Shown here in pieces: positions 1 through 64,000 of a stretch of DNA of 64,000 nucleotides. How positions within the stretch are numbered: the first letter of the stretch is position 1; every line of letters starts with the position of its first letter. The position numbers and the translations under genes are program-made. Under the pieces are notes generated by a model. That model made no database searches. It was not told the DNA's origin and saw only the letters and a program-made list of their open reading frames with translations. Origin of the DNA: Longispora fulva (lineage in GTDB: Bacteria > Actinomycetota > Actinomycetes > Mycobacteriales > Micromonosporaceae). The DNA lies in contig NZ_JADOUF010000001.1 in assembly GCF_015751905.1 (NCBI RefSeq), positions 310,001 through 374,000 on the forward strand, given 5' to 3'.

Positions 1-1047
1 CCCGGCTCGGTGCAGTCCGGCGGCTCCTCGACGGCCACCATCGCCACGACAACGGCCGCAGCGGCCGGCACCTACCCGATCACGGTCACCGGCACCGGTA
101 CCACCAACGGCCACAGCGCCAGCTACACCCTGACCGTCACCACCGACCCAGGCCCCTCCGGCAGCATCGTCAACGGGGACTTCGAAACCGGCGACCTGAC
201 CGGCTGGACGAAGGCGGGCACGGCGTCGAATGTGACCAGCCCCGTGCACGGCGGCACGAAGGCGGCGCTCGTCGGGTCGACCACGGCGACGGTGGAGTCG
301 ACGCTGAGCCAGACCTTCACCGCGCCGACCGGGGCGGGCCAGCTGTCCTTCTGGTACAAGATGACCTGCCCCGACACGGTGTACTACGACTGGGCCACCG
401 CCGCGCTGAAGGACAACGCCGCCGGCACCACGACCACGGTCCTCGCCCGCACCTGCTCCACCGACACCGCCTACAAGCAGGTCACCGCCCCCGTCAACGC
501 CGGGGTGAGCTACACATTGACCCTGGTCAACCACGCCGACGGCAACCCCTACGACATCTCGTACACCGCCTTCGACGACGTCACGGTCAGCGGCGGCACC
601 CCGCCCGCCGGCGGGGTCGTCAACGGCGACTACGAGACCGGCGACCTGGGCGGCTGGACGTCGGCCGGCGCCACCGGCAACATCGCGACCCCGGTACACG
701 GCGGAACCCGCGCCGCCCGGATCGGGGCGGTCACCCCGAGCACGGACTCGACCCTGAGCCAGACGTTCACCGCGCCGGCCGGAGCCACCCAGCTGTCGTT
801 CTGGTACAAGATGTCGTGCCCCGACACGGTCGCGTACGCCTGGTTCACCGCGACCCTCAAGGACAACACGACCGGGGCGACGAGCACCCCGCAGGACAAG
901 ATCTGCACCCAGGCGAAGTCCTTCCAGCAGGTCACGGTCCCCGTCACCGCGGGACACTCCTACACCCTCACGTTCACCAACCACGACGACAACTACGCCG
1001 ACGATCCTGTGTACTCGGTCGTCGACGACGTGACAACGACGAGCTAG
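1..1047 (+). CDS. C-terminal part of a secreted protein with two tandem beta-rich modules (5' end outside window)
   Basis: The frame is open to the left edge, so the N-terminal and any catalytic part is missing. About 50 Ser/Thr/Ala-rich residues of Ig-like strand pattern (ending TLTVTT) are followed by two tandem modules of roughly 145 residues (about 54-198 and 203-348 of the visible part). Each starts VNGDFETG or VNGDYETG and repeats the motifs TLSQTFTAP, LSFWYKM, CPDTV and DDVT. By general resemblance these are jelly-roll binding tails of the kind found on actinobacterial secreted proteases and glycosidases; which enzyme this belonged to cannot be seen. A strong hairpin lies 15 nt after the stop. 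Confidence 0.75.
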   Translation, partial: PGSVQSGGSSTATIATTTAAAAGTYPITVTGTGTTNGHSASYTLTVTTDPGPSGSIVNGDFETGDLTGWTKAGTASNVTSPVHGGTKAALVGSTTATVESTLSQTFTAPTGAGQLSFWYKMTCPDTVYYDWATAALKDNAAGTTTTVLARTCSTDTAYKQVTAPVNAGVSYTLTLVNHADGNPYDISYTAFDDVTVSGGTPPAGGVVNGDYETGDLGGWTSAGATGNIATPVHGGTRAARIGAVTPSTDSTLSQTFTAPAGATQLSFWYKMSCPDTVAYAWFTATLKDNTTGATSTPQDKICTQAKSFQQVTVPVTAGHSYTLTFTNHDDNYADDPVYSVVDDVTTTS

Positions 1048-1061
1048 ACCTCGTGAGCTCG

Positions 1062-1096
1062 GAGACCCACGGTGCGGGACACGCACTGTGGGTCTC
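1062..1096. terminator. Bidirectional terminator hairpin
   Basis: Arms of 15 nt (1062-1076 and 1082-1096) pair with a single G-U and a 5-nt loop. It lies between the end of the secreted-protein gene and the converging threonine synthase gene, so it can serve both. Confidence 0.7.
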
Positions 1097-1135
1097 TCCT
1101 CGCTGGATCCGCGGCCGTCGCCGTCCTAGCTGCTG

Positions 1136-2200
1136 TCAGGAGTCCCATCCGAGCGTCCTGGCGACGTCGGCGGTCGCCGCGGACGCCTCCGTCGGCTGGT
1201 AGCCGTCGCGCAGGGACGCCTCGGTGTCCTTGAGGCCGTTGCCGCTGAGCGTGATCACCACGGTCTGGCCCGCCGCGAGCCGCCCGGTGGCGTGCTCCCG
1301 GAGCAGACCGGCGATCCCGGCGGCCGAGGCCGGCTCGGCGAACACCCCGTCGCGGCGCGCCACGGCCCGGTACGCGTCGAAGATCTCCTCATCGGTGACC
1401 GCCCCGATCATTCCTCCGGACTCGTCGCGGGCGGCGATGGCCCCGTCCCAGGTCGCGGGGTTGCCGACCCGGATCGCCGTGGCCTCGGTCGTCGGGTCCG
1501 CGACCGGGACCCCGTGCACCAGCGGCGCGGCTCCGGCGGCCTGGAAGCCCCAGATCCGGGGAAGGGTCGACGCCAGCCCCTCCCGCGCGTAGGTGCGGTA
1601 GCCGCCCCAGGTGGCGGTGATGTTCCCTCCGTTGCCGACGGGCAGGCAGTGGATGTCGGGGGCGCGGCCCAGGGCGTCGACGATCTCGTAGGAGACGGTG
1701 CGTTGTCCGGCGAGCCGCAGTTCGTTGCCGACCGAGTTGACGAGCGCCGCCGGGTGGTGCGCGGCGAGCTCGCGGGCCACGCGCAGGCAGTCGTCGAACG
1801 TGCCCCCGATCTCGACGATCCGGGCGCCGTAGCGGATGGCCTGGGCCAGCTTCCCCAGCGCGATCCGGCCCCGGGGCACGAGCACGACGGCCGCCAGGCC
1901 CGCGCGGGCGGCGTACGCGGCCGCCGAGGCGCTGGTGTTGCCGGTCGAGGCGCAGAGGACGGCCCGCACCCCGGCTGCGGCGGCCGTGCTGACGGCGATC
2001 GTCATTCCCCGGTCCTTGAAGGAACCGGTGGGGTTGGCGCCCTCGACCTTCAGCCACACGTCGCAGTCCGTCAGCGCGGACAGGTGCTCCGAGCGCAGTA
2101 GCGGGGTGGCGCCCTCGTGCAGGGTCACGGCCGGGGTGGTGTCGGAAACGGGTAGCCAGCGTCGGTACGAGCTGTCGATCAGCCCTCGCCACGAACTCAT
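1136..2200 (-). CDS. thrC: Threonine synthase (fold-type II PLP enzyme)
   Basis: Predicted to convert O-phospho-L-homoserine to L-threonine in the cytoplasm. The 354-residue protein has the PLP lysine in SFKDRGM (Lys62), the STGNTSASAAAY loop, a glycine-rich cofactor phosphate loop (PVGNGGNIT) and the C-terminal TLSGNGLKD motif, the pattern and length of short actinobacterial threonine synthases. A longer frame starts at 2257, but the ATG at 2200 is preferred: it begins the conserved N-terminus and lies 7 nt after a TANNNT box (TACGTT on the minus strand), so the mRNA is probably leaderless. It is divergent from an rpiR-ridA pair, and RidA commonly detoxifies enamine products of PLP enzymes. 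A threonine dehydratase-like activity cannot be excluded. Confidence 0.85.
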   Translation of the reverse strand: MSSWRGLIDSSYRRWLPVSDTTPAVTLHEGATPLLRSEHLSALTDCDVWLKVEGANPTGSFKDRGMTIAVSTAAAAGVRAVLCASTGNTSASAAAYAARAGLAAVVLVPRGRIALGKLAQAIRYGARIVEIGGTFDDCLRVARELAAHHPAALVNSVGNELRLAGQRTVSYEIVDALGRAPDIHCLPVGNGGNITATWGGYRTYAREGLASTLPRIWGFQAAGAAPLVHGVPVADPTTEATAIRVGNPATWDGAIAARDESGGMIGAVTDEEIFDAYRAVARRDGVFAEPASAAGIAGLLREHATGRLAAGQTVVITLSGNGLKDTEASLRDGYQPTEASAATADVARTLGWDS

Positions 2201-2207
2201 GGAGGTG

Positions 2208-2257
2208 AACGTAACATGTGTTTCAGACTTTGAGGGATGCCGTGGCCTGTGTAACAT
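2208..2257. promoter_or_regulatory. Divergent, probably leaderless promoters of thrC and rpiR
   Basis: On the minus strand TACGTT (2208-2213) ends 7 nt before the thrC ATG. On the plus strand TAACAT (2252-2257) ends 8 nt before the rpiR ATG. Both fit a TANNNT -10 box that puts the start site at the ATG, and neither gene has a Shine-Dalgarno sequence. GTAACAT occurs twice in direct orientation (2211-2217, 2251-2257), 40 bp apart; this could be a regulator site but partly coincides with the -10 boxes. Confidence 0.5.
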
Positions 2258-2265
2258 TCGTAAGC

Positions 2266-3096
2266 ATGACGTCTCGCCCGGTGCAGGCCCACCTCGCCGA
2301 GGTCTACGCCACCCTCCCGCACGGCGAGCAGGCCGTGGCCCGTGTCCTGCTCGACGACCACCCCTTCGCGGCGCTCGGCTCCCTGCGCACCCTCGCCGAG
2401 CGCGCCGGGGTCAGCGCGCCGACCGCGTCGCGGCTCGTGGCCCGCCTCGGCTTCGCCAGCTTCGCCGACTTCCAGGCCACCGTGCGGGCCGCCGCACGCG
2501 ACCACGACCGCTCCCGCCTGCACGAGTTCGTCACCCGACTCCCCGACGCGCACAGCGCGGCCGAGGACCTACGGGCCGGGCTGAACGGCACCCTGGCGGC
2601 CATGACCGAACAGCTCCTGTCGGCCTCTGCGACCCTGCTGGCCGAGGCCGGACACGTGTGGGGGGTGGGCGGCCCCCTGAGCGGACTCGCCGCCGAGTAC
2701 CTGGTCCGGCAACTGTCAGCTCTTCGCCCCGGCGTGCGCGCCGTGCCCGACCCCACGTCCGAACGCGTCCGGGTCCTGCTCGACCTGGGGCCGACCGACC
2801 TCATCGTCGCCTACGACTTCCGTCGCTACTCACCCTCCACGGCCGTGTTCGTCCGCACCGCCCGCACCCGCCGGGCTCGACTGCTCCTCATCACCGACGC
2901 CTGGGAGTCACCACTCGCCGAGGAGGCCGAGCTCCTGATCCGCCTGCCCCGGGACGCCGCGGGCCCCGTCGCACCGCTCACCCACGAGGTCGCGGTGACC
3001 GAACTCCTCCTGGTCGCCACAGCCGCCCGACTCAGCGCGTCGACCCGACTGGCCACTCTCGACTCGATCGCCCAGACCCTCCAGGGCGCCGACTGA
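2266..3096 (+). CDS. MurR/RpiR family transcriptional regulator
   Basis: A 276-residue cytoplasmic regulator. Residues about 1-80 form the RpiR-type helix-turn-helix (LRTLAERAGVSAPTASRLVARLGF) and residues about 120-270 resemble a SIS domain, the fold that binds phosphosugars in this family. The ATG at 2266 is chosen over 2218 because the protein then begins just before the conserved HTH region and sits correctly behind a leaderless -10 box. It is followed after 60 nt by ridA and diverges from thrC, so it probably controls one or both. The ligand is unknown. Confidence 0.85.
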   Translation: MTSRPVQAHLAEVYATLPHGEQAVARVLLDDHPFAALGSLRTLAERAGVSAPTASRLVARLGFASFADFQATVRAAARDHDRSRLHEFVTRLPDAHSAAEDLRAGLNGTLAAMTEQLLSASATLLAEAGHVWGVGGPLSGLAAEYLVRQLSALRPGVRAVPDPTSERVRVLLDLGPTDLIVAYDFRRYSPSTAVFVRTARTRRARLLLITDAWESPLAEEAELLIRLPRDAAGPVAPLTHEVAVTELLLVATAARLSASTRLATLDSIAQTLQGAD

Positions 3097-3135
3097 CGTG
3101 CCGGTCGCGCCCGCTCTCACCCACTCACCGCTGAG

Positions 3136-3154
3136 CAACGAAGGGGGTTCGTTG
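3136..3154 (+). promoter_or_regulatory. Inverted repeat holding the ridA ribosome-binding site in its loop
   Basis: CAACGAA and TTCGTTG form a perfect 7-bp inverted repeat around GGGGG, and the ridA ATG follows at 3157. The purine-rich ribosome-binding sequence (GAAGGGGG) is thus split between a stem arm and the 5-nt loop. It may tune translation or be an operator; no experiment is implied. Confidence 0.4.
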
Positions 3155-3156
3155 AG

Positions 3157-3552
3157 ATGTCTCTCGACATCATCCAACCCGAGGACCTGGACAGGCCCGA
3201 GACCTACTCCCACGTCATCGTCGCGACCGGCGGCCGGATGGTCTTCCTCGCCGGACAGATGTCCGACGACCGTGACGGCAACCTCGTCGCCCCCGGCGAC
3301 CTGGCGGCCCAGGCGCGGCAGGTGTTCGCCAACCTCGGCCGCGCCCTGACCGCTGCAGGGGCCCGACCGGACCAGGTCACCAGGATCGGCATCTACGTCG
3401 TCGACCACCAGCGGGAGTACCTGCCCGTCATCGAAGCCGCACGGGTCGCCCTGTTCGGAGCCCACAAACCCACAGACACCCTTCTCGGGGTACAGACGCT
3501 GGCCGCACCCGGCTACCTGATTGAGGTCGACGCGATCGCCATCCTCGACTGA
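3157..3552 (+). CDS. ridA: RidA family reactive-intermediate deaminase
   Basis: A 131-residue protein of the YjgF/YER057c/UK114 family, which as a trimer hydrolyses the enamine/imine intermediates released by PLP enzymes such as threonine or serine dehydratase. Visible family features are the N-terminal VATGGRMVFLAGQ strand, the VTRIGIYVVD segment with the usual helix before it, and the C-terminal LIEVDAIAIL motif. In canonical RidA an Arg near residue 105 binds the substrate carboxylate; here the equivalent stretch reads LGVQTLAAPGYLIEV without that Arg, so this is more likely one of the Rid subfamilies than archetypal RidA. It is probably co-transcribed with the preceding regulator. Confidence 0.8.
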   Translation: MSLDIIQPEDLDRPETYSHVIVATGGRMVFLAGQMSDDRDGNLVAPGDLAAQARQVFANLGRALTAAGARPDQVTRIGIYVVDHQREYLPVIEAARVALFGAHKPTDTLLGVQTLAAPGYLIEVDAIAILD

Positions 3553-3565
3553 GCCGGCCGAACAG

Positions 3566-3604
3566 GAATGGGGTGCCCCGACCGGTTGTCGGGGCACCCC
3601 ATTC
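3566..3604. terminator. Bidirectional terminator, perfect 17-bp stem
   Basis: The arms 3566-3582 and 3588-3604 are perfectly complementary around a 5-nt loop. It lies between ridA and the converging S1 peptidase gene. Confidence 0.85.
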
Positions 3605-3612
3605 GTCTTTGG

Positions 3613-5124
3613 TCAGGGCTTGGTCACCGCCAGGGTGTAGCTGCCCGTGCCGCTGTCAGCCACGACCTTGTACACGTAGTACCCGGCGGTTCCGTTGTAG
3701 CTGACGCTCTCGCTGGAGGTCGAGCCGTTGGAGGTGGCCACGGTGTCCCAGGTGCTGGTAGAACTATTCCACTTCTGTAGGTACAGGTCGAAGTCAGCGC
3801 CCGAGGCGGGGCCGGTCAGGCAGGCCTTGTGGGTCCCGGAAGCGGTGGACTCGTAGTACGTGCCGTTCGGCTCGTACTTCGTGGTCGTCGAGCTGGTCAG
3901 CGAGCCGGAGTAGCTGGACTGGTAGCCGGAGCAGCCCGTCGCCGGCGGGGGAGTGCTTCCGCCTCCGGTGTAGAGGGTCAGGCCGTAGGCGGTCAGGGCC
4001 TCGTTCACCGGCTCGAAGTACGCCTCGTGGGTGGTGACGTGGCAGCCGTTGGTGGTGCCGCCCTCGTGCAGGCCGACGGCTGTGGTCCCGGAGACCCAGG
4101 AGCCGCCGGAGTCACCTGCCTCCGAGCAGGCGTCGGATTTCGTCAGGCCGGTGACGGTGATGGATCCGTAGTTGACGGAGTAGTTGAGCTGTGTGACCGT
4201 GCCGCAGTGCCACTGGGTGGTCTGGCCCGACCGGCACACCGACTGGCCGACGACGGTCTCGCCGCTGCCCGTGACCGTGATGTCGCCGTTGCCGTACCCG
4301 TTGACGACCGCCGACAGGTTCCAGTTCGCCGAGGTGACGTCGACCCGGCCGTAGTCGCCGGTCGAGCCGTTGGTGCTGGCCCCGGAGACGCCGAGCTGGC
4401 TGCCGTCCTTGCCGTACGCGGCCTGGCTCGTCGTGTAGTCGTTCGTGCAGTGCCCGGCGGTCAGGAAGTGCTTGCCGCCGGTGGAGTCGGTGGCCGCGAA
4501 CCCGATCGAGCAGTTGCTCTCGGTGCCCGGGGTCCACGCGTCCCCACCCCGGACGTCCCCGCCCTGCTGCTGCGGCGAGGAGTCGGTCTCGACCACCCGG
4601 ACGGCCCCGTCAAGGCCTCTGAGCTGCGCGGACAGCCCGGCGGGAGCGGTGGTGCGGTTCACGGTCACGACGACAGCGTTGTCCCGGGCGTCGGTGCCCC
4701 AGCCGTTGACACCGGAGGGCTTGTCCCGGTCGACGAGCGCCGCGACGGCCGACGCGGCTTGGTCGAGGTGCCGCTGGTCGTAGCGGACGAGGGTCGGGCG
4801 GGCCCCGACCTTGCGCGCCTGGTCGGCCGCTGACTGGTCGGTGACGGCGACGCCGAGCGCGCCGGTCGCGGCGTCGTACCACATGCCGGCTTGGCGATCG
4901 CCGAGCGCCAAGCGGACGGCCTTGGCGGTGCGGTGCGCGGTCGTCTCGTGTGCTACCCGGTCGCGGGCCTGCGCGGTGGTCAGTCCGAGGTCGCGCTGCA
5001 TCGCTGCGAGCATCCCCGGCGAGGCCAGTCCCGAGGGCGGCGGGGCCGACCAGGCCGGGGCGGATCCGGTGGCTGTGACCACCAGGAGGCCGGCGGCGAC
5101 GAGAAGAGTGCGGGATCGCGACAT
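3613..5124 (-). CDS. Secreted S1 family serine endopeptidase with propeptide and C-terminal PPC-like domain
   Basis: An extracellular protease of the alpha-lytic protease/streptogrisin type, 503 residues. In order: Sec signal peptide (about 1-27), a propeptide (about 28-190) of the family's folding-chaperone kind, and a chymotrypsin-fold domain with His225 (TAGHC), Asp257 (GDYGR) and Ser339 (GDSGG). A TPPPATG linker follows, then about 105 residues resembling the bacterial pre-peptidase C-terminal fold (DFDLYLQKW, SGTGSYTLAV), which probably binds substrate. Paired Cys residues suggest disulfides. AAGGAG precedes the ATG. It converges on ridA with a shared terminator. Confidence 0.9.
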   Translation of the reverse strand: MSRSRTLLVAAGLLVVTATGSAPAWSAPPPSGLASPGMLAAMQRDLGLTTAQARDRVAHETTAHRTAKAVRLALGDRQAGMWYDAATGALGVAVTDQSAADQARKVGARPTLVRYDQRHLDQAASAVAALVDRDKPSGVNGWGTDARDNAVVVTVNRTTAPAGLSAQLRGLDGAVRVVETDSSPQQQGGDVRGGDAWTPGTESNCSIGFAATDSTGGKHFLTAGHCTNDYTTSQAAYGKDGSQLGVSGASTNGSTGDYGRVDVTSANWNLSAVVNGYGNGDITVTGSGETVVGQSVCRSGQTTQWHCGTVTQLNYSVNYGSITVTGLTKSDACSEAGDSGGSWVSGTTAVGLHEGGTTNGCHVTTHEAYFEPVNEALTAYGLTLYTGGGSTPPPATGCSGYQSSYSGSLTSSTTTKYEPNGTYYESTASGTHKACLTGPASGADFDLYLQKWNSSTSTWDTVATSNGSTSSESVSYNGTAGYYVYKVVADSGTGSYTLAVTKP

Positions 5125-5507
5125 GAACGGCTCCTTGGTTCTGGGTGAACGCCTTCCCCCGAGGGCTAGGTGCCGATCAGCATCACCGCAGGGTGCCGTC
5201 CGTTGATACCGGGGAAACCCTTGCCCTCACAATCAGCGACATCCAAAATGCGGACAGATAGCGAAGGTTCGGGAGTCAAGGAACACCCAGGGTCACATGG
5301 CAGCCGGAGAAGCTCCGGTGGGACGAAAGGGGCTCGTCCCCACGCCAGCCTGACCGGTGGTCGGGATCGGGCTCCCCGGTCTCCGGACGGCCCTACCGAG
5401 AAGTGCGACGTCGGCCCCGGCTACCGGGGTGCCGCACACCGTGATCCCGGGCCTCGACGCGGCCGTGTCGGCGGGATCCGCCGGTGTCGAACCCTGAGGA
5501 CGGGCCC
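5125..5507. other. Intergenic region upstream of the protease gene, with two small hairpins
   Basis: No convincing gene is seen in 383 nt. CCGGAG-AAG-CTCCGG (about 5304-5318) and GGGACGA...TCGTCCC (5320-5340) form adjacent hairpins, possibly a terminator for the response-regulator operon that ends at 5508. The protease promoter must lie in the left part; no box was clear enough to call. Confidence 0.4.
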
Positions 5508-6182
5508 CTAGATCAGTCCTGCGTCGTGGATGCAGATGGCGATCTGTACCCGGTTGGTGACGTGCATCTTCTCGAACAGCCGGGTCACGTGCGCCTTGAT
5601 CGTCGGGACCGACAGGAACAGCGCTGCGGCGATCTCGGCGTTGGACAGCCCCTGGCCGACGAAGATCGCCACCTCCCGCTCGCGCTCGGTGAGCGTGGCC
5701 AGTCGGGCGGTGGCTTGGGTGGCGCGGTCGTCGGGGCGGCCCCGGTCCCGGAGTTGGCGGACCAGTGTCGAGGTCGCCGAGGGCGAGAGCATCGGCTCGC
5801 CGTGGACGACCTTGCGGATGGCGTCGATGATCTGTTCGGGCGGGGTGTCCTTGAGCAGGAACCCGTCCGCGCCGGAGGCGATCGCGTCGACGACGTACTC
5901 GTCGGCGTCGAAGGTGGTCAGCACGATCACGCGCGGCGGTCGCGGGTCGGCGAGCAGGTGCCGGGTCGCCTCGAGCCCGTCGAGGACCGGCATCCGGATG
6001 TCCATCAGGACCACGTCGGGCCGCAGGGAGCGCGCCGCCGCGACCGCTGCGCGACCGTCGGCAGCCTCGCCCACGACCTCGATGTCTGGCTGACCGCCCA
6101 GCATGAGCCCCAGCGCGGAGCGCACCAGCGGGTCGTCGTCGGCCAGCAGCACCCGGGTCGGCCCGGTTCTCACGTGGTCCAT
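5508..6182 (-). CDS. NarL/LuxR-type response regulator
   Basis: A 224-residue two-component regulator. The receiver domain (about 8-125) has the acidic pair Asp16/Asp17, the phospho-accepting Asp61 (VVLMDIRMP) and the LKD lysine. A LuxR-type HTH follows at about 155-220 (LTEREREVAIFVGQGLSNAEIAAALFLS and the recognition segment VKAH-like TIKAHVTRLF). It overlaps the kinase gene by 13 nt, so the two are translated together. The likely target is the divergent ABC transporter promoter, where GTAGG half-sites occur. Confidence 0.9.
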   Translation of the reverse strand: MDHVRTGPTRVLLADDDPLVRSALGLMLGGQPDIEVVGEAADGRAAVAAARSLRPDVVLMDIRMPVLDGLEATRHLLADPRPPRVIVLTTFDADEYVVDAIASGADGFLLKDTPPEQIIDAIRKVVHGEPMLSPSATSTLVRQLRDRGRPDDRATQATARLATLTEREREVAIFVGQGLSNAEIAAALFLSVPTIKAHVTRLFEKMHVTNRVQIAICIHDAGLI

Positions 6183-7375
6183 GGTATCCAGCCGTGCAGG
6201 ACGAAGACCGCGTTCTCGCGCGCGTGGGTGAGGTGTCCGCCCTGCACCGTGGCCCGTTCGGCGAGTCCGATCAGCCCGAGCCCCGAGCCGGGGGCGGCGG
6301 TCGCCGTGGAGCCGAAGCCCAGGGCGTTGCGCAGCACGATGTCGATGCCCCGCTCGGGGTCACCGCTCAGCTCGATGGATACCAACGCTCCTGGGGCGTG
6401 TTTGCGCGCGTTGGTCAGCCCCTCCTGCACGATCCGGAATGTCGTGCGGCCCGCCGCGTCGGACACGGTGTCCCGGGGGTCGATGCGGTCGTGGAACTCG
6501 ATGTTCATGCCCGACTGGCGGGCCTCGGTGACGAGGCTGTCGAGGTCGGCGTAGGTGGGCTGTGGCGGTCGGACCGACCGGCCGTCGTCGGGCTCGCGCA
6601 GGACGCCGAGGATGTCGCGCAGCTCGATCAGGGCGGCGTTCGCCTGCTCCTGGATCACCCGGACTTGACCACGCAGTTCCCCGGCGGTCAGGTCGCCCCG
6701 GATGGCGATCGCGCCCGCCTGCATCGACACCCGCGAGATCCGGTGGGCGAGCACGTCGTGCATCTCCCGGGCGATCGCGGCCCGTTCGTTGGCGCGGGCC
6801 GTGGCGACCCGCAGGTCGCGGTCGGCCTCCGCCGCCTGGGCCCGTTCGCGCAGGGTCCACAGCAGTTCGCGCCGCGAGCCGATGTACATGCCCACGCCCA
6901 GGAAGGCCGAGGTCACGACGACCTGGGCGACGAGGCCCGCCTCTCGCGGGCTGGCGGTGGGGGCGTCTGTTCCCACCGAGTAGCTGAATCCTTTGGCCGT
7001 GTCGGGCTGGGTCCAGCCGTGCGCCTCCGCGGCGAGGACCCACAGCACGCCGAGCGCGAGGATCCGGCCGATCCGGCGGCGGGTGGCGAACGACACCGCC
7101 GCGAGCAGGGCCGGGCCGATGGCGACCGCCGACACCGCGCCGGCGGCGGCCAGTACCAGCGCGATGCCGAACGGCCACCGCCGCCGCAGGAACACCAGCC
7201 CGAACGCCGCCAGCCCGACCGCGAGATCGAGCCAGAACAACGGCCGGTGGTCCCGCCACTGGGCCGACCACAGCACGCTCCAGGCGACAAGCGACACCAG
7301 CAGGCACAATGCGAGCCGCCACGTGTGCGAGTACCAGCGCAGGGCTGGCTGGTAGGCGGGCGAACTGTCCTGCAT
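6170..7375 (-). CDS. Sensor histidine kinase of the HisKA_3 (NarX/DesK-like) class
   Basis: A 401-residue membrane kinase. Four to five hydrophobic segments cover residues about 20-170. The dimerisation/phosphoacceptor motif AIAREMHDVLAH places the phosphorylated His at 206, and the C-terminal HATPase has the N-box-like LTNARKHA and the GLGLIGLAERA G-box. The ATG at 7375 is chosen rather than 7435: TAACAT lies 7 nt upstream, which fits a leaderless start. It is paired with the overlapping response regulator and diverges from an ABC exporter operon, an arrangement typical of modules sensing cell-envelope stress or antimicrobials. Confidence 0.88.
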   Translation of the reverse strand: MQDSSPAYQPALRWYSHTWRLALCLLVSLVAWSVLWSAQWRDHRPLFWLDLAVGLAAFGLVFLRRRWPFGIALVLAAAGAVSAVAIGPALLAAVSFATRRRIGRILALGVLWVLAAEAHGWTQPDTAKGFSYSVGTDAPTASPREAGLVAQVVVTSAFLGVGMYIGSRRELLWTLRERAQAAEADRDLRVATARANERAAIAREMHDVLAHRISRVSMQAGAIAIRGDLTAGELRGQVRVIQEQANAALIELRDILGVLREPDDGRSVRPPQPTYADLDSLVTEARQSGMNIEFHDRIDPRDTVSDAAGRTTFRIVQEGLTNARKHAPGALVSIELSGDPERGIDIVLRNALGFGSTATAAPGSGLGLIGLAERATVQGGHLTHARENAVFVLHGWIPWTT

Positions 7376-7394
7376 TCCCAAGATGTTACGGACC

Positions 7395-7448
7395 GTAGGT
7401 CGGCCGGAGCACCGCCTCAGGTCGCAGACCAGCACCTACTTTGGTAGG
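7395..7448. promoter_or_regulatory. Candidate response-regulator site (three GTAGG half-sites)
   Basis: Between the kinase and ABC transporter genes, CCTAC-TTTG-GTAGG (7435-7448) is a perfect inverted repeat and a third GTAGG occurs at 7395-7399. TACTTT (7437-7442) fits a -10 box for the ABC operon. That the NarL-type regulator binds here is inference. Confidence 0.4.
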
Positions 7449-7508
7449 GGTCAGGTCCCGACCCTGGATCCTGGTGGCCGTTCGTCACTCTCCGCAATCA
7501 TCGTTCCT

Positions 7509-8414
7509 ATGATCAGGATCGAGCACCTCACCAAGACCTACGGCGACTACACCGCCGTCAATGATGTGTCGTTTGTTTGCCGGCCGGGCCGGGTGACCGG
7601 TTTTCTCGGGCCCAACGGGGCGGGCAAGACGACGACGATGCGGATCATGGTCGGGCTGACGACCCCTACGAGGGGACGGGTCACTCTCGGCGGGCACCGG
7701 TTCGACCAGATCCCCAACCCCGGCCGTCACGTCGGGGTATTGCTTGACGCCAGCGCCCAGCACGCCGGCCGCACCGGCCGCGAGGTGCTCAGCCTCGGCG
7801 CCCGGCTGATGGGCCTGCCCGCCGCGCGGGTCGAGGAGATGCTCGACATGGTCTCGCTCACCGACACCGAGGCCGGGCGTCGGGTCCGTGACTACTCCCT
7901 CGGCATGCGCCAGCGCCTGGGCATGGCACACGCCCTGCTGGGCGACCCGTCGGTGCTGATCCTGGACGAGCCGGCCAACGGCCTGGACCCCGCGGGCATC
8001 CGCTGGATGCGCGGCGTGCTCAAGGGGTACGCCGACCGCGGCGGCACGGTGCTGCTGTCCAGCCACCTGCTCAACGAGGTCGAGCTCGTCGCCGACGACA
8101 TCGTGATGATCGGCCGCGGCCGCATCGTCGCCCAGGGCACCGCCCAGGAACTCGCCCGCACCGGCGGCACCCTCGTCCGCGCCGCGGACCGCACCGCCCT
8201 GGCCCACGCGCTGAACGCGGCCGACATCACGTTCACCCCCCTCGCCGACGGCCTACGCGCCGACGCACCCGCGGCACGGATCGGCCAGATCACCACGACC
8301 GCCCAGATCCCCCTGACCGAGCTGCGCCCCGCCGACGGCGGCCTCGAGGATCTCTTCCTCGAACTCACCGCCGGCACCCAGCGCGAGACTGTCACCCAAG
8401 GAGTCACCGCATGA
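7509..8414 (+). CDS. ABC transporter ATP-binding protein (drug/antibiotic exporter type)
   Basis: A single-domain ATPase of 301 residues: Walker A GPNGAGKTT (about 34-42), a degenerate signature YSLGMRQRL, Walker B LILDEPANGLD and the switch His in LLSSHLL. The roughly 80-residue C-terminal extension is typical of exporters of the CcmA/BcrA group. The ATG at 7509 starts the conserved MIRIEHLTKTYG; a longer frame from 7383 would run into the kinase promoter. It overlaps the permease gene by ATGA. Confidence 0.9.
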   Translation: MIRIEHLTKTYGDYTAVNDVSFVCRPGRVTGFLGPNGAGKTTTMRIMVGLTTPTRGRVTLGGHRFDQIPNPGRHVGVLLDASAQHAGRTGREVLSLGARLMGLPAARVEEMLDMVSLTDTEAGRRVRDYSLGMRQRLGMAHALLGDPSVLILDEPANGLDPAGIRWMRGVLKGYADRGGTVLLSSHLLNEVELVADDIVMIGRGRIVAQGTAQELARTGGTLVRAADRTALAHALNAADITFTPLADGLRADAPAARIGQITTTAQIPLTELRPADGGLEDLFLELTAGTQRETVTQGVTA

Positions 8415-9211
8415 GCACCATCGCCGCCCACCCCGCCTCGATCGACCTCAGCCGGACCCGGCCGACGCCGTTCTCCCGACTGGTGCGGGTCGAGTTGCGC
8501 AAGAGCTACGACACCCGGTCCGGCTTCTGGCTGCTGGCCGCCACCGGGCTAATCACCGTCGCGGTGTACACGGTGATGCTCCTGGTCTCGGCCACAGGCA
8601 ACTCGGACTTCAGCTTCCAGGACTACGCCGTGGCCGGTGGCGCCGCCACGTCCATCCTGCTGCCGATCGTGGGCATTCTGCTGGTGACCAGCGAATGGAG
8701 CCAGCGCACGACCGTCACGACCTTCGTCCTTGAGTCGAACCGCTCCCGGGTCATCCTGGCCAAGCTGGTCACCGGGCTGGTGCTCGCCGTGCTCGTCACC
8801 GGCTTCGTGTTGGCGACGGCGGCCGTCGCGGCGGCTGGTAGCGCCGTGATCGGCGACGCGTCGCCGTGGTCGGTCGACGCCGCGGCTGTCGTCGGCCTGG
8901 TCCTCACCCAGTCCCTGGCCATGCTCGGCGGGTTCGCCCTGGCCACGCTCCTGCTGAACTCCCCGGCCGCGATCGTGGTGTTCTTCCTCTACAAGTTCCT
9001 GGTGCCCAACGTGTTCAGCACGGTCGCGGCCAACTTCCCCAAGTCCACCGACGTGTTGTCGTGGATCGACTTCCAGGCCGCGCAGCGCCCGCTCGCGGAC
9101 CTGTCGATGCACGGCAGCGACTGGGCACACCTGGCGGTCACCGCCACGGTCTGGCTCGCCCTCCCGCTCGCGCTGGGCCTGCGCCGGGTGCTGCGCGCCG
9201 AGGTGAAATAG
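8411..9211 (+). CDS. ABC transporter permease (ABC-2 type)
   Basis: A 266-residue integral membrane protein with about six hydrophobic segments (for example around residues 40-60, 75-95, 125-150, 160-185, 190-205 and 235-255) after a cytoplasmic N-terminus containing the VRVELRKSYDTRSGFW motif common in BcrB-like permeases. It is translationally coupled to the ATPase. Substrate unknown; export of a toxic compound or lipid would fit the adjacent two-component system. Confidence 0.85.
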   Translation: MSTIAAHPASIDLSRTRPTPFSRLVRVELRKSYDTRSGFWLLAATGLITVAVYTVMLLVSATGNSDFSFQDYAVAGGAATSILLPIVGILLVTSEWSQRTTVTTFVLESNRSRVILAKLVTGLVLAVLVTGFVLATAAVAAAGSAVIGDASPWSVDAAAVVGLVLTQSLAMLGGFALATLLLNSPAAIVVFFLYKFLVPNVFSTVAANFPKSTDVLSWIDFQAAQRPLADLSMHGSDWAHLAVTATVWLALPLALGLRRVLRAEVK

Positions 9212-9243
9212 CTCCCCCATAACCCCTCTGAAAGGTGTACCCA

Positions 9244-9660
9244 ATGAATCGAACAACCGCCCTCGCCGCGGCCCTCGTGGTGGTCGGCTCGCTGTCGCTC
9301 GGCGGCACGGCGTACGCGGCCGGCGCCGGAGTGCGGCCCGTGGCGCTGCCTCCCGCAGGCTAGGGCCAATGTCGACGCCGCACTGAAGAAGCTGCCCGCG
9401 GACTCGCGGCCCAGGCCATGACGAGACTCGCCCGGCCGGGCGTCGACGGGTCCGCGTGGAACCAGATGATCAGGGCCGCGACCGGCGCGGGCGGCCGTCG
9501 GGAGCCTGGCCACCACGGCACCCCGGCCCAGCGGCTCGCCGCGTCGACCTGGGCCGCCGACTACGCCAACGCCGCACGCGACAAGAAGTTCGTCGAACCG
9601 TCGACGCGATTCGAGGCACTGTTCGACGCCAAGCTGCCCGACCTGGTCGACACCCCGTGA
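9244..9660 (+). pseudogene. Decayed small secreted-protein gene
   Basis: An ATG at 9244 preceded by GAAAGG starts a 39-residue frame with a clean signal peptide (ALAAALVVVGSLSLGG, AYA cleavage) that stops at TAG 9361. Protein-like sequence continues in the next frame (ANVDAALKKLPADSR from 9365) and then back in the first frame (residues ending TRFEALFDAKLPDLVD, stop 9658-9660). This is best explained by two small compensating indels. It lies just downstream of the ABC transporter pair. If there is no homologue, the short 39-residue frame could instead be a real small peptide. Confidence 0.4.
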
Positions 9661-9704
9661 CGACCTGACGCGGGCGAAATACCCAAAACGTGATGTTGTA
9701 CGAA

Positions 9705-9743
9705 TGGGCGGGCCCTCGCCGCGCGTCGGCAGGGGCCCGCCCA
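9705..9743. terminator. Terminator hairpin before the GH95 gene
   Basis: TGGGCGGGCCC (9705-9715) pairs with GGGCCCGCCCA (9733-9743). It probably ends transcription of the ABC transporter operon before the fucosidase promoter. Confidence 0.6.
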
Positions 9744-9830
9744 CCACGGGTCCGGGCGACTGGGGGCGAAGCGCCGTGGCGACGTGTCGTTCGAGGGTTG
9801 ACAGCCGCCGATCAGGAGTGGACCCTCAAA

Positions 9831-9849
9831 ATCCTATCGGATCTATGAT
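9831..9849 (+). promoter_or_regulatory. GntR-type operator (site A) overlapping the GH95 promoter
   Basis: ATCCTATCGGAT (9831-9842) matches the 12-bp palindrome ATCCTATAGGAT with one mismatch and is followed directly by TATGAT (9844-9849), a -10-like box. Binding here would block transcription of the fucosidase gene. The same operator-plus-TATGAT arrangement occurs at 14342. Confidence 0.7.
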
Positions 9850-9889
9850 CGGGCGGATGGCTGTCCGGTCCACCCTGAGAGGCCTGGAA

Positions 9890-12688
9890 ATGACACCATC
9901 GGTCCCCGACCAGCACCCCTCCCGACGCGACGTCCTGAGGATCGGCGGCGCCGTAGGTGCGTTCCTGACCCTGGGTGGTCTGCCGGTGTTCGCGGAGAGC
10001 GCCCTCGCCGCCGACGCCCGCCCGACCAGCCTCACGCTGGTGCCCGCCGGCCAGGCGACGACCCTGTGGTATCCGACGCCCGCCGTCGAGAGCCGCGTTA
10101 TCTCGGAGGGCCTGGCGATCGGCAACGGCCGGCTCGGCGCGCTGGTCGGTGGCGACCCGTCGAACGACTTCCTGTACCTGTCGGACGCGACCCTGTGGAC
10201 CGGCACCCTGAACGGCGCCCTCGACGGCGGAGGCCAGTTCCCGTACAACAACACGACGTTCGGCGCCTTCCAGCTCCTGGCCAAGGCATACCTCGCCATC
10301 CCGGCGCACACCACGGCCTCGATCACCAACTACAAGCGCCAACTCGACCTGAGCAACGGCTACGTGTCGGCGTCCTACCAGCTGGGCGGCGTGACCTACA
10401 CCCGCGAGGTGTACGCCAGCCACCCCGACGACGTGATCGTCGTCCGCCTGAAGCAGAGCGGCGGCGGCAGCTACACCGGCTCGGTGTCGTTGAACGGCAC
10501 ACACTCGAACACGACGACGGCGTCCGGCTCGGCGGCCTCGTTCGGTGGCACACTCGCCAACGGGCTGAAGTACGCCGCGGCGGTGAAGGTGGCCAACACC
10601 GGTGGCTCAGTCTCGTCCTCGGGCGCCGCCGTCACGTTCACCAACTGTTCCGAGGTCGTCGTGATCCTCACCGGCGGCACCAACTACACGCCCGACCTGG
10701 CGACGTCGTACAAGGACGCCGGCGTCGACCCGAAGGCCGTCGCCACCGCCAAGGCCGCCGCCGCCGCGGCGGTCTCCGGGGACACGTTGCTGGCCACCCA
10801 TGTGGCCGACTACCAGGCCCTGTACAACACGATGACGGTCAACCTCGGCGCCTCCACCGCCGCCCAGCGCGGCCTGGACACCGCCGCGCGCCTCACCGCC
10901 CGCGGCACCAACCCCGCCCCGTCGGCCGCCGACCCGGAGCTGGAGGCCAGCTACCTGCAGTTCGGTCGCTACCTCACGATCACCGGTTCGCGCGGCAGCC
11001 TGCCGACGAACCTGCAGGGGCTGTGGCTCGACCACAACGACGCCGACCAGTGGCTGGGCGACTACCACACCGACATCAACCTCCAGATGAACTACTGGCT
11101 GCCGGACCGCGCCGGCCTGTCGGCGTGCTTCGACCCGCTCGTCGACTACTGCCTCGCCCAGGTGCCGTCGTGGACGACCCTGACCCAGCAGCTGTTCAAC
11201 GACTCCCGCAACAGGTACCGCAACTCATCGGGCCGGGTCGCCGGCTGGACGACCGCGATCTCGTCGAACATCTTCGGTGGCCTGGGCTGGGACTGGCACC
11301 CGGCCGGCAACGCCTGGCTGTGCAACTCGCTGATGGAACACTACGAGTACACCCAGGACCGGGCCTACCTGCAGAGGATCTACACCCTCGTCAAGGGGGC
11401 CTGCCAGTTCTGGGAGGTCCGGCTGGTCTCGAAGACCATCACGTCCCAGGCCACCGGACAGCAGGTCACGGTGCTGGTCGACGACAGCGACTGGTCACCC
11501 GAGCAGGGCGGCATGCAGCAGGGCGTCACCTACGCCCAGGAGCTCGTCTGGCAGCTGTTCGACTACTACCGCAAGGCATGCGACATCCTGGGCGTGGACG
11601 CCACCTACGCCGCGACCATCAAGGGGCTGCAGGACAAGCTGTTCCTGCCCGAGGTCAGCACCGACCCGCAGACCCCGTACCTCGAAGAATGGATGCAGGC
11701 CCCCACCACCTGGGGCGACCTGCAGCACCGGCATCTGTCCCCGCTCGCCGGCCTGTTCCCGGGTGACCGGATCACCACCGACGCCAGCCCGACCGCGCTG
11801 GTCAACGGAGCCCGGGGCCTGCTGACCGCCCGGGGACTCAACAGCTACGGCTGGGCCACCGCGTGGCGGTCCCTGTGCTGGTCCCGGCTGAAGAACGCGG
11901 CCAACGCCTACCAGACCGTGCTCAACGTGATCGGCACCAGCTCCACCGCCCGCAACCTCTTCGACATGTACAGCAGCACGACATTCCAGATCGACGCCAA
12001 CTACGGCACCCCGGCCGCGATGCTCGACATGCTCGTCTACTCCCGGCCGGGCCTGATCGAGCTGCTGCCCGCGCTGCCCGGCGCGTGGGCGACGGGTTCG
12101 GTCACCGGCATCGGGGCCCGGGGCGGCTTCACCGTGGACCTCACCTGGGCCAACGGCGCGGTGACCTCAGCGACCCTGCGCGGCGTGGCCGGCACGTCGA
12201 CCGTCGTGCGGTCCGGGTCCTGGAGCCAGGTCGTCGTGCTGCCGGCCAGCGGCTCGGCCACCGTCACCCCGTCCGGGACCTCATCGGTTTGTGTCCTGGT
12301 CAACCGGCAGAGCGGCAAGGCCATCGACGTGCCCGGGTCGTCCACTCAGGCCGGCGCGGCACTGATCGCGTACACCAGGCACGGCAACGCCAATCAGCAG
12401 TGGCGGTTCACCCGCGCCGACACCGTCCACTTCACCATCGCGAACGTCAACAGCAACCTGGTCATGGACGTCTCGGGGGGTTCTGCGGCAGACGGTGCCG
12501 CGATCATCCAGTGGAACGGATCGGGCAGCACCAACCAGCAGTGGCGACTCGACGACGCCGGCGGCGGCTACGTGAAGCTCGTCAGTGCGCGCAGCGGCAA
12601 GGTGATCGGCGTCGACGCCGGTTCCAGCATCGTGCAGCAGACCGACACCGGGGCCACCAGCCAGCACTGGCGGTTGGACCAGGCGTGA
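9890..12688 (+). CDS. Secreted GH95 alpha-L-fucosidase (or alpha-L-galactosidase) with C-terminal ricin-type lectin
   Basis: 932 residues. A twin-arginine signal (RRDVLRIGG, residues 12-20) targets export. The GH95 inverting hydrolase domain covers about 55-790, with the family's general acid Glu538 (DWSPEQG), the INLQMNYW motif (D395-I-N397) and Asp702 (FQIDANYG). A ricin-B-type trefoil (about 800-932) has repeated QQW motifs. In the Bifidobacterium enzyme AfcA two Asn residues act in catalysis; the first is Asp here, whereas the second GH95 copy at 61893 keeps Asn. Family members release 1,2-linked L-fucose or L-galactose. The start at 9890 has GAGAGG upstream; 9857 is an alternative. A GntR-type operator covers the promoter. 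Confidence 0.9.
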   Translation: MTPSVPDQHPSRRDVLRIGGAVGAFLTLGGLPVFAESALAADARPTSLTLVPAGQATTLWYPTPAVESRVISEGLAIGNGRLGALVGGDPSNDFLYLSDATLWTGTLNGALDGGGQFPYNNTTFGAFQLLAKAYLAIPAHTTASITNYKRQLDLSNGYVSASYQLGGVTYTREVYASHPDDVIVVRLKQSGGGSYTGSVSLNGTHSNTTTASGSAASFGGTLANGLKYAAAVKVANTGGSVSSSGAAVTFTNCSEVVVILTGGTNYTPDLATSYKDAGVDPKAVATAKAAAAAAVSGDTLLATHVADYQALYNTMTVNLGASTAAQRGLDTAARLTARGTNPAPSAADPELEASYLQFGRYLTITGSRGSLPTNLQGLWLDHNDADQWLGDYHTDINLQMNYWLPDRAGLSACFDPLVDYCLAQVPSWTTLTQQLFNDSRNRYRNSSGRVAGWTTAISSNIFGGLGWDWHPAGNAWLCNSLMEHYEYTQDRAYLQRIYTLVKGACQFWEVRLVSKTITSQATGQQVTVLVDDSDWSPEQGGMQQGVTYAQELVWQLFDYYRKACDILGVDATYAATIKGLQDKLFLPEVSTDPQTPYLEEWMQAPTTWGDLQHRHLSPLAGLFPGDRITTDASPTALVNGARGLLTARGLNSYGWATAWRSLCWSRLKNAANAYQTVLNVIGTSSTARNLFDMYSSTTFQIDANYGTPAAMLDMLVYSRPGLIELLPALPGAWATGSVTGIGARGGFTVDLTWANGAVTSATLRGVAGTSTVVRSGSWSQVVVLPASGSATVTPSGTSSVCVLVNRQSGKAIDVPGSSTQAGAALIAYTRHGNANQQWRFTRADTVHFTIANVNSNLVMDVSGGSAADGAAIIQWNGSGSTNQQWRLDDAGGGYVKLVSARSGKVIGVDAGSSIVQQTDTGATSQHWRLDQA

Positions 12689-12749
12689 GGACGGGCGGGG
12701 CCGCGCCGGACGCTGACCGGCGGCACCACGGTCACGCCCGAGTGTGAGA

Positions 12750-12832
12750 CCGGCCGTCCGGGGATCGCCCGGACGGCCGGACGCCGCTGGACCGGGTGCC
12801 GACCGTCCTCCCGGGTGGGTCGGCACCCGGTC
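12750..12832. terminator. Two tandem bidirectional terminator hairpins
   Basis: Hairpin one: 12750-12762 with 12768-12780 (13 bp, 5-nt loop). Hairpin two: 12790-12804 with 12818-12832 (15 bp). They separate the converging GH95 and fuconate dehydratase genes. Confidence 0.8.
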
Positions 12833-12839
12833 GTTGACG

Positions 12840-14138
12840 TCAGGCCCACTCCGCGCCGTCCGGGTACGCGAACCGCTTCAGCGTCAGCGGGTGCATCTCG
12901 GCGGAGAAGCCCGGCGCGGTCGGAGCTTGGTAGGCCCCGCCGATCACCTCCACCGGGTGCACGAAGTGCTCGTGCAGGTGGTCCACGTACTCGATCACCC
13001 GGTCGTCGAGCGAGCCGGAGACCGCCACGTAGTCGAACATCGACAGATGTTGGACGAGTTCGCACAGCCCGACCCCGCCGGCGTGCGGGCAGACCGGTAG
13101 GCCGAACTTGGCCGCGAGCAGCAGGATCGCGACGTTCTCGTTCACCCCGCCGACCCGGCATGCGTCCAGCTGGACGAAGTCGAGCGCTTCGGCCTGCATC
13201 AGCTGCTTGAAGACGATCCGGTTCTGGACGTGTTCACCGGTCGCGACCCGGATCCGCCGGGTGCCGGGCGCCTCGCCGGCCAGGGCCCGGCGGATGGCGG
13301 CGTGTCCGAGCACGTCGTCGGGGCTGGTCGGCTCCTCGATCCACCACGGGTCGTGGGGGGCGAGCGCGCTCGTCCACCGGATCGCCTCGGCGACGTCCCA
13401 CCGCTGGTTGGCGTCGACGGCGATCCGGATGTCCGGCCCGACCGCCGCGCGGGCCAGGCCGAGCCGGCGCACGTCGTCGGCGAGGTCGGCGCCCACCTTG
13501 AGTTTGATCTGGGTGTACCCGTCGGCGACGGCCTCCCGGGCCAGCCGGACGAGCTTGTCGTCCTCGTAGCCGAGCCAGCCGGGGGAGGTGGTGTATGCCG
13601 GGTAGCCGTGGCCGAGCAGGTGGGCGGTCCGCCGTTCGCGGCCGGGTTCGGCGGCGGTCAGGAGGTCCAGTGCCTCCTGCGGGGTGAGCGCGTCGGTCAG
13701 GTACCGCCAGTCGACGAGGTCGACGAGTTGCTGCGGGGTCATCTGCGCGAGAAGTTGCCAGACGGGCTTGCCTGCGAGCTTGGCGGCCAGGTCCCAGGCG
13801 GCGTTGATCACGGCGGCGGAGGCGAGGTGGATGACGCCCTTCTCCGGGCCGAGCCAGCGCAGCTGGGAGTCGTGGGTGAGCCGGCGGGCGAACTCGCCGA
13901 GGTCGTCCACGCTCTGGCCCACCACGAACGGCGCCAGGGCGTCGATGGCGGCCCGGCAGACCTCGTTGCCCCGGCCGATGGTGAAGGTGAGCCCGTGCCC
14001 GTCCACCCCGGTGTCGGTCCGCAGGATCACGTACGCCGCCGAGTAATCCGGGTCGGGGTTCATGGCGTCGGAGCCGTCGAGGTGTCGGGAGGTGGGGAAC
14101 CGGATGTCGTGGGTCTCGACCGCGAGGATGCGCGTCAT
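12840..14138 (-). CDS. fucD: L-fuconate dehydratase (enolase superfamily)
   Basis: Predicted to dehydrate L-fuconate to 2-keto-3-deoxy-L-fuconate. The 432-residue length and residue pattern fit the characterised Xanthomonas enzyme: KLK lysines Lys212/Lys214, metal ligands Asp242 (VDANQRW), Glu268 and Glu302 (ATGEH), Asp325 and catalytic His352 (CPHAGG). The N-terminal capping domain (about 1-130) precedes the barrel. A GntR-type operator lies about 86-97 nt upstream of the ATG. The gene is split from the main catabolic operon by the fucosidase and lut genes, but completes its pathway. A closely similar paralogue lacking these catalytic residues lies at 49277. Confidence 0.92.
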
Positions 14139-14223
14139 GTCTTCTCCCGATGGGTGGGGGTGCTGGCCGGGCGGTGGGTCACAACGAACGCGTCCTTGAC
14201 GCCGCCATCAGGGGGATTCTAAT

Positions 14224-14235
14224 ATCCTGTAGGAT
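14224..14235 (-). promoter_or_regulatory. GntR-type operator (site B) upstream of fuconate dehydratase
   Basis: ATCCTGTAGGAT, one mismatch from the palindromic consensus. On the minus strand it is followed by TAGAAT, a possible -10 box, upstream of the ATG at 14138. Confidence 0.65.
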
Positions 14236-14341
14236 CTACGAAATGCCCTGGGGATGTGATGTGCGGCACGAGCGGTTCCAGTCGCCAGTGGGCGGCCCGG
14301 CGAGCCGACTGAATCAACTAGCGCGTGGTGTCGGGGGAGTA

Positions 14342-14360
14342 ATCGTATAGGATCTATGAT
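14342..14360 (+). promoter_or_regulatory. GntR-type operator (site C) overlapping the GH29 promoter
   Basis: ATCGTATAGGAT (14342-14353), one mismatch from consensus, followed after one base by TATGAT (14355-14360). The arrangement GATC-TATGATC is the same as at site A. The start codon is 17 nt downstream of the box with GAGAGG between. Confidence 0.7.
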
Positions 14361-14377
14361 CTCTGAGAGGTGGAACG

Positions 14378-16201
14378 ATGTCCCCGAGACGAATCCGAGG
14401 CGCATTGGCAGGGGTGCTCCTTGCCGCAGCGCTGGCGACGCCGTTGTTCCCGGCCGCGCCGGCTCAGGCCGACGCGGGCAACGTGGCTGTGGGAGCGGTG
14501 GCGACCCAGAGTTCGACGGGCTACGGCGGCGTGGCCGCCCGCGCGGTGGACGGCAACACCAACGGGGTGTACGCCAACAACTCCGTCACCCACACGAACT
14601 CCGAGGCGCAGGCCTGGTGGGCGGCGGACCTCAACAAGGGGTACGGCATCCGCGACGTCACCCTGTGGAACCGCACCGACGGCGGTTTCGGCAGCAGGCT
14701 GGCGGACTTCTACCTGCTCGCCTCCGACACCCCGATCGCCTCGACGGATCTGGCCACGGCCCGTAACCAGGCCGGGGTCACCTCCTACTACGTCGCGAGC
14801 CTGACCGGGCCGTCAGCGACCGTGCACGTCAACCGCAGCGCCCGGTACCTGCGGGTGCAGCTCGCCGGCACCAACTACCTCAGCCTCGCCGAGGTGCAGG
14901 TCGTCGCGACCCCGCTGACCACCACGGCGCGCAACCTGGCCCCGGGCGGCCTGGCCACCCAGAGCTCCACCTACCCGAACCACCCGGCGACGCTGGCCAA
15001 CGACGAGGTGACGACCGGCGATTCCAGCATCCTGGCGCACACGAACTCAGAGCCCCAGCCCTGGTGGGCGCTGGACCTGCGTTCCAAGGAGCCGCTCACC
15101 AACGTGGTGGTGTGGAACCGCACCGACTGCTGCACAGGCCGGTTGGCGAACTTCTACCTGCTGGCCTCCGACACCCCGATCACCTCGACGGATCTGACCA
15201 CGGCCCGCAACCAGGCCGGCGTCTCGTCCTACTACGTGGCGGGCGCGCCCTCGCCGTCGGTGACGGTCGCCGTCAACCGCAGCGCCCGGTACCTGCGGGT
15301 GCAGCTCGTCGGCACCGATTACCTGAACATCGCCGAGGTGCAGGTATACGGTCCGGGCATGCTGATGGAAAGCGACCCGTCCGGTTGGGTGCACAACAAC
15401 AAGTTCGGCATGTTCATGCACTTCGGCATGGGCACGATGACGAACGTCCAGTGGGCTGACCCGCAGACGCCGCCCTCGGCGTTCAACCCGTCCAGCGTCG
15501 ACACCGACCAGTGGGCCGACGCGATCAGGTCGGCCGGGATGACCTTCGGGGTACTGACCGCCAAGCACCACGACGGCTTCGCCCTGTGGCCGACGGCCCA
15601 GTCCGACTACAGCGTGAAGTCGAGCCCGTGGCAGGGCGGCAACGGCGACCTGGTGCGCGACTACGTCACGTCGATGCGGGCCAAGGGCCTCAAGGTCGGG
15701 ATCTACTTCTCCATCTGGGACCGGCACAACGGCGACAGCCCCGAACTGATCAAGAACCAGCTCCGTGAGCTGCTGACCAACTACGGCACGATCGACTACC
15801 TGTGGTTCGACGGCTGGGGCTGGCAGATCCCGTACTCGCAGATCGCCTACCAGCCGGTCCGCGACTTCATCCGGGACGTGTCCCCGACGACCCTGGTCGC
15901 CAACAACGACCACACGTCCAGCCTGACCACCACCGACGTGATGGTGTGGGAGGTGCCGGTCCAGGGCTTCCCGCCGAACAACAGTGTCCCGAAGGACGCG
16001 TCGGACACGCTGTGCCCAAACAACACGTGGTTCTACACCACCTCGACCGGCACGCCGAAGGCCGCCGCGACCATCAAGAGCCAGAAGACCAGCATCAACA
16101 ACGGTAACGCCCTCTACCTGCTCAACGTGGGGCCGGACAAGAACGGGCAGATCACGAGTCCGTACCGTGACCGCCTCGCGGAGATCGGCGCGCTCGGCTG
16201 A
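14378..16201 (+). CDS. Secreted GH29 alpha-L-fucosidase with two N-terminal F5/8-type C (discoidin) domains
   Basis: 607 residues. A Sec signal peptide (about 1-32, ending AQADA) is followed by two F5/8C/fucolectin-like domains (about 35-177 and 185-325) sharing NRSARYLRVQL and the LADFYLLASDTPI type motif, then a GH29 retaining fucosidase barrel (about 330-607). GH29 landmarks are KFGMFMHFGM, KHHDGF and the nucleophile Asp478 in YLWFDGWGW. Having the discoidin pair at the N-terminus is less usual than at the C-terminus. It probably releases L-fucose from plant or host glycans outside the cell. The start is supported by GAGAGG; the promoter carries operator site C. Confidence 0.92.
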   Translation: MSPRRIRGALAGVLLAAALATPLFPAAPAQADAGNVAVGAVATQSSTGYGGVAARAVDGNTNGVYANNSVTHTNSEAQAWWAADLNKGYGIRDVTLWNRTDGGFGSRLADFYLLASDTPIASTDLATARNQAGVTSYYVASLTGPSATVHVNRSARYLRVQLAGTNYLSLAEVQVVATPLTTTARNLAPGGLATQSSTYPNHPATLANDEVTTGDSSILAHTNSEPQPWWALDLRSKEPLTNVVVWNRTDCCTGRLANFYLLASDTPITSTDLTTARNQAGVSSYYVAGAPSPSVTVAVNRSARYLRVQLVGTDYLNIAEVQVYGPGMLMESDPSGWVHNNKFGMFMHFGMGTMTNVQWADPQTPPSAFNPSSVDTDQWADAIRSAGMTFGVLTAKHHDGFALWPTAQSDYSVKSSPWQGGNGDLVRDYVTSMRAKGLKVGIYFSIWDRHNGDSPELIKNQLRELLTNYGTIDYLWFDGWGWQIPYSQIAYQPVRDFIRDVSPTTLVANNDHTSSLTTTDVMVWEVPVQGFPPNNSVPKDASDTLCPNNTWFYTTSTGTPKAAATIKSQKTSINNGNALYLLNVGPDKNGQITSPYRDRLAEIGALG

Positions 16202-16214
16202 CCCGTCGAACGCC

Positions 16215-16247
16215 GTCGTCCCGGTGGCGGGCAGCCACCGGGACGAC
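16215..16247 (+). terminator. Hairpin between GH29 and lutA
   Basis: A perfect 14-bp stem (16215-16228 with 16234-16247) and 5-nt loop lie 14 nt after the GH29 stop and 20 nt before lutA. It may end most fucosidase transcripts while letting some read into the lut genes, which have no separate promoter that I can see. Confidence 0.65.
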
Positions 16248-16266
16248 CTGAACCCATGAGGTACCC

Positions 16267-16962
16267 ATGAGGATCGCCCTGTTCGTCACCTGCATGAACG
16301 ACCTGCTGTACCCGGACACGGGCATCGCGACCGTGAGGATCCTCGAACGGCTCGGCCACCGGGTCGACTTCCCGCAGGCGCAGACCTGCTGCGGGCAGAT
16401 GCACCTGAACTCCGGCTACCAGCAGCTGGCGGTGCCCCTCGTGGAGAACTTCGTCCGCACCTTCGAGCCCTACGACGCCGTCGTCGCCCCGTCGGGTTCG
16501 TGTGTGGCGATGGCCCGGGACAACTACCCCCGCCTGGTACCGGACGCCGCCGGGGTCGCCGCGCGGACCTACGAGCTGTCCGAGCTGCTCGTCGACGTCC
16601 TCGGCGTGACCGACGTCGGGGCCCGCTTCCCGCACCGGGTCACCTACCACCCGACGTGCCACGGCCTGCGAATGCTCCGCCTCGGCGACAAGCCGCTGCG
16701 CCTGCTGCGCGCGGTCGAGGGTATCGAGCTGCTCGAACTCGGTGGCGCGGAGGAGTGCTGCGGCTTCGGCGGCACGTTCGCCCTGAAGAACGCGGACGTT
16801 TCCGGCGCGATGCTGGCCGACAAGTGCCGGAACATCGCCGACACGGAAGCCGACTATGTCGCGGCCGTGGACAACTCGTGCCTGACCCACATCGGCGGCG
16901 GCCTGACCCGGCAGAAGGCCCGCGCGCGCCACATCCACTACGCGGAGGTACTGGCGTCATGA
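16267..16962 (+). CDS. lutA: L-lactate utilisation protein LutA (YkgE-like, cysteine-rich CCG domains)
   Basis: First subunit of the LutABC iron-sulfur L-lactate oxidation complex. The 231-residue protein carries two CCG-type cysteine-rich domains, seen as QTCCGQMH near residue 40 and EECCGFGG near residue 165, each of which ligates metal or a special Fe-S cluster in this family. The second of two nearby ATGs (16267) starts the conserved MRIALFVTCMND. It overlaps lutB by ATGA. The fucose pathway encoded beside it yields L-lactate, the expected substrate. Confidence 0.92.
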   Translation: MRIALFVTCMNDLLYPDTGIATVRILERLGHRVDFPQAQTCCGQMHLNSGYQQLAVPLVENFVRTFEPYDAVVAPSGSCVAMARDNYPRLVPDAAGVAARTYELSELLVDVLGVTDVGARFPHRVTYHPTCHGLRMLRLGDKPLRLLRAVEGIELLELGGAEECCGFGGTFALKNADVSGAMLADKCRNIADTEADYVAAVDNSCLTHIGGGLTRQKARARHIHYAEVLAS

Positions 16963-18410
16963 ACCCCCTGGCCAGTGGCGTCCCGTTCCCGCGCGCGGCG
17001 AAGGTCGCACTGGGCGACCCGCAGCTGCGCACCAACCTGCGCCGAGCCACCCACACCATCCGGGACCGGCGCGCCCACGCCGTCGGCGAGCTGCCGGACT
17101 GGGAGGCGCTGCGGACGACCGCCGCGGCGATCAAGGACGACGTGCTCCGTCGCCTGCCGGAGCTGCTGGAGCGGTTCGAGGAACGGGCGACCGCCGCGGG
17201 GGCGACCGTGCACTGGGCGCGCGACGCCGCCGAGGCATGCGAGATCGTGTCGCGGATCGTGCGGGGCACCGGCGAAACCTCGGCCGTGAAGGTCAAGTCG
17301 ATGGCCACCCAGGAGATCGGTCTCAACGAGGCCCTGGAACGCGACGGCATCGCGGCGTTCGAGACCGACCTGGCCGAGCTGATCGTGCAACTCGCGCACG
17401 ACACCCCGTCGCACATCCTGGTGCCGGCGATCCACTACAACAGGGCCGAGATCCGCGACATCTTCGTCCGTGAGATGCCCGCCGACGCGGACCTGACCGA
17501 TGACCCCGCCGCGCTCGCCGAGGCCGCCCGGTCACACCTGCGCCGCCGGTTCCTGTCCGCGAAGGTCGGGATCTCCGGCGCGAACTTCGCGATCGCCGAC
17601 ACCGGCACCCTGGTCGTCGTCGAGTCCGAGGGCAACGGCCGGATGTGCCTGACCCTGCCGGACACGCTGGTCAGCGTCGTCGGAATCGAGAAGATCCTGC
17701 CCACGTTCGCCGACCTGGAGGTGTTCATGCAGGTCCTGCCCCGGTCGTCCACGGGGGAGCGGATGAACCCGTACACCTCCACGTGGACCGGGGTGACCCC
17801 CGGCGACGGGCCGTCCGATGTGCACGTCGTGCTGCTCGACAACGGCCGTTCAACCACGCTCGCCGACGAGGTCGGCCGCCAGACCCTGCGCTGCATCCGC
17901 TGCTCGGCCTGCCTGAACGTGTGCCCGGTCTACGAGCGCGCCGGCGGGCACGCCTACGGCTCCGTCTACCCCGGCCCGATCGGCGCGATCCTGTCCCCGC
18001 AGCTCACCGGGATCGGGGAGAACGCCTCGCTGCCGTTCGCCTCGACGCTGTGCGGCGCGTGCTACGACGTGTGCCCCGTGAAGATCAACATTCCGGAGGT
18101 ACTGGTCCACCTGCGCGACCAGGCCCCGCACTCCCCGGCCGAGCGCGCCGCCATGTCGGTGGCCGCGTGGCTGATGCGCAGCCCGAAACGGTTCGCCGCC
18201 GCCGAGCGCCTGGCCCAGCTGGGGACCGGCCCGCTCGCCGCCGCCCTCGGCCGTCGGACCGTGTCGCGGCTGCCGTGGCCCGGCTCGAAGTGGACCGACG
18301 CCCGCGACGCACCACTACCGGCCGCCGAGTCGTTCCGTGACTGGTGGAAGCACCGCGACCAGACTGCCGGTCCGCAGGGCCACACTCACCCCGTCGAGGA
18401 GACGCCATGA
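16959..18410 (+). CDS. lutB: L-lactate utilisation protein LutB (ferredoxin-type 4Fe-4S)
   Basis: 483 residues, the electron-transfer subunit of LutABC. An N-terminal LUD-type domain (about 60-290) is followed by two 4Fe-4S motifs, CIRCSACLNVCPVYE and CGACYDVCPVKIN (about 310-375), and a C-terminal tail of about 100 residues. The ATG at 16959 lies in the stop codon of lutA (ATGA) and begins the conserved N-terminus; longer frames upstream only read through lutA. The lutC ATG again overlaps its stop. Confidence 0.92.
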   Translation: MNPLASGVPFPRAAKVALGDPQLRTNLRRATHTIRDRRAHAVGELPDWEALRTTAAAIKDDVLRRLPELLERFEERATAAGATVHWARDAAEACEIVSRIVRGTGETSAVKVKSMATQEIGLNEALERDGIAAFETDLAELIVQLAHDTPSHILVPAIHYNRAEIRDIFVREMPADADLTDDPAALAEAARSHLRRRFLSAKVGISGANFAIADTGTLVVVESEGNGRMCLTLPDTLVSVVGIEKILPTFADLEVFMQVLPRSSTGERMNPYTSTWTGVTPGDGPSDVHVVLLDNGRSTTLADEVGRQTLRCIRCSACLNVCPVYERAGGHAYGSVYPGPIGAILSPQLTGIGENASLPFASTLCGACYDVCPVKINIPEVLVHLRDQAPHSPAERAAMSVAAWLMRSPKRFAAAERLAQLGTGPLAAALGRRTVSRLPWPGSKWTDARDAPLPAAESFRDWWKHRDQTAGPQGHTHPVEETP

Positions 18411-19000
18411 GCGCCCGCGAGGAGATCCTGACCCGCCTGCGCGCGGCGGTCACTCACATCCCGCCGGTGGAGGTGCCCCGCGACTACCGGCGCGGAGGGG
18501 ACGCCTCCGTCGACCTGCTGATAGACCGGCTCGTCGACTACAGGGCCAGGGTGCGCCGCAGCACCCGGGCCGAGGTCGGGGCCGCCGTGGCCGCATGCCT
18601 GGCGGACGCATCCGCCGTTGTCGTGCCCGGCGAGTTGCCCGCGCTTTGGATGAGTGGCTACGGAGGCGTGGTCCTGCGCGAACCGCTCGACGTCGAGCAG
18701 CTCGACGGGGCGGCGGCGGTCGTCACCGGCTGCCGGGTGGCCATCGCTGCCACGGGCACGATCATTCTCGACGGGGGAGCGGGGCAGGGGCGGCGCGCGC
18801 TGACCCTGGTACCCGATCATCATGTGTGTGTTGTCGACGCCGCTCAGATAGTGGCGGGTCTGCCGGAAGCGGTCGCGCTGCTGGATCCGCGCCGGCCCCA
18901 GACCTGGATCTCCGGGCCGTCGGCGACCAGCGACATCGAACTCCAGCGGGTGGAGGGCGTGCACGGCCCCCGCCGACTCGACGTGATCATCGTGGACTGA
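18407..19000 (+). CDS. lutC: L-lactate utilisation protein LutC (LUD domain)
   Basis: 197 residues with a single LUD domain: AREEILTRLR start, the CRVAIAATGTIILDGG segment, LVPDHHVCVV and the C-terminal GPSATSDIELQRVEGVHGP motif characteristic of LutC/YkgG. It completes the LutABC set needed for growth on L-lactate in Bacillus-type organisms. The ATG at 18407 overlaps the lutB stop; starting at 18344 would put about 20 unlikely residues in front. It is the last gene of the plus-strand group and converges on the fucose operon. Confidence 0.92.
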   Translation: MSAREEILTRLRAAVTHIPPVEVPRDYRRGGDASVDLLIDRLVDYRARVRRSTRAEVGAAVAACLADASAVVVPGELPALWMSGYGGVVLREPLDVEQLDGAAAVVTGCRVAIAATGTIILDGGAGQGRRALTLVPDHHVCVVDAAQIVAGLPEAVALLDPRRPQTWISGPSATSDIELQRVEGVHGPRRLDVIIVD

Positions 19001-19005
19001 CAGGA

Positions 19006-19045
19006 GATCCCGGGCTGGCCGCCAACGCGGTCCCAGCCCGGGATC
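19006..19045. terminator. Bidirectional terminator between lutC and the fucose operon
   Basis: A 13-bp perfect stem (19006-19018 with 19033-19045) and 14-nt loop between two converging genes. Confidence 0.75.
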
Positions 19046-19073
19046 CCTTCGCCGCGCCGCCCAGCGCGGTCGG

Positions 19074-20063
19074 TCACGCCTCCCGCAGCGACGTCGGCCG
19101 CTCCGCGTCCAGGGACGCCAGGTCCTCCCATAGCTCCTCGGTTAGGGCGCGCGTCGCCCAGCGCACGTTGCCCTCGACCTGCGAGGAGTTGCGCATCCCA
19201 GCCACGACCGAGGCGACGGCCGGGTGCAGGCCGGGGAACCGCATGGCCGCGTGTGGCAGCTCGACGCCGTGCCGGTCGCAGACCGCGGCCAGGGCGCGCG
19301 CGTGCCCGAGCACGTCGGGGGACGCGGGCCCGTAGTTGAAGTACGCCCCGTCGGCCGGGTTCGGGTTGGCCAGCAGGCCCGAGTTGAACGGCGCGGCGGC
19401 CACGACGGAGACCCCGCGCTCGGCACAGGCGGCCAGCAGGGGTGCGCCGGACCGGTCGGCGAGGGTCCACCGGCCGGCGAGCATGACGGCGTCGACGTCG
19501 GTCTCGGTGACGATGCGCAGCAGGGGTTCGACGTAGTTCATGCCCGCGCCGATCGCCCCGATGACGCCCTGGTCGCGCAGTTCGATCAGGGCGGGGATCG
19601 TCTCGGCGACCGCCTGGTCGAGGTGGTTGTCGGGGTCGTGGACGTAGACGATGTCGATCCGGTCGGTGCGCAGCCGTTGGAGGCTGGCCTCCAGGCTGCG
19701 CAGGACGCCGTCGCGGGTGTAGTCCAGCACCCGGGTCAGGTCGTCGGGGACCGCGAAGCCGCCACTGTCGAGGTCCGAGCCGGTGGGCGCGGGGTTCGGG
19801 ACGAGGAGCCGGCCGACCTTGGTGGAGATCGTGTACTCGGCGCGGGGCTTGCCGGCGAGGGCGGCGCCGAGGCGGCGCTCCGACAGGCCCAGGCCGTAGT
19901 GCGGGGCGGTGTCGAAGTAGCGGACACCCCCGTCCCAGGCCGCGCGGACGGCGGCGTCCGCTGTCTCGTCGTCGATCTCGCGGTACAGGTTGCCGATCGG
20001 GGCGGCTCCGAAGCCGAGCGAGGTGACCTCGACGTTCGTGCGCCCGAGGGGGTTGCGGTGCAT
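19074..20063 (-). CDS. Aldo-keto reductase, probable L-fucose 1-dehydrogenase
   Basis: 329 residues of the AKR superfamily, in the group of D-threo-aldose/L-fucose 1-dehydrogenases and pyridoxal 4-dehydrogenase. Landmarks: GRTNVEVTSLGFGAAPIGNLY at the start, catalytic Asp51 and Tyr56 (FDTAPHYGLG), Lys82 (STKVG) and a His in the YVHDPDNH segment. It would oxidise L-fucose (pyranose form) to L-fucono-lactone with NAD(P). It is the last gene of the ten-gene minus-strand operon, 9 nt after the mutarotase gene. Substrate choice is inferred from the pathway around it. Confidence 0.82.
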   Translation of the reverse strand: MHRNPLGRTNVEVTSLGFGAAPIGNLYREIDDETADAAVRAAWDGGVRYFDTAPHYGLGLSERRLGAALAGKPRAEYTISTKVGRLLVPNPAPTGSDLDSGGFAVPDDLTRVLDYTRDGVLRSLEASLQRLRTDRIDIVYVHDPDNHLDQAVAETIPALIELRDQGVIGAIGAGMNYVEPLLRIVTETDVDAVMLAGRWTLADRSGAPLLAACAERGVSVVAAAPFNSGLLANPNPADGAYFNYGPASPDVLGHARALAAVCDRHGVELPHAAMRFPGLHPAVASVVAGMRNSSQVEGNVRWATRALTEELWEDLASLDAERPTSLREA

Positions 20064-20072
20064 GATGCTCTC

Positions 20073-20396
20073 CTAGTCGAGGTGGAACACTTCTTCGGCC
20101 GGCGCCCACCACTGGCCCTCGGCGGCGCTGTCGAGGGGCTGTTGGCAGGGGTCGGTGAGGGCCCACCAGCGGCGGGTGGTCTCGTCTTCTGCGATCCGGG
20201 CCATGTCGGCGTCGTAGTCGTCGCCGGTGTACTCGAGGTAGCTGAACAGCAGCCCGTCGCGGAGGAAGATCGAGTAGTTGGTGATGTGGGCGGCGCGGAT
20301 CGTGGACAGGACGCCGGGCCAGGCGTCGGCGTGCAGGGCCCGGTACTCGGCCTCCTTCTCGGGCCGCAGTCGGATCACGGCGGCGAACCTTCGCAT
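20073..20396 (-). CDS. L-fucose/L-rhamnose mutarotase (RhaM family)
   Basis: A 107-residue protein of the RhaM/DUF718 family: MRRFAAVIRLRPEKEAEYRALHADAWPGVL at the N-terminus (written here as the visible start region), the YSIFLRDGLLFSYLEY core with the family's conserved Tyr residues, and WWALTDPCQQP near the C-terminus. Such enzymes interconvert sugar anomers and feed a pyranose-specific dehydrogenase. The ATG at 20396 has GAGGAG upstream; the longer open frame upstream is the opposite reading of the SDR gene. Confidence 0.85.
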   Translation of the reverse strand: MRRFAAVIRLRPEKEAEYRALHADAWPGVLSTIRAAHITNYSIFLRDGLLFSYLEYTGDDYDADMARIAEDETTRRWWALTDPCQQPLDSAAEGQWWAPAEEVFHLD

Positions 20397-20410
20397 GGTC
20401 ACTCCTCGGG

Positions 20411-21154
20411 TCAGCTTCTCGGGCGGAGCCGGAGGCCGGCCATGCCGCCGTCGACGGCCAAGGCCTCGCCGGTGGTCGAGCCTGCCAGCGGCGAGGCGAG
20501 ATAGGCGATCGCGGCGGCGACCTCCTCGGCCGACACCAGTCTGCCGTGCGGTTGGCGGGCTTCGAGGGCGGCGCGCTCGGCGGCCGGGTCTGCGGCGCGG
20601 TCGAGCAACCGGGACACCCACGGGGTGTCGGCGGTGCCGGGGTTGACGGCGTTGACCCGGATGCCGTCGCGGACCAGGTCGGCGGCCATCGCCCGGGTCA
20701 GGGCCAGCACCGCCCCTTTGCTGGCCGAGTACGCCGCCCGCTCGGGCAGGCCGGCCGTCGCGGCGATGGAGCACGTGTTGACGATCGCGGCGTGTTCCGA
20801 CGCGCGCAGCGAGGGCAGTGCCGCCCGGGTCACCCGCACGACGCCCAGGACGTTGACGTCGAGTACCCGGTGCCATTCGTCGTCGGTGTTGGCCTCGACG
20901 GTGCCCTGCGCGCCGATGCCGGCGTTGTTGACGAGCACGTCCAGGCCGCCGAGGACGTCGACGGCGGCGTAGACGGCCGCGCGCACCTCGGCGTCAACGG
21001 AGACGTCGGCGCGCACGTAGGTGAACGGGCCCGTCTCCGCGAGGTCGAGCACCGCGACCCTCGCGCCCCGCGCGGCCAGCATCTCCGCCGTGGCCAGGCC
21101 GATACCGGACGCGCCGCCGGTGACGAGCGCGCGGAGTCCCGTGAAGTCGTTCAT
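20411..21154 (-). CDS. SDR dehydrogenase, probable 2-keto-3-deoxy-L-fuconate dehydrogenase
   Basis: 247-residue classical short-chain dehydrogenase: TGGASGIG cofactor loop near residues 12-19, NNAG, catalytic Ser129, Tyr142 and Lys146 (YSASK), and the NPGTADTPW segment. In the non-phosphorylative fucose pathway an SDR oxidises 2-keto-3-deoxy-L-fuconate to the 2,4-diketo acid; its position directly between the hydrolase and mutarotase genes supports this role. Its start abuts the stop of the hydrolase gene with no gap. Confidence 0.85.
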   Translation of the reverse strand: MNDFTGLRALVTGGASGIGLATAEMLAARGARVAVLDLAETGPFTYVRADVSVDAEVRAAVYAAVDVLGGLDVLVNNAGIGAQGTVEANTDDEWHRVLDVNVLGVVRVTRAALPSLRASEHAAIVNTCSIAATAGLPERAAYSASKGAVLALTRAMAADLVRDGIRVNAVNPGTADTPWVSRLLDRAADPAAERAALEARQPHGRLVSAEEVAAAIAYLASPLAGSTTGEALAVDGGMAGLRLRPRS

Positions 21155-21994
21155 CTATGCCGCCCTGAACTGTTGGCGTTGCCGGCCGAGGCCGTCGATC
21201 TCGACCTCGACGACGTCGCCGGGCCGCAGGTAGGGCGTGCGGGGCAGGCCGAGCGCCACCCCGTGCGGGGTGCCCGTGTTGATGACGTCACCCGGGCGGA
21301 GCACCATGAACTGGCTCAGATACCACACCACGAAATCAACATCGAAGATCATATTTTTGGTACTGCCGTCCTGGCGCTGCTTCCCGTTCACCCACAGCCG
21401 CAGGCCCAGCGCCTGCGGGTCGGGCACGTCGTCGGCGGTGAGCAGCCACGGCCCGAGCGGGTTGAACGTCTCGCAGTTCTTGCCCTTGTCCCACTGCCCG
21501 CCGCGTTCGAGCTGGAACTCCCGCTCGGACACGTCGTTGCTGATCGCGTAGCCGGCGATGTGCGCCCGGGCCTGCTGCGGGGAGTCCAGGTAGCGGGCCT
21601 GCGCCCCGATCACGACCGCGAGTTCGACCTCCCAGTCGGTCTTCACCGACCGGCGGGGGATCAGTACGTCGTCGTCTGGTCCGACGACGGTGTCCGGGGT
21701 CTTCAGGAACACGATGGGCTCGGCGGGGATGTCCGCGCCGGTCTCGGCCGCGTGGTCGCGGTAGTTCAACCCCACGCAGACGATCTTGCCGATCCGGGCC
21801 ACGGGCGGGCCGAACCGTTCGATCCCGCGCACCGCCGGCAGCCCGGGCAACGCGGCCCGCAGGTGGGCGGGGCCGCCGTCGAGCCAGGCTCCTGTGATGT
21901 CGTGGGTCACGGAACTGATGTCCCGCCAGATCCCGTCGTCACCGGCGGCGATGGGGCGTTCCCGCCCGGGTGGTCCGTGTCGTGCGACGCGCAT
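21155..21994 (-). CDS. Fumarylacetoacetate hydrolase family protein, probable 2,4-diketo-3-deoxy-L-fuconate hydrolase
   Basis: 279 residues with the FAH fold. Visible active-site residues: His81 (NYRDHAAE), metal ligands Glu122 and Glu124 (DWEVELAVVIG) and Asp154 (ISNDVSERE), plus the C-terminal INTGTPHGVALG. Predicted to cleave 2,4-diketo-3-deoxy-L-fuconate to pyruvate and L-lactate, the last pathway step and the source of lactate for LutABC. Flanked in the operon by the lactonase and SDR genes. Other 2,4-diketo acids are possible substrates. Confidence 0.87.
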   Translation of the reverse strand: MRVARHGPPGRERPIAAGDDGIWRDISSVTHDITGAWLDGGPAHLRAALPGLPAVRGIERFGPPVARIGKIVCVGLNYRDHAAETGADIPAEPIVFLKTPDTVVGPDDDVLIPRRSVKTDWEVELAVVIGAQARYLDSPQQARAHIAGYAISNDVSEREFQLERGGQWDKGKNCETFNPLGPWLLTADDVPDPQALGLRLWVNGKQRQDGSTKNMIFDVDFVVWYLSQFMVLRPGDVINTGTPHGVALGLPRTPYLRPGDVVEVEIDGLGRQRQQFRAA

Positions 21995-22012
21995 GGTGGT
22001 GCCTTTCCATGT

Positions 22013-22867
22013 TCAGAGGAGGTCGAGGCCGTAGACGCGGATCGCGGTGCCGCCGAAGATGGCGCGCCGGTCGTGGCGGGACAGGCCGGCCAGGCAGGTG
22101 TCCAGCGCGGCTCGGACCTGGCCGTAGCTGGCGGTGAGCGTGCACACCGGCCAGTCGGAGCCGAACATCAGCCGGTCGGGGCCGAACACCTCCAGCGCCG
22201 TGTCGACGTAGGGCTGGAGCATCGCCGGGGTCCAGCCCGGCCCCGCCTCCTGGGTGAGCCCGGACAGCTTGGCGGCGGTGTTGCCGCAGCCGGCCAGGTC
22301 GGTGATCGCCCGCCGCCAGGCCGCCCGCGAGGCGCGGTCCCCGCCGATCGGGGGCTTGCCCAGGTGATCCAGGACGAACGTGGTGCCCGGGGTGGTGCGG
22401 GCGGCTTCGACGCACTCGCCGAGCTGGTCGCTGCGTACGACCAGGTCGGCGACCAGTCCGAGACCGCCGAGGTGCGCCAGCATCCGGCGCACATCCGGAT
22501 GGGCGAGGTAGGCCCGTGACTGGGCCTGCACCTGGTCGCGGACGCCGACGAGCAGGGCACCGCCGGGGAGTTCGCGGTACCTGTGCACGGTCCCGGCGAT
22601 GTCCGGGTCACTGAACGACGCCCAGCCCACGACCCCGAGGATCTCGGGCGTCGACGCGGCGAGCGCGAGGAACCGGACAGTCTCGGCCGCCTCGCACACG
22701 CCGGCCTCGACCAGGACCGTTCCGCCGACCTCTGCCGGGGCGAGGACACGGAGCAGGTCGGCGACCGTGAAGTCCTGTCGGATCGCGGTGAGCCCCGGAC
22801 CCGCCAACCACGGATAGTCCGCCGTCCACAGGTGCTGGTGGGCGTCGACGACCGGTACCTGGTTCAC
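22013..22867 (-). CDS. Amidohydrolase-2 family lactonase, probable L-fucono-1,5-lactonase
   Basis: 284 residues of the COG3618 amidohydrolase group. Metal-binding DAHQHLW at residues 8-14, the FVLDHLGKP strand-end His and Asp in FGSDWPVCT are all present. These enzymes open sugar-acid lactones. The GTG at 22867 overlaps the stop of the upstream ATPase gene (GTGA) and places DAHQH where the family has it; the frame upstream is only the reverse of the ATPase gene. It supplies L-fuconate to the dehydratase encoded at 12840. Confidence 0.87.
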   Translation of the reverse strand: MNQVPVVDAHQHLWTADYPWLAGPGLTAIRQDFTVADLLRVLAPAEVGGTVLVEAGVCEAAETVRFLALAASTPEILGVVGWASFSDPDIAGTVHRYRELPGGALLVGVRDQVQAQSRAYLAHPDVRRMLAHLGGLGLVADLVVRSDQLGECVEAARTTPGTTFVLDHLGKPPIGGDRASRAAWRRAITDLAGCGNTAAKLSGLTQEAGPGWTPAMLQPYVDTALEVFGPDRLMFGSDWPVCTLTASYGQVRAALDTCLAGLSRHDRRAIFGGTAIRVYGLDLL

Positions 22868-24378
22868 GCCGCCATCCCCGTTCCGTGGATGAGCCGGATG
22901 ATCGCGCGGCTCATCGGGGTGTACTCGCGGGTGTTGACCACCTCGCCGGCGATCCGGAAGTCGCGCATGACCGCGATCCGGTCGGCCAGGGCCACCACCT
23001 CGGGCAGGTCGGACGAGATGAGCAGCACCGCCACCCCACTGTCGGCCAGGTCCCCGATGAGCTGGTGGAACGCGCCCTTGGACCGGATGTCGATCCCGAC
23101 GGTCGGCTCGTCGATGATCAGGACCTTGCAGTCGGCGGCGAGCCACTTGGCCAGGCTGACCTTCTGCTGGTTGCCGCCCGACAGCTGCCCGGCGAGCTGT
23201 TCGGCCGAACTGAGCTTGATGTTGAGCCGCTGCGTGTACTCGGTGACGATGGAGTGCTCGGCGCGGTCCCGGACGAGGCCCCATCTCGCGAGTTTCGACC
23301 AGACGGTGACCGCCACGTTCCGGGCGATGGTCTGTTCGAGGAAGACGCCTTCCTCCTTGCGGTTCTCGGTGACGTACCCGATCCGGTATCGCCGTAGGGC
23401 GTCGCCGACGTCACGGATGTCGGCCGTCGCGCCGTCGACGACCACGGTGCCCTCGGTGATCCGGCCGAGCCCGAGCAGGGTCCTGGCCAGTTCGGTGCGG
23501 CCCGCGCCGACGAGGCCGTAGAGCCCTAGGATCTCGCCGGGCTGGACATGCAGGGTGATGTCGCGGTGCCCGGCCGCCGTGGACACGCGGGTGACAGCCA
23601 GCGCCGGCTTGCCCGGGGGGATCACGCGTCGGGTGGCGAGGGCGACCTGGTTGTGTTCCCGGCCGACCATCTCGTTGACGACGTCGTCGTGGCTGTACGC
23701 GCCCAGCAGGGAGGACTCCACGACGCTACGGCCGTCGCGCAGCACGGTGAGCTGGTCGGCGACGGCGAAGACCTCCTCCAGCTTGTGGGTGACCAGGACG
23801 ATCCCGTGGCCGGCGTCGCGGAGTTTGCGCACGACGTTGTAGAGCCGGTCCGCCTCGTCCGAGGTCAGCGAGGCGGTGGGCTCGTCCAGGAGCAACACCT
23901 TGGAGTCGGCGGCCAGGGCCTTGGCGATTTCGACGAGCTGGGCCTGTGCCGGAGACAGCCGCGACACGGGAGTCGACGGGTCGAGGTCGAGGTCGAGCAG
24001 CCCCAGGCAGCGCCGAGCCTCGGCGGTGATCCGGCCCCGGTCCACCAGGCCGCGTCGCCGCGGGAGCTGCTCCAGGCAGATGTTCTCCGCGACGCTGAAC
24101 GCCCCGATCAGGTTGCGTTCCTGGTGGACGACGCCGATGCCTGCGCGCCGCGCCTTCTCCGGGCTGTGCAGGTGCACCTCGCGGCCGTCGACCAGGATCT
24201 GGCCGCCGTCCGGGCGGTACACCCCGGTCAGGATCTTGATTAGGGTGCTCTTGCCCGCGCCGTTCTCGCCGAGGAGGGCGTGGACCCGACCGGCCGCGAT
24301 GGTCAGGTTGGCCCGGTCGAGCGCGCGTACCCCCGGAAAGGTCTTCGTGAGCCCGGTGGCGGTGAGCAGACTCGTCAT
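22864..24378 (-). CDS. Sugar ABC transporter ATPase (RbsA-type, two nucleotide-binding domains)
   Basis: 504 residues with duplicated ATPase domains. The first has Walker A GENGAGKST, signature LSPAQAQLVEIAKAL and Walker B LLLDEPTAS. The second has the degenerate P-loop GLVGAGRTE usual for RbsA/XylG proteins and the signature LSGGNQQKV. It drives uptake of a monosaccharide, most likely L-fucose. Both ends overlap neighbours (ATGA and GTGA), so stoichiometric expression is likely. Confidence 0.93.
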   Translation of the reverse strand: MTSLLTATGLTKTFPGVRALDRANLTIAAGRVHALLGENGAGKSTLIKILTGVYRPDGGQILVDGREVHLHSPEKARRAGIGVVHQERNLIGAFSVAENICLEQLPRRRGLVDRGRITAEARRCLGLLDLDLDPSTPVSRLSPAQAQLVEIAKALAADSKVLLLDEPTASLTSDEADRLYNVVRKLRDAGHGIVLVTHKLEEVFAVADQLTVLRDGRSVVESSLLGAYSHDDVVNEMVGREHNQVALATRRVIPPGKPALAVTRVSTAAGHRDITLHVQPGEILGLYGLVGAGRTELARTLLGLGRITEGTVVVDGATADIRDVGDALRRYRIGYVTENRKEEGVFLEQTIARNVAVTVWSKLARWGLVRDRAEHSIVTEYTQRLNIKLSSAEQLAGQLSGGNQQKVSLAKWLAADCKVLIIDEPTVGIDIRSKGAFHQLIGDLADSGVAVLLISSDLPEVVALADRIAVMRDFRIAGEVVNTREYTPMSRAIIRLIHGTGMAA

Positions 24379-25364
24379 TGGTCGCCTCCAGAGATCTTGT
24401 GCCGGGCACGGCCGAGCAGCACGGCCCCGAGCACGACCGCGCCGATGACGAGGTCGATGAAGCGCCGGTTGATGTTGAACTGCGCCTGGGTCACCTCGAC
24501 GAGCCGGACCAGGAACGAGGCGAGCACGGTGCCCCACACGCTGATCACGCCGCCGGTGAGCGCGACCCCGCCGATGATCGGCGCGGCGAAGCTGGGCAGC
24601 AGCAGGTCGTCACCGACGGAGGCGTTGACGGAGCCGAGGTCGGCCACGATCATGACCGCGGCGACCCCGGCCAGCAGCCCGGACAGCGCGTGCCCGAGCA
24701 CGATGGACCGGTTGTTGGAGATGCCGGACAGGTGCGCGGCGAAGGGGTTGCCCCCGGAGGCCAGCATGTGCCGACCGGGAACGGAGCGGCGGAAGAACAC
24801 CGCCACGCCGCCCGCGACGGCCAGCGCGACCAGGAAGACCAGCGGGATCCCGAGCACCGAGGCGTGGCCGATGCGGACCAGGGCGGGGGAGTAGTCCTGG
24901 TACGTCCCGGTGCCGTTGATGCCGTAGCGCAGCCCCTCGAAGATCGTCATGGTGGCGAGGGTGACGATGAACCCGTTGATCCGGGTACCGACGACCAGCA
25001 GGCCGTTGACCAGCCCGGCGGCCGTGCCGATCGCCAGGGCCGCGAGGACGGCGACGGGTGCCGGCAGCCCGGTGTCGACCATCAGCCCGGCCGAGGCCAT
25101 CGCGCAGAAGCCGGTGAGCGCGCCGACGGACAGGTTCATCTGGCCCACGGCGAGGACGGCCATCTGCGCGAGGCCGATGACGATGGGTACGGCGAGGAAG
25201 CGCAGGAACGCGTCCATCGTGCCGGCGGTGAGCAGGTTGAAGTCGGTCGCCACCGCGAGGGCGAAGAAACCGACCAGCGCGAGGGCCCCGAGCGTGAGCT
25301 CGTTGGCACCCCGGAGCTCACGTTTCGTGGGCGTGTCCGGTCTGGTTGTGGGCGAGGAGATCAC
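24375..25364 (-). CDS. Sugar ABC transporter permease (RbsC-type), second
   Basis: 329-residue integral membrane protein with about eight to nine hydrophobic segments and the BPD_transp_2 features: GQMNLSVGAL in the first third and SGGNPFAAHLSGI loop followed by ALSGLLAG. The GTG at 25364 overlaps the stop of the preceding permease. Together with the next gene it probably forms a heterodimeric channel, whereas many RbsC-type systems use one permease. Confidence 0.92.
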   Translation of the reverse strand: MISSPTTRPDTPTKRELRGANELTLGALALVGFFALAVATDFNLLTAGTMDAFLRFLAVPIVIGLAQMAVLAVGQMNLSVGALTGFCAMASAGLMVDTGLPAPVAVLAALAIGTAAGLVNGLLVVGTRINGFIVTLATMTIFEGLRYGINGTGTYQDYSPALVRIGHASVLGIPLVFLVALAVAGGVAVFFRRSVPGRHMLASGGNPFAAHLSGISNNRSIVLGHALSGLLAGVAAVMIVADLGSVNASVGDDLLLPSFAAPIIGGVALTGGVISVWGTVLASFLVRLVEVTQAQFNINRRFIDLVIGAVVLGAVLLGRARHKISGGDQ

Positions 25365-26440
25365 TTCGCCGCCTCCCTGTCCTGTCGGCGCTGGACGAGC
25401 ACGGTGCGGACCCGGTCGAGGGACAACGCGACGAGCAGTACCAGGCCGATGTAGATCTTGAGGTTCTCCAGGGAGAACTGGAGCAGGTTCAGGCCCTTGT
25501 AGATGACCTGGGAGGCCGTCGCGCCCAGCACGGTGCCCAGGACGCTGACCGCGCCGCCGGCCAGCAGCGTGCCACCGAGCACGGGCGCGAGGAACGACGG
25601 CAGCAGGAACTGTTCGCCGATGGCCGCGGAGAACGCGCCGTTGTTCGCGGCGAGCAGGAACCCCGCCAGAGCCGCGAGGAGCCCGCTGAGCGCGTGGGCC
25701 TGCACGACGCGACGGCGGGTCGGGATGCCCGACAGTTCGGCCGCCCGCATGTTCGACCCGCTCATCAGCATCTCCCGGCCGACCCGGGCGTGCCGGAACA
25801 GCACCCCCACGGCGATCGCCGCGATGACCGCGATCGGCAGCACGAGCGGGATCCGCGGCCCGCACACGTCGCCGAGGCAGTAGTTGGCGAACGTGTCGTT
25901 GCGCAGCGCCGACAGGCCGGCGGGCCGCGCGGAGAACGCCACCCCGCCGGCGAACCGTGTGTAGAGGATGGTCACCAGGCCGAGCAGGCCGAAGTCGAGC
26001 GCGAGGGTCACCACGAACGAGTTGACCCCGGTCACGGCGATGATGCCGCCGGACAGGGCACCGATCGCCGCCCCGACCGCCAGACCGATGAGCAGCCCCA
26101 CGATCAGGGGAACGTCCCACTGGGAGTAGGCGAAGCCCATCGCGAAGGTCGACAGGGCCGCCATCCTGCCCACGGCCACGTTCATGTGGCCGAGGGACAG
26201 GACCGCGAGCTGGGCGAGCCCGACCACGATGTACACGGTGATGTCGGCCAGGAGGGGCGCGATCGTCAACCGGGTGTCCAGGAACGCCGGCCGCAGCGAG
26301 GAGAACACCACCACCAGGGCGATGATCACCAGCGTGAGGCCGACCCGCTGGTTCATCAGCAGTGGCAGGTAACGCCCCCGGCGCGGGGCCGGGGCAGGTC
26401 GCGCCGCCGTGGGCCGGGCCAGGTCACGGAGGGCTCTCAT
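25361..26440 (-). CDS. Sugar ABC transporter permease (RbsC-type), first
   Basis: 359 residues; a charged cytoplasmic N-terminus (about 1-35, rich in Arg and Pro) precedes the membrane domain with GHMNVAVGRM and SGSNMRAAELSGI loops. The ATG at 26440 has AGGAGGG upstream and overlaps the stop of the dehydratase-like gene (ATGA). Paralogue of the next permease in the operon. Confidence 0.92.
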   Translation of the reverse strand: MRALRDLARPTAARPAPAPRRGRYLPLLMNQRVGLTLVIIALVVVFSSLRPAFLDTRLTIAPLLADITVYIVVGLAQLAVLSLGHMNVAVGRMAALSTFAMGFAYSQWDVPLIVGLLIGLAVGAAIGALSGGIIAVTGVNSFVVTLALDFGLLGLVTILYTRFAGGVAFSARPAGLSALRNDTFANYCLGDVCGPRIPLVLPIAVIAAIAVGVLFRHARVGREMLMSGSNMRAAELSGIPTRRRVVQAHALSGLLAALAGFLLAANNGAFSAAIGEQFLLPSFLAPVLGGTLLAGGAVSVLGTVLGATASQVIYKGLNLLQFSLENLKIYIGLVLLVALSLDRVRTVLVQRRQDREAAK

Positions 26441-27525
26441 GCCACCCTCCTGTCGTCGATGGCGTCGGGGTCCCAGTCGATGCCGAGCCCCGGTGCCATG
26501 GGTGCGAGCGCCTGTCCGTCGACCACCGCGATCTCCGTGCGGGTGATGGCGCGCAGCTGCGGGATGTGTTCGAGGTAGGAGCTGTTGGGCACAGCCGCGC
26601 ACAGGCTGACGTGCAGTTCCATCAGGAAGTGCGGGCACACCGTGACGTTGCTGGCCTCGGCCGCGTGCGCGACCTTGAGCCAGGGCGTGATGCCGCCGAT
26701 CCGGGCGACGTCGACCTGCACGATCGCGGCGGCCTGGCGGCGCAGGTACTCCGCGAACTGGCCGATCGAGTACATCGACTCCCCGACGGCCACCGGAAGG
26801 CTGGTCGAACGGGCGAGGATCTCGTGGCCGGCGACGTCGTCGGCGGGCAGCGGCTCCTCGAACCAGGCGAGGTCGAGGGGCTCGAACAGCCGGGCCCGGC
26901 GGATCGCCTCGGCGGTGGTAAACGACTGGTTGGCGTCGACCATGATGTCGAATCGGTCGCCCACCGCCTGGCGGACCGCCGTGAGCCGTTCCACGTCCTC
27001 GGCGGCCGACGGCTTGCCCACCTTGAGCTTGGCCCCGCGCCACCCCGCGTCGCGGCTGGCCTTGGTCGCCGTCACAAGGTCCTCGACGGGCAGGTGCAGC
27101 CAGCCGCCCTCCGTGTCGTACAGGGGAATGCGGTCCTTCGCGCCGCCGGCGAGGACCCACAGGGGCAGGCCGGCGGCCCTGGCCCGCAGATCCCACAGCG
27201 CCGTGTCGACCGCGGCCAGGGCGAGAGACGTGATCGCCCCGACGGCGGTGGCCCGGGTGACGTTGTACAGCTCCCGCCACACGTGCTCCACCCGGGACCC
27301 GTCGAGCCCGACGAGCCGGGGCAGCAGCACGTCTCGCAGCAGCGCGAGCACGGCAGTCCCCCCGGTGCCGATCGTGTACGAGTAGCCGACCCCCGTCCCG
27401 CCGTCAGCTGCCGTGACCTCGACGAACAGGGTCTCCTGCTTGACGAACGTCTGGAGCGCGTCCGTGCGTACGGTCTCCACCGCCACGTCGACCAGGTACG
27501 CCTCGGCGCGAATGATCGTGTTCAC
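26437..27525 (-). CDS. Mandelate racemase/muconate lactonizing-type sugar-acid dehydratase
   Basis: 362 residues, enolase superfamily, mandelate racemase subgroup. The active site appears intact and is numbered almost as in mandelate racemase: Lys166 and Lys168 (AKLKVG), Asp197 (VDANQS), Glu223, Glu249 (VGESM), Asp272 and His299 (CPHF). It is embedded between the binding-protein and permease genes, so it is induced with fucose uptake. Its substrate is not obvious: a second fuconate-type dehydratase, or one for a related 6-deoxy or L-galactose-derived acid, would fit. The GTG start shares one base with the preceding stop. Confidence 0.85.
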   Translation of the reverse strand: MNTIIRAEAYLVDVAVETVRTDALQTFVKQETLFVEVTAADGGTGVGYSYTIGTGGTAVLALLRDVLLPRLVGLDGSRVEHVWRELYNVTRATAVGAITSLALAAVDTALWDLRARAAGLPLWVLAGGAKDRIPLYDTEGGWLHLPVEDLVTATKASRDAGWRGAKLKVGKPSAAEDVERLTAVRQAVGDRFDIMVDANQSFTTAEAIRRARLFEPLDLAWFEEPLPADDVAGHEILARSTSLPVAVGESMYSIGQFAEYLRRQAAAIVQVDVARIGGITPWLKVAHAAEASNVTVCPHFLMELHVSLCAAVPNSSYLEHIPQLRAITRTEIAVVDGQALAPMAPGLGIDWDPDAIDDRRVA

Positions 27526-28583
27526 TACTTGCAGCTCAGGTACTCGGCGTCGAACTGCTTGCGCAGCTCCTCGGTCTTCGCGGTGCGCTGGGCCTCGTAG
27601 GAGTCCAACCCGGTCTTCGTGACCACGAACGAACCGGAGTCGACGATCACGCCGGAGGTCTTCATGGTGCAGCCGGTGGACAGCTTCATCAGGGCGTAGG
27701 AGCCGACGTAGGACTGGCCGACCGGGTTCTGCAGGACGGTGCCGGAGATGGAGCCGTCGCGGATCGCGTCCAGGATCGTCTTGTCGTCGTCGATCGCGAC
27801 CACCTTGATCGGCAACCCGGACTGCTTGACGCCCTCGGCCGAGGCCACGGACGGGTTGTACGCGGTGTTGACGATGCCCTGGATCTGCTTGCCCTTCGCG
27901 GCGAGCAGGTCGGCGACGGCCTTCTTCGCGGTCTGCAGGTCCTTGTCGATGTCGGTGACGTTCTCGATCAGGACCACCTTGCCGCTGGTCTCGGCGACGG
28001 CCTTCTCCACGCCCTTGATCCGGCGCTGGGTGTTGGAGTCCACCTTGTTGCCGGTCAGGTGCACGAGGTTGCCCGTGCCGCCCATCGCGTCGATGGTCGC
28101 CTTCGCCGCCTTGTACGCGGCCACCTCGACGTCGGTGGACAGGCAGAAGTCCGCCTTGTTCTCCCCGGCCGGACACGAGGCCAGCGACGCCACCGGGTAG
28201 CCCTGCCGCTTGAGGTCCTCAAAGGTGGAGTTGATGTTGTCGGGGGACACCCCGAAGATGCCGAACGCGTTGAAGCCCTGCGCGGCGAGGGACTTCAGCA
28301 CGTCGTTCTGCTTGGTCTGGTCCCAGCCGGCGGTCTCGTCGAACGTCGCGTCGCCGAGCTTGAAGTCGGTCTTCGCCTTGCCGGCCGTGGTCTTCCACGG
28401 CTGGAAGTAGGGGTGCGCGCCACCGGGGACCAACGCGACCTTCACCTTGTCGGCCGTCTTGGCCGCCGAGGCTGCCGGGTCGGAGTCGCTCTTCTTCGTG
28501 CAGCCCGCCCCGGAGAGGCCCACCGCGAGGAGCACCGCGAGCCCGACGCCCAGCTTGACGTTTATCCGTGTCATCTCGATCAC
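27525..28583 (-). CDS. Sugar-binding lipoprotein of the fucose-operon ABC transporter
   Basis: 352 residues, periplasmic-binding-protein type 1 fold. A lipoprotein signal with lipobox LSGAGC places the acylated Cys at 28, followed by a Ser/Asp/Ala linker. The mature part shows the two-lobed pattern with AGWDQTKQNDVLKSLAAQG and VNTAYNPSVASA segments. First gene of the ten-gene operon. The GTG at 28583 is chosen because AAGGA lies about 7 nt upstream; the ATG at 28574 is the alternative. Operator site D lies 25 nt upstream. Confidence 0.9.
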   Translation of the reverse strand: MIEMTRINVKLGVGLAVLLAVGLSGAGCTKKSDSDPAASAAKTADKVKVALVPGGAHPYFQPWKTTAGKAKTDFKLGDATFDETAGWDQTKQNDVLKSLAAQGFNAFGIFGVSPDNINSTFEDLKRQGYPVASLASCPAGENKADFCLSTDVEVAAYKAAKATIDAMGGTGNLVHLTGNKVDSNTQRRIKGVEKAVAETSGKVVLIENVTDIDKDLQTAKKAVADLLAAKGKQIQGIVNTAYNPSVASAEGVKQSGLPIKVVAIDDDKTILDAIRDGSISGTVLQNPVGQSYVGSYALMKLSTGCTMKTSGVIVDSGSFVVTKTGLDSYEAQRTAKTEELRKQFDAEYLSCK

Positions 28584-28607
28584 CCGATCCTTGTCCCTTT
28601 ATCGTCG

Positions 28608-28619
28608 ATCCTATAGGAT
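28608..28619. promoter_or_regulatory. GntR-type operator (site D), perfect 12-bp palindrome
   Basis: ATCCTATAGGAT, fully symmetric and flanked by GTCG and GTCGAC, in the divergent region between the transporter operon (minus) and gntR (plus). It probably controls both directions and autoregulates gntR; TAATGT (28631-28636) would be a -10 box for gntR. Confidence 0.75.
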
Positions 28620-28680
28620 GTCGACTGCGATAATGTTTACCTGCCGAGCGAGGACCCGTCAATAGCCGAAGGAGCCACAG

Positions 28681-29373
28681 ATGGCCGAGTCAACAGCCGC
28701 GCCAGGCCGTTCGCCCCGGGTCCGTCCCGCTCGTCGACTCACCCTCAGCGAGGATGTCTACGAAACGGTCAAAGCACTCATTATGGATCACGGCATCCCG
28801 CCGGGCGACCGGGTCAACATCGACGCCCTGTCCCGCGAGCTGGAGGTCTCACCCACCCCGGTGCGCGAGGCCCTCGCCCGCCTGGAGTCCGACGGCCTGG
28901 TCCGCAAGCGCCCCCTCGCCGGCTACACGGTGGCCCCGCTGCTGACCCGCGCGGAGTTCGAGGAACTCTTCGACCTGCGCATCGTGCTCGAAACGGCCGC
29001 CGCCACCCGCGCCGCCACCCGCGCCCCCCTGGCCGCCCGGGAGCTGGCTCTCACGGGTGCGGACCTGGGCATGAGTCCGGACGTGGTGGACGGATACCGC
29101 AGCTACGCCGACTTCACCGCGCTCGACGCCCAGTTCCACGACAGCATCGCCGAACTGGCCGGGAACGCCATGCTCCGCGATGCCGTCTTCCGCCTGCACG
29201 CCCACCTGCACCTGCACCGACTGCACTTCCCGCAGGCCACGGCCGGCAACACCGGCGCCGAGCACGAAGCCATCGTCGCGGCGATCCTGGCCGGCGACGG
29301 TGACGCCGCAGCCACCGCCATGCACGACCACCTCGCGTCGGCGCGGGCCCGGCACCTGGCGGCCTTCGAGTAG
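28681..29373 (+). CDS. GntR family regulator with FCD domain, probable fucose-locus repressor
   Basis: 230 residues. Winged helix at about 20-85 (VYETVKALIMDHGIPPGDRVN, LSRELEVSPTPVREALARLE) and an all-helical FCD ligand domain at about 95-225 with metal-binding pattern residues (D in LRIVLE region, FHDSIAELAGN, HEAIVAAI, HLASARARH). FCD regulators commonly bind sugar acids or carboxylates. GAAGGAG precedes the ATG. It diverges from the fucose operon; four near-identical 12-bp palindromes occur in the locus, so it is the prime candidate for their ligand-responsive repressor, perhaps sensing fuconate or lactate. Confidence 0.88.
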   Translation: MAESTAAPGRSPRVRPARRLTLSEDVYETVKALIMDHGIPPGDRVNIDALSRELEVSPTPVREALARLESDGLVRKRPLAGYTVAPLLTRAEFEELFDLRIVLETAAATRAATRAPLAARELALTGADLGMSPDVVDGYRSYADFTALDAQFHDSIAELAGNAMLRDAVFRLHAHLHLHRLHFPQATAGNTGAEHEAIVAAILAGDGDAAATAMHDHLASARARHLAAFE

Positions 29374-29530
29374 CGAACACGCGTCGTCCCGACCACCAGC
29401 ACCCCGCGCGGGCGGCCCTGCACGACAGGGGTCAGACCCGGACGCCGTGCCCGCACAGCCCGATCCGCGCCCAGGACCGGGTCTTGGGCCTTGCCGCCGC
29501 AGGCGTCCGTCTCGCTTGACCTCTTGCGCG

Positions 29531-30433
29531 TCAGTCCGGCAGCCAGTGCAGCTCGTGCGCCAGGGTTTTGGCGACGGCACGGATCCGGCGGTGTAGCGGC
29601 GACTGCTCGCGTGGGAGGACCAGGTGGAACGTCATGCTGGGCGCGCCCCGCAGCGGTCGCCAGGTGAGACCGGCCGGTTGTGCCGTGGCCGCGGCTTCTC
29701 CGGCCGGGGCGAGGGTGACCCCGTCGCGCAGGTCGCGCTGAGACATGTCGAAAGAGACTGCGGGCGTGTGGAATCGGGGGTGTGGTCGGGTGTCTCGGAA
29801 CAGTGCGGACAGCTGATCGTGGATCACGGGGTTGGCCGCACGATCCGGGAGTCGCAGCGGATACGCGGCCGCGTCGGCGATCTCGATCTCCGGGTGTTCG
29901 GCCAGCGGATGGTGCTGCGCCAGCTGGACCCCGATGCGCGCACGCCGCAGCAGGAACCGGCGCACGCCACGGCCCGGTTGTTCACCGCGGGTGATCCCGG
30001 CATCGATGCGGCCGTCGGCGACCGCGGGGGAGATCTCCGGTGTCGCCATCGGGACCGCGCCGACCTGGAGCCCGCTGTTGCCGCGGATCAGTCTGTCCAC
30101 CAGGGCCGGTGCCGTCTCGGCCCCGGCGCTGAGGCTGTATCCGATGCGCAGCGTGCCCAGTTCACCGGCCGCCGCGCTCCGGGCGGTGTCCCACGCCCGG
30201 TCCAGTGCCGCCAGCGCGGGCGGCGCGGATTCCGCCAAAGCCGCACCGGCCGTGGTCAATACGACGCTACGCGTGTTGCGGACCAGCAGGGCCGTACCGA
30301 GTTCCGCCTCCAATCGGCGCATCCGGGCGCTGAGTGCGGGCTGTGCGATACCGATCCGTGCGGCCGCGCGGGTGAAGTTCAACTCCTGCGCCAGCACCAG
30401 GAAGTACCGCAGGCTCACCGTATCCGGCGCCAC
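29531..30433 (-). CDS. LysR family transcriptional regulator
   Basis: 300 residues: N-terminal winged helix (SLRYFLVLAQELNFTRAAARIGIAQPALSARMRRLE, seen at residues about 5-40) and a C-terminal substrate-binding domain (about 88-300). The GTG at 30433 is preferred to an upstream ATG at 30508 because GGGAGGG lies just upstream and the HTH then begins at the usual position. It diverges from a small DUF1330 gene across 188 nt, the normal layout for a LysR protein and its target. Confidence 0.85.
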   Translation of the reverse strand: MAPDTVSLRYFLVLAQELNFTRAAARIGIAQPALSARMRRLEAELGTALLVRNTRSVVLTTAGAALAESAPPALAALDRAWDTARSAAAGELGTLRIGYSLSAGAETAPALVDRLIRGNSGLQVGAVPMATPEISPAVADGRIDAGITRGEQPGRGVRRFLLRRARIGVQLAQHHPLAEHPEIEIADAAAYPLRLPDRAANPVIHDQLSALFRDTRPHPRFHTPAVSFDMSQRDLRDGVTLAPAGEAAATAQPAGLTWRPLRGAPSMTFHLVLPREQSPLHRRIRAVAKTLAHELHWLPD

Positions 30434-30621
30434 GTGCCCTCCCTGCCGATTGATAACGAGCCGTTCTGAGTCTATCCCGTACCGGTCTTTCCCTCGACCG
30501 CACATCAAGCCCTAACCTGCGCATATGACGATTCCACTGACCACAGTACCCATCGCCGGGATCGACCGAACTGAGTGTCAATGCGGAGTCGGACCTGTCC
30601 GGCCGAACACAGGAGGTATCC

Positions 30622-30915
30622 ATGGCTAACGGCTACTGGGTCAGTGTCTACCCCGCCATTTCCGACCCTGAGAGGTTGACCGCCTACGCCGAGCTGGCCC
30701 GTCCGGCTGTCCAGGCTGGGGGCGGGCGCACCCTGTCCCGTGGCGGTCGAGTCGTCGCCCACGAGGCCGGAATCACGCAACGCGTCGTTCTGATCGAGTT
30801 CGACAGCTTTGAACAGGCCGTCGCGGCATACGAGAGCGAGGCATACCAGAAGGCGCTGGTGGCCCTCCCCGACGGCGTCGAGCGCGACTTCCGCATCATC
30901 GAAGGCATCGACTGA
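30622..30915 (+). CDS. DUF1330 domain protein
   Basis: 97 residues with the dimeric alpha/beta-barrel (ferredoxin-like) pattern of DUF1330: YWVSVYPAISDPERLTAYAE, RVVLIEFDSFEQAVAAYES, YQKAL. The family has no established biochemical role. AGGAGG lies 5-6 nt before the ATG. Probably controlled by the divergent LysR regulator. Confidence 0.85.
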   Translation: MANGYWVSVYPAISDPERLTAYAELARPAVQAGGGRTLSRGGRVVAHEAGITQRVVLIEFDSFEQAVAAYESEAYQKALVALPDGVERDFRIIEGID

Positions 30916-31083
30916 CCGGTGGGCCCAGCCATCGCTGAGCATCCGTCACCTGAAAAGCCACGGTGCTCACGAGACGAGTTCGCAGCTATGCCCCGCTGGC
31001 TGGCGGCGGTTCAGTGTTCGACGGCGTGGTCCTGGCGATCGGGATCGACGCCGGGCTGAGGAGGGCCTGCTGATCGCGCACAG

Positions 31084-31455
31084 TCAGTCGCGCTGTGGCA
31101 GTTCCTGTAGCGTCCAGGTGTTGCCGTCCGGGTCGTCGAACCGGACGAACCGGCCCCAGGCCTGGTCGTCGACGCCACTCGCGTCAACGCCAGCGGCCCG
31201 GAGCTGGGCCAGGGCTTCGTCGGCGTCCGGCACCACGACCTGGATCGTGTTCTGGCGTCCCGGTTCGAGGTCGATGCCGAGGTTCGTTCCGAACGCGATC
31301 GAGCACGCCGACCCCGGGGGCGTCATCTGCACGAACCGGAGCCCGTCGAAGGGCACCTGGTCGTGGTCGGCGTGGAACCCGATCCGGGCGTAGAAGTCCT
31401 TCGCGCGATCGACGTCGGTCACCGGTACGAAGATGAGTTCGATCTTCCAGGTCAT
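31084..31455 (-). CDS. VOC family (glyoxalase/bleomycin-resistance fold) protein
   Basis: 123 residues with two beta-alpha-beta-beta-beta units: VPVTDVDRAKDFYARIGF at the start and RFVRFDDPDGNTWTLQEL at the end. Single-domain VOC proteins bind metal and act on small electrophiles or dioxygenase substrates; the substrate here cannot be inferred. The ATG at 31455 has GGAAGG upstream. Confidence 0.85.
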   Translation of the reverse strand: MTWKIELIFVPVTDVDRAKDFYARIGFHADHDQVPFDGLRFVQMTPPGSACSIAFGTNLGIDLEPGRQNTIQVVVPDADEALAQLRAAGVDASGVDDQAWGRFVRFDDPDGNTWTLQELPQRD

Positions 31456-31692
31456 GAGCTGCTGCCTTCCGTGTCTACGGTCCTGAACCCCCATAGTCCG
31501 CCAGCGGACGGGCGCGGGGCGCCGGAACCGGCGAGTCCGCTGCTCTCTGGCGGCCGGCCTCGGGACTCCCGTGGCCGGCCCGCGTGGTCGGTGTTTCTCC
31601 GCGTGGCCGGGAGCAACGTCGGTGGCGGCGCCGCCTGACCCTGGCCGGGCGAAGTCCGCGGCCCGGGCCGCTCGGGGACGACCGGTCGCGGG
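31456..31692. other. Non-coding region between the VOC and DUF4419 genes
   Basis: 237 nt with no credible gene or clear regulatory signal. It runs upstream of the VOC gene and downstream of the in-frame tail at 31693-31854. Confidence 0.3.
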
Positions 31693-31854
31693 TCAGAAGG
31701 AGTTGCTGAGGAGCGCGGGGATGGCGAGCTGTTCGCGGATCTGCCTGGCCTCTTCCCTGTAGGTGTCTCCGTCGGATCCGTCGGATCCGTCGGCGAGGTC
31801 GGCGCGGAGGTCGAGCGCGATAGCCTCGACCCGATCCCGGGCGCCCGCGGTCGG
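31693..31854 (-). other. In-frame, protein-like continuation after the DUF4419 stop codon
   Basis: Directly after the TGA at 31855-31857 the same frame stays open for 53 codons. It reads like protein (ARDRVEAIALDLRADLADG, later REEARQIREQLAIPALLSNSF) and ends at another TGA. There is no ATG or GTG in it before the hydrophilic stretch. Either the upstream gene once ended here and has gained a stop, or this is stop-codon read-through, or it is chance. A GGATCCGTC triplet repeat encodes SDGSDG within it. Confidence 0.35.
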
Positions 31855-33351
31855 TCAGGTCGACGCGTCCAGGTCGCTGAGCCGGCAGGTCTGCAGTCCC
31901 GCGAGGTCCGCGCCGTCGAGCAGCCGTTCCAGGATCTCGGCGAGCGACGTGCCGATCACCGGGATGTCCGCGGGCGCTTCCAGCAGCCGGTGCGGCGGAT
32001 CCAGTGGGTGCGACCGGTCCGGGTTCTCCCCGATCCCGCATATCACCCAGTACGCGGCCGCGCTCGGGTGGTGGTGGTGGCCGACCGCGAGGCTGCGGCC
32101 GTCGGCGAACTCCGCGATCGCGGTGACCGGCACCTGGTCGCGCCGGACATGCTTGTGGTCGGCCACGGGCAGGACCCGCCAGCCGCCCTGGTTCCGAGCG
32201 GCCGCCGACCCGAACCGCCGGTACAGCGCCAGCGCCTCGGCGGACACCGCGTACGGCTTGAACCGGTTCGCGACCGGCGGCGTGGTCTCGTGCTCTGCGA
32301 CGATCCGGTCGAGCACGTGGTCGATGTGGACGGTCGCGGGGAGCAGGTGCCAGCCGGCGACCGGCCGCAGTGCCCCGTCCGGGTCCTGGGCGATCCCGAC
32401 CAACCCGGCGTGCAGCTCCACGGCACTGAGCTGGTCGAGGGTGCGGTCGTTGATCGTGATCCGCACCTTGGACAGCGTCGCGGGCACGCCGGCGCTGCTG
32501 ATGCCGGGGCCACGGTAGGACCGGTGGTCGACGGTCAGGTCGCGGGGCTCGTCGAGGGGGAGCTCGAGGAGCGGGTTCGGGCGGTCGATGCCGCCGTCCT
32601 CCAGCAGGTACGGGTACAGCCGTGCCGCCCAGCCCGTGATCAGCTCGCCGCCGTAGGCGTCGACGGGGTTGTAGATCCGACGCCAGAACGCGGTGTCGAC
32701 GTCGCCTGCGGCGGCTCGGACGAACTGGGCGGCGATCGGGGCGAGCGAGCGCCGCCACTCGTGCAGCCCGTACCGGTCGAGGGTATCGACGCGGTCGGCG
32801 ATCCGCCGCCAGTCGGCGACCGTGCCGGTCAGGGTGACCGTGGGTATCCCGCACACGGCGACCATGACGAGCGCGAAGTAGGGCGAGTACACGTCGAGCA
32901 TCACGACCCGGCCGGCGGTCCGGTCGACGGCGGTACTGGTGCTGAAGTCGCAGCCCGGCAGCTCGCCGACCTCGCCCTCCAGCAGGTCGGCGAACTGGTC
33001 GACGGCCCGCGACCAACCCGCCGCGTCCACCGGCACCGCAGTGACCGGCACGGTCAGGTCCCGGCGGCCCCGGTGGCTGACCAGGTGGTCGCGGAGCTCC
33101 TCGGCGTGCAGGCGGACGTGCTGGGCGACGCCCTGCGCGATCGTCAGCCAGACCGCGTCCGGGGACAGGACCAGGGGCCGGTGCTCGGCGAAGGCCCGGC
33201 CGACCGCGGCGAGCAGCGGATGCACTCCGCCCGGCGCCAGCACCCGCCGGTCGGGGTCGCCGCCGACGGCCAGTGCGCCAGGGCTGACTGAGCTCAGCGG
33301 CACGGTCGGCAGCGGGCTCGCCGCCGGGGTCACCTCATCCACCTGGAACAT
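31855..33351 (-). CDS. DUF4419 domain-containing protein
   Basis: 498 residues. The N-terminal two thirds resemble DUF4419 (HPLLAAVGRAFAEHRPLVLSPDAVWLTIAQG, the FSTSTAVDRTAGRVVMLD and DWRRIADRVDTL segments), a family widespread in fungi and bacteria with no known function. The last 170 residues (LPATVHIDHVLDRIVAEH, GGWRVLPVADHKHVRRDQVP) include a HHHH run in VGHHHHPSAAAYW. No signal peptide. The ATG at 33351 starts a stretch just before the conserved part; a longer frame from 33498 is unlikely. See the in-frame tail after its stop. Confidence 0.7.
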   Translation of the reverse strand: MFQVDEVTPAASPLPTVPLSSVSPGALAVGGDPDRRVLAPGGVHPLLAAVGRAFAEHRPLVLSPDAVWLTIAQGVAQHVRLHAEELRDHLVSHRGRRDLTVPVTAVPVDAAGWSRAVDQFADLLEGEVGELPGCDFSTSTAVDRTAGRVVMLDVYSPYFALVMVAVCGIPTVTLTGTVADWRRIADRVDTLDRYGLHEWRRSLAPIAAQFVRAAAGDVDTAFWRRIYNPVDAYGGELITGWAARLYPYLLEDGGIDRPNPLLELPLDEPRDLTVDHRSYRGPGISSAGVPATLSKVRITINDRTLDQLSAVELHAGLVGIAQDPDGALRPVAGWHLLPATVHIDHVLDRIVAEHETTPPVANRFKPYAVSAEALALYRRFGSAAARNQGGWRVLPVADHKHVRRDQVPVTAIAEFADGRSLAVGHHHHPSAAAYWVICGIGENPDRSHPLDPPHRLLEAPADIPVIGTSLAEILERLLDGADLAGLQTCRLSDLDAST

Positions 33352-33711
33352 CACCACCGCGATGGTAGCCGTCGGCGGCCCCGCCCACCGACCCGTCGAC
33401 CTGGCCCTCCCATCATGTTCATTCCCGGAAAGTGACCTCATCGACGCCGACCCCGACAACCCCGCCCAGTCGGTCGCCGACGCCTTCCTCACCACCACCT
33501 ACGACCTCGACCGCACCGGGATGGCTGCCCCACCCTGGCGAGGACACGACGCCGCAGGCACGCGGCGGTGACGGCCTCAGGTCCTCGCCGAATCAAGGGC
33601 AAGCCCTCAAGCTGGCCCGGTGAGGTCGATGGCATCGAACTCACCGTGACCGACAAGCGCGACCAGGTGCTCCGCCAGCTGTCGTGTCCGCCCAGCCCTC
33701 GCCGAGTGTTC
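33352..33711. other. Intergenic region
   Basis: 360 nt between the DUF4419 gene and the sugar-isomerase-like gene. A plus-strand frame (about 33425-33571) contains a short protein-like piece (NPAQSVADAFLTTTYDL) without a start codon of its own; it may be a remnant but is too short to identify. Confidence 0.3.
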
Positions 33712-34719
33712 TCAGGCCGGGCGGGAGAACGCGGCGTCGAAGGACGCCGCAGGTGGCTCGATGAGGGTCAGTGCCCGGACGAAGGCGAGGGCGTCGGGGC
33801 CGCCGCGCAGCCGGTCCATCCCCGGGTCCTCCCACTCCACGGAGATCGGCCCCTGGTATCCGATGGTGTTGAGCATCCGGAAGCAGGACTCCCAGGGCAC
33901 GTCGCCGTGGCCGGTGGACACGAAGTCCCAGCCGCGTCGCGGATCGCCCCAGGGCAGGTGCGAGCCGAGCCGTCCGTTGCGCCCGTTGAGTCTCCTGACC
34001 GCGTCCTTGCAGTCCACGTGGTAGATCCGGTCCCGGAAGTCGTAGAGGAACCCGACCGGGTCGAGGTCCTGCCAGACGAAGTGGCTGGGGTCGAAGTTGA
34101 GCCCGAATGCCGGCCGGTGTCCGATCGCCTCCAGTGCTCGGGCGGTGGACCAGTAGTCGTAGGCGATCTCGCCGGGGTGCACCTCGTGGGCGTAGCGGAC
34201 GCCGACCTCGTCGAAGACGTCGAGGATCGGGTTCCACCGGTCGGCGAAGTCGACGTAACCCCGTTCGATCATTTTCGGGGGTACCGGCGGGAACATGGCC
34301 AGGGTGTGCCAGATGGACGAGCCGGTGAACCCGACGACGGTGTCGACCCCGAGCTTGGCGGCGGCCCGGGCGGTGTCCTTGATCTCGCCGGCGGCGCGTT
34401 GGCGGACGCCCTCGGGTTCGCCGTCGCCCCAGATCCTGGCCGGCAGGATGGCCTCGTGGCGCTCGTCGATCGGGTGGTCGCAGACGGCCTGGCTGGTGAG
34501 GTGACACGAGATCGTCCACACCTTCAACTGGTACCGGTCCAGTGTCTCCCGCAGGCGCGGCACGTAGGAGTCGTCGGCGAGAGCCTTGTCGACCTCGAAG
34601 TGGTCGCCCCAGCAGGCGAGCTCCAGCCCGTCGTAGCCCCACAGGGAGGCGAGCCGGCACACTTCCTCGAAGGGCAGGTCGGCCCACTGGCCGGTGAAGA
34701 GAGTGACTGGTCGCGTCAT
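33712..34719 (-). CDS. Sugar phosphate isomerase/epimerase-like TIM-barrel protein
   Basis: 335 residues of the xylose-isomerase-like (AP_endonuc_2) superfamily: [62 protein letters not shown] and ISVEWEDPG supply the His/Glu/Asp metal ligands. Such proteins with Gfo/Idh partners act on inosose, keto-sugars or 3-keto-glycosides. Last gene of the ROK-controlled ABC operon, 76 nt after the Gfo/Idh gene. Confidence 0.85.
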
Positions 34720-34795
34720 CGTGGGCCTCCGTGCGTCGGGTCGAGCGGCATGTGCGTGCGGGGGTCCTGGCCGGTCAGGCTCATGGGAGGCACGG

Positions 34796-35968
34796 TCAGC
34801 GTCCCTCCGTCGGGGTCCACGTGCTGTGGTTGGCCGCGCTGGCGGCGACCGCCGCGAGGACGTGCTGCACCTGGAGGCCGTCGGTGAACGAGGGGGCGGG
34901 GTCGGTGCCGTCGGCGATCGCGTGGACGAAGTCGCGCACCTCGTGGATGAACGTGTGCTCGTAGCCGATGAGGTGCCCCGGCGGCCACCAGGCGTCCATG
35001 TAGGGGTGCGTCGGTTCGGTCACCAGGATGCGGCGGAACCCGGCGCTGTCGAGGTCCTCGCTGTGGTCGTGGAAGGAGAGTTCGTTCATCGACTCGAAGT
35101 CGAAGGCGACGGTGCCGGCGGAGCCGTTGACCTCGATCCGCATCGCGTTCTTGTGCCCGGCGGCGAACCGAGTGGCCTCGAAGGCGCCGATCGCACCGCC
35201 GTCTAACCGTGCCGTGAACAGCGAGGCGTCATCGACGGTCACGGGTCCGCGTTCGACGCCACCGGTGCCAGACAACCCATGGGAAGACCGGGGGAGGGGC
35301 CGTTCGGTCACGAACGTGTGGTGCAGGGCGCTGACCCCGGTGATCCGCTGCCCGGTGAGGAACTGTGCCAGGTCGATGAGGTGTGCGCCCAGGTCGCCGA
35401 GCGCCCCGGACCCGGCGGTCTCCGCCCGCAGTCGCCAGACCAGTGGGAACTGCGGGTCGACGATCCAGTCCTGGAGGTACTGGGCCCGGACGTGGTGGAT
35501 GGTGCCGAGCCTGCCGTCCTCGACCAGTCGTCGGGCGAGGGCGAGGGCGGGCACCCGGCGGTAGTTGAACGCGACCATGGACCGCTGGCCAGACTTCCGG
35601 GCCTGTTCGGCGGCCACGGCCATGGCGACGGCCTCATCGAGGGTGTTGGCCAGCGGCTTCTCGCATATCACGTGCTTGCCGGCGGCCAGGGCGGCGATCG
35701 CGATCTCCGCGTGGCTGTCGCCGGGCGTGCAAATGTCGATGACGTCGATGTCGTCACGTTCGACCAGTACCCGCCAGTCGGTCTCGGCGGAGATCCAGCC
35801 CTGCCGAGCGGCCGCGGCCAGCACTCCGTCGGGGGAGCGTCCGCACACCGCCGCGAGCACCGGCGCGCGCGGCAGGTCGAAGAACCGGCCGGCGGTACGC
35901 CAGGCGTGGGCGTGCGCGGTGCCCATGAAGGAGTATCCGACCATGCCGACGCGCAGCGGGGCGCTCAC
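34796..35968 (-). CDS. Gfo/Idh/MocA family oxidoreductase
   Basis: 390 residues. Rossmann domain with [13 protein letters not shown] dinucleotide loop (residues about 9-21), [14 protein letters not shown] and the EKPLANT motif carrying the catalytic-site Lys; C-terminal alpha/beta domain with [14 protein letters not shown], whose Asp/His are the usual proton-transfer residues. It would oxidise or reduce a sugar or cyclitol with NAD(P). The GTG at 35968 overlaps the stop of the binding-protein gene (GTGA). Confidence 0.9.
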
Positions 35969-37014
35969 GCGAACCCGACGGGCAGGTACCGGTCGACGTT
36001 GTCCTTGGTGACGACGGCGGAGTAGGTGGTGACGGTGGTCGGGACCTCCTTCTCGACGAGGTCGCCCATGCCTCTGCCCTGGCCGATGAGCCGGGCGAGG
36101 GAGATCGCCGAGGACGACATGGAGGGGCTGTAGAGGACGGTGGCCTTGACGACGCCGTTGTCGGCCTTGATCTGGTCCATGACCCGGCGGGAGCCGGCAC
36201 CGCCGACCATGAAGAACTCCTTGTCCCGGCCGGCCTGTTTGATCGCGGCCTCGACGCCGATGCCCTGGTCGTCGTCGTGGTTCCACAGGGCGTCGACTTT
36301 GCTGTGCGCCTGGAGCAGGTTCGCGGCGACCTCCTGCCCTTTCGCCGCGGTGAAGTCGGCGGCCTGGCGGTCGGTGAGACTCAGGCCGTTGGCGGCGAGT
36401 GCGTCCTTGAAGCCGCGGCTGCGGTCCTGGGTGAGCTGCAGGTTGTCGATGCCGGCGATCTCGAGGATGACGGGGCTGGTCTTCCCTGCGGCCTTGAGCC
36501 GGCGGGCGATGAAGGTGCCGGCGCTGACGCCCATGCCGTAGTTGTCGCCGCCGACCCAGGTCCGGTAGGCCAGTGCGGTCTCGAAGATCCGGTCGAGGTT
36601 GATGACGGGGATGCCGGCCGCCATGGCCTTCTGCGCGATGCCGGTCAGTGCCTTGCCGTCGAACGGGAGGATCACCAGCACGTCGACTTTCTGGTCGATC
36701 AGCGACTGCACGGCGGAGATCTGCTGGTTGACGTCGTTGGTGCCTTCCACGGCGTTGAGCCTGATGTCCGGGTAGAGCTTCGCCTGCGCCTTGGCGTTGG
36801 TGGTGATCGCGCCGATCCAGCCGTGGTCGGCGGCGGGGGCGGAGAATCCGATGGTGACGGTCCTGCCGGGGGAAGCGTTGTCTCCGGCCGGTGCGGCGGC
36901 GTTTCCGGACGGTGTCTGGTCGGTGCTGTTGCTCGTGCAGCCGGCGACCAACGCGCCGACGCCGAGCGTGGCCCCGGCGGTCAGGAGCGCTCTGCGGCCC
37001 AGTCGTGTTTCCAT
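35965..37014 (-). CDS. Sugar-binding lipoprotein of the second ABC transporter
   Basis: 349 residues with a lipobox LVAGC (Cys26) behind a signal carrying an Arg pair (LGRRALLTAG), so export may be by Tat. The mature protein has the RbsB-like fold: GWIGAITTNAKAQA, SLIDQKVDVLVILPFDG, LWNHDDDQGIGVEAA. Ligand probably a monosaccharide or cyclitol related to the substrates of the coupled Gfo/Idh and isomerase-like enzymes. Confidence 0.9.
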   Translation of the reverse strand: METRLGRRALLTAGATLGVGALVAGCTSNSTDQTPSGNAAAPAGDNASPGRTVTIGFSAPAADHGWIGAITTNAKAQAKLYPDIRLNAVEGTNDVNQQISAVQSLIDQKVDVLVILPFDGKALTGIAQKAMAAGIPVINLDRIFETALAYRTWVGGDNYGMGVSAGTFIARRLKAAGKTSPVILEIAGIDNLQLTQDRSRGFKDALAANGLSLTDRQAADFTAAKGQEVAANLLQAHSKVDALWNHDDDQGIGVEAAIKQAGRDKEFFMVGGAGSRRVMDQIKADNGVVKATVLYSPSMSSSAISLARLIGQGRGMGDLVEKEVPTTVTTYSAVVTKDNVDRYLPVGFA

Positions 37015-37037
37015 GGAGGGGACTCTCTTCTGTGAGG

Positions 37038-38141
37038 TCAGGTGGTGCGGGTGCCGCGGCGTTGCAGCAGGATGGCGGCGACGATGATCGCTCCCTTGGC
37101 GATGTGTTGCAGCGGCGTCGACAGGCTGTTGAGGATGAACAGGTTGGTGATCGTGGTGAAGACCAGGACGCCGAGCATCGAGCCGACCAGAGAACCCCGC
37201 CCGCCGGCCAGCAGGGTGCCGCCGATGACGACGGCGGCGATGGAGTCCAGTTCGTAGCCCTGGCCCAGGGTCGAGGCCCCGGTGTTCGTGCGCGCGGCCA
37301 GCATCACGGCCGCGATCCCGCAACACAGGCCCGACACCGCGTACAGGGTCAGGACGTGCCCGCGGACATGGAGGCCGGCCAGGCGCGCGGCCTCGGGGTT
37401 CCCGCCGATGGCCAGGGTGCGCCGGCCGAAGACGGTGCGGTTGAGCACCAGCCATCCGACCGCCACGACGGCCACGAGAATGTAGACGAGCCAGGGGATG
37501 CCGAGAAGGCGCTGCTGCGCGATGTCGGTGAACGCGGTGACGGTGACGAACTGCGACTTGCGGTCGGAGAGCTGTTCGGCCAGACCGTACCCGCCGGCCA
37601 TCGTCGCGAGGGTGACGATGAAGGGGACGAGGCGGCCGTAGGCGACGAGTACCCCGTTGAGGATGCCCGCGCCGGTGCCGACCGAGACAGCGGTGAAGGC
37701 CATCACGTACGCCCCGTAGGACTGGGTCTGCGTCGTGGTCGCCCACACGGTGGCGACAGCGACGATCGCGCCGACGGACAGGTCGATGCCGCCGCCGATG
37801 ACGACGAACGTCGCGCCGACCGTGACGACGCCGATGACGGAGGCGAGGGTGAGGATGTTGATCAGGTTCGAGGCGGTCAAAAAGTTCGCGGAGGTTGCGG
37901 TGCCGACGACGCAGAGCAGGGCCAGCACGCCCAGGAGGCTCAGGCTACGAAATCCGGCGGCCCGCAGCGCGACCACCTGTCGCGCCCAGATCGGAGACGT
38001 GCTCGTCGCGGGCTGGGCGCGGGCGACGTCGTCACCGCGCGCGGTGGCGCGTTCGTCGGAGACGACGGTGCCAGGGACGTCGGACGGGGCGGTGACGGGA
38101 TGGTCGGTCCGGACGGGGGCTGGTGGCGGGACTTCGTTCAC
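37038..38141 (-). CDS. Sugar ABC transporter permease (RbsC-type) of the second operon
   Basis: 367 residues; an unusually long charged N-terminus (about 60 residues) precedes eight to nine membrane segments with GGGIDLSVGAI and IGGNPEAARLAGL loops typical of BPD_transp_2 permeases. Here there is a single permease, in contrast to the fucose operon. The GTG start overlaps the ATPase stop (GTGA). Confidence 0.92.
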   Translation of the reverse strand: MNEVPPPAPVRTDHPVTAPSDVPGTVVSDERATARGDDVARAQPATSTSPIWARQVVALRAAGFRSLSLLGVLALLCVVGTATSANFLTASNLINILTLASVIGVVTVGATFVVIGGGIDLSVGAIVAVATVWATTTQTQSYGAYVMAFTAVSVGTGAGILNGVLVAYGRLVPFIVTLATMAGGYGLAEQLSDRKSQFVTVTAFTDIAQQRLLGIPWLVYILVAVVAVGWLVLNRTVFGRRTLAIGGNPEAARLAGLHVRGHVLTLYAVSGLCCGIAAVMLAARTNTGASTLGQGYELDSIAAVVIGGTLLAGGRGSLVGSMLGVLVFTTITNLFILNSLSTPLQHIAKGAIIVAAILLQRRGTRTT

Positions 38142-39682
38142 CGGTGACCGCCTTCCATGATCATGTCGAGGACGGCGAACTCGTCCAGGTCGCGGGGATC
38201 GGCCTCGGCGAGCACCCGCCCCTCCCGCAGGACGAGCACCCGGTCTGCCAGTCCCAGCACCTCCGGGATCTCGCTGGAGACGAGCAGCACCCCGACGCCG
38301 GAGTCGGCGAGCGCGCGGACCACGCCGTAGAGCTCCGCGCGGGCGCCGACATCGACTCCGCGGGTGGGTTCGTCGAGCAGCAGCAGGCGACAGCCCCGCA
38401 GCAGCCAGCGGGCGACCACGGCCTTCTGTTGATTGCCCCCGGACAGCGTCGCGACTGGCCGCCGGGGGTCGGCCGGGTGCAGGCGCAGCGCCTCGGTCTG
38501 CCGGGTGACATCCGCGAGCTCGCGGCGGCGGTCGATGCGTCCGAGGCGTGCGTAACGCGCAAGCGCGGGAAGGGAGACGTTGTGCGCGACCGACGCTTCC
38601 ATCACCAGCGCCTGGCTCTTGCGCTCCTCGGGTGCCAGTCCGATGCCGGCCCGTACCCCGGCACCGGGGCTGCCGGGGCGGAGCGTTGCGCCGTTGACGA
38701 AGATCGTTCCGGAGGTGGCGCGGCGTGCTCCGAGGATCGTCTCCAGGATCTCCGAGCGGCCCGAGCCGACGAGTCCGGCGAGGCCGACGATCTCCCCGGC
38801 GCGCACGGACAACGTGACGTCCTGGAAGTGCCCGGCGAGGCTCAACTCCCGGACCCGCAGCAGTTCGGGAGTGTCTCGGGGCGGGGTGCGGCGGGGCGGG
38901 AAGGTCTGGGCGAGGGTCCGACCGGTCATCAGGCGCACCAGGTCGGCGGTCGGGGTCGCCTGGGCGTCCAGCCCGGTCGCGACGGTGCGACCGTCCTTGA
39001 GAACCGTGACCCGGTCGCCGATGTCGCGGATCTCGGCGAGCCGGTGGGAGATGTAGACGACGGAGACTCCGTCGGCGGTGAGGTCCCGCACGATCCGAAA
39101 CAGGTTGTCGACCTCGTCGTGGTCGAGAACGGCGGACGGCTCGTCCATCACGATCAGCCGCGCGTCGCGGGACAGTGCCCGCGCGATCGACACGACTTGT
39201 TTGCCCGCCGCCGACAGCAGGCCGACCTCTCGGCCGGCGGGGATCTCCGGGTGCCCGAGGCGGTCCAGCAGTCTGTGCGCGGCGGCGCGCGTCACGGCCC
39301 TGCGGACGAATCCCCGTCGGGCGTGCTCGTGACCGAGGAAGATGTTCTCCGCCACGGTGAGCCCGTCGACCAGGTCGAGTTCCTGGTAGATGGTCGCGAT
39401 CCCGTGGCGCATCGCGGCCGTCGGACTGGGCAGGGCCGTCGTGGTGCCCTCCCACTCGATGACGCCGGCGTCGGGACGGTGCGCGCCGGCGATCACCTTG
39501 ATCAGGGTGGACTTGCCGGCGCCATTCTGCCCGAGCAGGCAGTGCACCTCGCCGGCCCGGACGTCGAGGTGCACCCCGTCGAGGGCGCGTACCCCGGGAA
39601 ATTCCTTGACGATTCCCCGCATCCACAGCCGGGTCATCGGGTGGGGGCCGCTCGGCCCTGGTGGTGTGTCGGGTGTGCTCAC
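38138..39682 (-). CDS. Sugar ABC transporter ATPase (RbsA-type) of the second operon
   Basis: 514 residues, two fused nucleotide-binding domains: first Walker A GQNGAGKST and Walker B IVMDEPSAV (signature poorly conserved, LLSAAGKQVVSIARAL); second with GLVGSGRSE loop, LSGGNQQKAVVARWL and LLLDEPTRGVD. The GTG at 39682 has GAGGAGGG about 5 nt upstream. First gene of the operon, divergent from the ROK regulator. Confidence 0.93.
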   Translation of the reverse strand: MSTPDTPPGPSGPHPMTRLWMRGIVKEFPGVRALDGVHLDVRAGEVHCLLGQNGAGKSTLIKVIAGAHRPDAGVIEWEGTTTALPSPTAAMRHGIATIYQELDLVDGLTVAENIFLGHEHARRGFVRRAVTRAAAHRLLDRLGHPEIPAGREVGLLSAAGKQVVSIARALSRDARLIVMDEPSAVLDHDEVDNLFRIVRDLTADGVSVVYISHRLAEIRDIGDRVTVLKDGRTVATGLDAQATPTADLVRLMTGRTLAQTFPPRRTPPRDTPELLRVRELSLAGHFQDVTLSVRAGEIVGLAGLVGSGRSEILETILGARRATSGTIFVNGATLRPGSPGAGVRAGIGLAPEERKSQALVMEASVAHNVSLPALARYARLGRIDRRRELADVTRQTEALRLHPADPRRPVATLSGGNQQKAVVARWLLRGCRLLLLDEPTRGVDVGARAELYGVVRALADSGVGVLLVSSEIPEVLGLADRVLVLREGRVLAEADPRDLDEFAVLDMIMEGGHR

Positions 39683-39800
39683 TGGCCCTCCTCGGAGGAC
39701 GGAGTCGAACTCGGTGGTTCGGCATCACCGAGTGCGTCTTTGCAGGTCGGGGAGCTCGTGCGCGAGGAATGTGTCGCAGTGGTCCACGACACATGAGTTC

Positions 39801-39854
39801 GTTCAGTGGTTGAACTTAGGGGCCGTCTCTGTACAGTGTCAAGGGTCATGACAC
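39801..39854. promoter_or_regulatory. Candidate ROK operators in the divergent promoter
   Basis: GTTCA-GTGGT-TGAAC (39801-39815), the palindrome CTGTACAG (39829-39836) and GTGTCA...TGACAC (39836-39854, overlapping the ROK ATG at 39848) lie within 54 bp. ROK repressors bind inverted repeats; which of these is used is not known. Confidence 0.4.
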
Positions 39855-41122
39855 CCAGAACCGGCACAGCTCCGGGCATGCGGCCGGAGCCGCCCGCCCG
39901 ACAGGACAGCCTTCGGACGCGCAATCTGGCCCTGGTGCTGCGCCACATCGCCGACGCGCCGAAACCGTTGTCACGGGCCGAGTTGGCGGCCGCGACCGGG
40001 CTGACCAAGGCCACGGTGTCGACCATCGTGGACACTCTGGTCGAGGCCCGCCTGGTCGGCGAACTCGAACCACGCCTGACCCGCCCCACCGGCCGGCCCG
40101 CCATCGGGCTGGTGCTCGACGGCGGCGCGGCCGCAGGGCTCGGCCTGGAGATCAACGTCGACTACCTCGCCGCCTGTGTCGTCGACCTGGCGGGAGTCGT
40201 CCGGCACCGCGAGGTGGTGCAGGACGACCAGCGGGGCCGGACCCCGGAGCGCACCTGTGCGGCGCTCGCGGACCTGGCCGCGCGGGCGATCGACGTGGCG
40301 ACCGGACTCGGACTGACGGTCGCGGGCGCCGGTGTCGGCGTGCCGGGGCTGGTCGACGGGCCGGCCGGGGTCCTCCGGTTCGCCCCCAACCTGGGCTGGC
40401 GGGACACGGACGTCCGCGCGTTGCTCTCGCGGGTGCCCCGCCTGGGCGGTCTGCCCATCACCCTCGACAACGAGGCCAATCTGGCGGCTCTCGGCGAGTT
40501 GTACGCCGATCCTTCAGCGCCGCCCGACTTCATCCACGTGTCCGGCGAGATCGGCGTGGGGGCCGGGATCGTCGTCCGCCGCGAGCTGTTTCACGGCACC
40601 CGCGGCTGGAGCGGCGAGATCGGACATGTCGCGGTCGACATGGACGGGCCCGCGTGCGGGTGCGGCGCCCACGGTTGCCTGGAACAACGGGCCGGTCAGG
40701 AGGCCATCCTGCGGGCGGCCGGGCTCTCCGGCGCTGCGGTGACCTCCATGGGTGGGCAGGCGACCGTCGGCCGGATCGTGGCCGCGGCCGAGCGGGGGGA
40801 CGCCCGGACCTTGGCCGCGCTGCGCGACGCCGGCCGCGCCCTCGGAGTCGTCGTGGCCGGCGCCGTCAACCTGTTCGACATTCCGGCAGTGGTCCTCGGC
40901 GGCATCTACGCCCCGCTCGCGCCCTGGATCGCCCCGCAGGTGCGACGCGAGGTCGACCTGCGCGTGTTGTGGGCGGCGTGGTCGCCGGTCGAGGTCCGGG
41001 TGTCCACGGCCGGGGCCGACGCGGCGGTCCTCGGTGCCGCCGGCAGCGTCACCCACGCGATCCTGCGGGAACCCGCGGACTGGATGCGCCGCCGGGCTCA
41101 GGTCGGCGGTCCAGCGCGCTAG
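39848..41122 (+). CDS. ROK family transcriptional regulator
   Basis: 424 residues. N-terminal winged helix (about 25-80: LSRAELAAATGLTKATVSTIVDTLVE) fused to a ROK sugar-binding/kinase-like domain with GVGVPGLVDG, LDNEANLAALGE, the GEIGHVAVD motif and the zinc-binding cysteines of ACGCGAHGCLEQRAG. It probably represses the divergent ABC transporter operon until the sugar is present. Start chosen at 39848; 39878 is also possible. Confidence 0.9.
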   Translation: MTPRTGTAPGMRPEPPARQDSLRTRNLALVLRHIADAPKPLSRAELAAATGLTKATVSTIVDTLVEARLVGELEPRLTRPTGRPAIGLVLDGGAAAGLGLEINVDYLAACVVDLAGVVRHREVVQDDQRGRTPERTCAALADLAARAIDVATGLGLTVAGAGVGVPGLVDGPAGVLRFAPNLGWRDTDVRALLSRVPRLGGLPITLDNEANLAALGELYADPSAPPDFIHVSGEIGVGAGIVVRRELFHGTRGWSGEIGHVAVDMDGPACGCGAHGCLEQRAGQEAILRAAGLSGAAVTSMGGQATVGRIVAAAERGDARTLAALRDAGRALGVVVAGAVNLFDIPAVVLGGIYAPLAPWIAPQVRREVDLRVLWAAWSPVEVRVSTAGADAAVLGAAGSVTHAILREPADWMRRRAQVGGPAR

Positions 41123-41194
41123 CCGGAAACCCTTGGGCATCCACTGTGCTGTCCGGCGACTGGCTCCAGCGACGGTGATTGCCCTGAAATCTGT

Positions 41195-41268
41195 GTGCCA
41201 TTGTGTTCGAATCCGTTGACTGACCGTTCGTGTTGTGTTGGAGTCCTCGTTATCCGAACGGCGATGGA
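41195..41268 (+). promoter_or_regulatory. Conserved promoter block, copy 1
   Basis: 74 nt align without gaps to 56076-56149, with 59 identities (80 %). Both contain two direct 13-nt boxes of the form TGTGTTSGARTCC exactly 32 bp apart (41202-41214 and 41234-41246) with TTGACT (41216-41221) between them. The second box overlaps where a -10 would lie. Probably the binding site of a shared regulator. Confidence 0.55.
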
Positions 41269-41342
41269 CATCGGCATCCGTCAACCATTTCGGGGTCTCG
41301 GGCCGCTCGACCGACATCGGACGGCCACAGTTTCGGCGAACG

Positions 41343-41372
41343 CCCGCTGATCGCACAGTGGACGTGCGCAGC
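41343..41372 (+). promoter_or_regulatory. Leader hairpins with two exclusive folds, copy 1
   Basis: Fold 1 pairs CCGCTG (41344-41349) with CAGTGG (41356-41361), one G-U. Fold 2 pairs GCTG (41346-41349) with CAGC (41369-41372) and CGCAC (41352-41356) with GTGCG (41364-41368) around a 7-nt loop, leaving a 2-nt AT bulge. The folds share the GCTG arm, so only one can form. Both are possible in the copy at 56223. Confidence 0.5.
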
Positions 41373-41594
41373 TCCGCTCGGCTGTCCCCGCGTCGTGGCT
41401 GTGGACGGGGCCGAGTAGGCCGACCTTCCCGCTGTGTCCTTCTCCAGACCCGTACCCCGTGGCGGGAACGGCTCCCGGCCGGACGGCGGATCCAGGACAC
41501 GTCTCCGCCAGAACGCCTGTGGGCGAAGTGCGCGTCCGCCGGTGCCCTCCCGTCGGAGCTCGCGTTCCCGTACCCCTCCATGAAAGGGAATCCT

Positions 41595-44420
41595 GTGAAA
41601 CCCACCCCTCGGTGGCGCGCGCGGCTGACCGCCGCCGCGCTGCTCGCCGCACCTCTCTGCGCTGTGGCACTGCCAGCCCCCGCCCAGGCCCACACCGTCA
41701 TCAACGCCCCCGACTTCCAGCAGGTGAGCCTCGCCAGGGGCACCGCCGAGATGGGCGAGCCCATCTCCATGGCGGTCCTGCCGGACCGGTCCGTGCTGCA
41801 CACCTCCCGGGACGGCACGCTGCGTCTCACGACCGCCGCCGGCGCGACCAAGGTGTCCGGGCGACTCAACGTCTACACCCACGACGAGGAGGGGATGCAG
41901 GGCGTCGGCATCGACCCCAACTTCACGACCAACCGCTTCATCTATCTGTACTACGCGCCGCTGCTGTCGACCCCCGCTGGTGACGCCCCGCTCAGTGGCA
42001 CCGACTTCTCGGTGTGGCAGGGCTACAACCGGCTGTCGAGGTTCGTGCTCAGAACGGACGGCACCCTCGACCTGGCCAGCGAGAAGAAGGTCCTCGACGT
42101 CGGCACCGACCGGGGCAACTGCTGCCATGTCGGTGGGGACATCGACTTCGACGCGGCCGGCAACCTGTATCTGAGCACGGGGGATGACTCCAACCCCTTC
42201 TACTCCGACGGGTACGCCCCGCTCGACGAGCGCGGCGACAGCAACCCGGTGCTGGACTCGCAGCGCTCGGCGGGCAACACGAACGACCTGCGGGGCAAGG
42301 TACTCCGGATCAAGGTCAACGCGGACGCCAGCTACTCGATTCCGGCGGGCAACCTGTTCGCCCCGGGTACCGCGAGAACCCGGCCGGAGATCTACGCGAT
42401 GGGCTTCCGCAACCCCTACCGGATGACCGTCGACAAGGCCACCGGCATCGTCTACCTCGGCGACTACGGGCCCGACGCGGGGTCCACCAGTTCCGCCCGG
42501 GGACCGGCCGGGCAGGTCGAGTTCGACCGGATCCCTTCCGCCGGCAACTACGGCTGGCCGTACTGCACCGGCACGAACACGACGACCGAGACGTACAACG
42601 AGTGGAACTTCGCCACCAACTCCACCGGGCCGAAGTACAACTGCGCGGCCCCGGTCAACAACTCCCCGCACAACACGGGCCTGACGAACCTGCCCCCGGC
42701 CCGGCCGTCGTGGATCCGGTACGGCGGCGACGCCGGTTCCCCTCCCGAGTTCGGTTCGGGAAGCGAGTCCCCGATGGGCGGCGCGCTCTACCGCTACGAC
42801 GCGGCCAATCCCTCGGCCACGAAGTTCCCGGCGGACCTGGACGGGCACTTCTTCGCCGCCGAGTTCGGTCGCCGGTGGCTCAGGGCGATCGACGTCAACA
42901 CCGACGGCAGCGCCGGTTCCATCACGAACTTCCCCTGGTCGGGCACCCAGATCATCGACACGGCGTTCGGACCCGACGGCGCGCTGTACGTCCTGGACTA
43001 CGGCACCGGCTGGGGCAACGGTGACGCCAACTCCGCGCTCTACCGGATCGAGTACATCGGGGCGACGGCCAACCGGGCCCCGATCGCGGTGGCGTCGGCC
43101 GACAAGACGTCCGGCACCGGGCCCCTGGCGGTCACGTTCTCCTCGGCCGGCAGCTCCGACCCGGAGGGCGGGGCGCTGACCTACTCCTGGGCGTTCGGAG
43201 ACGGCGGCACGTCGACGGCGGCCAGCCCGGCGCACACGTACACCGCGAACGGCCAGTACACCGCCACGCTCACGGTCCGCGACCCGGTGGGCAACACGGG
43301 CACGGCGAGCGTGATCATCACGGTCGGCAACACCGCACCCACGGTCACGCTCTCGCTGCCGGGTGACGGGCAGTTGTTCTCCTTCGGGGACACGGTGCCC
43401 TTCCAGATCAGTGTGACCGATCCGGAGGACGGCGCGATCGACTGCTCCAAGGTGACGCTGACCTACCTCCTGGGCCACGACACCCACGCCCACCAGATCA
43501 CGTCGACCACCGGGTGCACGGGGTCGATCGTCGTTCCGGCGGACGGGGAGCACGACGCGTCGGCGAACGTGTACGGGGTGTTCGACGCCCAGTACACCGA
43601 CAAAGGGGCGCTGACCACGCACACGCAGCACGTGCTGCAGCCCCGGCACCGGCAGGCGGAGCACTTCGCCACCTCGTCAGGGGTCACGAAGTACCTCAAG
43701 ACGGCGGCCGAGGGCGGCGCGACCGTCGGGGACGTCAACAACGGCGACTGGATCGGCTTCACCACCTACCAGCTGGGCAATGCGAAGTCCTTCGACGCCA
43801 GGGTCTCCTCCGGCGGGTCGGGCGGCACGCTGACCCTGCGGACCGGCTCGCCGACCGGGCCGGCCATCGGCTCGGCGACCGTGCCCGTCACCGGTGGTTG
43901 GGAGACATTCACGACCGTCACCGGCACGATCACCGCGCCCCCGGCCGCGACCACCAGCCTGTACCTGGTCTTCACCGGTTCCGGCTCCGGCTTCCTGTAC
44001 GACGTGGACGCCTTCACCCTCAACACCAGCGGCACGACCCCGCCCCCGGGCGTCGGCCCGATCAGGGGCGTCGGCGCCAAGTGCGTGGACGTGGCCGGCG
44101 GAGCGACGGCTGACGGCACGAAGATCCAGCTCAACACCTGCAACGGCTCGACCGCGCAGTCGTGGACCACGGGAGGTTCGACGCTCAAGGCGTTGGGCAA
44201 GTGCATGAACGTCGCCGGGACCGCCAACAGCACGAACGTGCAGCTGTGGACGTGCAACGGCAGCGCCGGTCAGACCTGGACGCCGCAGTCGGACGGTTCG
44301 TTGAAGAACCCGTCGTCGGGTCGGTGCCTGGACGCCTTCGGCGGTAGTTCGGCCGACGGCACCCAGCTGATCATCTGGGACTGCCACGGCGGCACCAACC
44401 AGAAGTGGACCCTGCCCTAG
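41595..44420 (+). CDS. Secreted PQQ-dependent sugar dehydrogenase-like protein with PKD, CBM6-like and ricin-lectin modules
   Basis: 941 residues. Sec signal (about 1-32), then a six-bladed glucose/sorbosone dehydrogenase domain (about 40-475; NCCHVGGDIDFDAAGNLYLSTGDD, MGFRNPYRMTVD, PMGGALYRYD), a PKD domain (about 493-580), a further Ig-like domain (about 580-675), a CBM6-like domain (about 685-810; AEHFATSSGV, NNGDWIGF) and a ricin trefoil (about 819-941). The start is the GTG at 41595, not the ATG at 41580: the ATG lies inside the ribosome-binding sequence GAAAGGGAA. Likely oxidises a polysaccharide-derived sugar outside the cell. Followed closely by a ThuA-domain gene. Confidence 0.85.
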   Translation: MKPTPRWRARLTAAALLAAPLCAVALPAPAQAHTVINAPDFQQVSLARGTAEMGEPISMAVLPDRSVLHTSRDGTLRLTTAAGATKVSGRLNVYTHDEEGMQGVGIDPNFTTNRFIYLYYAPLLSTPAGDAPLSGTDFSVWQGYNRLSRFVLRTDGTLDLASEKKVLDVGTDRGNCCHVGGDIDFDAAGNLYLSTGDDSNPFYSDGYAPLDERGDSNPVLDSQRSAGNTNDLRGKVLRIKVNADASYSIPAGNLFAPGTARTRPEIYAMGFRNPYRMTVDKATGIVYLGDYGPDAGSTSSARGPAGQVEFDRIPSAGNYGWPYCTGTNTTTETYNEWNFATNSTGPKYNCAAPVNNSPHNTGLTNLPPARPSWIRYGGDAGSPPEFGSGSESPMGGALYRYDAANPSATKFPADLDGHFFAAEFGRRWLRAIDVNTDGSAGSITNFPWSGTQIIDTAFGPDGALYVLDYGTGWGNGDANSALYRIEYIGATANRAPIAVASADKTSGTGPLAVTFSSAGSSDPEGGALTYSWAFGDGGTSTAASPAHTYTANGQYTATLTVRDPVGNTGTASVIITVGNTAPTVTLSLPGDGQLFSFGDTVPFQISVTDPEDGAIDCSKVTLTYLLGHDTHAHQITSTTGCTGSIVVPADGEHDASANVYGVFDAQYTDKGALTTHTQHVLQPRHRQAEHFATSSGVTKYLKTAAEGGATVGDVNNGDWIGFTTYQLGNAKSFDARVSSGGSGGTLTLRTGSPTGPAIGSATVPVTGGWETFTTVTGTITAPPAATTSLYLVFTGSGSGFLYDVDAFTLNTSGTTPPPGVGPIRGVGAKCVDVAGGATADGTKIQLNTCNGSTAQSWTTGGSTLKALGKCMNVAGTANSTNVQLWTCNGSAGQTWTPQSDGSLKNPSSGRCLDAFGGSSADGTQLIIWDCHGGTNQKWTLP

Positions 44421-44426
44421 CCCCTC

Positions 44427-44459
44427 CCGGGGGTGGGTGGCGGCTCCGCCCACCCCCGG
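44427..44459 (+). terminator. Hairpin between the dehydrogenase and ThuA genes
   Basis: An 11-bp perfect stem (44427-44437 with 44449-44459) 7 nt after the stop codon. It may reduce expression of the downstream ThuA gene, which follows after only 57 nt and shows no separate promoter. Confidence 0.6.
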
Positions 44460-44477
44460 CTCTCGAAAGGCATCACG

Positions 44478-45701
44478 ATGAGAAGTCTCCTGACCAGAGC
44501 GCTGGCGGTGACGGCCACTGCCCTGGCCGTCGGCGCGGGCCTCGCGGCCCCGGCCGTGCACGCCGCCGACGCCTCCTACAAGGTGTTGGTCTTCTCCAAG
44601 ACCGCGGCGTTCCGGCACGACTCCATCCCCGCCGGCATCCAGGCCGTCCGCACGCTGGGCGCCGCCAACAACTTCACGGTCACCGCGACCGAGGACGCGG
44701 CGGCGTTCACCACGACCAACCTGGCCCAGTACCAGGCGGTGGTGTTCATGAGCACCACCGGCGACGTCCTCAACGCCACCCAGCAGGCCGCCTTCGAGTC
44801 CTACATCCGGGCCGGCGGCGGCTACGTCGGCGTGCACTCGGCGTCTGACACCGAGTACGCCTGGCCCTGGTACGGCAAACTCGTCGGCGCCTACTTCAAA
44901 CAGCACCCGGCCCAGCAGAACGCGCTCCTCAAGGTCGAGGACCCCAACCACCCGTCCACCCAGGGCCTGCCAGCGCAGTTCACCCGCTTCGACGAGTGGT
45001 ACGACTTCCAGACCAACCCGCGCGGGGCCGTGCACGTCCTGACCTCGGTGGACAACAGCTCCTACTCGGGCTCCACGATGGGCAACGACCACCCGATCAC
45101 CTGGTGCCAGAAGTACGACGGGGGTCGGTCCTGGTACACCGGGCTGGGCCACACCATCGAAAGCTACAGCGAACCGAACTTCCTGCACCTCCTGCTCGGC
45201 GGGATCATGACCGCGGCCGGGGCCGTCACGGCCGACTGCTCCGTCGCGGCCACCGGTCGGATCCCCCAGGCCCAGCTGCGGGTCCGGTCGTGCGACAGCC
45301 AGGAGCTGTCCGGCGAGAACGCGCCCTGCACCAACGTCCTCGACGGCAACGCCGGCACGTTCTGGCACACCCAGTGGTCGGGGGCCAACCCGACGCCGCC
45401 GCACGAGATCCAGCTCGACCTGGGCGCCAGCTACTCCGTGACGAACCTGTACTACCTGCCCCGACAGTCCGGCACCAACGGCCGCATCGCCCGCTACGAG
45501 GTGTACGTCTCTACCGACGGCACCACCTGGGGAACCGCCGTGGCGACGGGGACCTTCCCCAACGTGTCGACCGAGCGGACGGTGACGTTCACCGGCAAAT
45601 CCGGCCGATACGTGCGGCTGCGGGCACTCAGCGAGGTCAACGGCAACCCGTGGACCTCCGTCGCCGAACTCAACGTCGGCGGCACCACCACCCTGCACTG
45701 A
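44478..45701 (+). CDS. Secreted ThuA-like protein with C-terminal discoidin (F5/8C) domain
   Basis: 407 residues. Signal peptide (about 1-29, VHAAD), ThuA glutamine-amidotransferase-like fold (about 33-250: YKVLVFSKTAAFRHDSI, GGGYVGVHSASDTE, WYTGLGHTIESY) and an F5/8C domain (about 268-407). ThuA proteins act in disaccharide or keto-sugar use, but the reaction is not well defined. The discoidin module is nearly the same as that on the metallopeptidase encoded at 53753. GAAAGG supports the ATG at 44478. Probably works with the preceding dehydrogenase. Confidence 0.85.
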   Translation: MRSLLTRALAVTATALAVGAGLAAPAVHAADASYKVLVFSKTAAFRHDSIPAGIQAVRTLGAANNFTVTATEDAAAFTTTNLAQYQAVVFMSTTGDVLNATQQAAFESYIRAGGGYVGVHSASDTEYAWPWYGKLVGAYFKQHPAQQNALLKVEDPNHPSTQGLPAQFTRFDEWYDFQTNPRGAVHVLTSVDNSSYSGSTMGNDHPITWCQKYDGGRSWYTGLGHTIESYSEPNFLHLLLGGIMTAAGAVTADCSVAATGRIPQAQLRVRSCDSQELSGENAPCTNVLDGNAGTFWHTQWSGANPTPPHEIQLDLGASYSVTNLYYLPRQSGTNGRIARYEVYVSTDGTTWGTAVATGTFPNVSTERTVTFTGKSGRYVRLRALSEVNGNPWTSVAELNVGGTTTLH

Positions 45702-45706
45702 CCCTC

Positions 45707-45738
45707 GCCGGGTGGGCGGAGTCTGTCGCCCACCCGGC
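45707..45738 (+). terminator. Terminator after the ThuA gene
   Basis: Perfect 12-bp stem (45707-45718 with 45727-45738), 8-nt loop, starting 5 nt after the stop codon. Confidence 0.75.
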
Positions 45739-45760
45739 CCCGACACACGCGGGAGGCGCC

Positions 45761-46879
45761 GTGCGCATCAGTGGCCGGCCAAGCATTTCCCGACCTGACG
45801 GTCACCCCGGACACCGTCCCGTGACCGTGAACAGGGCACCGGCGGCACTCAGCGAGCAGTTCGACGCCGAGATCGCCGCGTTCCTGCACCGACGGTACGT
45901 CGAGTGGCCGGCCCAGGTGTCCCGGGACCCCCTCGACCAGCTCTCCAGCTTCATCCTGCACGGCGGAAAGCGGCTGCGCCCCACCTTCTGCCACTGGGGC
46001 TGGCGGGCGGCCGGCGGCACCGACTCCGCAGGGATCGTCGCGGCAGCCTCCGCGTTGGAGTTCTTCCACGCCTTCGCCCTGGTCCACGACGACGTGATGG
46101 ACGACAGCGACCTGCGCCGTGGCCGACCGACGGTACACCAGGTATTCGCGACCCAGCACGCGAAACAGCACTGGCGGGGCGACTCCGCAGCCTACGGACG
46201 CGCGATCGCGGTGCTCGTCGGCGACCTGTGCGCCGGGTGGGCCGACCAGATGTTCCGCGAGTCCGGACTTGCGCAGGCCGACCTCGACCGCGCCGCCGGA
46301 GTCTTCGCGACCATGCGCGCCGAGGTCGTCGCCGGCCAGTACCTCGACCTGCTGACCGCCGCCCGGGGCGGGACCGTGGCCGAGGCGATGACGGTCGCCC
46401 GGCTGAAGTCGGCCCGGTACACGGTCACCCGGCCCATGCAGATCGGCGCGGCGCTGGCCGGTGCGGACCCGGTCGTCATGGACCGGTTCGCCACCTTCGG
46501 CGACCCGCTCGGCGAGGCGTTCCAACTCCGCGACGACATGCTCGGCCTGTTCGGGGACCCGAGCGTGACGGGCAAGTCGTGCCTGGACGACCTCAGGGCC
46601 GCCAAAGCGACCCTGCTCGTCCTGCTGGCCAGGGACCGCGCCGACCCCACGCAACGCGCACAGCTCGACGACCTGGTCGGACAACCACTCCTGGACGAAC
46701 GGGGAGCCGACGCGGTCCGCGACATCGTCGTACGGACCGGCGCCCTCGCCGAGACCGAGAACCGCATCCTCAAGCTCTCGGCGGCGGCGAGCACGGCGGT
46801 GCGCGCCGCACCGGTCGACACCGACGCCGCCCTGCAGATCGTGGCGCTCGCGGCCCGGCTGGCCGACCGACGCGCGTGA
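45761..46879 (+). CDS. Polyprenyl (geranylgeranyl/farnesyl-type) diphosphate synthase
   Basis: 372 residues, all-helical trans-isoprenyl diphosphate synthase. First Asp-rich motif in HDDVMDDSD, substrate-binding GGKRLRP near residue 70, second Asp-rich motif in FQLRDDMLGLFGD and the C-terminal lysine-containing GKSCLDDLRAAKAT. Phe lies five residues before the first motif, a position that limits product length in related enzymes, so a short (C15-C20) product is likely. The GTG at 45761 has GGGAGG upstream; a GTG at 45821 is the alternative. No carotenoid or terpene-cyclase gene is nearby. Confidence 0.88.
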   Translation: MRISGRPSISRPDGHPGHRPVTVNRAPAALSEQFDAEIAAFLHRRYVEWPAQVSRDPLDQLSSFILHGGKRLRPTFCHWGWRAAGGTDSAGIVAAASALEFFHAFALVHDDVMDDSDLRRGRPTVHQVFATQHAKQHWRGDSAAYGRAIAVLVGDLCAGWADQMFRESGLAQADLDRAAGVFATMRAEVVAGQYLDLLTAARGGTVAEAMTVARLKSARYTVTRPMQIGAALAGADPVVMDRFATFGDPLGEAFQLRDDMLGLFGDPSVTGKSCLDDLRAAKATLLVLLARDRADPTQRAQLDDLVGQPLLDERGADAVRDIVVRTGALAETENRILKLSAAASTAVRAAPVDTDAALQIVALAARLADRRA

Positions 46880-46909
46880 CCGGTTCGACCCTCGTACAAG
46901 ACCCGGTAC

Positions 46910-49141
46910 TCATCGCGCAGGGTGCCGGTCCTGACGATCGGCGGGGAGGAAGCCAACTCGGGCGCGGCCGCTCCGAGGACCCCAGGTGCGGCTCCTGAGC
47001 GGTGCGGGTTCGTCTATGACGCCCTCGTCGAGGAGCGCCAGGAACGCGTCCACGACCACGGGGTCAAACTGCGTGCCCCGGCCACGGGCGAGCTCGTCGC
47101 GGGCGTGGATGTCGGCGAGCACCGGCGAGTACGGTCGGCTGGCGCGCATGGTGGCCCAGGCGTCACAGACGGCGATGACGCGTGCTTCGACGGGGATGTT
47201 CGCGCCCGCCAGCCCGCGGGGGTAGCCGGTACCGTCGTACCGTTCGTGGTGGGCGGCGATCAACGGTGCCAGGTCCTGCCGGTCGGCCAGGTGGGTGACC
47301 AGACGTGCGCCCTCCTCAGGGTGGCGGCGTATCTGCTCCCATTCCTGCGCGTTCAGCGGGGTCGGTTTCGCCAGGAGCGTCCAGTCGACGCCGATCTTGC
47401 CGACGTCGTGCAGTCGGGCGGCGGCGGCGGTGCGGTGTTGGACCGCCTGGTCGAGCCCGACGCGGGCCGCGGTTCTGAGCGACCAGCGCGACACCGCCGC
47501 GGAGTGTTCGTGGTCGCCGACCCTGGCGTCGATCTGGTCCGCCAGCCAGATGAGTTCCGCCGGAATCTCGCTGAGCGGATCGAGATCTGGTCGGGACGGC
47601 TGGCCGGGACCGACGACGCGGTCGCGCCCCTGGGCCTTGGCGCGATAGACAGCCTGGTCCGCGGCGTTGACGAGCTTGTCGACATCGATCGGCGTGCCTT
47701 GCCGAGAAGTCCGGCCGGTGCTCACCCCCAGTGAGGCGGTCAGCACCACGCCGTCCGTCACGTCGGGGATGGTGACCGGTGTCCGGCTCAGCGCCGACCG
47801 GATGTGTTCGGCCAACGCGACCGCCGCCTCCTCACCCGTGCCGGGCAGGACACACAGGAACTCCTCGCCGCCGTAGCGGGAGACCAGGTCGCTGGCGCGC
47901 AGCGTTCGGCGCAGGCGGTGGGCCGCCTCGACGAGAACGACGTCACCGGCCGCATGCCCGTACGTGTCGTTCACGTTCTTGAAATGGTCGAGATCGATGA
48001 GGATCAGGCTCAGCGGCGTCTGGCGACGGGCGGACAGTCCAGCTTCGGCGTGCAGCATCTCCGCGCAGAATCGGCGGTTGTAAAGCCCGGTGAGCGAGTC
48101 GGTGTCGGCTGCCGTCTGCAACTGGCGGGTCAGCCGGGCGCGGTCACGCACGGCGAGGATCTGCCGCAACAGCAGCCCCACCATGAGCAGGACGCTTACC
48201 GCCAGGGTCACGGCACGCAGTTCGTCGACCAGAACCAGATCGAACACCGCGAGGCCGACGACGGTGAGGAACGCGACCAGTGCCGGGAGGATAGTCATGT
48301 CCCGGTCGGGCGTCAGTCGCTGGTCGCCCTCCGACCGGCGCACCGCCACGAGCGCGGCGATGCACAGGAGCACTGCCTCAGCCTGCCAACCGAGGTTCAG
48401 CCAGCCCGAACCCGCGTAGGGCTGGATCACGTGGAGGAACTTGGACAGGTACAGGTAGCCGGCTTCACTCGCCGCGGACAGTCCGAACGCGACACCGACG
48501 AGGATCATGGACACAGGCACCCTCCGGCGGCCGGCGACCACCGCCGCGATGAGGCTGCTGAAGATACTCATGGAGATCACGGGAAAGAAGAAGGCCACCA
48601 GCGCCTGCAGCCCCGCGCTGAGGGAACTCGGCAGGAGCGGCCCGACCACCAGTTCCCAACCGACGGCGAACACCGCAGCGAACACCAGGAGGAAATCGAA
48701 CAGCCCCCTGGCGCCGCCCAGCACACCGAAACCCAGCCCCACCAGGACCGCCGGCACCGCCGTGGCATACGACAGGAGGTAGCCCAGATCCGCGAACGAG
48801 GGAACGGGGGCGTCCTTCGGTGCGAGATAGGCGTAGAGGCCCCAGGTGAGTTCCGCGGCGAACCACAGCGCGTTCGACACGAACATCAGTCGCCAGGCCA
48901 GACGGACCCGGCCCTCGGTACGGGCCGCCGCGAACCAGCTCAATACCACGGCGATCACGATGGGGACGAGATACAGGCCGAAGGCGACGAACTTTCCCAA
49001 CGCGGGCGATCGTTGCCCCGCGGCGATCGCCCCCGCGTACAGCACTATCCAGGCCAGTCCCGCCATGACAGCCCACACCAGGACGCGGTCAAGGCGCGTG
49101 TTCCACAGCCCGATCGAGGACCCCGCGGCTGGTCGCCCCAC
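46910..49141 (-). CDS. Membrane GGDEF diguanylate cyclase with HD-GYP domain
   Basis: 743 residues. About nine to ten hydrophobic segments (residues about 20-330), a GGDEF domain (about 350-510) with LTGLYNRRF, DLDHFKNVNDTYGHAAGD and the active-site form YGGEEF, then an HD-GYP phosphodiesterase-like domain (about 530-700) with LHDVGKIG and HHERYDGTGYP. Both catalytic motifs appear intact, so it could both make and break cyclic di-GMP. Combined membrane sensor, GGDEF and HD-GYP is less common than GGDEF-EAL. Confidence 0.9.
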   Translation of the reverse strand: MGRPAAGSSIGLWNTRLDRVLVWAVMAGLAWIVLYAGAIAAGQRSPALGKFVAFGLYLVPIVIAVVLSWFAAARTEGRVRLAWRLMFVSNALWFAAELTWGLYAYLAPKDAPVPSFADLGYLLSYATAVPAVLVGLGFGVLGGARGLFDFLLVFAAVFAVGWELVVGPLLPSSLSAGLQALVAFFFPVISMSIFSSLIAAVVAGRRRVPVSMILVGVAFGLSAASEAGYLYLSKFLHVIQPYAGSGWLNLGWQAEAVLLCIAALVAVRRSEGDQRLTPDRDMTILPALVAFLTVVGLAVFDLVLVDELRAVTLAVSVLLMVGLLLRQILAVRDRARLTRQLQTAADTDSLTGLYNRRFCAEMLHAEAGLSARRQTPLSLILIDLDHFKNVNDTYGHAAGDVVLVEAAHRLRRTLRASDLVSRYGGEEFLCVLPGTGEEAAVALAEHIRSALSRTPVTIPDVTDGVVLTASLGVSTGRTSRQGTPIDVDKLVNAADQAVYRAKAQGRDRVVGPGQPSRPDLDPLSEIPAELIWLADQIDARVGDHEHSAAVSRWSLRTAARVGLDQAVQHRTAAAARLHDVGKIGVDWTLLAKPTPLNAQEWEQIRRHPEEGARLVTHLADRQDLAPLIAAHHERYDGTGYPRGLAGANIPVEARVIAVCDAWATMRASRPYSPVLADIHARDELARGRGTQFDPVVVDAFLALLDEGVIDEPAPLRSRTWGPRSGRARVGFLPADRQDRHPAR

Positions 49142-49169
49142 GGCGTCACGACCCTCCGGAGATTCCGAT

Positions 49170-49199
49170 GTGACTACCTTGTGTGATCACTATGTCACA
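49170..49199. promoter_or_regulatory. Nested inverted repeat upstream of the GGDEF/HD-GYP gene
   Basis: TGTGA (49182-49186) and TCACA (49195-49199) flank 8 nt, and TGTGAC (49170-49175) pairs with GTCACA (49194-49199). It resembles a Crp-type site but the spacer is 8 rather than 6 nt. Located 29-58 nt upstream of the ATG on the minus strand, probably overlapping the promoter. Confidence 0.35.
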
Positions 49200-49276
49200 A
49201 TGATCTAGTTCCCGTTGTCGAAGATCGCCGCGCCGGGCGTGACCCCGGTACATCCTGCAGGTGTGCCCGAATCCGG

Positions 49277-50560
49277 TCAGGGCGCGCCCCAGCGCGGACG
49301 GCGGTGGAATCTGGACAGGATCTCGTCGTGGATCCGGCTGGCGCATCCCGGTGCCCTCGGGACCTGGTAGGCGCCGTCGCGCACCAAGGCCGGTTCCACG
49401 AGGTGTCCATGCGGGTTGGCCGTGTATTCGAGCATCCGGCCGTCGAGGGTGCCGGAGACGGCGATGTTGTCGAACATCGCCAGATGCAGGGCCAGTTCGG
49501 GGAATCCGACGCCGCCGGGGCGCGGGCGGACGGGTACCCGGTAGTGCGCGGCCAGGAGCAGGACCGCGATCATCTCGTTGATCCCGGCGACCCTGGTCGC
49601 GTCCATCCGCAGGACGTCGACCGCGTTGGCCTGGAGCAGTTGTTTGAACACGATCCGGTTGTGCACGGATTCACCGGTGGCGATCCTGATCGGCGTGACG
49701 TTGCGCCGGATCGCGGCGTGTCCGAGGACGTCGTCCGGCGACGTGGGTTCCTCGATCCAGCAGGGGTCGAATTCCTTGAGTTCGCGGATCCACTCCGATC
49801 CGCCTGACACATCCCATCGTTGGCCGGCGTTGAGCGCTATCGGGATGAGCGGCCCGACCGTGTCGCGGAGGAGCCGCAACCGGCGCCGGTCGTTGGCCAG
49901 GTCCTCCCCGACCTCGACCGTGATCTGTTCGAAGCCCGCGGCCACGGCTTCCTCCGCCAGCCGGACCAGGGTCTCGTCGGGATGGCCGAGCCACCCCGGT
50001 TCGGCCGTGCACGCCGGATAGCCCTGTGCCCGCAGTTCCTCGGCGCGTGCGGCCCGGCCGGGGAGTGCCTCCTCCAGGAGGTCGGCCGCGTCGATCGGGG
50101 TGATCGCCTCGGTGAGGTAGCGGAAGTCGACCAGGTCCACGATCTGGTCCACGGACATTGCGGATAGCAACTCCCACAGGGGTTGCCCGGCCCGTCTGGC
50201 CGCAAGGTCCCAGACCGCGTTGATCACGACGCCCATCGCGATGTGCAGGACGCCCTGCTCGGGGCCGAGCCAGCGCAGCTGGGAGTCGTGGAGCAGGCTG
50301 CGGGAGAACCCGCCGAGATCGCCGGCGACCTGGTCGACATCGCGGTCGAGGACGAACGGAGCGAGGGCGTCGATGGCCACGACGAGGACGTCGGTGCGGC
50401 TGCCGTCGGTGGAGACGAAGGCGGTGCCGTGCTCGCCGGTGTCGGTTTCGAGGGTGAGGTATGCCGCCGAGTAGCCGGCGTCCGGCGCGCCCGTGCCGGA
50501 CGGCCGCTGTGACCTGGGAATCCGCAGGTCGACGGTGTCGAATCTCGCTACTCTGCTCAT
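49277..50560 (-). CDS. L-fuconate dehydratase paralogue lacking catalytic residues (enolase-superfamily pseudoenzyme)
   Basis: 427 residues, collinear with the dehydratase encoded at 12840 and sharing long motifs ([37 protein letters not shown]). The catalytic set is altered: KLK becomes T214-V-E216, the metal ligand Asp242 becomes Asn244 (LNAGQRW), and catalytic His352 becomes Arg347 (RPRPGG). Glu270/271, Glu297 and Asp320 remain. Dehydration by the known mechanism is therefore not expected. The frame is intact, arguing for selection on another role such as ligand binding or partner protein. Divergent from a LacI regulator, with palindromic sites between. Confidence 0.85.
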   Translation of the reverse strand: MSRVARFDTVDLRIPRSQRPSGTGAPDAGYSAAYLTLETDTGEHGTAFVSTDGSRTDVLVVAIDALAPFVLDRDVDQVAGDLGGFSRSLLHDSQLRWLGPEQGVLHIAMGVVINAVWDLAARRAGQPLWELLSAMSVDQIVDLVDFRYLTEAITPIDAADLLEEALPGRAARAEELRAQGYPACTAEPGWLGHPDETLVRLAEEAVAAGFEQITVEVGEDLANDRRRLRLLRDTVGPLIPIALNAGQRWDVSGGSEWIRELKEFDPCWIEEPTSPDDVLGHAAIRRNVTPIRIATGESVHNRIVFKQLLQANAVDVLRMDATRVAGINEMIAVLLLAAHYRVPVRPRPGGVGFPELALHLAMFDNIAVSGTLDGRMLEYTANPHGHLVEPALVRDGAYQVPRAPGCASRIHDEILSRFHRRPRWGAP

Positions 50561-50687
50561 TTCATGCCTCTCGGGCTGATGGAGCTGCCAGCGAGAGCCG
50601 TCGGTGCTCTGGGGCCGGCTGGGTTCCGTGCGGGTCGCGCCTCCGGGGGATGGCCCGCGCGAGGTGAATCTGTTCCGTTTGCTGCAA

Positions 50688-50697
50688 ATAACGTTAT
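50688..50697. promoter_or_regulatory. LacI-type operator 1
   Basis: ATAACGTTAT, a perfect palindrome within AAATAACGTTATCTC, about 130 nt upstream of the enolase-superfamily gene. The central CG is typical of LacI-family sites. Confidence 0.6.
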
Positions 50698-50855
50698 CTC
50701 ACTGCCGGCGACCTCGAGATGGTGCGTGACGAAGGGTAGGGAGGAGAACGTAAACCTTTTTCGCGTGACCTGTCAAGATTCTAGGGAAATGTAACGGATG
50801 CGGTTCGGAGCAGCTTCGACTTCCAGCCGTTTCGGTGCCGTCCGACGCTGGTAGA

Positions 50856-50870
50856 GGTAACGTTATCCTC
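50856..50870. promoter_or_regulatory. LacI-type operator 2
   Basis: GGTAACGTTATCCTC contains the perfect core TAACGTTA (50858-50865) with partly symmetric GAGG/CCTC flanks. It is 170 nt from operator 1, so DNA looping by a tetramer or two dimers is possible. Confidence 0.6.
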
Positions 50871-51077
50871 AGATTCTTTCGCCAGGAACGTCAACACCGC
50901 AGTCCGGGAGAGCGCTTCCTGTGGGTCGACCGGAGTCCGATTCACCACAAAAATGGTGTCGGCGATTTCTGTGAGAGGTCGACTAAGATCCAGAACGACC
51001 GGGGAGGGCGGTCACGGTTTCGGCCCGGTCCCGGCACGCGGCGTTCCGCCAGAAGTTGAGCGTTCCCGAGGAGCAGG

Positions 51078-52103
51078 ATGACCCAGCGATCGGCCGACGG
51101 GCCCCGGCGTCGCAGACGCCCGACGATGCTGGACGTCGCCCGCGAGGCCGGCGTGGCGCTGCGTACCGTGTCCCGGGTCGTCAACGACGACCCGACCGTC
51201 GGTGCCGAACTGGCCCTCCGCATCCGTGCGGCGATCGCCAAGCTCGACTACGCCCCCGACGAACGCGCCCAGCAGCTGCGCCGGGGGACCAGCGGCGTCA
51301 TCGGGGTGGCCGTGCGCAGCCTCGACGGCCCCAACCCGGTGCTCAGCGCCGTGAACCGGGCCGCCCGCGAGCATCGGATGACCATCCTGGCGATGTCCAC
51401 CGACGATGAGGAGAACAGCGAACGCGACGCGGTCATGTCGATGTGCCGCCGCAGGGTCGACGGCATCATCATGGAGCCGATCATGGGCAGCCACCAGTAT
51501 CTGGCGTCGGAGATCGAGTCCGGGATGCCGGTGATCGCCATCGACCGGCCCGTCCAGGGGGTGGAGACCGACGCCGTCCTGTCCGACAACGCCGCCGGCA
51601 TCGGCATGGCGTTTCGGCATCTCGTCCAGCACGGCCACCAGCGCATCGCCTACATCGGCCACGAGGAGCGCGTCTTCACCGGCCGTGAACGCGCCGCGGC
51701 CTTCCGCGCCTGCACCGCCGCCAACGGCGGTCCGGTCGAGGGCATGGTGCACCCGGGTGCCATCGAAGCGGCGCGGATCGCCGCCGCGCTGGCCACCGCG
51801 TTCGACGGGGACCGGCCCGCCACCGCCCTGATCACCGGGAACGAGGGGGCCACCGTCGAGGTGCTCCGCCAACTCGGCCCGGCCGCGGGCACCGTGGCCA
51901 TCGTCGGGTTCGACGACTTCCCGCTCGCCGACATTCTCCGGCCCGGGCTGACCGTGATCGCCCAGGACACCGCGACGATCGGCCGCACCGCCTTCGACCT
52001 GCTGCTGGCCCGCACGGCGGACCTCGCCCGCCAGGTCCGGACGGTCACGGTGCCGGTGGAGCTCGTCGTCCGGGGTTCCGGGGAACTCCCGCCGCCAGCC
52101 TGA
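51078..52103 (+). CDS. LacI family transcriptional regulator
   Basis: 341 residues. HTH and hinge at about 15-70 (TMLDVAREAGVALRTVSRVVNDDPTVG, then LDYAPDERAQQLRRG) and a periplasmic-binding-protein-like effector domain (about 75-335; RRVDGIIMEPI, HQRIAYIGHEE, TVAIVGFDDFPLADILRPGLTVI). GAGGAG precedes the ATG. Two TAACGTTA palindromes in the upstream region are the probable binding sites, and a third similar site lies at 55915. Confidence 0.92.
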   Translation: MTQRSADGPRRRRRPTMLDVAREAGVALRTVSRVVNDDPTVGAELALRIRAAIAKLDYAPDERAQQLRRGTSGVIGVAVRSLDGPNPVLSAVNRAAREHRMTILAMSTDDEENSERDAVMSMCRRRVDGIIMEPIMGSHQYLASEIESGMPVIAIDRPVQGVETDAVLSDNAAGIGMAFRHLVQHGHQRIAYIGHEERVFTGRERAAAFRACTAANGGPVEGMVHPGAIEAARIAAALATAFDGDRPATALITGNEGATVEVLRQLGPAAGTVAIVGFDDFPLADILRPGLTVIAQDTATIGRTAFDLLLARTADLARQVRTVTVPVELVVRGSGELPPPA

Positions 52104-52149
52104 AGATCAACAACATTTTTCGGGTACGCGGACACCTGCCCGTCGTTGA

Positions 52150-53088
52150 TCAGCATGCCCAGGATTCGCCGCAGTCGGTCGCTACGGGGGAGGTGTCGCC
52201 GGCGGCCCCAGGGGTGCGGTGCTGATCCCGGTTGGCGGCTGTCGGGTCCAGGCAGTCGGCGGCGTGGGCGTGGGTGAGTTGGGCGACGCGGACGTAGAGG
52301 CAGTCCAGGAGGAGGAGCTGGGCGTGGCTGGCCGCTTGTTCCCCGTGCCGGAACGTGGTGCCGTACACGAAGGTCGTGAGCGTGTGCTGGGCCGCCGTGG
52401 CCAGCGCCGAGTGCGGTTCGTTCGTGATGGCCACGGTGGTCGCGCCGTTGCGGCGGGCCAGCCGGAGCGCGGATACGATCTCCGGGGTGTCTCCGGAGTG
52501 GCAGATGCCGATGGCGGTGTCGCCGTGGCCGAGGAGCGCCGCGCTGATCGCGGCGCGGCGGCCGTCGGGGTGGACCCAGGCCGGCCGGCCGATCCCGTGC
52601 AAGCGCAGCTGCATCTCGGTGGCGGCGAGCGCGCTGGTGCCGATCGCGTACAGGTCGATGCGTCGGGCGGTGGCGAGGGACCGGGCGGCGGACTCGGCGG
52701 TCGGGTGGTCGAGCTTGTCGGTCGTGCGTTGGACGGAGGCGAGGCCGGCCTGGGTGACCATGGCGACGGCGTGGGCGAGGTCGTCGTCGGGGGTGATGTC
52801 GAATCCGACGTCGATGTGCCAGCGTCGCGCGGTCTCGTGGCCGATCTCGCGGGCCAGGCGCAACCGCAGGTCGTGGAAGCCCGCGAGGCCGATGGCCTGG
52901 CAGAACCGGGTGACGGCCGCCGGGGAGGTGCTGCTGCGCAGGCCCAGGGACGCGACGGTCAGGGTGACGGCGGTGTCCGGATCGGCGAGGATGGTCCGGC
53001 CGATCGCGCGCAGGCCGTCGGGTAGGCGCGGTAGGGCGTTCTCGATGATGGTCAACAGGCTGGTGCCGCCGGTCGGTGAACTGTCCAT
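52150..53088 (-). CDS. MurR/RpiR family transcriptional regulator, second
   Basis: 312 residues: RpiR helix-turn-helix (about 12-85; VASLGLRSSTSPAAVTRFCQAIGLAGF) and SIS domain (about 130-270; DLYAIGTSALAATEMQLRL, GICHSGDTPEIVSALRLAR). A His/Ala-rich tail of about 40 residues follows. GGAGG lies 4 nt before the ATG at 53088; a GTG one codon earlier is too close to it. Probably the last gene of a minus-strand group with the membrane-anchored protein and the metallopeptidase, or transcribed alone. Confidence 0.85.
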   Translation of the reverse strand: MDSSPTGGTSLLTIIENALPRLPDGLRAIGRTILADPDTAVTLTVASLGLRSSTSPAAVTRFCQAIGLAGFHDLRLRLAREIGHETARRWHIDVGFDITPDDDLAHAVAMVTQAGLASVQRTTDKLDHPTAESAARSLATARRIDLYAIGTSALAATEMQLRLHGIGRPAWVHPDGRRAAISAALLGHGDTAIGICHSGDTPEIVSALRLARRNGATTVAITNEPHSALATAAQHTLTTFVYGTTFRHGEQAASHAQLLLLDCLYVRVAQLTHAHAADCLDPTAANRDQHRTPGAAGDTSPVATDCGESWAC

Positions 53089-53151
53089 CACGCCTCCAGA
53101 GTGGTTGGTTCCTGCGGGACCGTCGGGAGCGGCGAGGTGCCGGATCCCGGG

Positions 53152-53694
53152 CTACCGGGCCGGCGACCGGGTGCGGCGGGCCAGTGCCGCGAGCGCGAGG
53201 AGGGCGACGAGGAGCGCGCCGATCGCCCATGCCGCCCAGGTGGTGATGGTGTGGGCCGCGGTGGGCCCAGCGGGTTCCGTCGGTGGGAAGTCAGGTGGAA
53301 AGCCGACGTAGCTGGTGCCGACGTCGAGCTGCAGGTGTCCGTAGCCGAGGGCAGGTTCGGCCGCTTGGACGGTGACGTCCCAGCGGCCGACGGGCAGGAG
53401 CGTGGTCGACTCGTACACGCTCGTCCCGCCCGGCAGGGCCGGCATCCGTGCGGGGCCGATCCGGGTCGTGGGTCCGGCCTGGGCGGCGGTGGCGGTGAGG
53501 GTGACGTCGACCGGGACGGTGACCCGGTGGCCGTCGTCGGTCCAGGTGGCCACCGCCCTGACCCTTCCCGCGCCGTCGCCGGCCAGGGTGAAGGTGATGG
53601 TGGAGCCGTGCGCGTGGGCCGGTGCTGGTCGCAGGACGGCCGCGCAGACCAGGACTGCGGCGGCGAGAACGAGGTGCCGGGTGCGGTTTCGCAT
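53152..53694 (-). CDS. Secreted, C-terminally membrane-anchored protein of unknown function
   Basis: 180 residues. Signal peptide (LVLAAAVLVCAAVL, AHAHG cleavage region), a beta-rich extracellular domain (about 30-135: STITFTLAGDGAGRVRAVATW, RWDVTVQAAEPA) recalling FixH/YtkA- or CopC-like folds, then one membrane helix (about 150-172) and a short Arg-rich tail. No function can be assigned. The start could be 53694 or 53706. It lies 58 nt downstream of the metallopeptidase gene. Confidence 0.7.
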   Translation of the reverse strand: MRNRTRHLVLAAAVLVCAAVLRPAPAHAHGSTITFTLAGDGAGRVRAVATWTDDGHRVTVPVDVTLTATAAQAGPTTRIGPARMPALPGGTSVYESTTLLPVGRWDVTVQAAEPALGYGHLQLDVGTSYVGFPPDFPPTEPAGPTAAHTITTWAAWAIGALLVALLALAALARRTRSPAR

Positions 53695-53752
53695 CGGGTA
53701 TCCCATCGGTGGGGGGAGCGGGGTGACCGGAGCGACCCGGTCACCCCGGATC

Positions 53753-55207
53753 TCAGGTGCCGGCGACAGCGATCTCCGCAGCCGACGTCCACGGGTTCCC
53801 ATTGACCTCGGACAGCGCGCGCAGCTTCACGTACCGGCCGGCTTTGGCCGCGAAGGTGGCTGTCTCCTCGGTGGCCGTGTTGGTCCAGGTGCCGGTGGCG
53901 ACCGGGGTGCCCCAGGTGACGCCGTCGGTGGAGACGTACACCTCGTAGCGGGCGATGCGGCCGTTGGTGCCGGTCTGGCGGGGCAGGTAGTACACGCTGG
54001 TCACCTGGTAGGTGGCATGCAGGTCGAGTTGGATCTCGTGCGGGGGTGGCGGGTTGGCGCCGGACCACTGGGTGTGCCAGATGGTCGCGGGGTTGCCGTC
54101 GACGGCGTTGGCCGCCGCGCCGTTCTCCCCTGTGGTCTCCTGGCTGTCGGCGGACCGCACCGTCAGCCCCGGGATGCGGCCCGGTGCCGGGTTGCCGCCC
54201 CCGACGGCGATCAGGAAGGCGCTGTCGGCGACGTTCCAGTGCGTGGCGAGGAAGCTGCCGGCAGGCGGGTTGGTGTGGAAGTAGTCGTCGTGGTTGCAGT
54301 CGAAGCGGTTCTCGTGCGCCCGGTCCGGACACACGTAGCGCATCTGCGGGTAGTAGGGCTCATCCGAGTAGCACATGACGTCGTACTCGTCGGTGCAGTG
54401 CGCGCCTCCGCTGGAGTTCGGCGCGTTGTTGCTGACCGCACCCAGGTTGTGCCCGAGCTCGTGGGCCATGGTGAACCCGTCCCAGCAGCCGTTGTCCGAC
54501 CGGGAGAACGTCGGGCCGAAGTTGCTGCGGTTGGCGGCGGACTTCGTGTCGTCGCCGGCGAACTCGCCGATGCCGCAGTACACGTTGGTGTCGACGAGGG
54601 TGGCGTACTTGCGGTCGACGCGGGTGTAGCCCAGGGCCTTCAGCGCGTCGATGGTCCCGCCGAAGGTGGCGATCGCGGCGGCGGACACGGCGACGTTCAG
54701 AACGGTCGGCGCGCAGGCCGCGTCGTGGACGAACCGGACCCGCCGGGTGCCGCCGGTCTCCTTGGCGCTCTCGTTGAAGATGGTGTCCATATCCAGCGAC
54801 CACTGCACGAACGACGCCTTGTACTGGTTGTACCGGTCATTGTTCGGGCCGTGCACGTAGAGGACCTGGACCCGGTTTCCGGAAACGCCGTCACCGACGC
54901 ACTGCGCCGCAGCGGCCGCCGCGGCCAGCGTGGCGCGCACCGGTGCCACCGGGCGCTTCACGTCCATGCCCGGGGGCGTCGCGTCGGGGCCATGGGTGCA
55001 GCCCCCGGTCGCCCGGACCCGGAACAGCCCGGCGCACGCGGCGCTTCCGGGGACCAGGTCGCGGTAGACCATGCCCTTGCTGGCCTGGTCGGCGGGTACC
55101 CGCGACTGCTCGGGTGTCGGGGCGGACGCACCCGCCGCCGCGGGCAGTCCGAAGCTGAGGGCGATGACCGCGGCGACCGCGAGCCATCGTGACGAGGGGT
55201 GGGACAT
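53753..55207 (-). CDS. Secreted zinc metallopeptidase with C-terminal discoidin domain
   Basis: 484 residues. Signal peptide (about 1-27), a pro-region, a metzincin-like catalytic domain with HELGH (His249, Glu250, His253) and a Met-turn-like DVMCY (Met278), then an F5/8C domain (about 345-484). The classical third zinc ligand (HExxHxxGxxH) reads Ser here; His270 in GGAHCTDEYD is the probable replacement and the same pattern is familiar in actinobacterial relatives. Several Cys pairs suggest disulfides. The discoidin tail is nearly the same as that on the ThuA protein. The ribosome-binding site is weak. Confidence 0.85.
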   Translation of the reverse strand: MSHPSSRWLAVAAVIALSFGLPAAAGASAPTPEQSRVPADQASKGMVYRDLVPGSAACAGLFRVRATGGCTHGPDATPPGMDVKRPVAPVRATLAAAAAAAQCVGDGVSGNRVQVLYVHGPNNDRYNQYKASFVQWSLDMDTIFNESAKETGGTRRVRFVHDAACAPTVLNVAVSAAAIATFGGTIDALKALGYTRVDRKYATLVDTNVYCGIGEFAGDDTKSAANRSNFGPTFSRSDNGCWDGFTMAHELGHNLGAVSNNAPNSSGGAHCTDEYDVMCYSDEPYYPQMRYVCPDRAHENRFDCNHDDYFHTNPPAGSFLATHWNVADSAFLIAVGGGNPAPGRIPGLTVRSADSQETTGENGAAANAVDGNPATIWHTQWSGANPPPPHEIQLDLHATYQVTSVYYLPRQTGTNGRIARYEVYVSTDGVTWGTPVATGTWTNTATEETATFAAKAGRYVKLRALSEVNGNPWTSAAEIAVAGT

Positions 55208-55914
55208 GGGGCACTCAATTCACTGTGAGGGGAGGGGCACCGCGTCGGCGACAGGTTGACGGGACGCGGTTCATGAGCGCGTCGGGCTGACAGCGCCCGG
55301 CGCGCCCGATCCTGGCGGGGACGGCAGCCTGGGGTTTCGTGTTCGTGGAGCAGGGCCGGAGTGCGGAGACGGCCCTGGCGCGCCGGGAATGTCGTAGGGG
55401 TACGGCGCGCTGGGGCTTTGGCCCGGGGAGCTTGCGGGCATGTCGACGCGCCGGAGGGCCGCTGGGCCAGCCGGCGACGTGGGGTGCGCGGTGACATGGG
55501 CAGCTACGCGGGAGCGCGCTATCGCAGGCGCGCTCCGGCGGTGTCCGCGGGTGAGGGGATTGCTTGCTGTCCCTGACGTCTCGGACTGCCGTGATGTCAG
55601 CGGGTGGGGTCGGGCGCGGTCAGTGGGCGTGTCGTGGTTCCCGCCAGGGCGGGCATCGCCAGCTGTCGCGTGCGGCCGGTTGGCCCTGCCGGGCCGCCGG
55701 GTGCCGAAGGGTCCTGGGTGGGCAGTGCCATGCGGAGTGTGAGGAGGGCTTCGAGCAGACCGGGTCATGGCTTCCATTAGCCGACCACGGGGAAACGATG
55801 TCAATAGATGCGCGCAAACGCGCAGTTGTGAGCAGCTACGCGCAGTCGGGGTGCGCGCCAGGACCGCTTCAAGCATGGTTTGCGCGCGGTGCGTGGCGGC
55901 CCCACGGTTGTGAA

Positions 55915-55925
55915 ATAACCTTATC
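55915..55925. promoter_or_regulatory. LacI-like operator 3
   Basis: ATAACCTTATC differs by one base from ATAACGTTATC at 50688, and the match extends to AAATAAC(C/G)TTATCT. It lies about 460 nt upstream of the GH59 gene and 700 nt from the metallopeptidase gene, so its target is uncertain. Confidence 0.4.
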
Positions 55926-56075
55926 TATCTCCGTGCGGATGGGGTCAGATCCTCGGGTAGCCGGTACATGTGCTTCGGAGGTTCCGGCGGCGTTCCTGGG
56001 GCGCCAAAGGGCGGTTGAACTGCTGTGATGTGGCAATAGTGCACTCGTCATGGCCGGCGGCTGCCGTGGCAGCGC

Positions 56076-56149
56076 GTGCCATTATGTTGGAGTCTGTTGA
56101 CTAGGGCGGTGTGTTGTGTTGGAGTTCTCGTTATCGGAACTGCGATGGA
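56076..56149 (+). promoter_or_regulatory. Conserved promoter block, copy 2
   Basis: Ungapped 80 % match to 41195-41268. Direct boxes at 56083-56095 and 56115-56127, again 32 bp apart, flank a conserved TTGACT. Upstream of the GH59 gene by about 230-300 nt. Confidence 0.55.
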
Positions 56150-56222
56150 TTCCCCCGTCCACCAGCCGCCCGGGGGGACTCGGACTGCTCGACTGACAGC
56201 GAGCGGCTTGTTTCCGAGCATG

Positions 56223-56257
56223 CCCGCTGATCGCACAGCGGGGGTGCGCAGTTTTTC
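56223..56257 (+). promoter_or_regulatory. Leader hairpins with two exclusive folds, copy 2 (terminator-like)
   Basis: Fold 1: CCCGCTG (56223-56229) pairs perfectly with CAGCGGG (56236-56242). Fold 2: GCTG-AT-CGCAC (56226-56236) pairs with GTGCG-CAGT (56244-56252), AT bulged, and is followed by TTTTC, so it looks like an intrinsic terminator. The shared arm makes the folds exclusive. Stems are kept relative to copy 1 while the loop differs. Confidence 0.5.
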
Positions 56258-56377
56258 TCGGCCGTCCCGGAGTCGTGGCCGCGGGCGGGGTTGAGCCGTC
56301 GATTCCGTTGTGGATCGACGAAGCGTCCCCCGTCGATGACCACCATCGCGGGCGTTACCCCTCAGAGGAGAAGTCCG

Positions 56378-59074
56378 ATGCTCACCCATCCCTGGCTGCG
56401 CGTTCCCCGCCGCAGACCCATCGCGGCCCTGGTGCTGCTGGTCCTCGCGACCTCGTTGCTGGTCACCTGGAAGGCCCCGGCGGCCCACGCGGCGACGTCG
56501 ATCACGGTCAACGGCACCGGTTCGGGCCGGGTGTTCGACGGGGTCGGCGCGATCAGCGGGGGTGGCGGTAACTCGCGCCTGCTGTTCGACTACCCCGAGC
56601 CGCAGCGCTCCCAGATCCTGGACTACCTGTTCAAGCCCGGCTACGGCGCGGACCTGTCCATCCTCAAGGTGGAGATCGGCGGGGACACCAACTCCACCGA
56701 CGGCGCCGAGCCCAGCCACATGCACTCCGCAACCGACGAGAACTACCAGCGTGGCTACGAGTGGTGGCTGATGGAACAGGCCAAGGCGCGTAACCCCAAC
56801 ATCAAGCTGGCGGCCCTGTCCTGGGGCGCGCCGGGCTGGATCGGGGGCGGGAACTTCTGGTCCCAGGACATGATCAACTATCTGACCAAGTGGATCCAGC
56901 ACGCCCAGTCCGACCACAACCTGACCATCGACTACCTGGGCGGTTGGAACGAGCGGGGCTCGAATGCCGCATGGTTCGTCAACCTGCGCAGCAGTCTGAA
57001 CTCCAGCGGCCTGTCCTCGGTGAAGCTCGTGGCCAACGACGACAACGGTTGGAACGCCGCCGACGAGATGGCCGGCAACACTGCGTTCCGCAACGCCGTG
57101 GACATCGTCGGCTCGCACTACACCTGCGGGTACCTGTCGGACCAGTCGACGTGCTCGAGCACCAGCACGGCGCAGGGGATCGGCAAGCCGCTGTGGGCCA
57201 GTGAGAGCGGCTCGCAGGACTACAACACCGGTGCGGCCGCGGTGGCCCGGGGCATCAACCGGGGCTACATCGACGCGAAGATGACCGCGTACATCAACTG
57301 GCCCATCGTCGCGGCGCTGTACCAGAACCTGTACTTCTCCACCGATGGCCTGGCCCTGGCAGACCAGCCCTGGTCGGGCGCCTACAGCGTGGGTAAGACG
57401 ACGTGGGCGTTGGCGCACACCGGTCAGTTCGCCCAGCCGGGTTGGCGCTACCTCGACGCAGCCAGCGGCTACCTGGGCGGCAACCGCGCCAACGGCAGCT
57501 ACGTCGTACTGAAGTCCCCGAACAACGTGGACTACAGCACCGTCATCGAGACCCTGGACGCCAGCTCCTCGCAGACGGCCACATTCGCCATCACCGGCGG
57601 CCTGTCCACCGGGGCGGTGCACGTCTGGGCCACCAACATGCGCTCGGGCAACGCCTCGGACTACTTCGTGCGGCAGTCCGACATCACCCCGTCCGGCGGC
57701 GGCTACACGATCACCCTGCAACCCGGCTACCTCTACAGCCTGACCACCACCACCGGCCAGGGCAAGGGCACCGCGACCTCCCCCGCCCGCTCGGCCCTCG
57801 CCCTGCCCTACACGGACAATTTCGACGGGTACGCCGCCAACCGGTCCCCGCGCTACTTCACCGACATGAACGGCTCCTTCGAGACCGTGCCCTGCGCCGC
57901 CGGCCGGGCCGGGACCTGTGTGCGGCAGATGGCGCCGGCCACCCCGATCCGGTGGACGGACGAACCCTTCAACGCCCCGTACACGATGATGGGCGAAAGG
58001 GGTTGGACCGACTACACCGTCAGCGTCGACGCGCTGATGGAGCAGTCCGGTGCCGTCGAGGTCCTGGGCCGCATCGGGCAGCAGAACCGGAACAACAACG
58101 GCCTCGACGCCTACCACCTGCGCCTCGCCGACACCGGCGCCTGGTCGATCCAGCGCAGCAACTCCACCTGGGGATTCACCACCCTCGCCAGCGGCACCAC
58201 CGCCGCGCCGGGCACCAACCAGTGGCACAACCTGGCGTTCTCCTTCCAGGGCTCCACCATCACCGCCAAGCTCGACGGCACCACCCTCGGCACCGCGAAC
58301 GACGGCACCATCCCCGCCGGAATGGCCGGGTTCGGCGTCACCGGCTACCGCACCGCCCAGTACGACAACTACGCCGTCACCACCGGCTCCACCGGCACGG
58401 AGACTGTGAGCGTCACCAACCCGGGCGCGCAGAGCAGCACTAACGGCACTGCGGTCTCCCAGCAGATCACCGCGACCGACTCGCAGGGCAAAGCCCTGAC
58501 GTTCTCGGCGACGGGCCTGCCGGCCGGGCTGTCGATCAGCTCCTCCGGGCTGATCACCGGCACCCCGACGACGAACGCCACCTCGAACGTGACTGTGACC
58601 GCCTCGTCGGGCACAGCCAGCGGCCAGACGTCGTTCAGCTGGACCGTGAACCCGGTCGGCAGCGGGAACCTCAACGGCACCCGGACAGTCATCGCGTCCG
58701 GCAAGGCCTTGGATGACCCGGGCCATTCCACGACCGCCGGCACCCAGCTGATCACCTGGTCACCGAGTGGTGGGCTGAACCAGAAGTGGGTGTTCACCCA
58801 GCAGGCCGATGGTTCCTACCGGATCACCAATGCCGAGTCGAACCTGTGCGTCGACGTCAGCGGGGCTTCGGGGTCGGCCGGTGCGCAGATCCTGCAGTGG
58901 ACGTGTGGCAATGGCAGCAACCAGCGGTGGATCGCCACCCCGGTGACCGGCGGCTACACGCTCACCTCGCAGAGCAGTGGACTCCTGCTCACTACCGCGT
59001 CGACCGCCGACGGGGCGCTGATCACCCAGCAGGCCAATACCAACTCGGCCCTGCAGCACTGGGCGATCAGCTGA
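56378..59074 (+). CDS. Secreted GH59 galactosylceramidase-like beta-galactosidase with Ig and ricin modules
   Basis: 898 residues. Signal peptide (about 1-39), GH59 catalytic and accessory domains (about 40-660) with FDGVGAISGGGGNSRLL, the acid/base Glu192 (GGWNERG) and nucleophile Glu276 (WASESGS), matching mammalian galactocerebrosidase landmarks. A LamG-like beta-sandwich is included (about 490-660). Then a putative Ig domain (about 670-760) and a ricin trefoil (about 763-898). It would release beta-linked galactose outside the cell; a glycan rather than a lipid is the likelier substrate. AGAGGAGA precedes the ATG. The last 690 bp repeat in the next gene. Confidence 0.9.
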   Translation: MLTHPWLRVPRRRPIAALVLLVLATSLLVTWKAPAAHAATSITVNGTGSGRVFDGVGAISGGGGNSRLLFDYPEPQRSQILDYLFKPGYGADLSILKVEIGGDTNSTDGAEPSHMHSATDENYQRGYEWWLMEQAKARNPNIKLAALSWGAPGWIGGGNFWSQDMINYLTKWIQHAQSDHNLTIDYLGGWNERGSNAAWFVNLRSSLNSSGLSSVKLVANDDNGWNAADEMAGNTAFRNAVDIVGSHYTCGYLSDQSTCSSTSTAQGIGKPLWASESGSQDYNTGAAAVARGINRGYIDAKMTAYINWPIVAALYQNLYFSTDGLALADQPWSGAYSVGKTTWALAHTGQFAQPGWRYLDAASGYLGGNRANGSYVVLKSPNNVDYSTVIETLDASSSQTATFAITGGLSTGAVHVWATNMRSGNASDYFVRQSDITPSGGGYTITLQPGYLYSLTTTTGQGKGTATSPARSALALPYTDNFDGYAANRSPRYFTDMNGSFETVPCAAGRAGTCVRQMAPATPIRWTDEPFNAPYTMMGERGWTDYTVSVDALMEQSGAVEVLGRIGQQNRNNNGLDAYHLRLADTGAWSIQRSNSTWGFTTLASGTTAAPGTNQWHNLAFSFQGSTITAKLDGTTLGTANDGTIPAGMAGFGVTGYRTAQYDNYAVTTGSTGTETVSVTNPGAQSSTNGTAVSQQITATDSQGKALTFSATGLPAGLSISSSGLITGTPTTNATSNVTVTASSGTASGQTSFSWTVNPVGSGNLNGTRTVIASGKALDDPGHSTTAGTQLITWSPSGGLNQKWVFTQQADGSYRITNAESNLCVDVSGASGSAGAQILQWTCGNGSNQRWIATPVTGGYTLTSQSSGLLLTTASTADGALITQQANTNSALQHWAIS
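58385..59074 (+). repeat. 690-bp Ig-plus-ricin module, copy 1
   Basis: C-terminal coding part of the GH59 gene. It aligns without indels to 61036-61725; the encoded segments are nearly identical (for example GTRTVIASGKALDDPGHSTT and the QQW-type trefoil repeats). Confidence 0.85.
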
Positions 59075-59104
59075 CACCGCCGCCACCGGCGCTGTCCTGA
59101 GACC

Positions 59105-59159
59105 GGGACGCGGCTGCGGCGGTCGGAGCCCCCCTCCCTCGACGCCGCAGCCGTGTCCC
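59105..59159 (+). terminator. Terminator after the GH59 gene
   Basis: 17-nt arms (59105-59121 and 59143-59159) pair with one G-U around a 21-nt loop. Confidence 0.7.
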
Positions 59160-59253
59160 ACCGATCGGCATTTCGCAGTTCCGGCCGGGCTCCATCGAGG
59201 TTCCCGCAACTTTGACCCGTCCGTCCGGACGGTCCCTTGGAAAGGAAACACCC

Positions 59254-61725
59254 GTGTCCCATTCTCGAAAGGCGCGTGCGGCAGCAGGTGCCGCGCTGAC
59301 GTTGGCCCTGGTCGGCGCGTTGGTGACGACGGCGTCGACGGCGTCGGCGCTACCGCCCGGCGCCACCTACACGGTCTCCGCCGGGTCGACCGGCAACTAT
59401 CCGTACCCGACCGACACGCAGGCGGGTACGTACATCGACAAGGACGGCACGTTCTACTCCCAGCAGTCCGCGGCGCTGTACGGCGCGTCGGACCCCCGGT
59501 TCTGGGAGTTCTACACCGGCACCAACCTCGATACCGCGACGAAGTCGAGCACGCTGAGCAACTTCGTGAACCCGGCCAACTCCAACGACCGCAACAACGA
59601 CACGACCTGGCGGTGCGACAACAGCCCCACCGGTCTGGCGGCCACCAACGCGCCGGCGGGATCCGGCTACGCGCACCGCAACTACTGCGACCTCGCGGGG
59701 GTGTGGGTCGACCCGGACACCGGCAACTGGCACGGCCTGGTGCACAACGAGTTCACCCCGGAGCCGTTCGGCGACGGCCTGCACTTCGACGCCATCGACC
59801 ACACCGTGTCGACGGACCAGGGCCGGACCTGGACCATCGACAGCCATGTGATCACCTCGCCCTACAGCACCCAGCGGGGCGACACGGCGGCGTTCCCGAA
59901 CCAGACCTACGACTACGGCGACGGCGACCAGCGGCTGTTGGTCGACACGGCCTCGGGCTACTTCTACTCCTTCTACGGTTCGAGGATCGTCGACAAGAGC
60001 GGCGGCTGGCGGGCCTATTACTCCCATGTGGCGCGGGCTCCCATGTCGGGCAAGATGGCGTCCGGCACGTGGCAGAAGTGGTACAACGGCTCCTGGTCGC
60101 AGCCCGGCGTGGGCGGCAAGGAAAGCAACATGGTGCCGGTCACCGGCTCCAACCCCAACGGGTACACGCCAGCGAGCGCCGAGTACAGCCCGATGAACAC
60201 CGGGACGGCCAGCCAGCAGATCGCCGCCGGCAAGATGCCCGCGACGTCCCCCATGTTCGTCATGAACGTCACGTACAACGCCTACCTCGGTGTGTACCTG
60301 GGCACCCCGCAGGCCGTCGACCAGTCCGGCAACGCACCGCAGGAGTACTACGCCACCGACGACCTGGCCACCCAGAAGTGGACCCGCATCGGTGACTCCG
60401 GCAGTTACCACACCGCGTCGTGGTACCGCTGGTTCCTCGACGGCGCCAACAAGACGAGCTCCACGATCGTCGGGAAGACGTTCCGGTCCTACTGCTCGAT
60501 CGCCTGCGCCGGTTCCTCCGGCCAGTACGTCAACATGACCATCGACTCCAACATGCCCGCCCCCGCACCCGTGGACCTGTCCAAGACGTACACCATCGGA
60601 AGTGGTTCGGGTCGGGTCCTGGCCCAGTCGTCGGGCAGCTCGGCGACCATCTCCGTCGGCGCGGCCACCGGCTCGGCGCTGGAGGCGTGGTCGTTCACCA
60701 GCCTCACTGACGGTTCCTACCGGATCACCAACGCCTCCACCGGCCAGGCCCTCGGCGTCGACGGCGCTGTCACGACGACCCGGGCGTGGGGCGCCAAGCC
60801 CACGGTCACCGCCGTCAACACCGGCAACGTCGGCCAGCAGTGGTTCATCGTCAAGAACAGCTCCGGCGGCACTTTCCGGCTCGTCAACCGCTACAGCGGA
60901 CTCGTGCTGGGCATGTCGGCCGACGCCAGCCGGCTCGCGGAGACCACGCCGACCCGGGACTGGACCAACACCACCGGCAACTCCGTCGGCGGCAACCGCA
61001 CCGGCGCCGAGCAGATCCTGACGCTCACCCAGTCCGGCTCCACGGGCACCGAAACGGTCGGTGTCACCAACCCCGGTGCCCAGACCAGCACCAACGGCAC
61101 CGCCGTCTCGCTGCAGGTCACCGCCGTCGACTCGCAGAACAAGCCGTTGACGTATTCGGCGACGGGCCTGCCGGCCGGGCTGTCGATCAGCTCCTCCGGG
61201 CTGATCACCGGCACCCCGACCACCAACGCCACGTCGAACGTGACCGTGACCGCCTCGTCGGGCACAGCCAGCGGCCAGACGTCGTTCAGCTGGACCGTCA
61301 ACCCGGTGAGCAGCGGCAACCTCAACGGCACCCGGACGGTGATCGCCTCCGGCAAGGCTCTGGATGATCCGGGCCATTCCACGACCGCCGGCACCCAGCT
61401 GATCACCTGGTCGCCGAGTGGTGGCCTGAACCAGAAGTGGGTGTTCACCCAGCAGTCCGACGGCTCCTACCGGATCACCAACGCCGAGTCGAACCTGTGC
61501 GTCGACGTCAGCGGCAACTCGTCGAGTGCCGGCGCCCAGATCCTGCAGTGGACCTGCGGCTCCGGAAGCAACCAGCGCTGGATCGCCACCCCGGTGACCG
61601 GCGGCTACACCCTCACCTCGCAGAGCAGTGGCCTGTTGCTCACCACCGCGTCGACCGCCGACGGCGCGTTGATCACCCAGCAGCCCAACACCGGCTCCGC
61701 GTTGCAGCGCTGGGCGATCAGCTGA
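59254..61725 (+). CDS. Secreted beta-propeller-like protein with two trefoil modules, function unknown
   Basis: 823 residues. Signal peptide (about 1-33). Residues about 35-435 have the short Asp/Tyr/Trp-rich strand repeats of a five-bladed propeller as in GH43/GH117-like hydrolases (GVWVDPDTGNWHGLVHNEF, STDQGRTWTIDSHV, ATDDLATQKWTRIGD). A first trefoil-like module follows (about 445-590), then an Ig domain (about 595-690) and a ricin trefoil (about 690-823) almost identical to the end of the GH59 protein. I do not recognise the family firmly. The GTG at 59254 is supported by AAAGGAAA; 59212 lacks such a site. Between a GH59 and a GH95 gene, so glycan degradation is likely. Confidence 0.7.
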   Translation: MSHSRKARAAAGAALTLALVGALVTTASTASALPPGATYTVSAGSTGNYPYPTDTQAGTYIDKDGTFYSQQSAALYGASDPRFWEFYTGTNLDTATKSSTLSNFVNPANSNDRNNDTTWRCDNSPTGLAATNAPAGSGYAHRNYCDLAGVWVDPDTGNWHGLVHNEFTPEPFGDGLHFDAIDHTVSTDQGRTWTIDSHVITSPYSTQRGDTAAFPNQTYDYGDGDQRLLVDTASGYFYSFYGSRIVDKSGGWRAYYSHVARAPMSGKMASGTWQKWYNGSWSQPGVGGKESNMVPVTGSNPNGYTPASAEYSPMNTGTASQQIAAGKMPATSPMFVMNVTYNAYLGVYLGTPQAVDQSGNAPQEYYATDDLATQKWTRIGDSGSYHTASWYRWFLDGANKTSSTIVGKTFRSYCSIACAGSSGQYVNMTIDSNMPAPAPVDLSKTYTIGSGSGRVLAQSSGSSATISVGAATGSALEAWSFTSLTDGSYRITNASTGQALGVDGAVTTTRAWGAKPTVTAVNTGNVGQQWFIVKNSSGGTFRLVNRYSGLVLGMSADASRLAETTPTRDWTNTTGNSVGGNRTGAEQILTLTQSGSTGTETVGVTNPGAQTSTNGTAVSLQVTAVDSQNKPLTYSATGLPAGLSISSSGLITGTPTTNATSNVTVTASSGTASGQTSFSWTVNPVSSGNLNGTRTVIASGKALDDPGHSTTAGTQLITWSPSGGLNQKWVFTQQSDGSYRITNAESNLCVDVSGNSSSAGAQILQWTCGSGSNQRWIATPVTGGYTLTSQSSGLLLTTASTADGALITQQPNTGSALQRWAIS
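61036..61725 (+). repeat. 690-bp Ig-plus-ricin module, copy 2
   Basis: C-terminal coding part of the propeller-like gene; same length as 58385-59074 with only scattered substitutions, mostly synonymous to the eye. Confidence 0.85.
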
Positions 61726-61772
61726 CGCCACCACCGACTCAGGTCGCGACCTGAACCAGCGCGACCTGACAA

Positions 61773-61816
61773 CCACCGCCGCCCGGGGTACCGAGGGCTA
61801 CGCCGGGCGGCGGTGG
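61773..61816 (+). terminator. Terminator after the propeller-like gene
   Basis: Perfect 14-bp stem (61773-61786 with 61803-61816), 16-nt loop. Confidence 0.75.
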
Positions 61817-61892
61817 GACCCCTCGACGAACCACCCCTCGAACGACGCCAGCGGCACGGCATGACGTGTCGCCCCACCCTGGAGGAACTGAC

Positions 61893-64000
61893 ATGACCAT
61901 CCCCTCACTGCCGTCCGATGCCGCCGGCCCGGCCCGGCGAACGCCGTCGCGCCGATCGATGTTGAAGGCAGCCGGCGTGGCCGGTGCCGCCATGACACTC
62001 GGCGGACTGCGGGCCTTCGACGCCCAGGCCCGAGTGGCCGGACCCGCTGCGCTGTCGCTGGTCCCGGAGGCGCAGGCGACGAGACTGTGGTACCCGACCC
62101 CGGCCGCCGAGTCGGCGATCATCACCCAGGGCCTGCCCGTCGGCAACGGTCGCATCGGTGGCCTGATCGGCGGGGACCCGTCGCGGGACTTCCTGTGGCT
62201 GACCGACACCACGCTGTGGACCGGCGGCCTCAACGCGTCGCTGGGCGGGGACGGGCAGTTCCCGTACGACAGCGCGAGTTTCGGCACCTTCACGATGCTG
62301 GCCAAGGCATACGTCTCCGTACCGGCGCACACGATCGGCGCGATCAGCGGCTACCAGCGGGCCCTCGACCTGAGCAACGGCATCGTGACCACGTCCTACA
62401 CGTACCAGGGTGTGACGTACCGGCGGGAGATGTTCGCCAGCTACCCCGACGACGTGATCGTGATCCGCCTGACCCAGACCGGCGGTGGGTCCTACACCGG
62501 CTCGGTCAGCCTCAACGGGATGCACGGCGAGACGACCACCGCCGACGGGACCACCAGGACCGCCTCCTTCTCCGCCACCCTGTCCAACGGCCTGCGGTAC
62601 GCCGCCGCCGTCACCGCTGCGGGCACCGGCGGAACGGCCGCGACGAGCGGTAACACCGTGACCTTCACCGGCTGCTCCGAGGTGGTTGTCGTCGTGTCCG
62701 GTGGCACGAACTACACGCCGGACGCCGCTGCGGCGTTCAAGAACGCGGCCCTGGACCCCTGGGCCGTCGCGGTGTCCAAGGCGACCACGGCGAAGAACAT
62801 CGCCGGCGCGACGTTGCTGGCCACCCACACCGGCGACTACCAGGCCCTGCACGACACGGTCACCGTCAACCTCGGCGTGTCCTCGGCGACCCAGACATCC
62901 AAGGACACCTGGGCGAGACTGCAGGCGCGCGCGTCCTCCGGCATTCCCGACCCGGAGCTGGAGGCCAGCTACCTGCACTTCGGCCGCTACCTCGCGATCA
63001 CCTCCTCGCGCGGCAGTGTCCCCACGAACCTGCAGGGCATGTGGATCGACCGCCCCGACCCGGACTGGATGAGCGACTACCACACCAACATCAACCTGCA
63101 GATGAACTACTGGCTCGCCGACCGCGCCGGCCTGGCCCCGACGTTCATGGCGCTGGCCGACTACTGCGTGTCCCAGCTGTCGTCGTGGACCACCCAGACG
63201 CAGCGCTTCTTCAACGACTCCCGCAACCGCTACCGCAACTCCAACGGCCGGATCGCCGGCTGGACCGTGGCCACCTCCGCCAACATCTACGGTGGCCTGG
63301 GCTGGGACTGGAACGCGCCAGGCAACGCCTGGCTGTGCATGAACCTGTGGGAGCACTACCAGTACACGAACGACGCGGCCTACCTGAACAAGATCTATCC
63401 GCTGCTCAAGGGCGCCGTCCAGTTCTGGGAGGCCCGGCTGATCACCACCACCGTCAACGGGGCAACGGTCCTCATCGACGACACCGACTGGTCCCCGGAA
63501 CACGGCCCGTACGTCAAGGGCGTCACCTACGCCCAGGAACTCGTCTGGGCCCTGTTCGACCTCTACCGCAAAGCCAGCGCGGCCCTGGGCCGCGACGTCG
63601 CCTACGCGCAGACCATCGCCGGCCTGCAGAACCAGCTCTACCTGCCCGTCGTCAGCCCCACCACCGGCTGGCTCGAGGAGTGGATGTCCCCGGACAACCT
63701 CGGCGAGACCCAGCACCGGCACCTGTCCCCGCTCGTGGGCCTGTTCCCAGGCGACCGGATCACGGCCGACGGCAGCCCGGCGGCACTGCTCACCGGCGTG
63801 CGCAACCTGCTCACCGCCCGGGGCGAGGGCGGCTACGGTTGGGCCACGGCATGGCGGTCCGTCTGCTGGGCCAGGCTCAAGGACTCCGCCAAGGCCTATC
63901 AGATGCTGATGGTCAACCTGCGGCCGTCGATCAACGGCAGCGCCGGCACCTCGCAGAACTTCTTCGACATCTACGGCGGCGGCAGCAAGCCCATTTTCGA
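61893..64000 (+). CDS. Secreted GH95 alpha-L-fucosidase/galactosidase, second copy (3' end outside window)
   Basis: About 702 residues visible and open at the right edge. A Tat-like signal (RRSMLKAAG near residues 21-29) leads into a GH95 domain closely similar to the protein at 9890. The catalytic motifs are canonical: N399-I-N401 (TNINLQMNYW) and general acid Glu536 (DWSPEHG); the equivalent of Asp702 lies beyond the edge. GGAGGA 6 nt before the ATG fixes the start. No GntR-type palindrome is seen upstream, so this copy is probably controlled differently, with the GH59 and propeller genes. Whether it has a lectin tail is not visible. Confidence 0.9.
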   Translation, partial: MTIPSLPSDAAGPARRTPSRRSMLKAAGVAGAAMTLGGLRAFDAQARVAGPAALSLVPEAQATRLWYPTPAAESAIITQGLPVGNGRIGGLIGGDPSRDFLWLTDTTLWTGGLNASLGGDGQFPYDSASFGTFTMLAKAYVSVPAHTIGAISGYQRALDLSNGIVTTSYTYQGVTYRREMFASYPDDVIVIRLTQTGGGSYTGSVSLNGMHGETTTADGTTRTASFSATLSNGLRYAAAVTAAGTGGTAATSGNTVTFTGCSEVVVVVSGGTNYTPDAAAAFKNAALDPWAVAVSKATTAKNIAGATLLATHTGDYQALHDTVTVNLGVSSATQTSKDTWARLQARASSGIPDPELEASYLHFGRYLAITSSRGSVPTNLQGMWIDRPDPDWMSDYHTNINLQMNYWLADRAGLAPTFMALADYCVSQLSSWTTQTQRFFNDSRNRYRNSNGRIAGWTVATSANIYGGLGWDWNAPGNAWLCMNLWEHYQYTNDAAYLNKIYPLLKGAVQFWEARLITTTVNGATVLIDDTDWSPEHGPYVKGVTYAQELVWALFDLYRKASAALGRDVAYAQTIAGLQNQLYLPVVSPTTGWLEEWMSPDNLGETQHRHLSPLVGLFPGDRITADGSPAALLTGVRNLLTARGEGGYGWATAWRSVCWARLKDSAKAYQMLMVNLRPSINGSAGTSQNFFDIYGGGSKPIF

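Follow-up and report, generated by a model that had tools for sequence, protein, structure and literature searches.

Gene Content of the Locus

The window, which is the whole stretch of 64,000 nucleotides of Longispora fulva DNA that was analysed, carries on its minus strand a gene derived from fuconate dehydratase (FucD) at 49277–50560, as identified by its open reading frame, alignments and Pfam. The frame was intact and complete, with an ATG start and 427 codons for 427 amino acids. The product aligned end to end with that of the FucD paralogue at 12840–14138 (−), which was intact by alignment and by its catalytic columns. The two shared 237 of 427 residues (56%, E 5e-160), and every insertion or deletion between them consisted of whole codons. 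An earlier reading of the sequence alone had described the intact 427-codon frame and the whole-length alignment to this paralogue, and both were confirmed. The Pfam domains MR_MLE_C (4.3e-49) and MR_MLE_N (1.9e-05) both scored above the cut-off, and the closest solved relatives were the X. campestris FucD structures (best 453 bits, about 50% identity). A Shine–Dalgarno-like GAGAGG was read in the sequence at 50567–50572 (−), 6 nt 5′ of the ATG. In addition, the genome possessed three further full-length FucD genes (the one at 12840 in the window and two elsewhere), which were 52 to 57% identical to the FucD derivative and were all intact at the catalytic positions.

The FucD derivative stood alone, flanked on one side by a GGDEF/HD gene and on the other by the genes of a LacI-family repressor and an RpiR-type regulator, 20 kb beyond an apparent non-phosphorylative L-fucose island at 9704–29373. 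The island contained GH95 and GH29 fucosidase-type genes, the intact FucD gene, and genes for an aldo/keto reductase, an SDR, an FAH-type hydrolase, an amidohydrolase, a sugar ABC transporter and a GntR regulator. A second, distant dehydratase of the mandelate-racemase type was found in the island within 26437–28176 (−); its best NCBIfam match was talarate/galactarate dehydratase with 311 bits, below the cut-off of 500. L-Lactate is a product of the fucose route, and the gene at 16267–16962 (+) encoded a solitary cysteine-rich (CCG) protein similar to the C-terminal portion of one subunit of quinone-linked L-lactate dehydrogenase. Furthermore, a DUF4419 protein was encoded at 31855–33498 (−).

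The gene with GGDEF and HD domains (46910–49141, −) lay directly downstream of the FucD derivative on the same strand. In the gap of 135 bp between them no terminator-like site was found, and its fold was not unusual (z −1.11); no operon of the two genes is claimed. No close match to the GGDEF/HD gene was found in one congener. Homologues occurred in 5 of 16 relatives, where they showed no link to the LacI gene; in one genome (G319) the pair lay 2.1 Mb apart.

Replacement of the Catalytic Residues

In FucD, which converts L-fuconate to 2-keto-3-deoxy-L-fuconate, the two lysines of the KxK motif on strand 2 (K218 and K220) presumably act as base and in carboxylate binding, D248, E274 and E301 are taken to be the three acidic Mg ligands, and H351 and D324 are taken to form the His–Asp dyad. 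The numbering follows X. campestris FucD (solved structure 2hne), and all positions of this gene refer to the minus strand. The KxK motif was replaced by T-V-E at codons 214–216 (49913–49921; alignment and model), D248-A-N250 by N-A-G at codons 244–246 (49823–49831), and H351-A352 by R-P at codons 347–348 (49517–49522), the last two by alignment. Thus, the replacements were K218T, K220E, D248N, N250G and H351R, and in the model they fell at the ends of barrel strands 2, 3 and 7. Alignment showed that E274 (codon 270, 49751–49753), E301 (codon 297, 49670–49672), D324 (codon 320, 49601–49603) and E382 were retained. The Mg-ligand triad therefore reads N, E, E and the dyad reads R and D, so that of the features expected of a functional FucD the full-length homology was present, and the KxK motif, the third acidic Mg ligand and the His–Asp dyad were absent. 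According to the consulted part of PMC3197473, vertebrate ENOSF1 shares with FucD the residues that coordinate Mg and abstract the proton, two acidic Mg ligands are common to the superfamily, and eight conserved catalytic residues are counted.

The nine catalytic-site positions read K-K-D-N-E-E-D-H-E in 60/60 other rows of the alignment and T-E-N-G-E-E-D-R-E in the FucD derivative. Moreover, K218, K220, D248, N250 and H351 were invariant in all 67 intact FucD rows, comprising 66 loci and X. campestris FucD; both the 60-row and the 67-row sets are best matches to the FucD derivative and no random sample. Left out of the 67 rows were L035, L037 and L038, with broken or partial frames, and L005–L008, L039 and L040, which are distant superfamily members. 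The FucD derivative had lost 32 of the 113 columns that were invariant in the intact rows, compared with 7/120 and 3/116 for the next worst rows in a leave-one-out comparison. The lost columns included D24, M26, N27, P30 and D31 in the 20s loop, F54, R58, G59 and N60 in the 50s loop, and Y188, T190, H302, Q322, A352, D385 and H386 elsewhere, with the substitutions H302S (next to E301), Q322R, A352P, D385A and H386N. The earlier reading had correctly named the change of KLK to T-V-E, of the ligand Asp to Asn and of the catalytic His to Arg, corresponding to K218T/K220E, D248N and H351R. Its count of three lost catalytic elements holds, but it understated the damage, as N250G, the five further substitutions and the changes in the two loops were missed.

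Sequencing error or misalignment was rejected as the source of the replacements, which occupied several separate sites in columns ungapped against the paralogue. The Streptomyces FucD copies L037 and L038, with broken or partial frames, are pseudogenes or assembly errors. The pieces of L035, L037 and L038 were canonical at the catalytic positions that they covered, and L038 had a T-to-I change beside E301. It is nearly certain that the FucD derivative does not act as a fuconate dehydratase.

Distribution of the Losses

The active-site face was taken to comprise the 20s and 50s loops and the strand ends in the model of the protein, each counted from 2 residues ahead of the end to 3 beyond it; these windows and loops were chosen with the list of losses already known. 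Under this rule, 20 of 45 invariant columns were lost on the face and 12 of 68 away from it (Fisher P 0.002). The strand ends alone showed no enrichment (9/28 vs. 23/85, P 0.39), which indicates that the two N-terminal loops carry much of the signal. The same was seen with four window sizes: strand ends alone were never significant, and together with the two loops they were significant in all four. Clustering of the lost columns along the sequence was not significant (P 0.21). Among the more variable columns off the active site, 13/104 and 22/180 held a residue that no other family member showed, near the 12/68 at invariant columns. This flat share is expected from partly relaxed constraint and argues against strict selection on the entire protein.

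Predicted Fold

The FucD derivative was modelled by AlphaFold2 with 24 relatives, and the model had a pLDDT of 84.0 and a pTM of 0.88; since the alignment consisted of intact relatives, these values are insensitive to instability. The 12840 paralogue, treated alike, gave 86.7 and 0.90. The top Foldseek matches of the model were FucD structures (TM 0.92, 2.3 Å). Accordingly, Pfam, the model and Foldseek all placed the protein in the mandelate-racemase type of the enolase superfamily, with an N-terminal capping domain and a modified TIM barrel. With the fold kept, the catalytic residues lost and the frame intact, it has the features of a pseudoenzyme. One of the Foldseek matches was 2HXU, whose title describes a K220A mutant of FucD with Mg and L-fuconate; judging by the title, a substrate-bound crystal form can be obtained when only K220 is missing.

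Compared with X. campestris FucD (XCC4069; 1YEY, 2HNE, 2HXT and 2HXU), the FucD derivative had full-length homology, the fold, and E274, E301, D324 and E382 in common. It differed in the replacement of K218, K220, D248, N250 and H351, in its rewritten 20s and 50s loops, and in its position away from pathway genes. Human ENOSF1 (4A35), the counterpart of FucD, was also homologous along its length (399.9 bits). It retains the catalytic residues and is active, according to the excerpts seen of PMC3197473 and PMC13406643, whereas the FucD derivative is without them.

Search for Orthologues

The family, order and class samples overlapped, and scoring was limited to 4 or 5 candidates in each genome. 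A protein search of 354 family genomes found no orthologue; among the matches listed, the best full-length one was L041 with 523.5 bits and 57% identity, compared with 958.5 bits for the protein itself. In 397 genomes of the order (E ≤ 1e-140) no orthologue was found either, and the best other match among those listed had 501.6 bits. For 394 genomes of the class, the matches listed contained none but the protein itself at E ≤ 1e-147. GTDB representatives, scanned once with exact peptide patterns, yielded 30 loci, with at most 62% identity in the best segment and 55% over the full length, and no orthologue. In addition, all 811 plasmid records were below 60% identity, and the 5 phage records were distant. 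A diverged relative with a dead site would rank under intact copies, and the DNA of the 354 and 397 genomes was therefore searched for the pattern N-A-x-Q-R-W-D. It matched in 9 and 7 genomes, respectively, and of the 13 loci only the gene itself was FucD-like. One congener was without a FucD-type match (best 26% identity).

The sequence-only reading had proposed a search for orthologues in which T/E, N and R are conserved. In all of these samples of the family, order and class and in the GTDB scan, none was found. Consequently, there is no sign from orthologues of selection keeping the FucD derivative.

The LacI Regulator and Its Operators

The gene of the LacI-family repressor was located at 51078–52103 (+), divergent from the FucD derivative, and was assigned by Pfam and by comparison with orthologues. 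Two LacI-type palindromes, AATAACGTTATC at 50687–50698 and GGTAACGTTATC at 50856–50867, were found by pattern search and orthologue comparison. Sites of the form RTAACGTTAYC occurred twice, both between the FucD derivative and the LacI gene, and nowhere else in the 8.68-Mb genome. Orthologues of the repressor, with 61 to 74% identity, were present in 12 of the 52 genomes searched, which were the holders of high-scoring FucD genes and one congener. The best match in the congener was 46%.

Stretches of 9 to 20 kb were compared around each of the 12 orthologues (L100–L111). In all 12, the divergent neighbour was a homologue of one ABC-importer solute-binding protein (Pfam SBP_bac_8 in the one representative tested), and a permease homologue stood next to it in 10 of 12 loci. 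An operator of the GATAACGTTATC type lay between the two divergent genes in 12/12 loci, with the variant GATAACGTTGTC in L106, and the two operators of L. fulva matched that of every one of these loci. The number of operators differed, with two in L. fulva (50687–50867) and one in each of the 12 relatives. No FucD gene adjoined the LacI orthologue in any of the 12 compared stretches. A canonical FucD gene was found about 13 kb from the orthologue in G333, and in G332 the contig that carries the orthologue also held a FucD match at a distance of about 19 kb. Three of these loci were annotated; GH95-type genes were near those of G312 and G342, and a GH16-type gene was near that of G334.

Thus, the L. 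fulva locus resembled those of the relatives in the repressor, the operator and the divergent layout, and differed in that the FucD derivative stood where they had the SBP_bac_8-type gene. No close copy of the solute-binding protein was found in the L. fulva genome; the best match had 30% identity over part of its length, which indicates that the orthologue is absent. Two importer-type operators together with the missing binding protein indicate that the FucD derivative occupies the slot of the importer, with repressor and operator inherited from an importer circuit. From the layout, LacI may control the FucD derivative. The earlier reading had credited the gene with a divergent LacI regulator of its own with operators. 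The regulator and both sites are real; since all 12 orthologues face an ABC-importer gene and not a FucD gene, it is unlikely that this LacI originated as a regulator of the FucD derivative.

Decay or Retention

In a quick tree search, the FucD derivative was placed on a long branch (1.38 changes per column at its end, compared with a median of 0.097) and had no supported sister, so its source paralogue is not named. Neutral evolution was simulated from one intact relative (L041) with 300 runs per setting and base changes only. When 20 to 32 of these 113 invariant positions had been lost, 1.9 to 4.5 stops were expected, and 0.7 to 15% of the runs were stop-free. Frameshifts, which lay outside the simulation, would further lower the share of intact frames. 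Drift alone is thus unlikely to account for the whole divergence and could account for part of it. The GC content by codon position was coding-like (0.724/0.477/0.881). The third-position value of 0.881 compares with 0.947, 0.903 and 0.965 for the three paralogues and 0.853 for the GGDEF neighbour.

The FucD derivative is probably an enzyme that was retired and retained in another capacity, or else one in slow decay. We give a probability of roughly 0.5 to the reading that a FucD copy, having lost the dehydratase chemistry, persists as a folded and regulated protein that is retained for a purpose other than catalysis, and this is favoured by the intact frame, the codon bias, the ribosome site and the modelled fold. 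It is possible, though not probable, that the gene is instead a relic, a redundant duplicate under weakening constraint whose frame happens to have escaped stops and frameshifts so far. Decay stays a live explanation because there are no orthologues, the end branch is very long and invariant positions were also lost off the active site. Moreover, three intact paralogues make the gene dispensable, its third-position GC is below that of the other three FucD genes, and it occupies a position vacated when an importer was lost. However, few neutral runs stayed free of stops, all indels against the paralogue were whole codons, and the third-position GC was not below that of the GGDEF neighbour. L037 and L038 show the reverse pattern, with the frame broken and the catalytic residues kept, although assembly errors could explain them. 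The earlier claim that the protein has a new role and is not decaying is therefore only partly borne out: the gene has kept its frame and codon bias and the protein its modelled fold, but the lack of orthologues and the 12/68 losses off the site weaken it. The earlier reading would also have taken missing orthologues together with relaxed selection as evidence against itself; the first of these was found, and the signs of selection are indirect and mixed.

Catalysis of another kind is an unlikely account. In that case, the protein would be an enzyme acting on a different substrate through E216, R347, E270, E297 and D320, and would either have a changed metal site or do without metal. In favour of this, D324, E382 and two of the three Mg ligands persist, the substituted residues are charged or polar, and members of the enolase superfamily switch chemistry at these strand ends (as described in the parts consulted of PMC9795676 and PMC10415035). 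However, the strand-3 Asp is lost, both KxK lysines and the His are gone together with no evident general base left, and the flanking genes (GGDEF/HD, LacI and RpiR-type) include no pathway gene. Finally, that the protein still dehydrates fuconate and the residues were mis-assigned is extremely improbable. The 56% identity to the intact paralogue and the same fold would fit such an enzyme, but the catalytic columns are ungapped and unambiguous and do not vary in the 67 intact rows, and a K220A variant served to hold L-fuconate in the crystal, as the title of 2HXU indicates.

Proposed Mechanism and Significance

For the retained non-catalytic protein, the following course may be proposed. A FucD copy of the mandelate-racemase subgroup of the enolase superfamily would have lost the dehydratase chemistry and kept the barrel fold. 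Both KxK lysines, one of three Mg ligands, the dyad His, and much of the pocket loops and strand ends are gone, while the barrel and most other invariant positions have stayed. E216 and R347, which would face each other on strands 2 and 7 at the former K220 and H351, might form a salt bridge; the pocket would no longer hold metal well. LacI would repress the gene until its sugar appears, and the protein may then work through contact and not turnover, by associating with or modulating any one of the intact FucD paralogues, of which there are three, or by binding a different ligand. A fuller version of this proposal, in which a repressor–importer circuit was rewired, with LacI and operator retained and the importer lost, and the dead FucD in the vacated position became a sugar-inducible non-catalytic partner that tunes the living FucDs or buffers a sugar acid according to how much inducing sugar is present, is rather doubtful. 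The role of fuconate sensor that had been suggested earlier is less likely than was then held, because residues of the sugar-acid pocket loops and strand ends changed along with the catalysts.

Pseudoenzymes are well known in many families. No dead fuconate dehydratase was described in the titles and abstract openings of full-text literature on pseudoenzyme or noncatalytic members of the enolase superfamily, a corpus with few subscription journals. The consulted part of PMC10415035, which covers pseudoenzymes and the enolase superfamily, names no dead member. The prozyme of Trypanosoma AdoMetDC is a dead paralogue that activates its partner (excerpt of PMC5201418), and the likeness is that of a dead copy beside living paralogues. 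For the FucD derivative, a complex with a living paralogue would be hypothetical. If the protein is kept for a use, it would be a recent, single-lineage case in which a protein lost its catalysis and was captured by a regulatory circuit of foreign origin, open to study beside three living paralogues.
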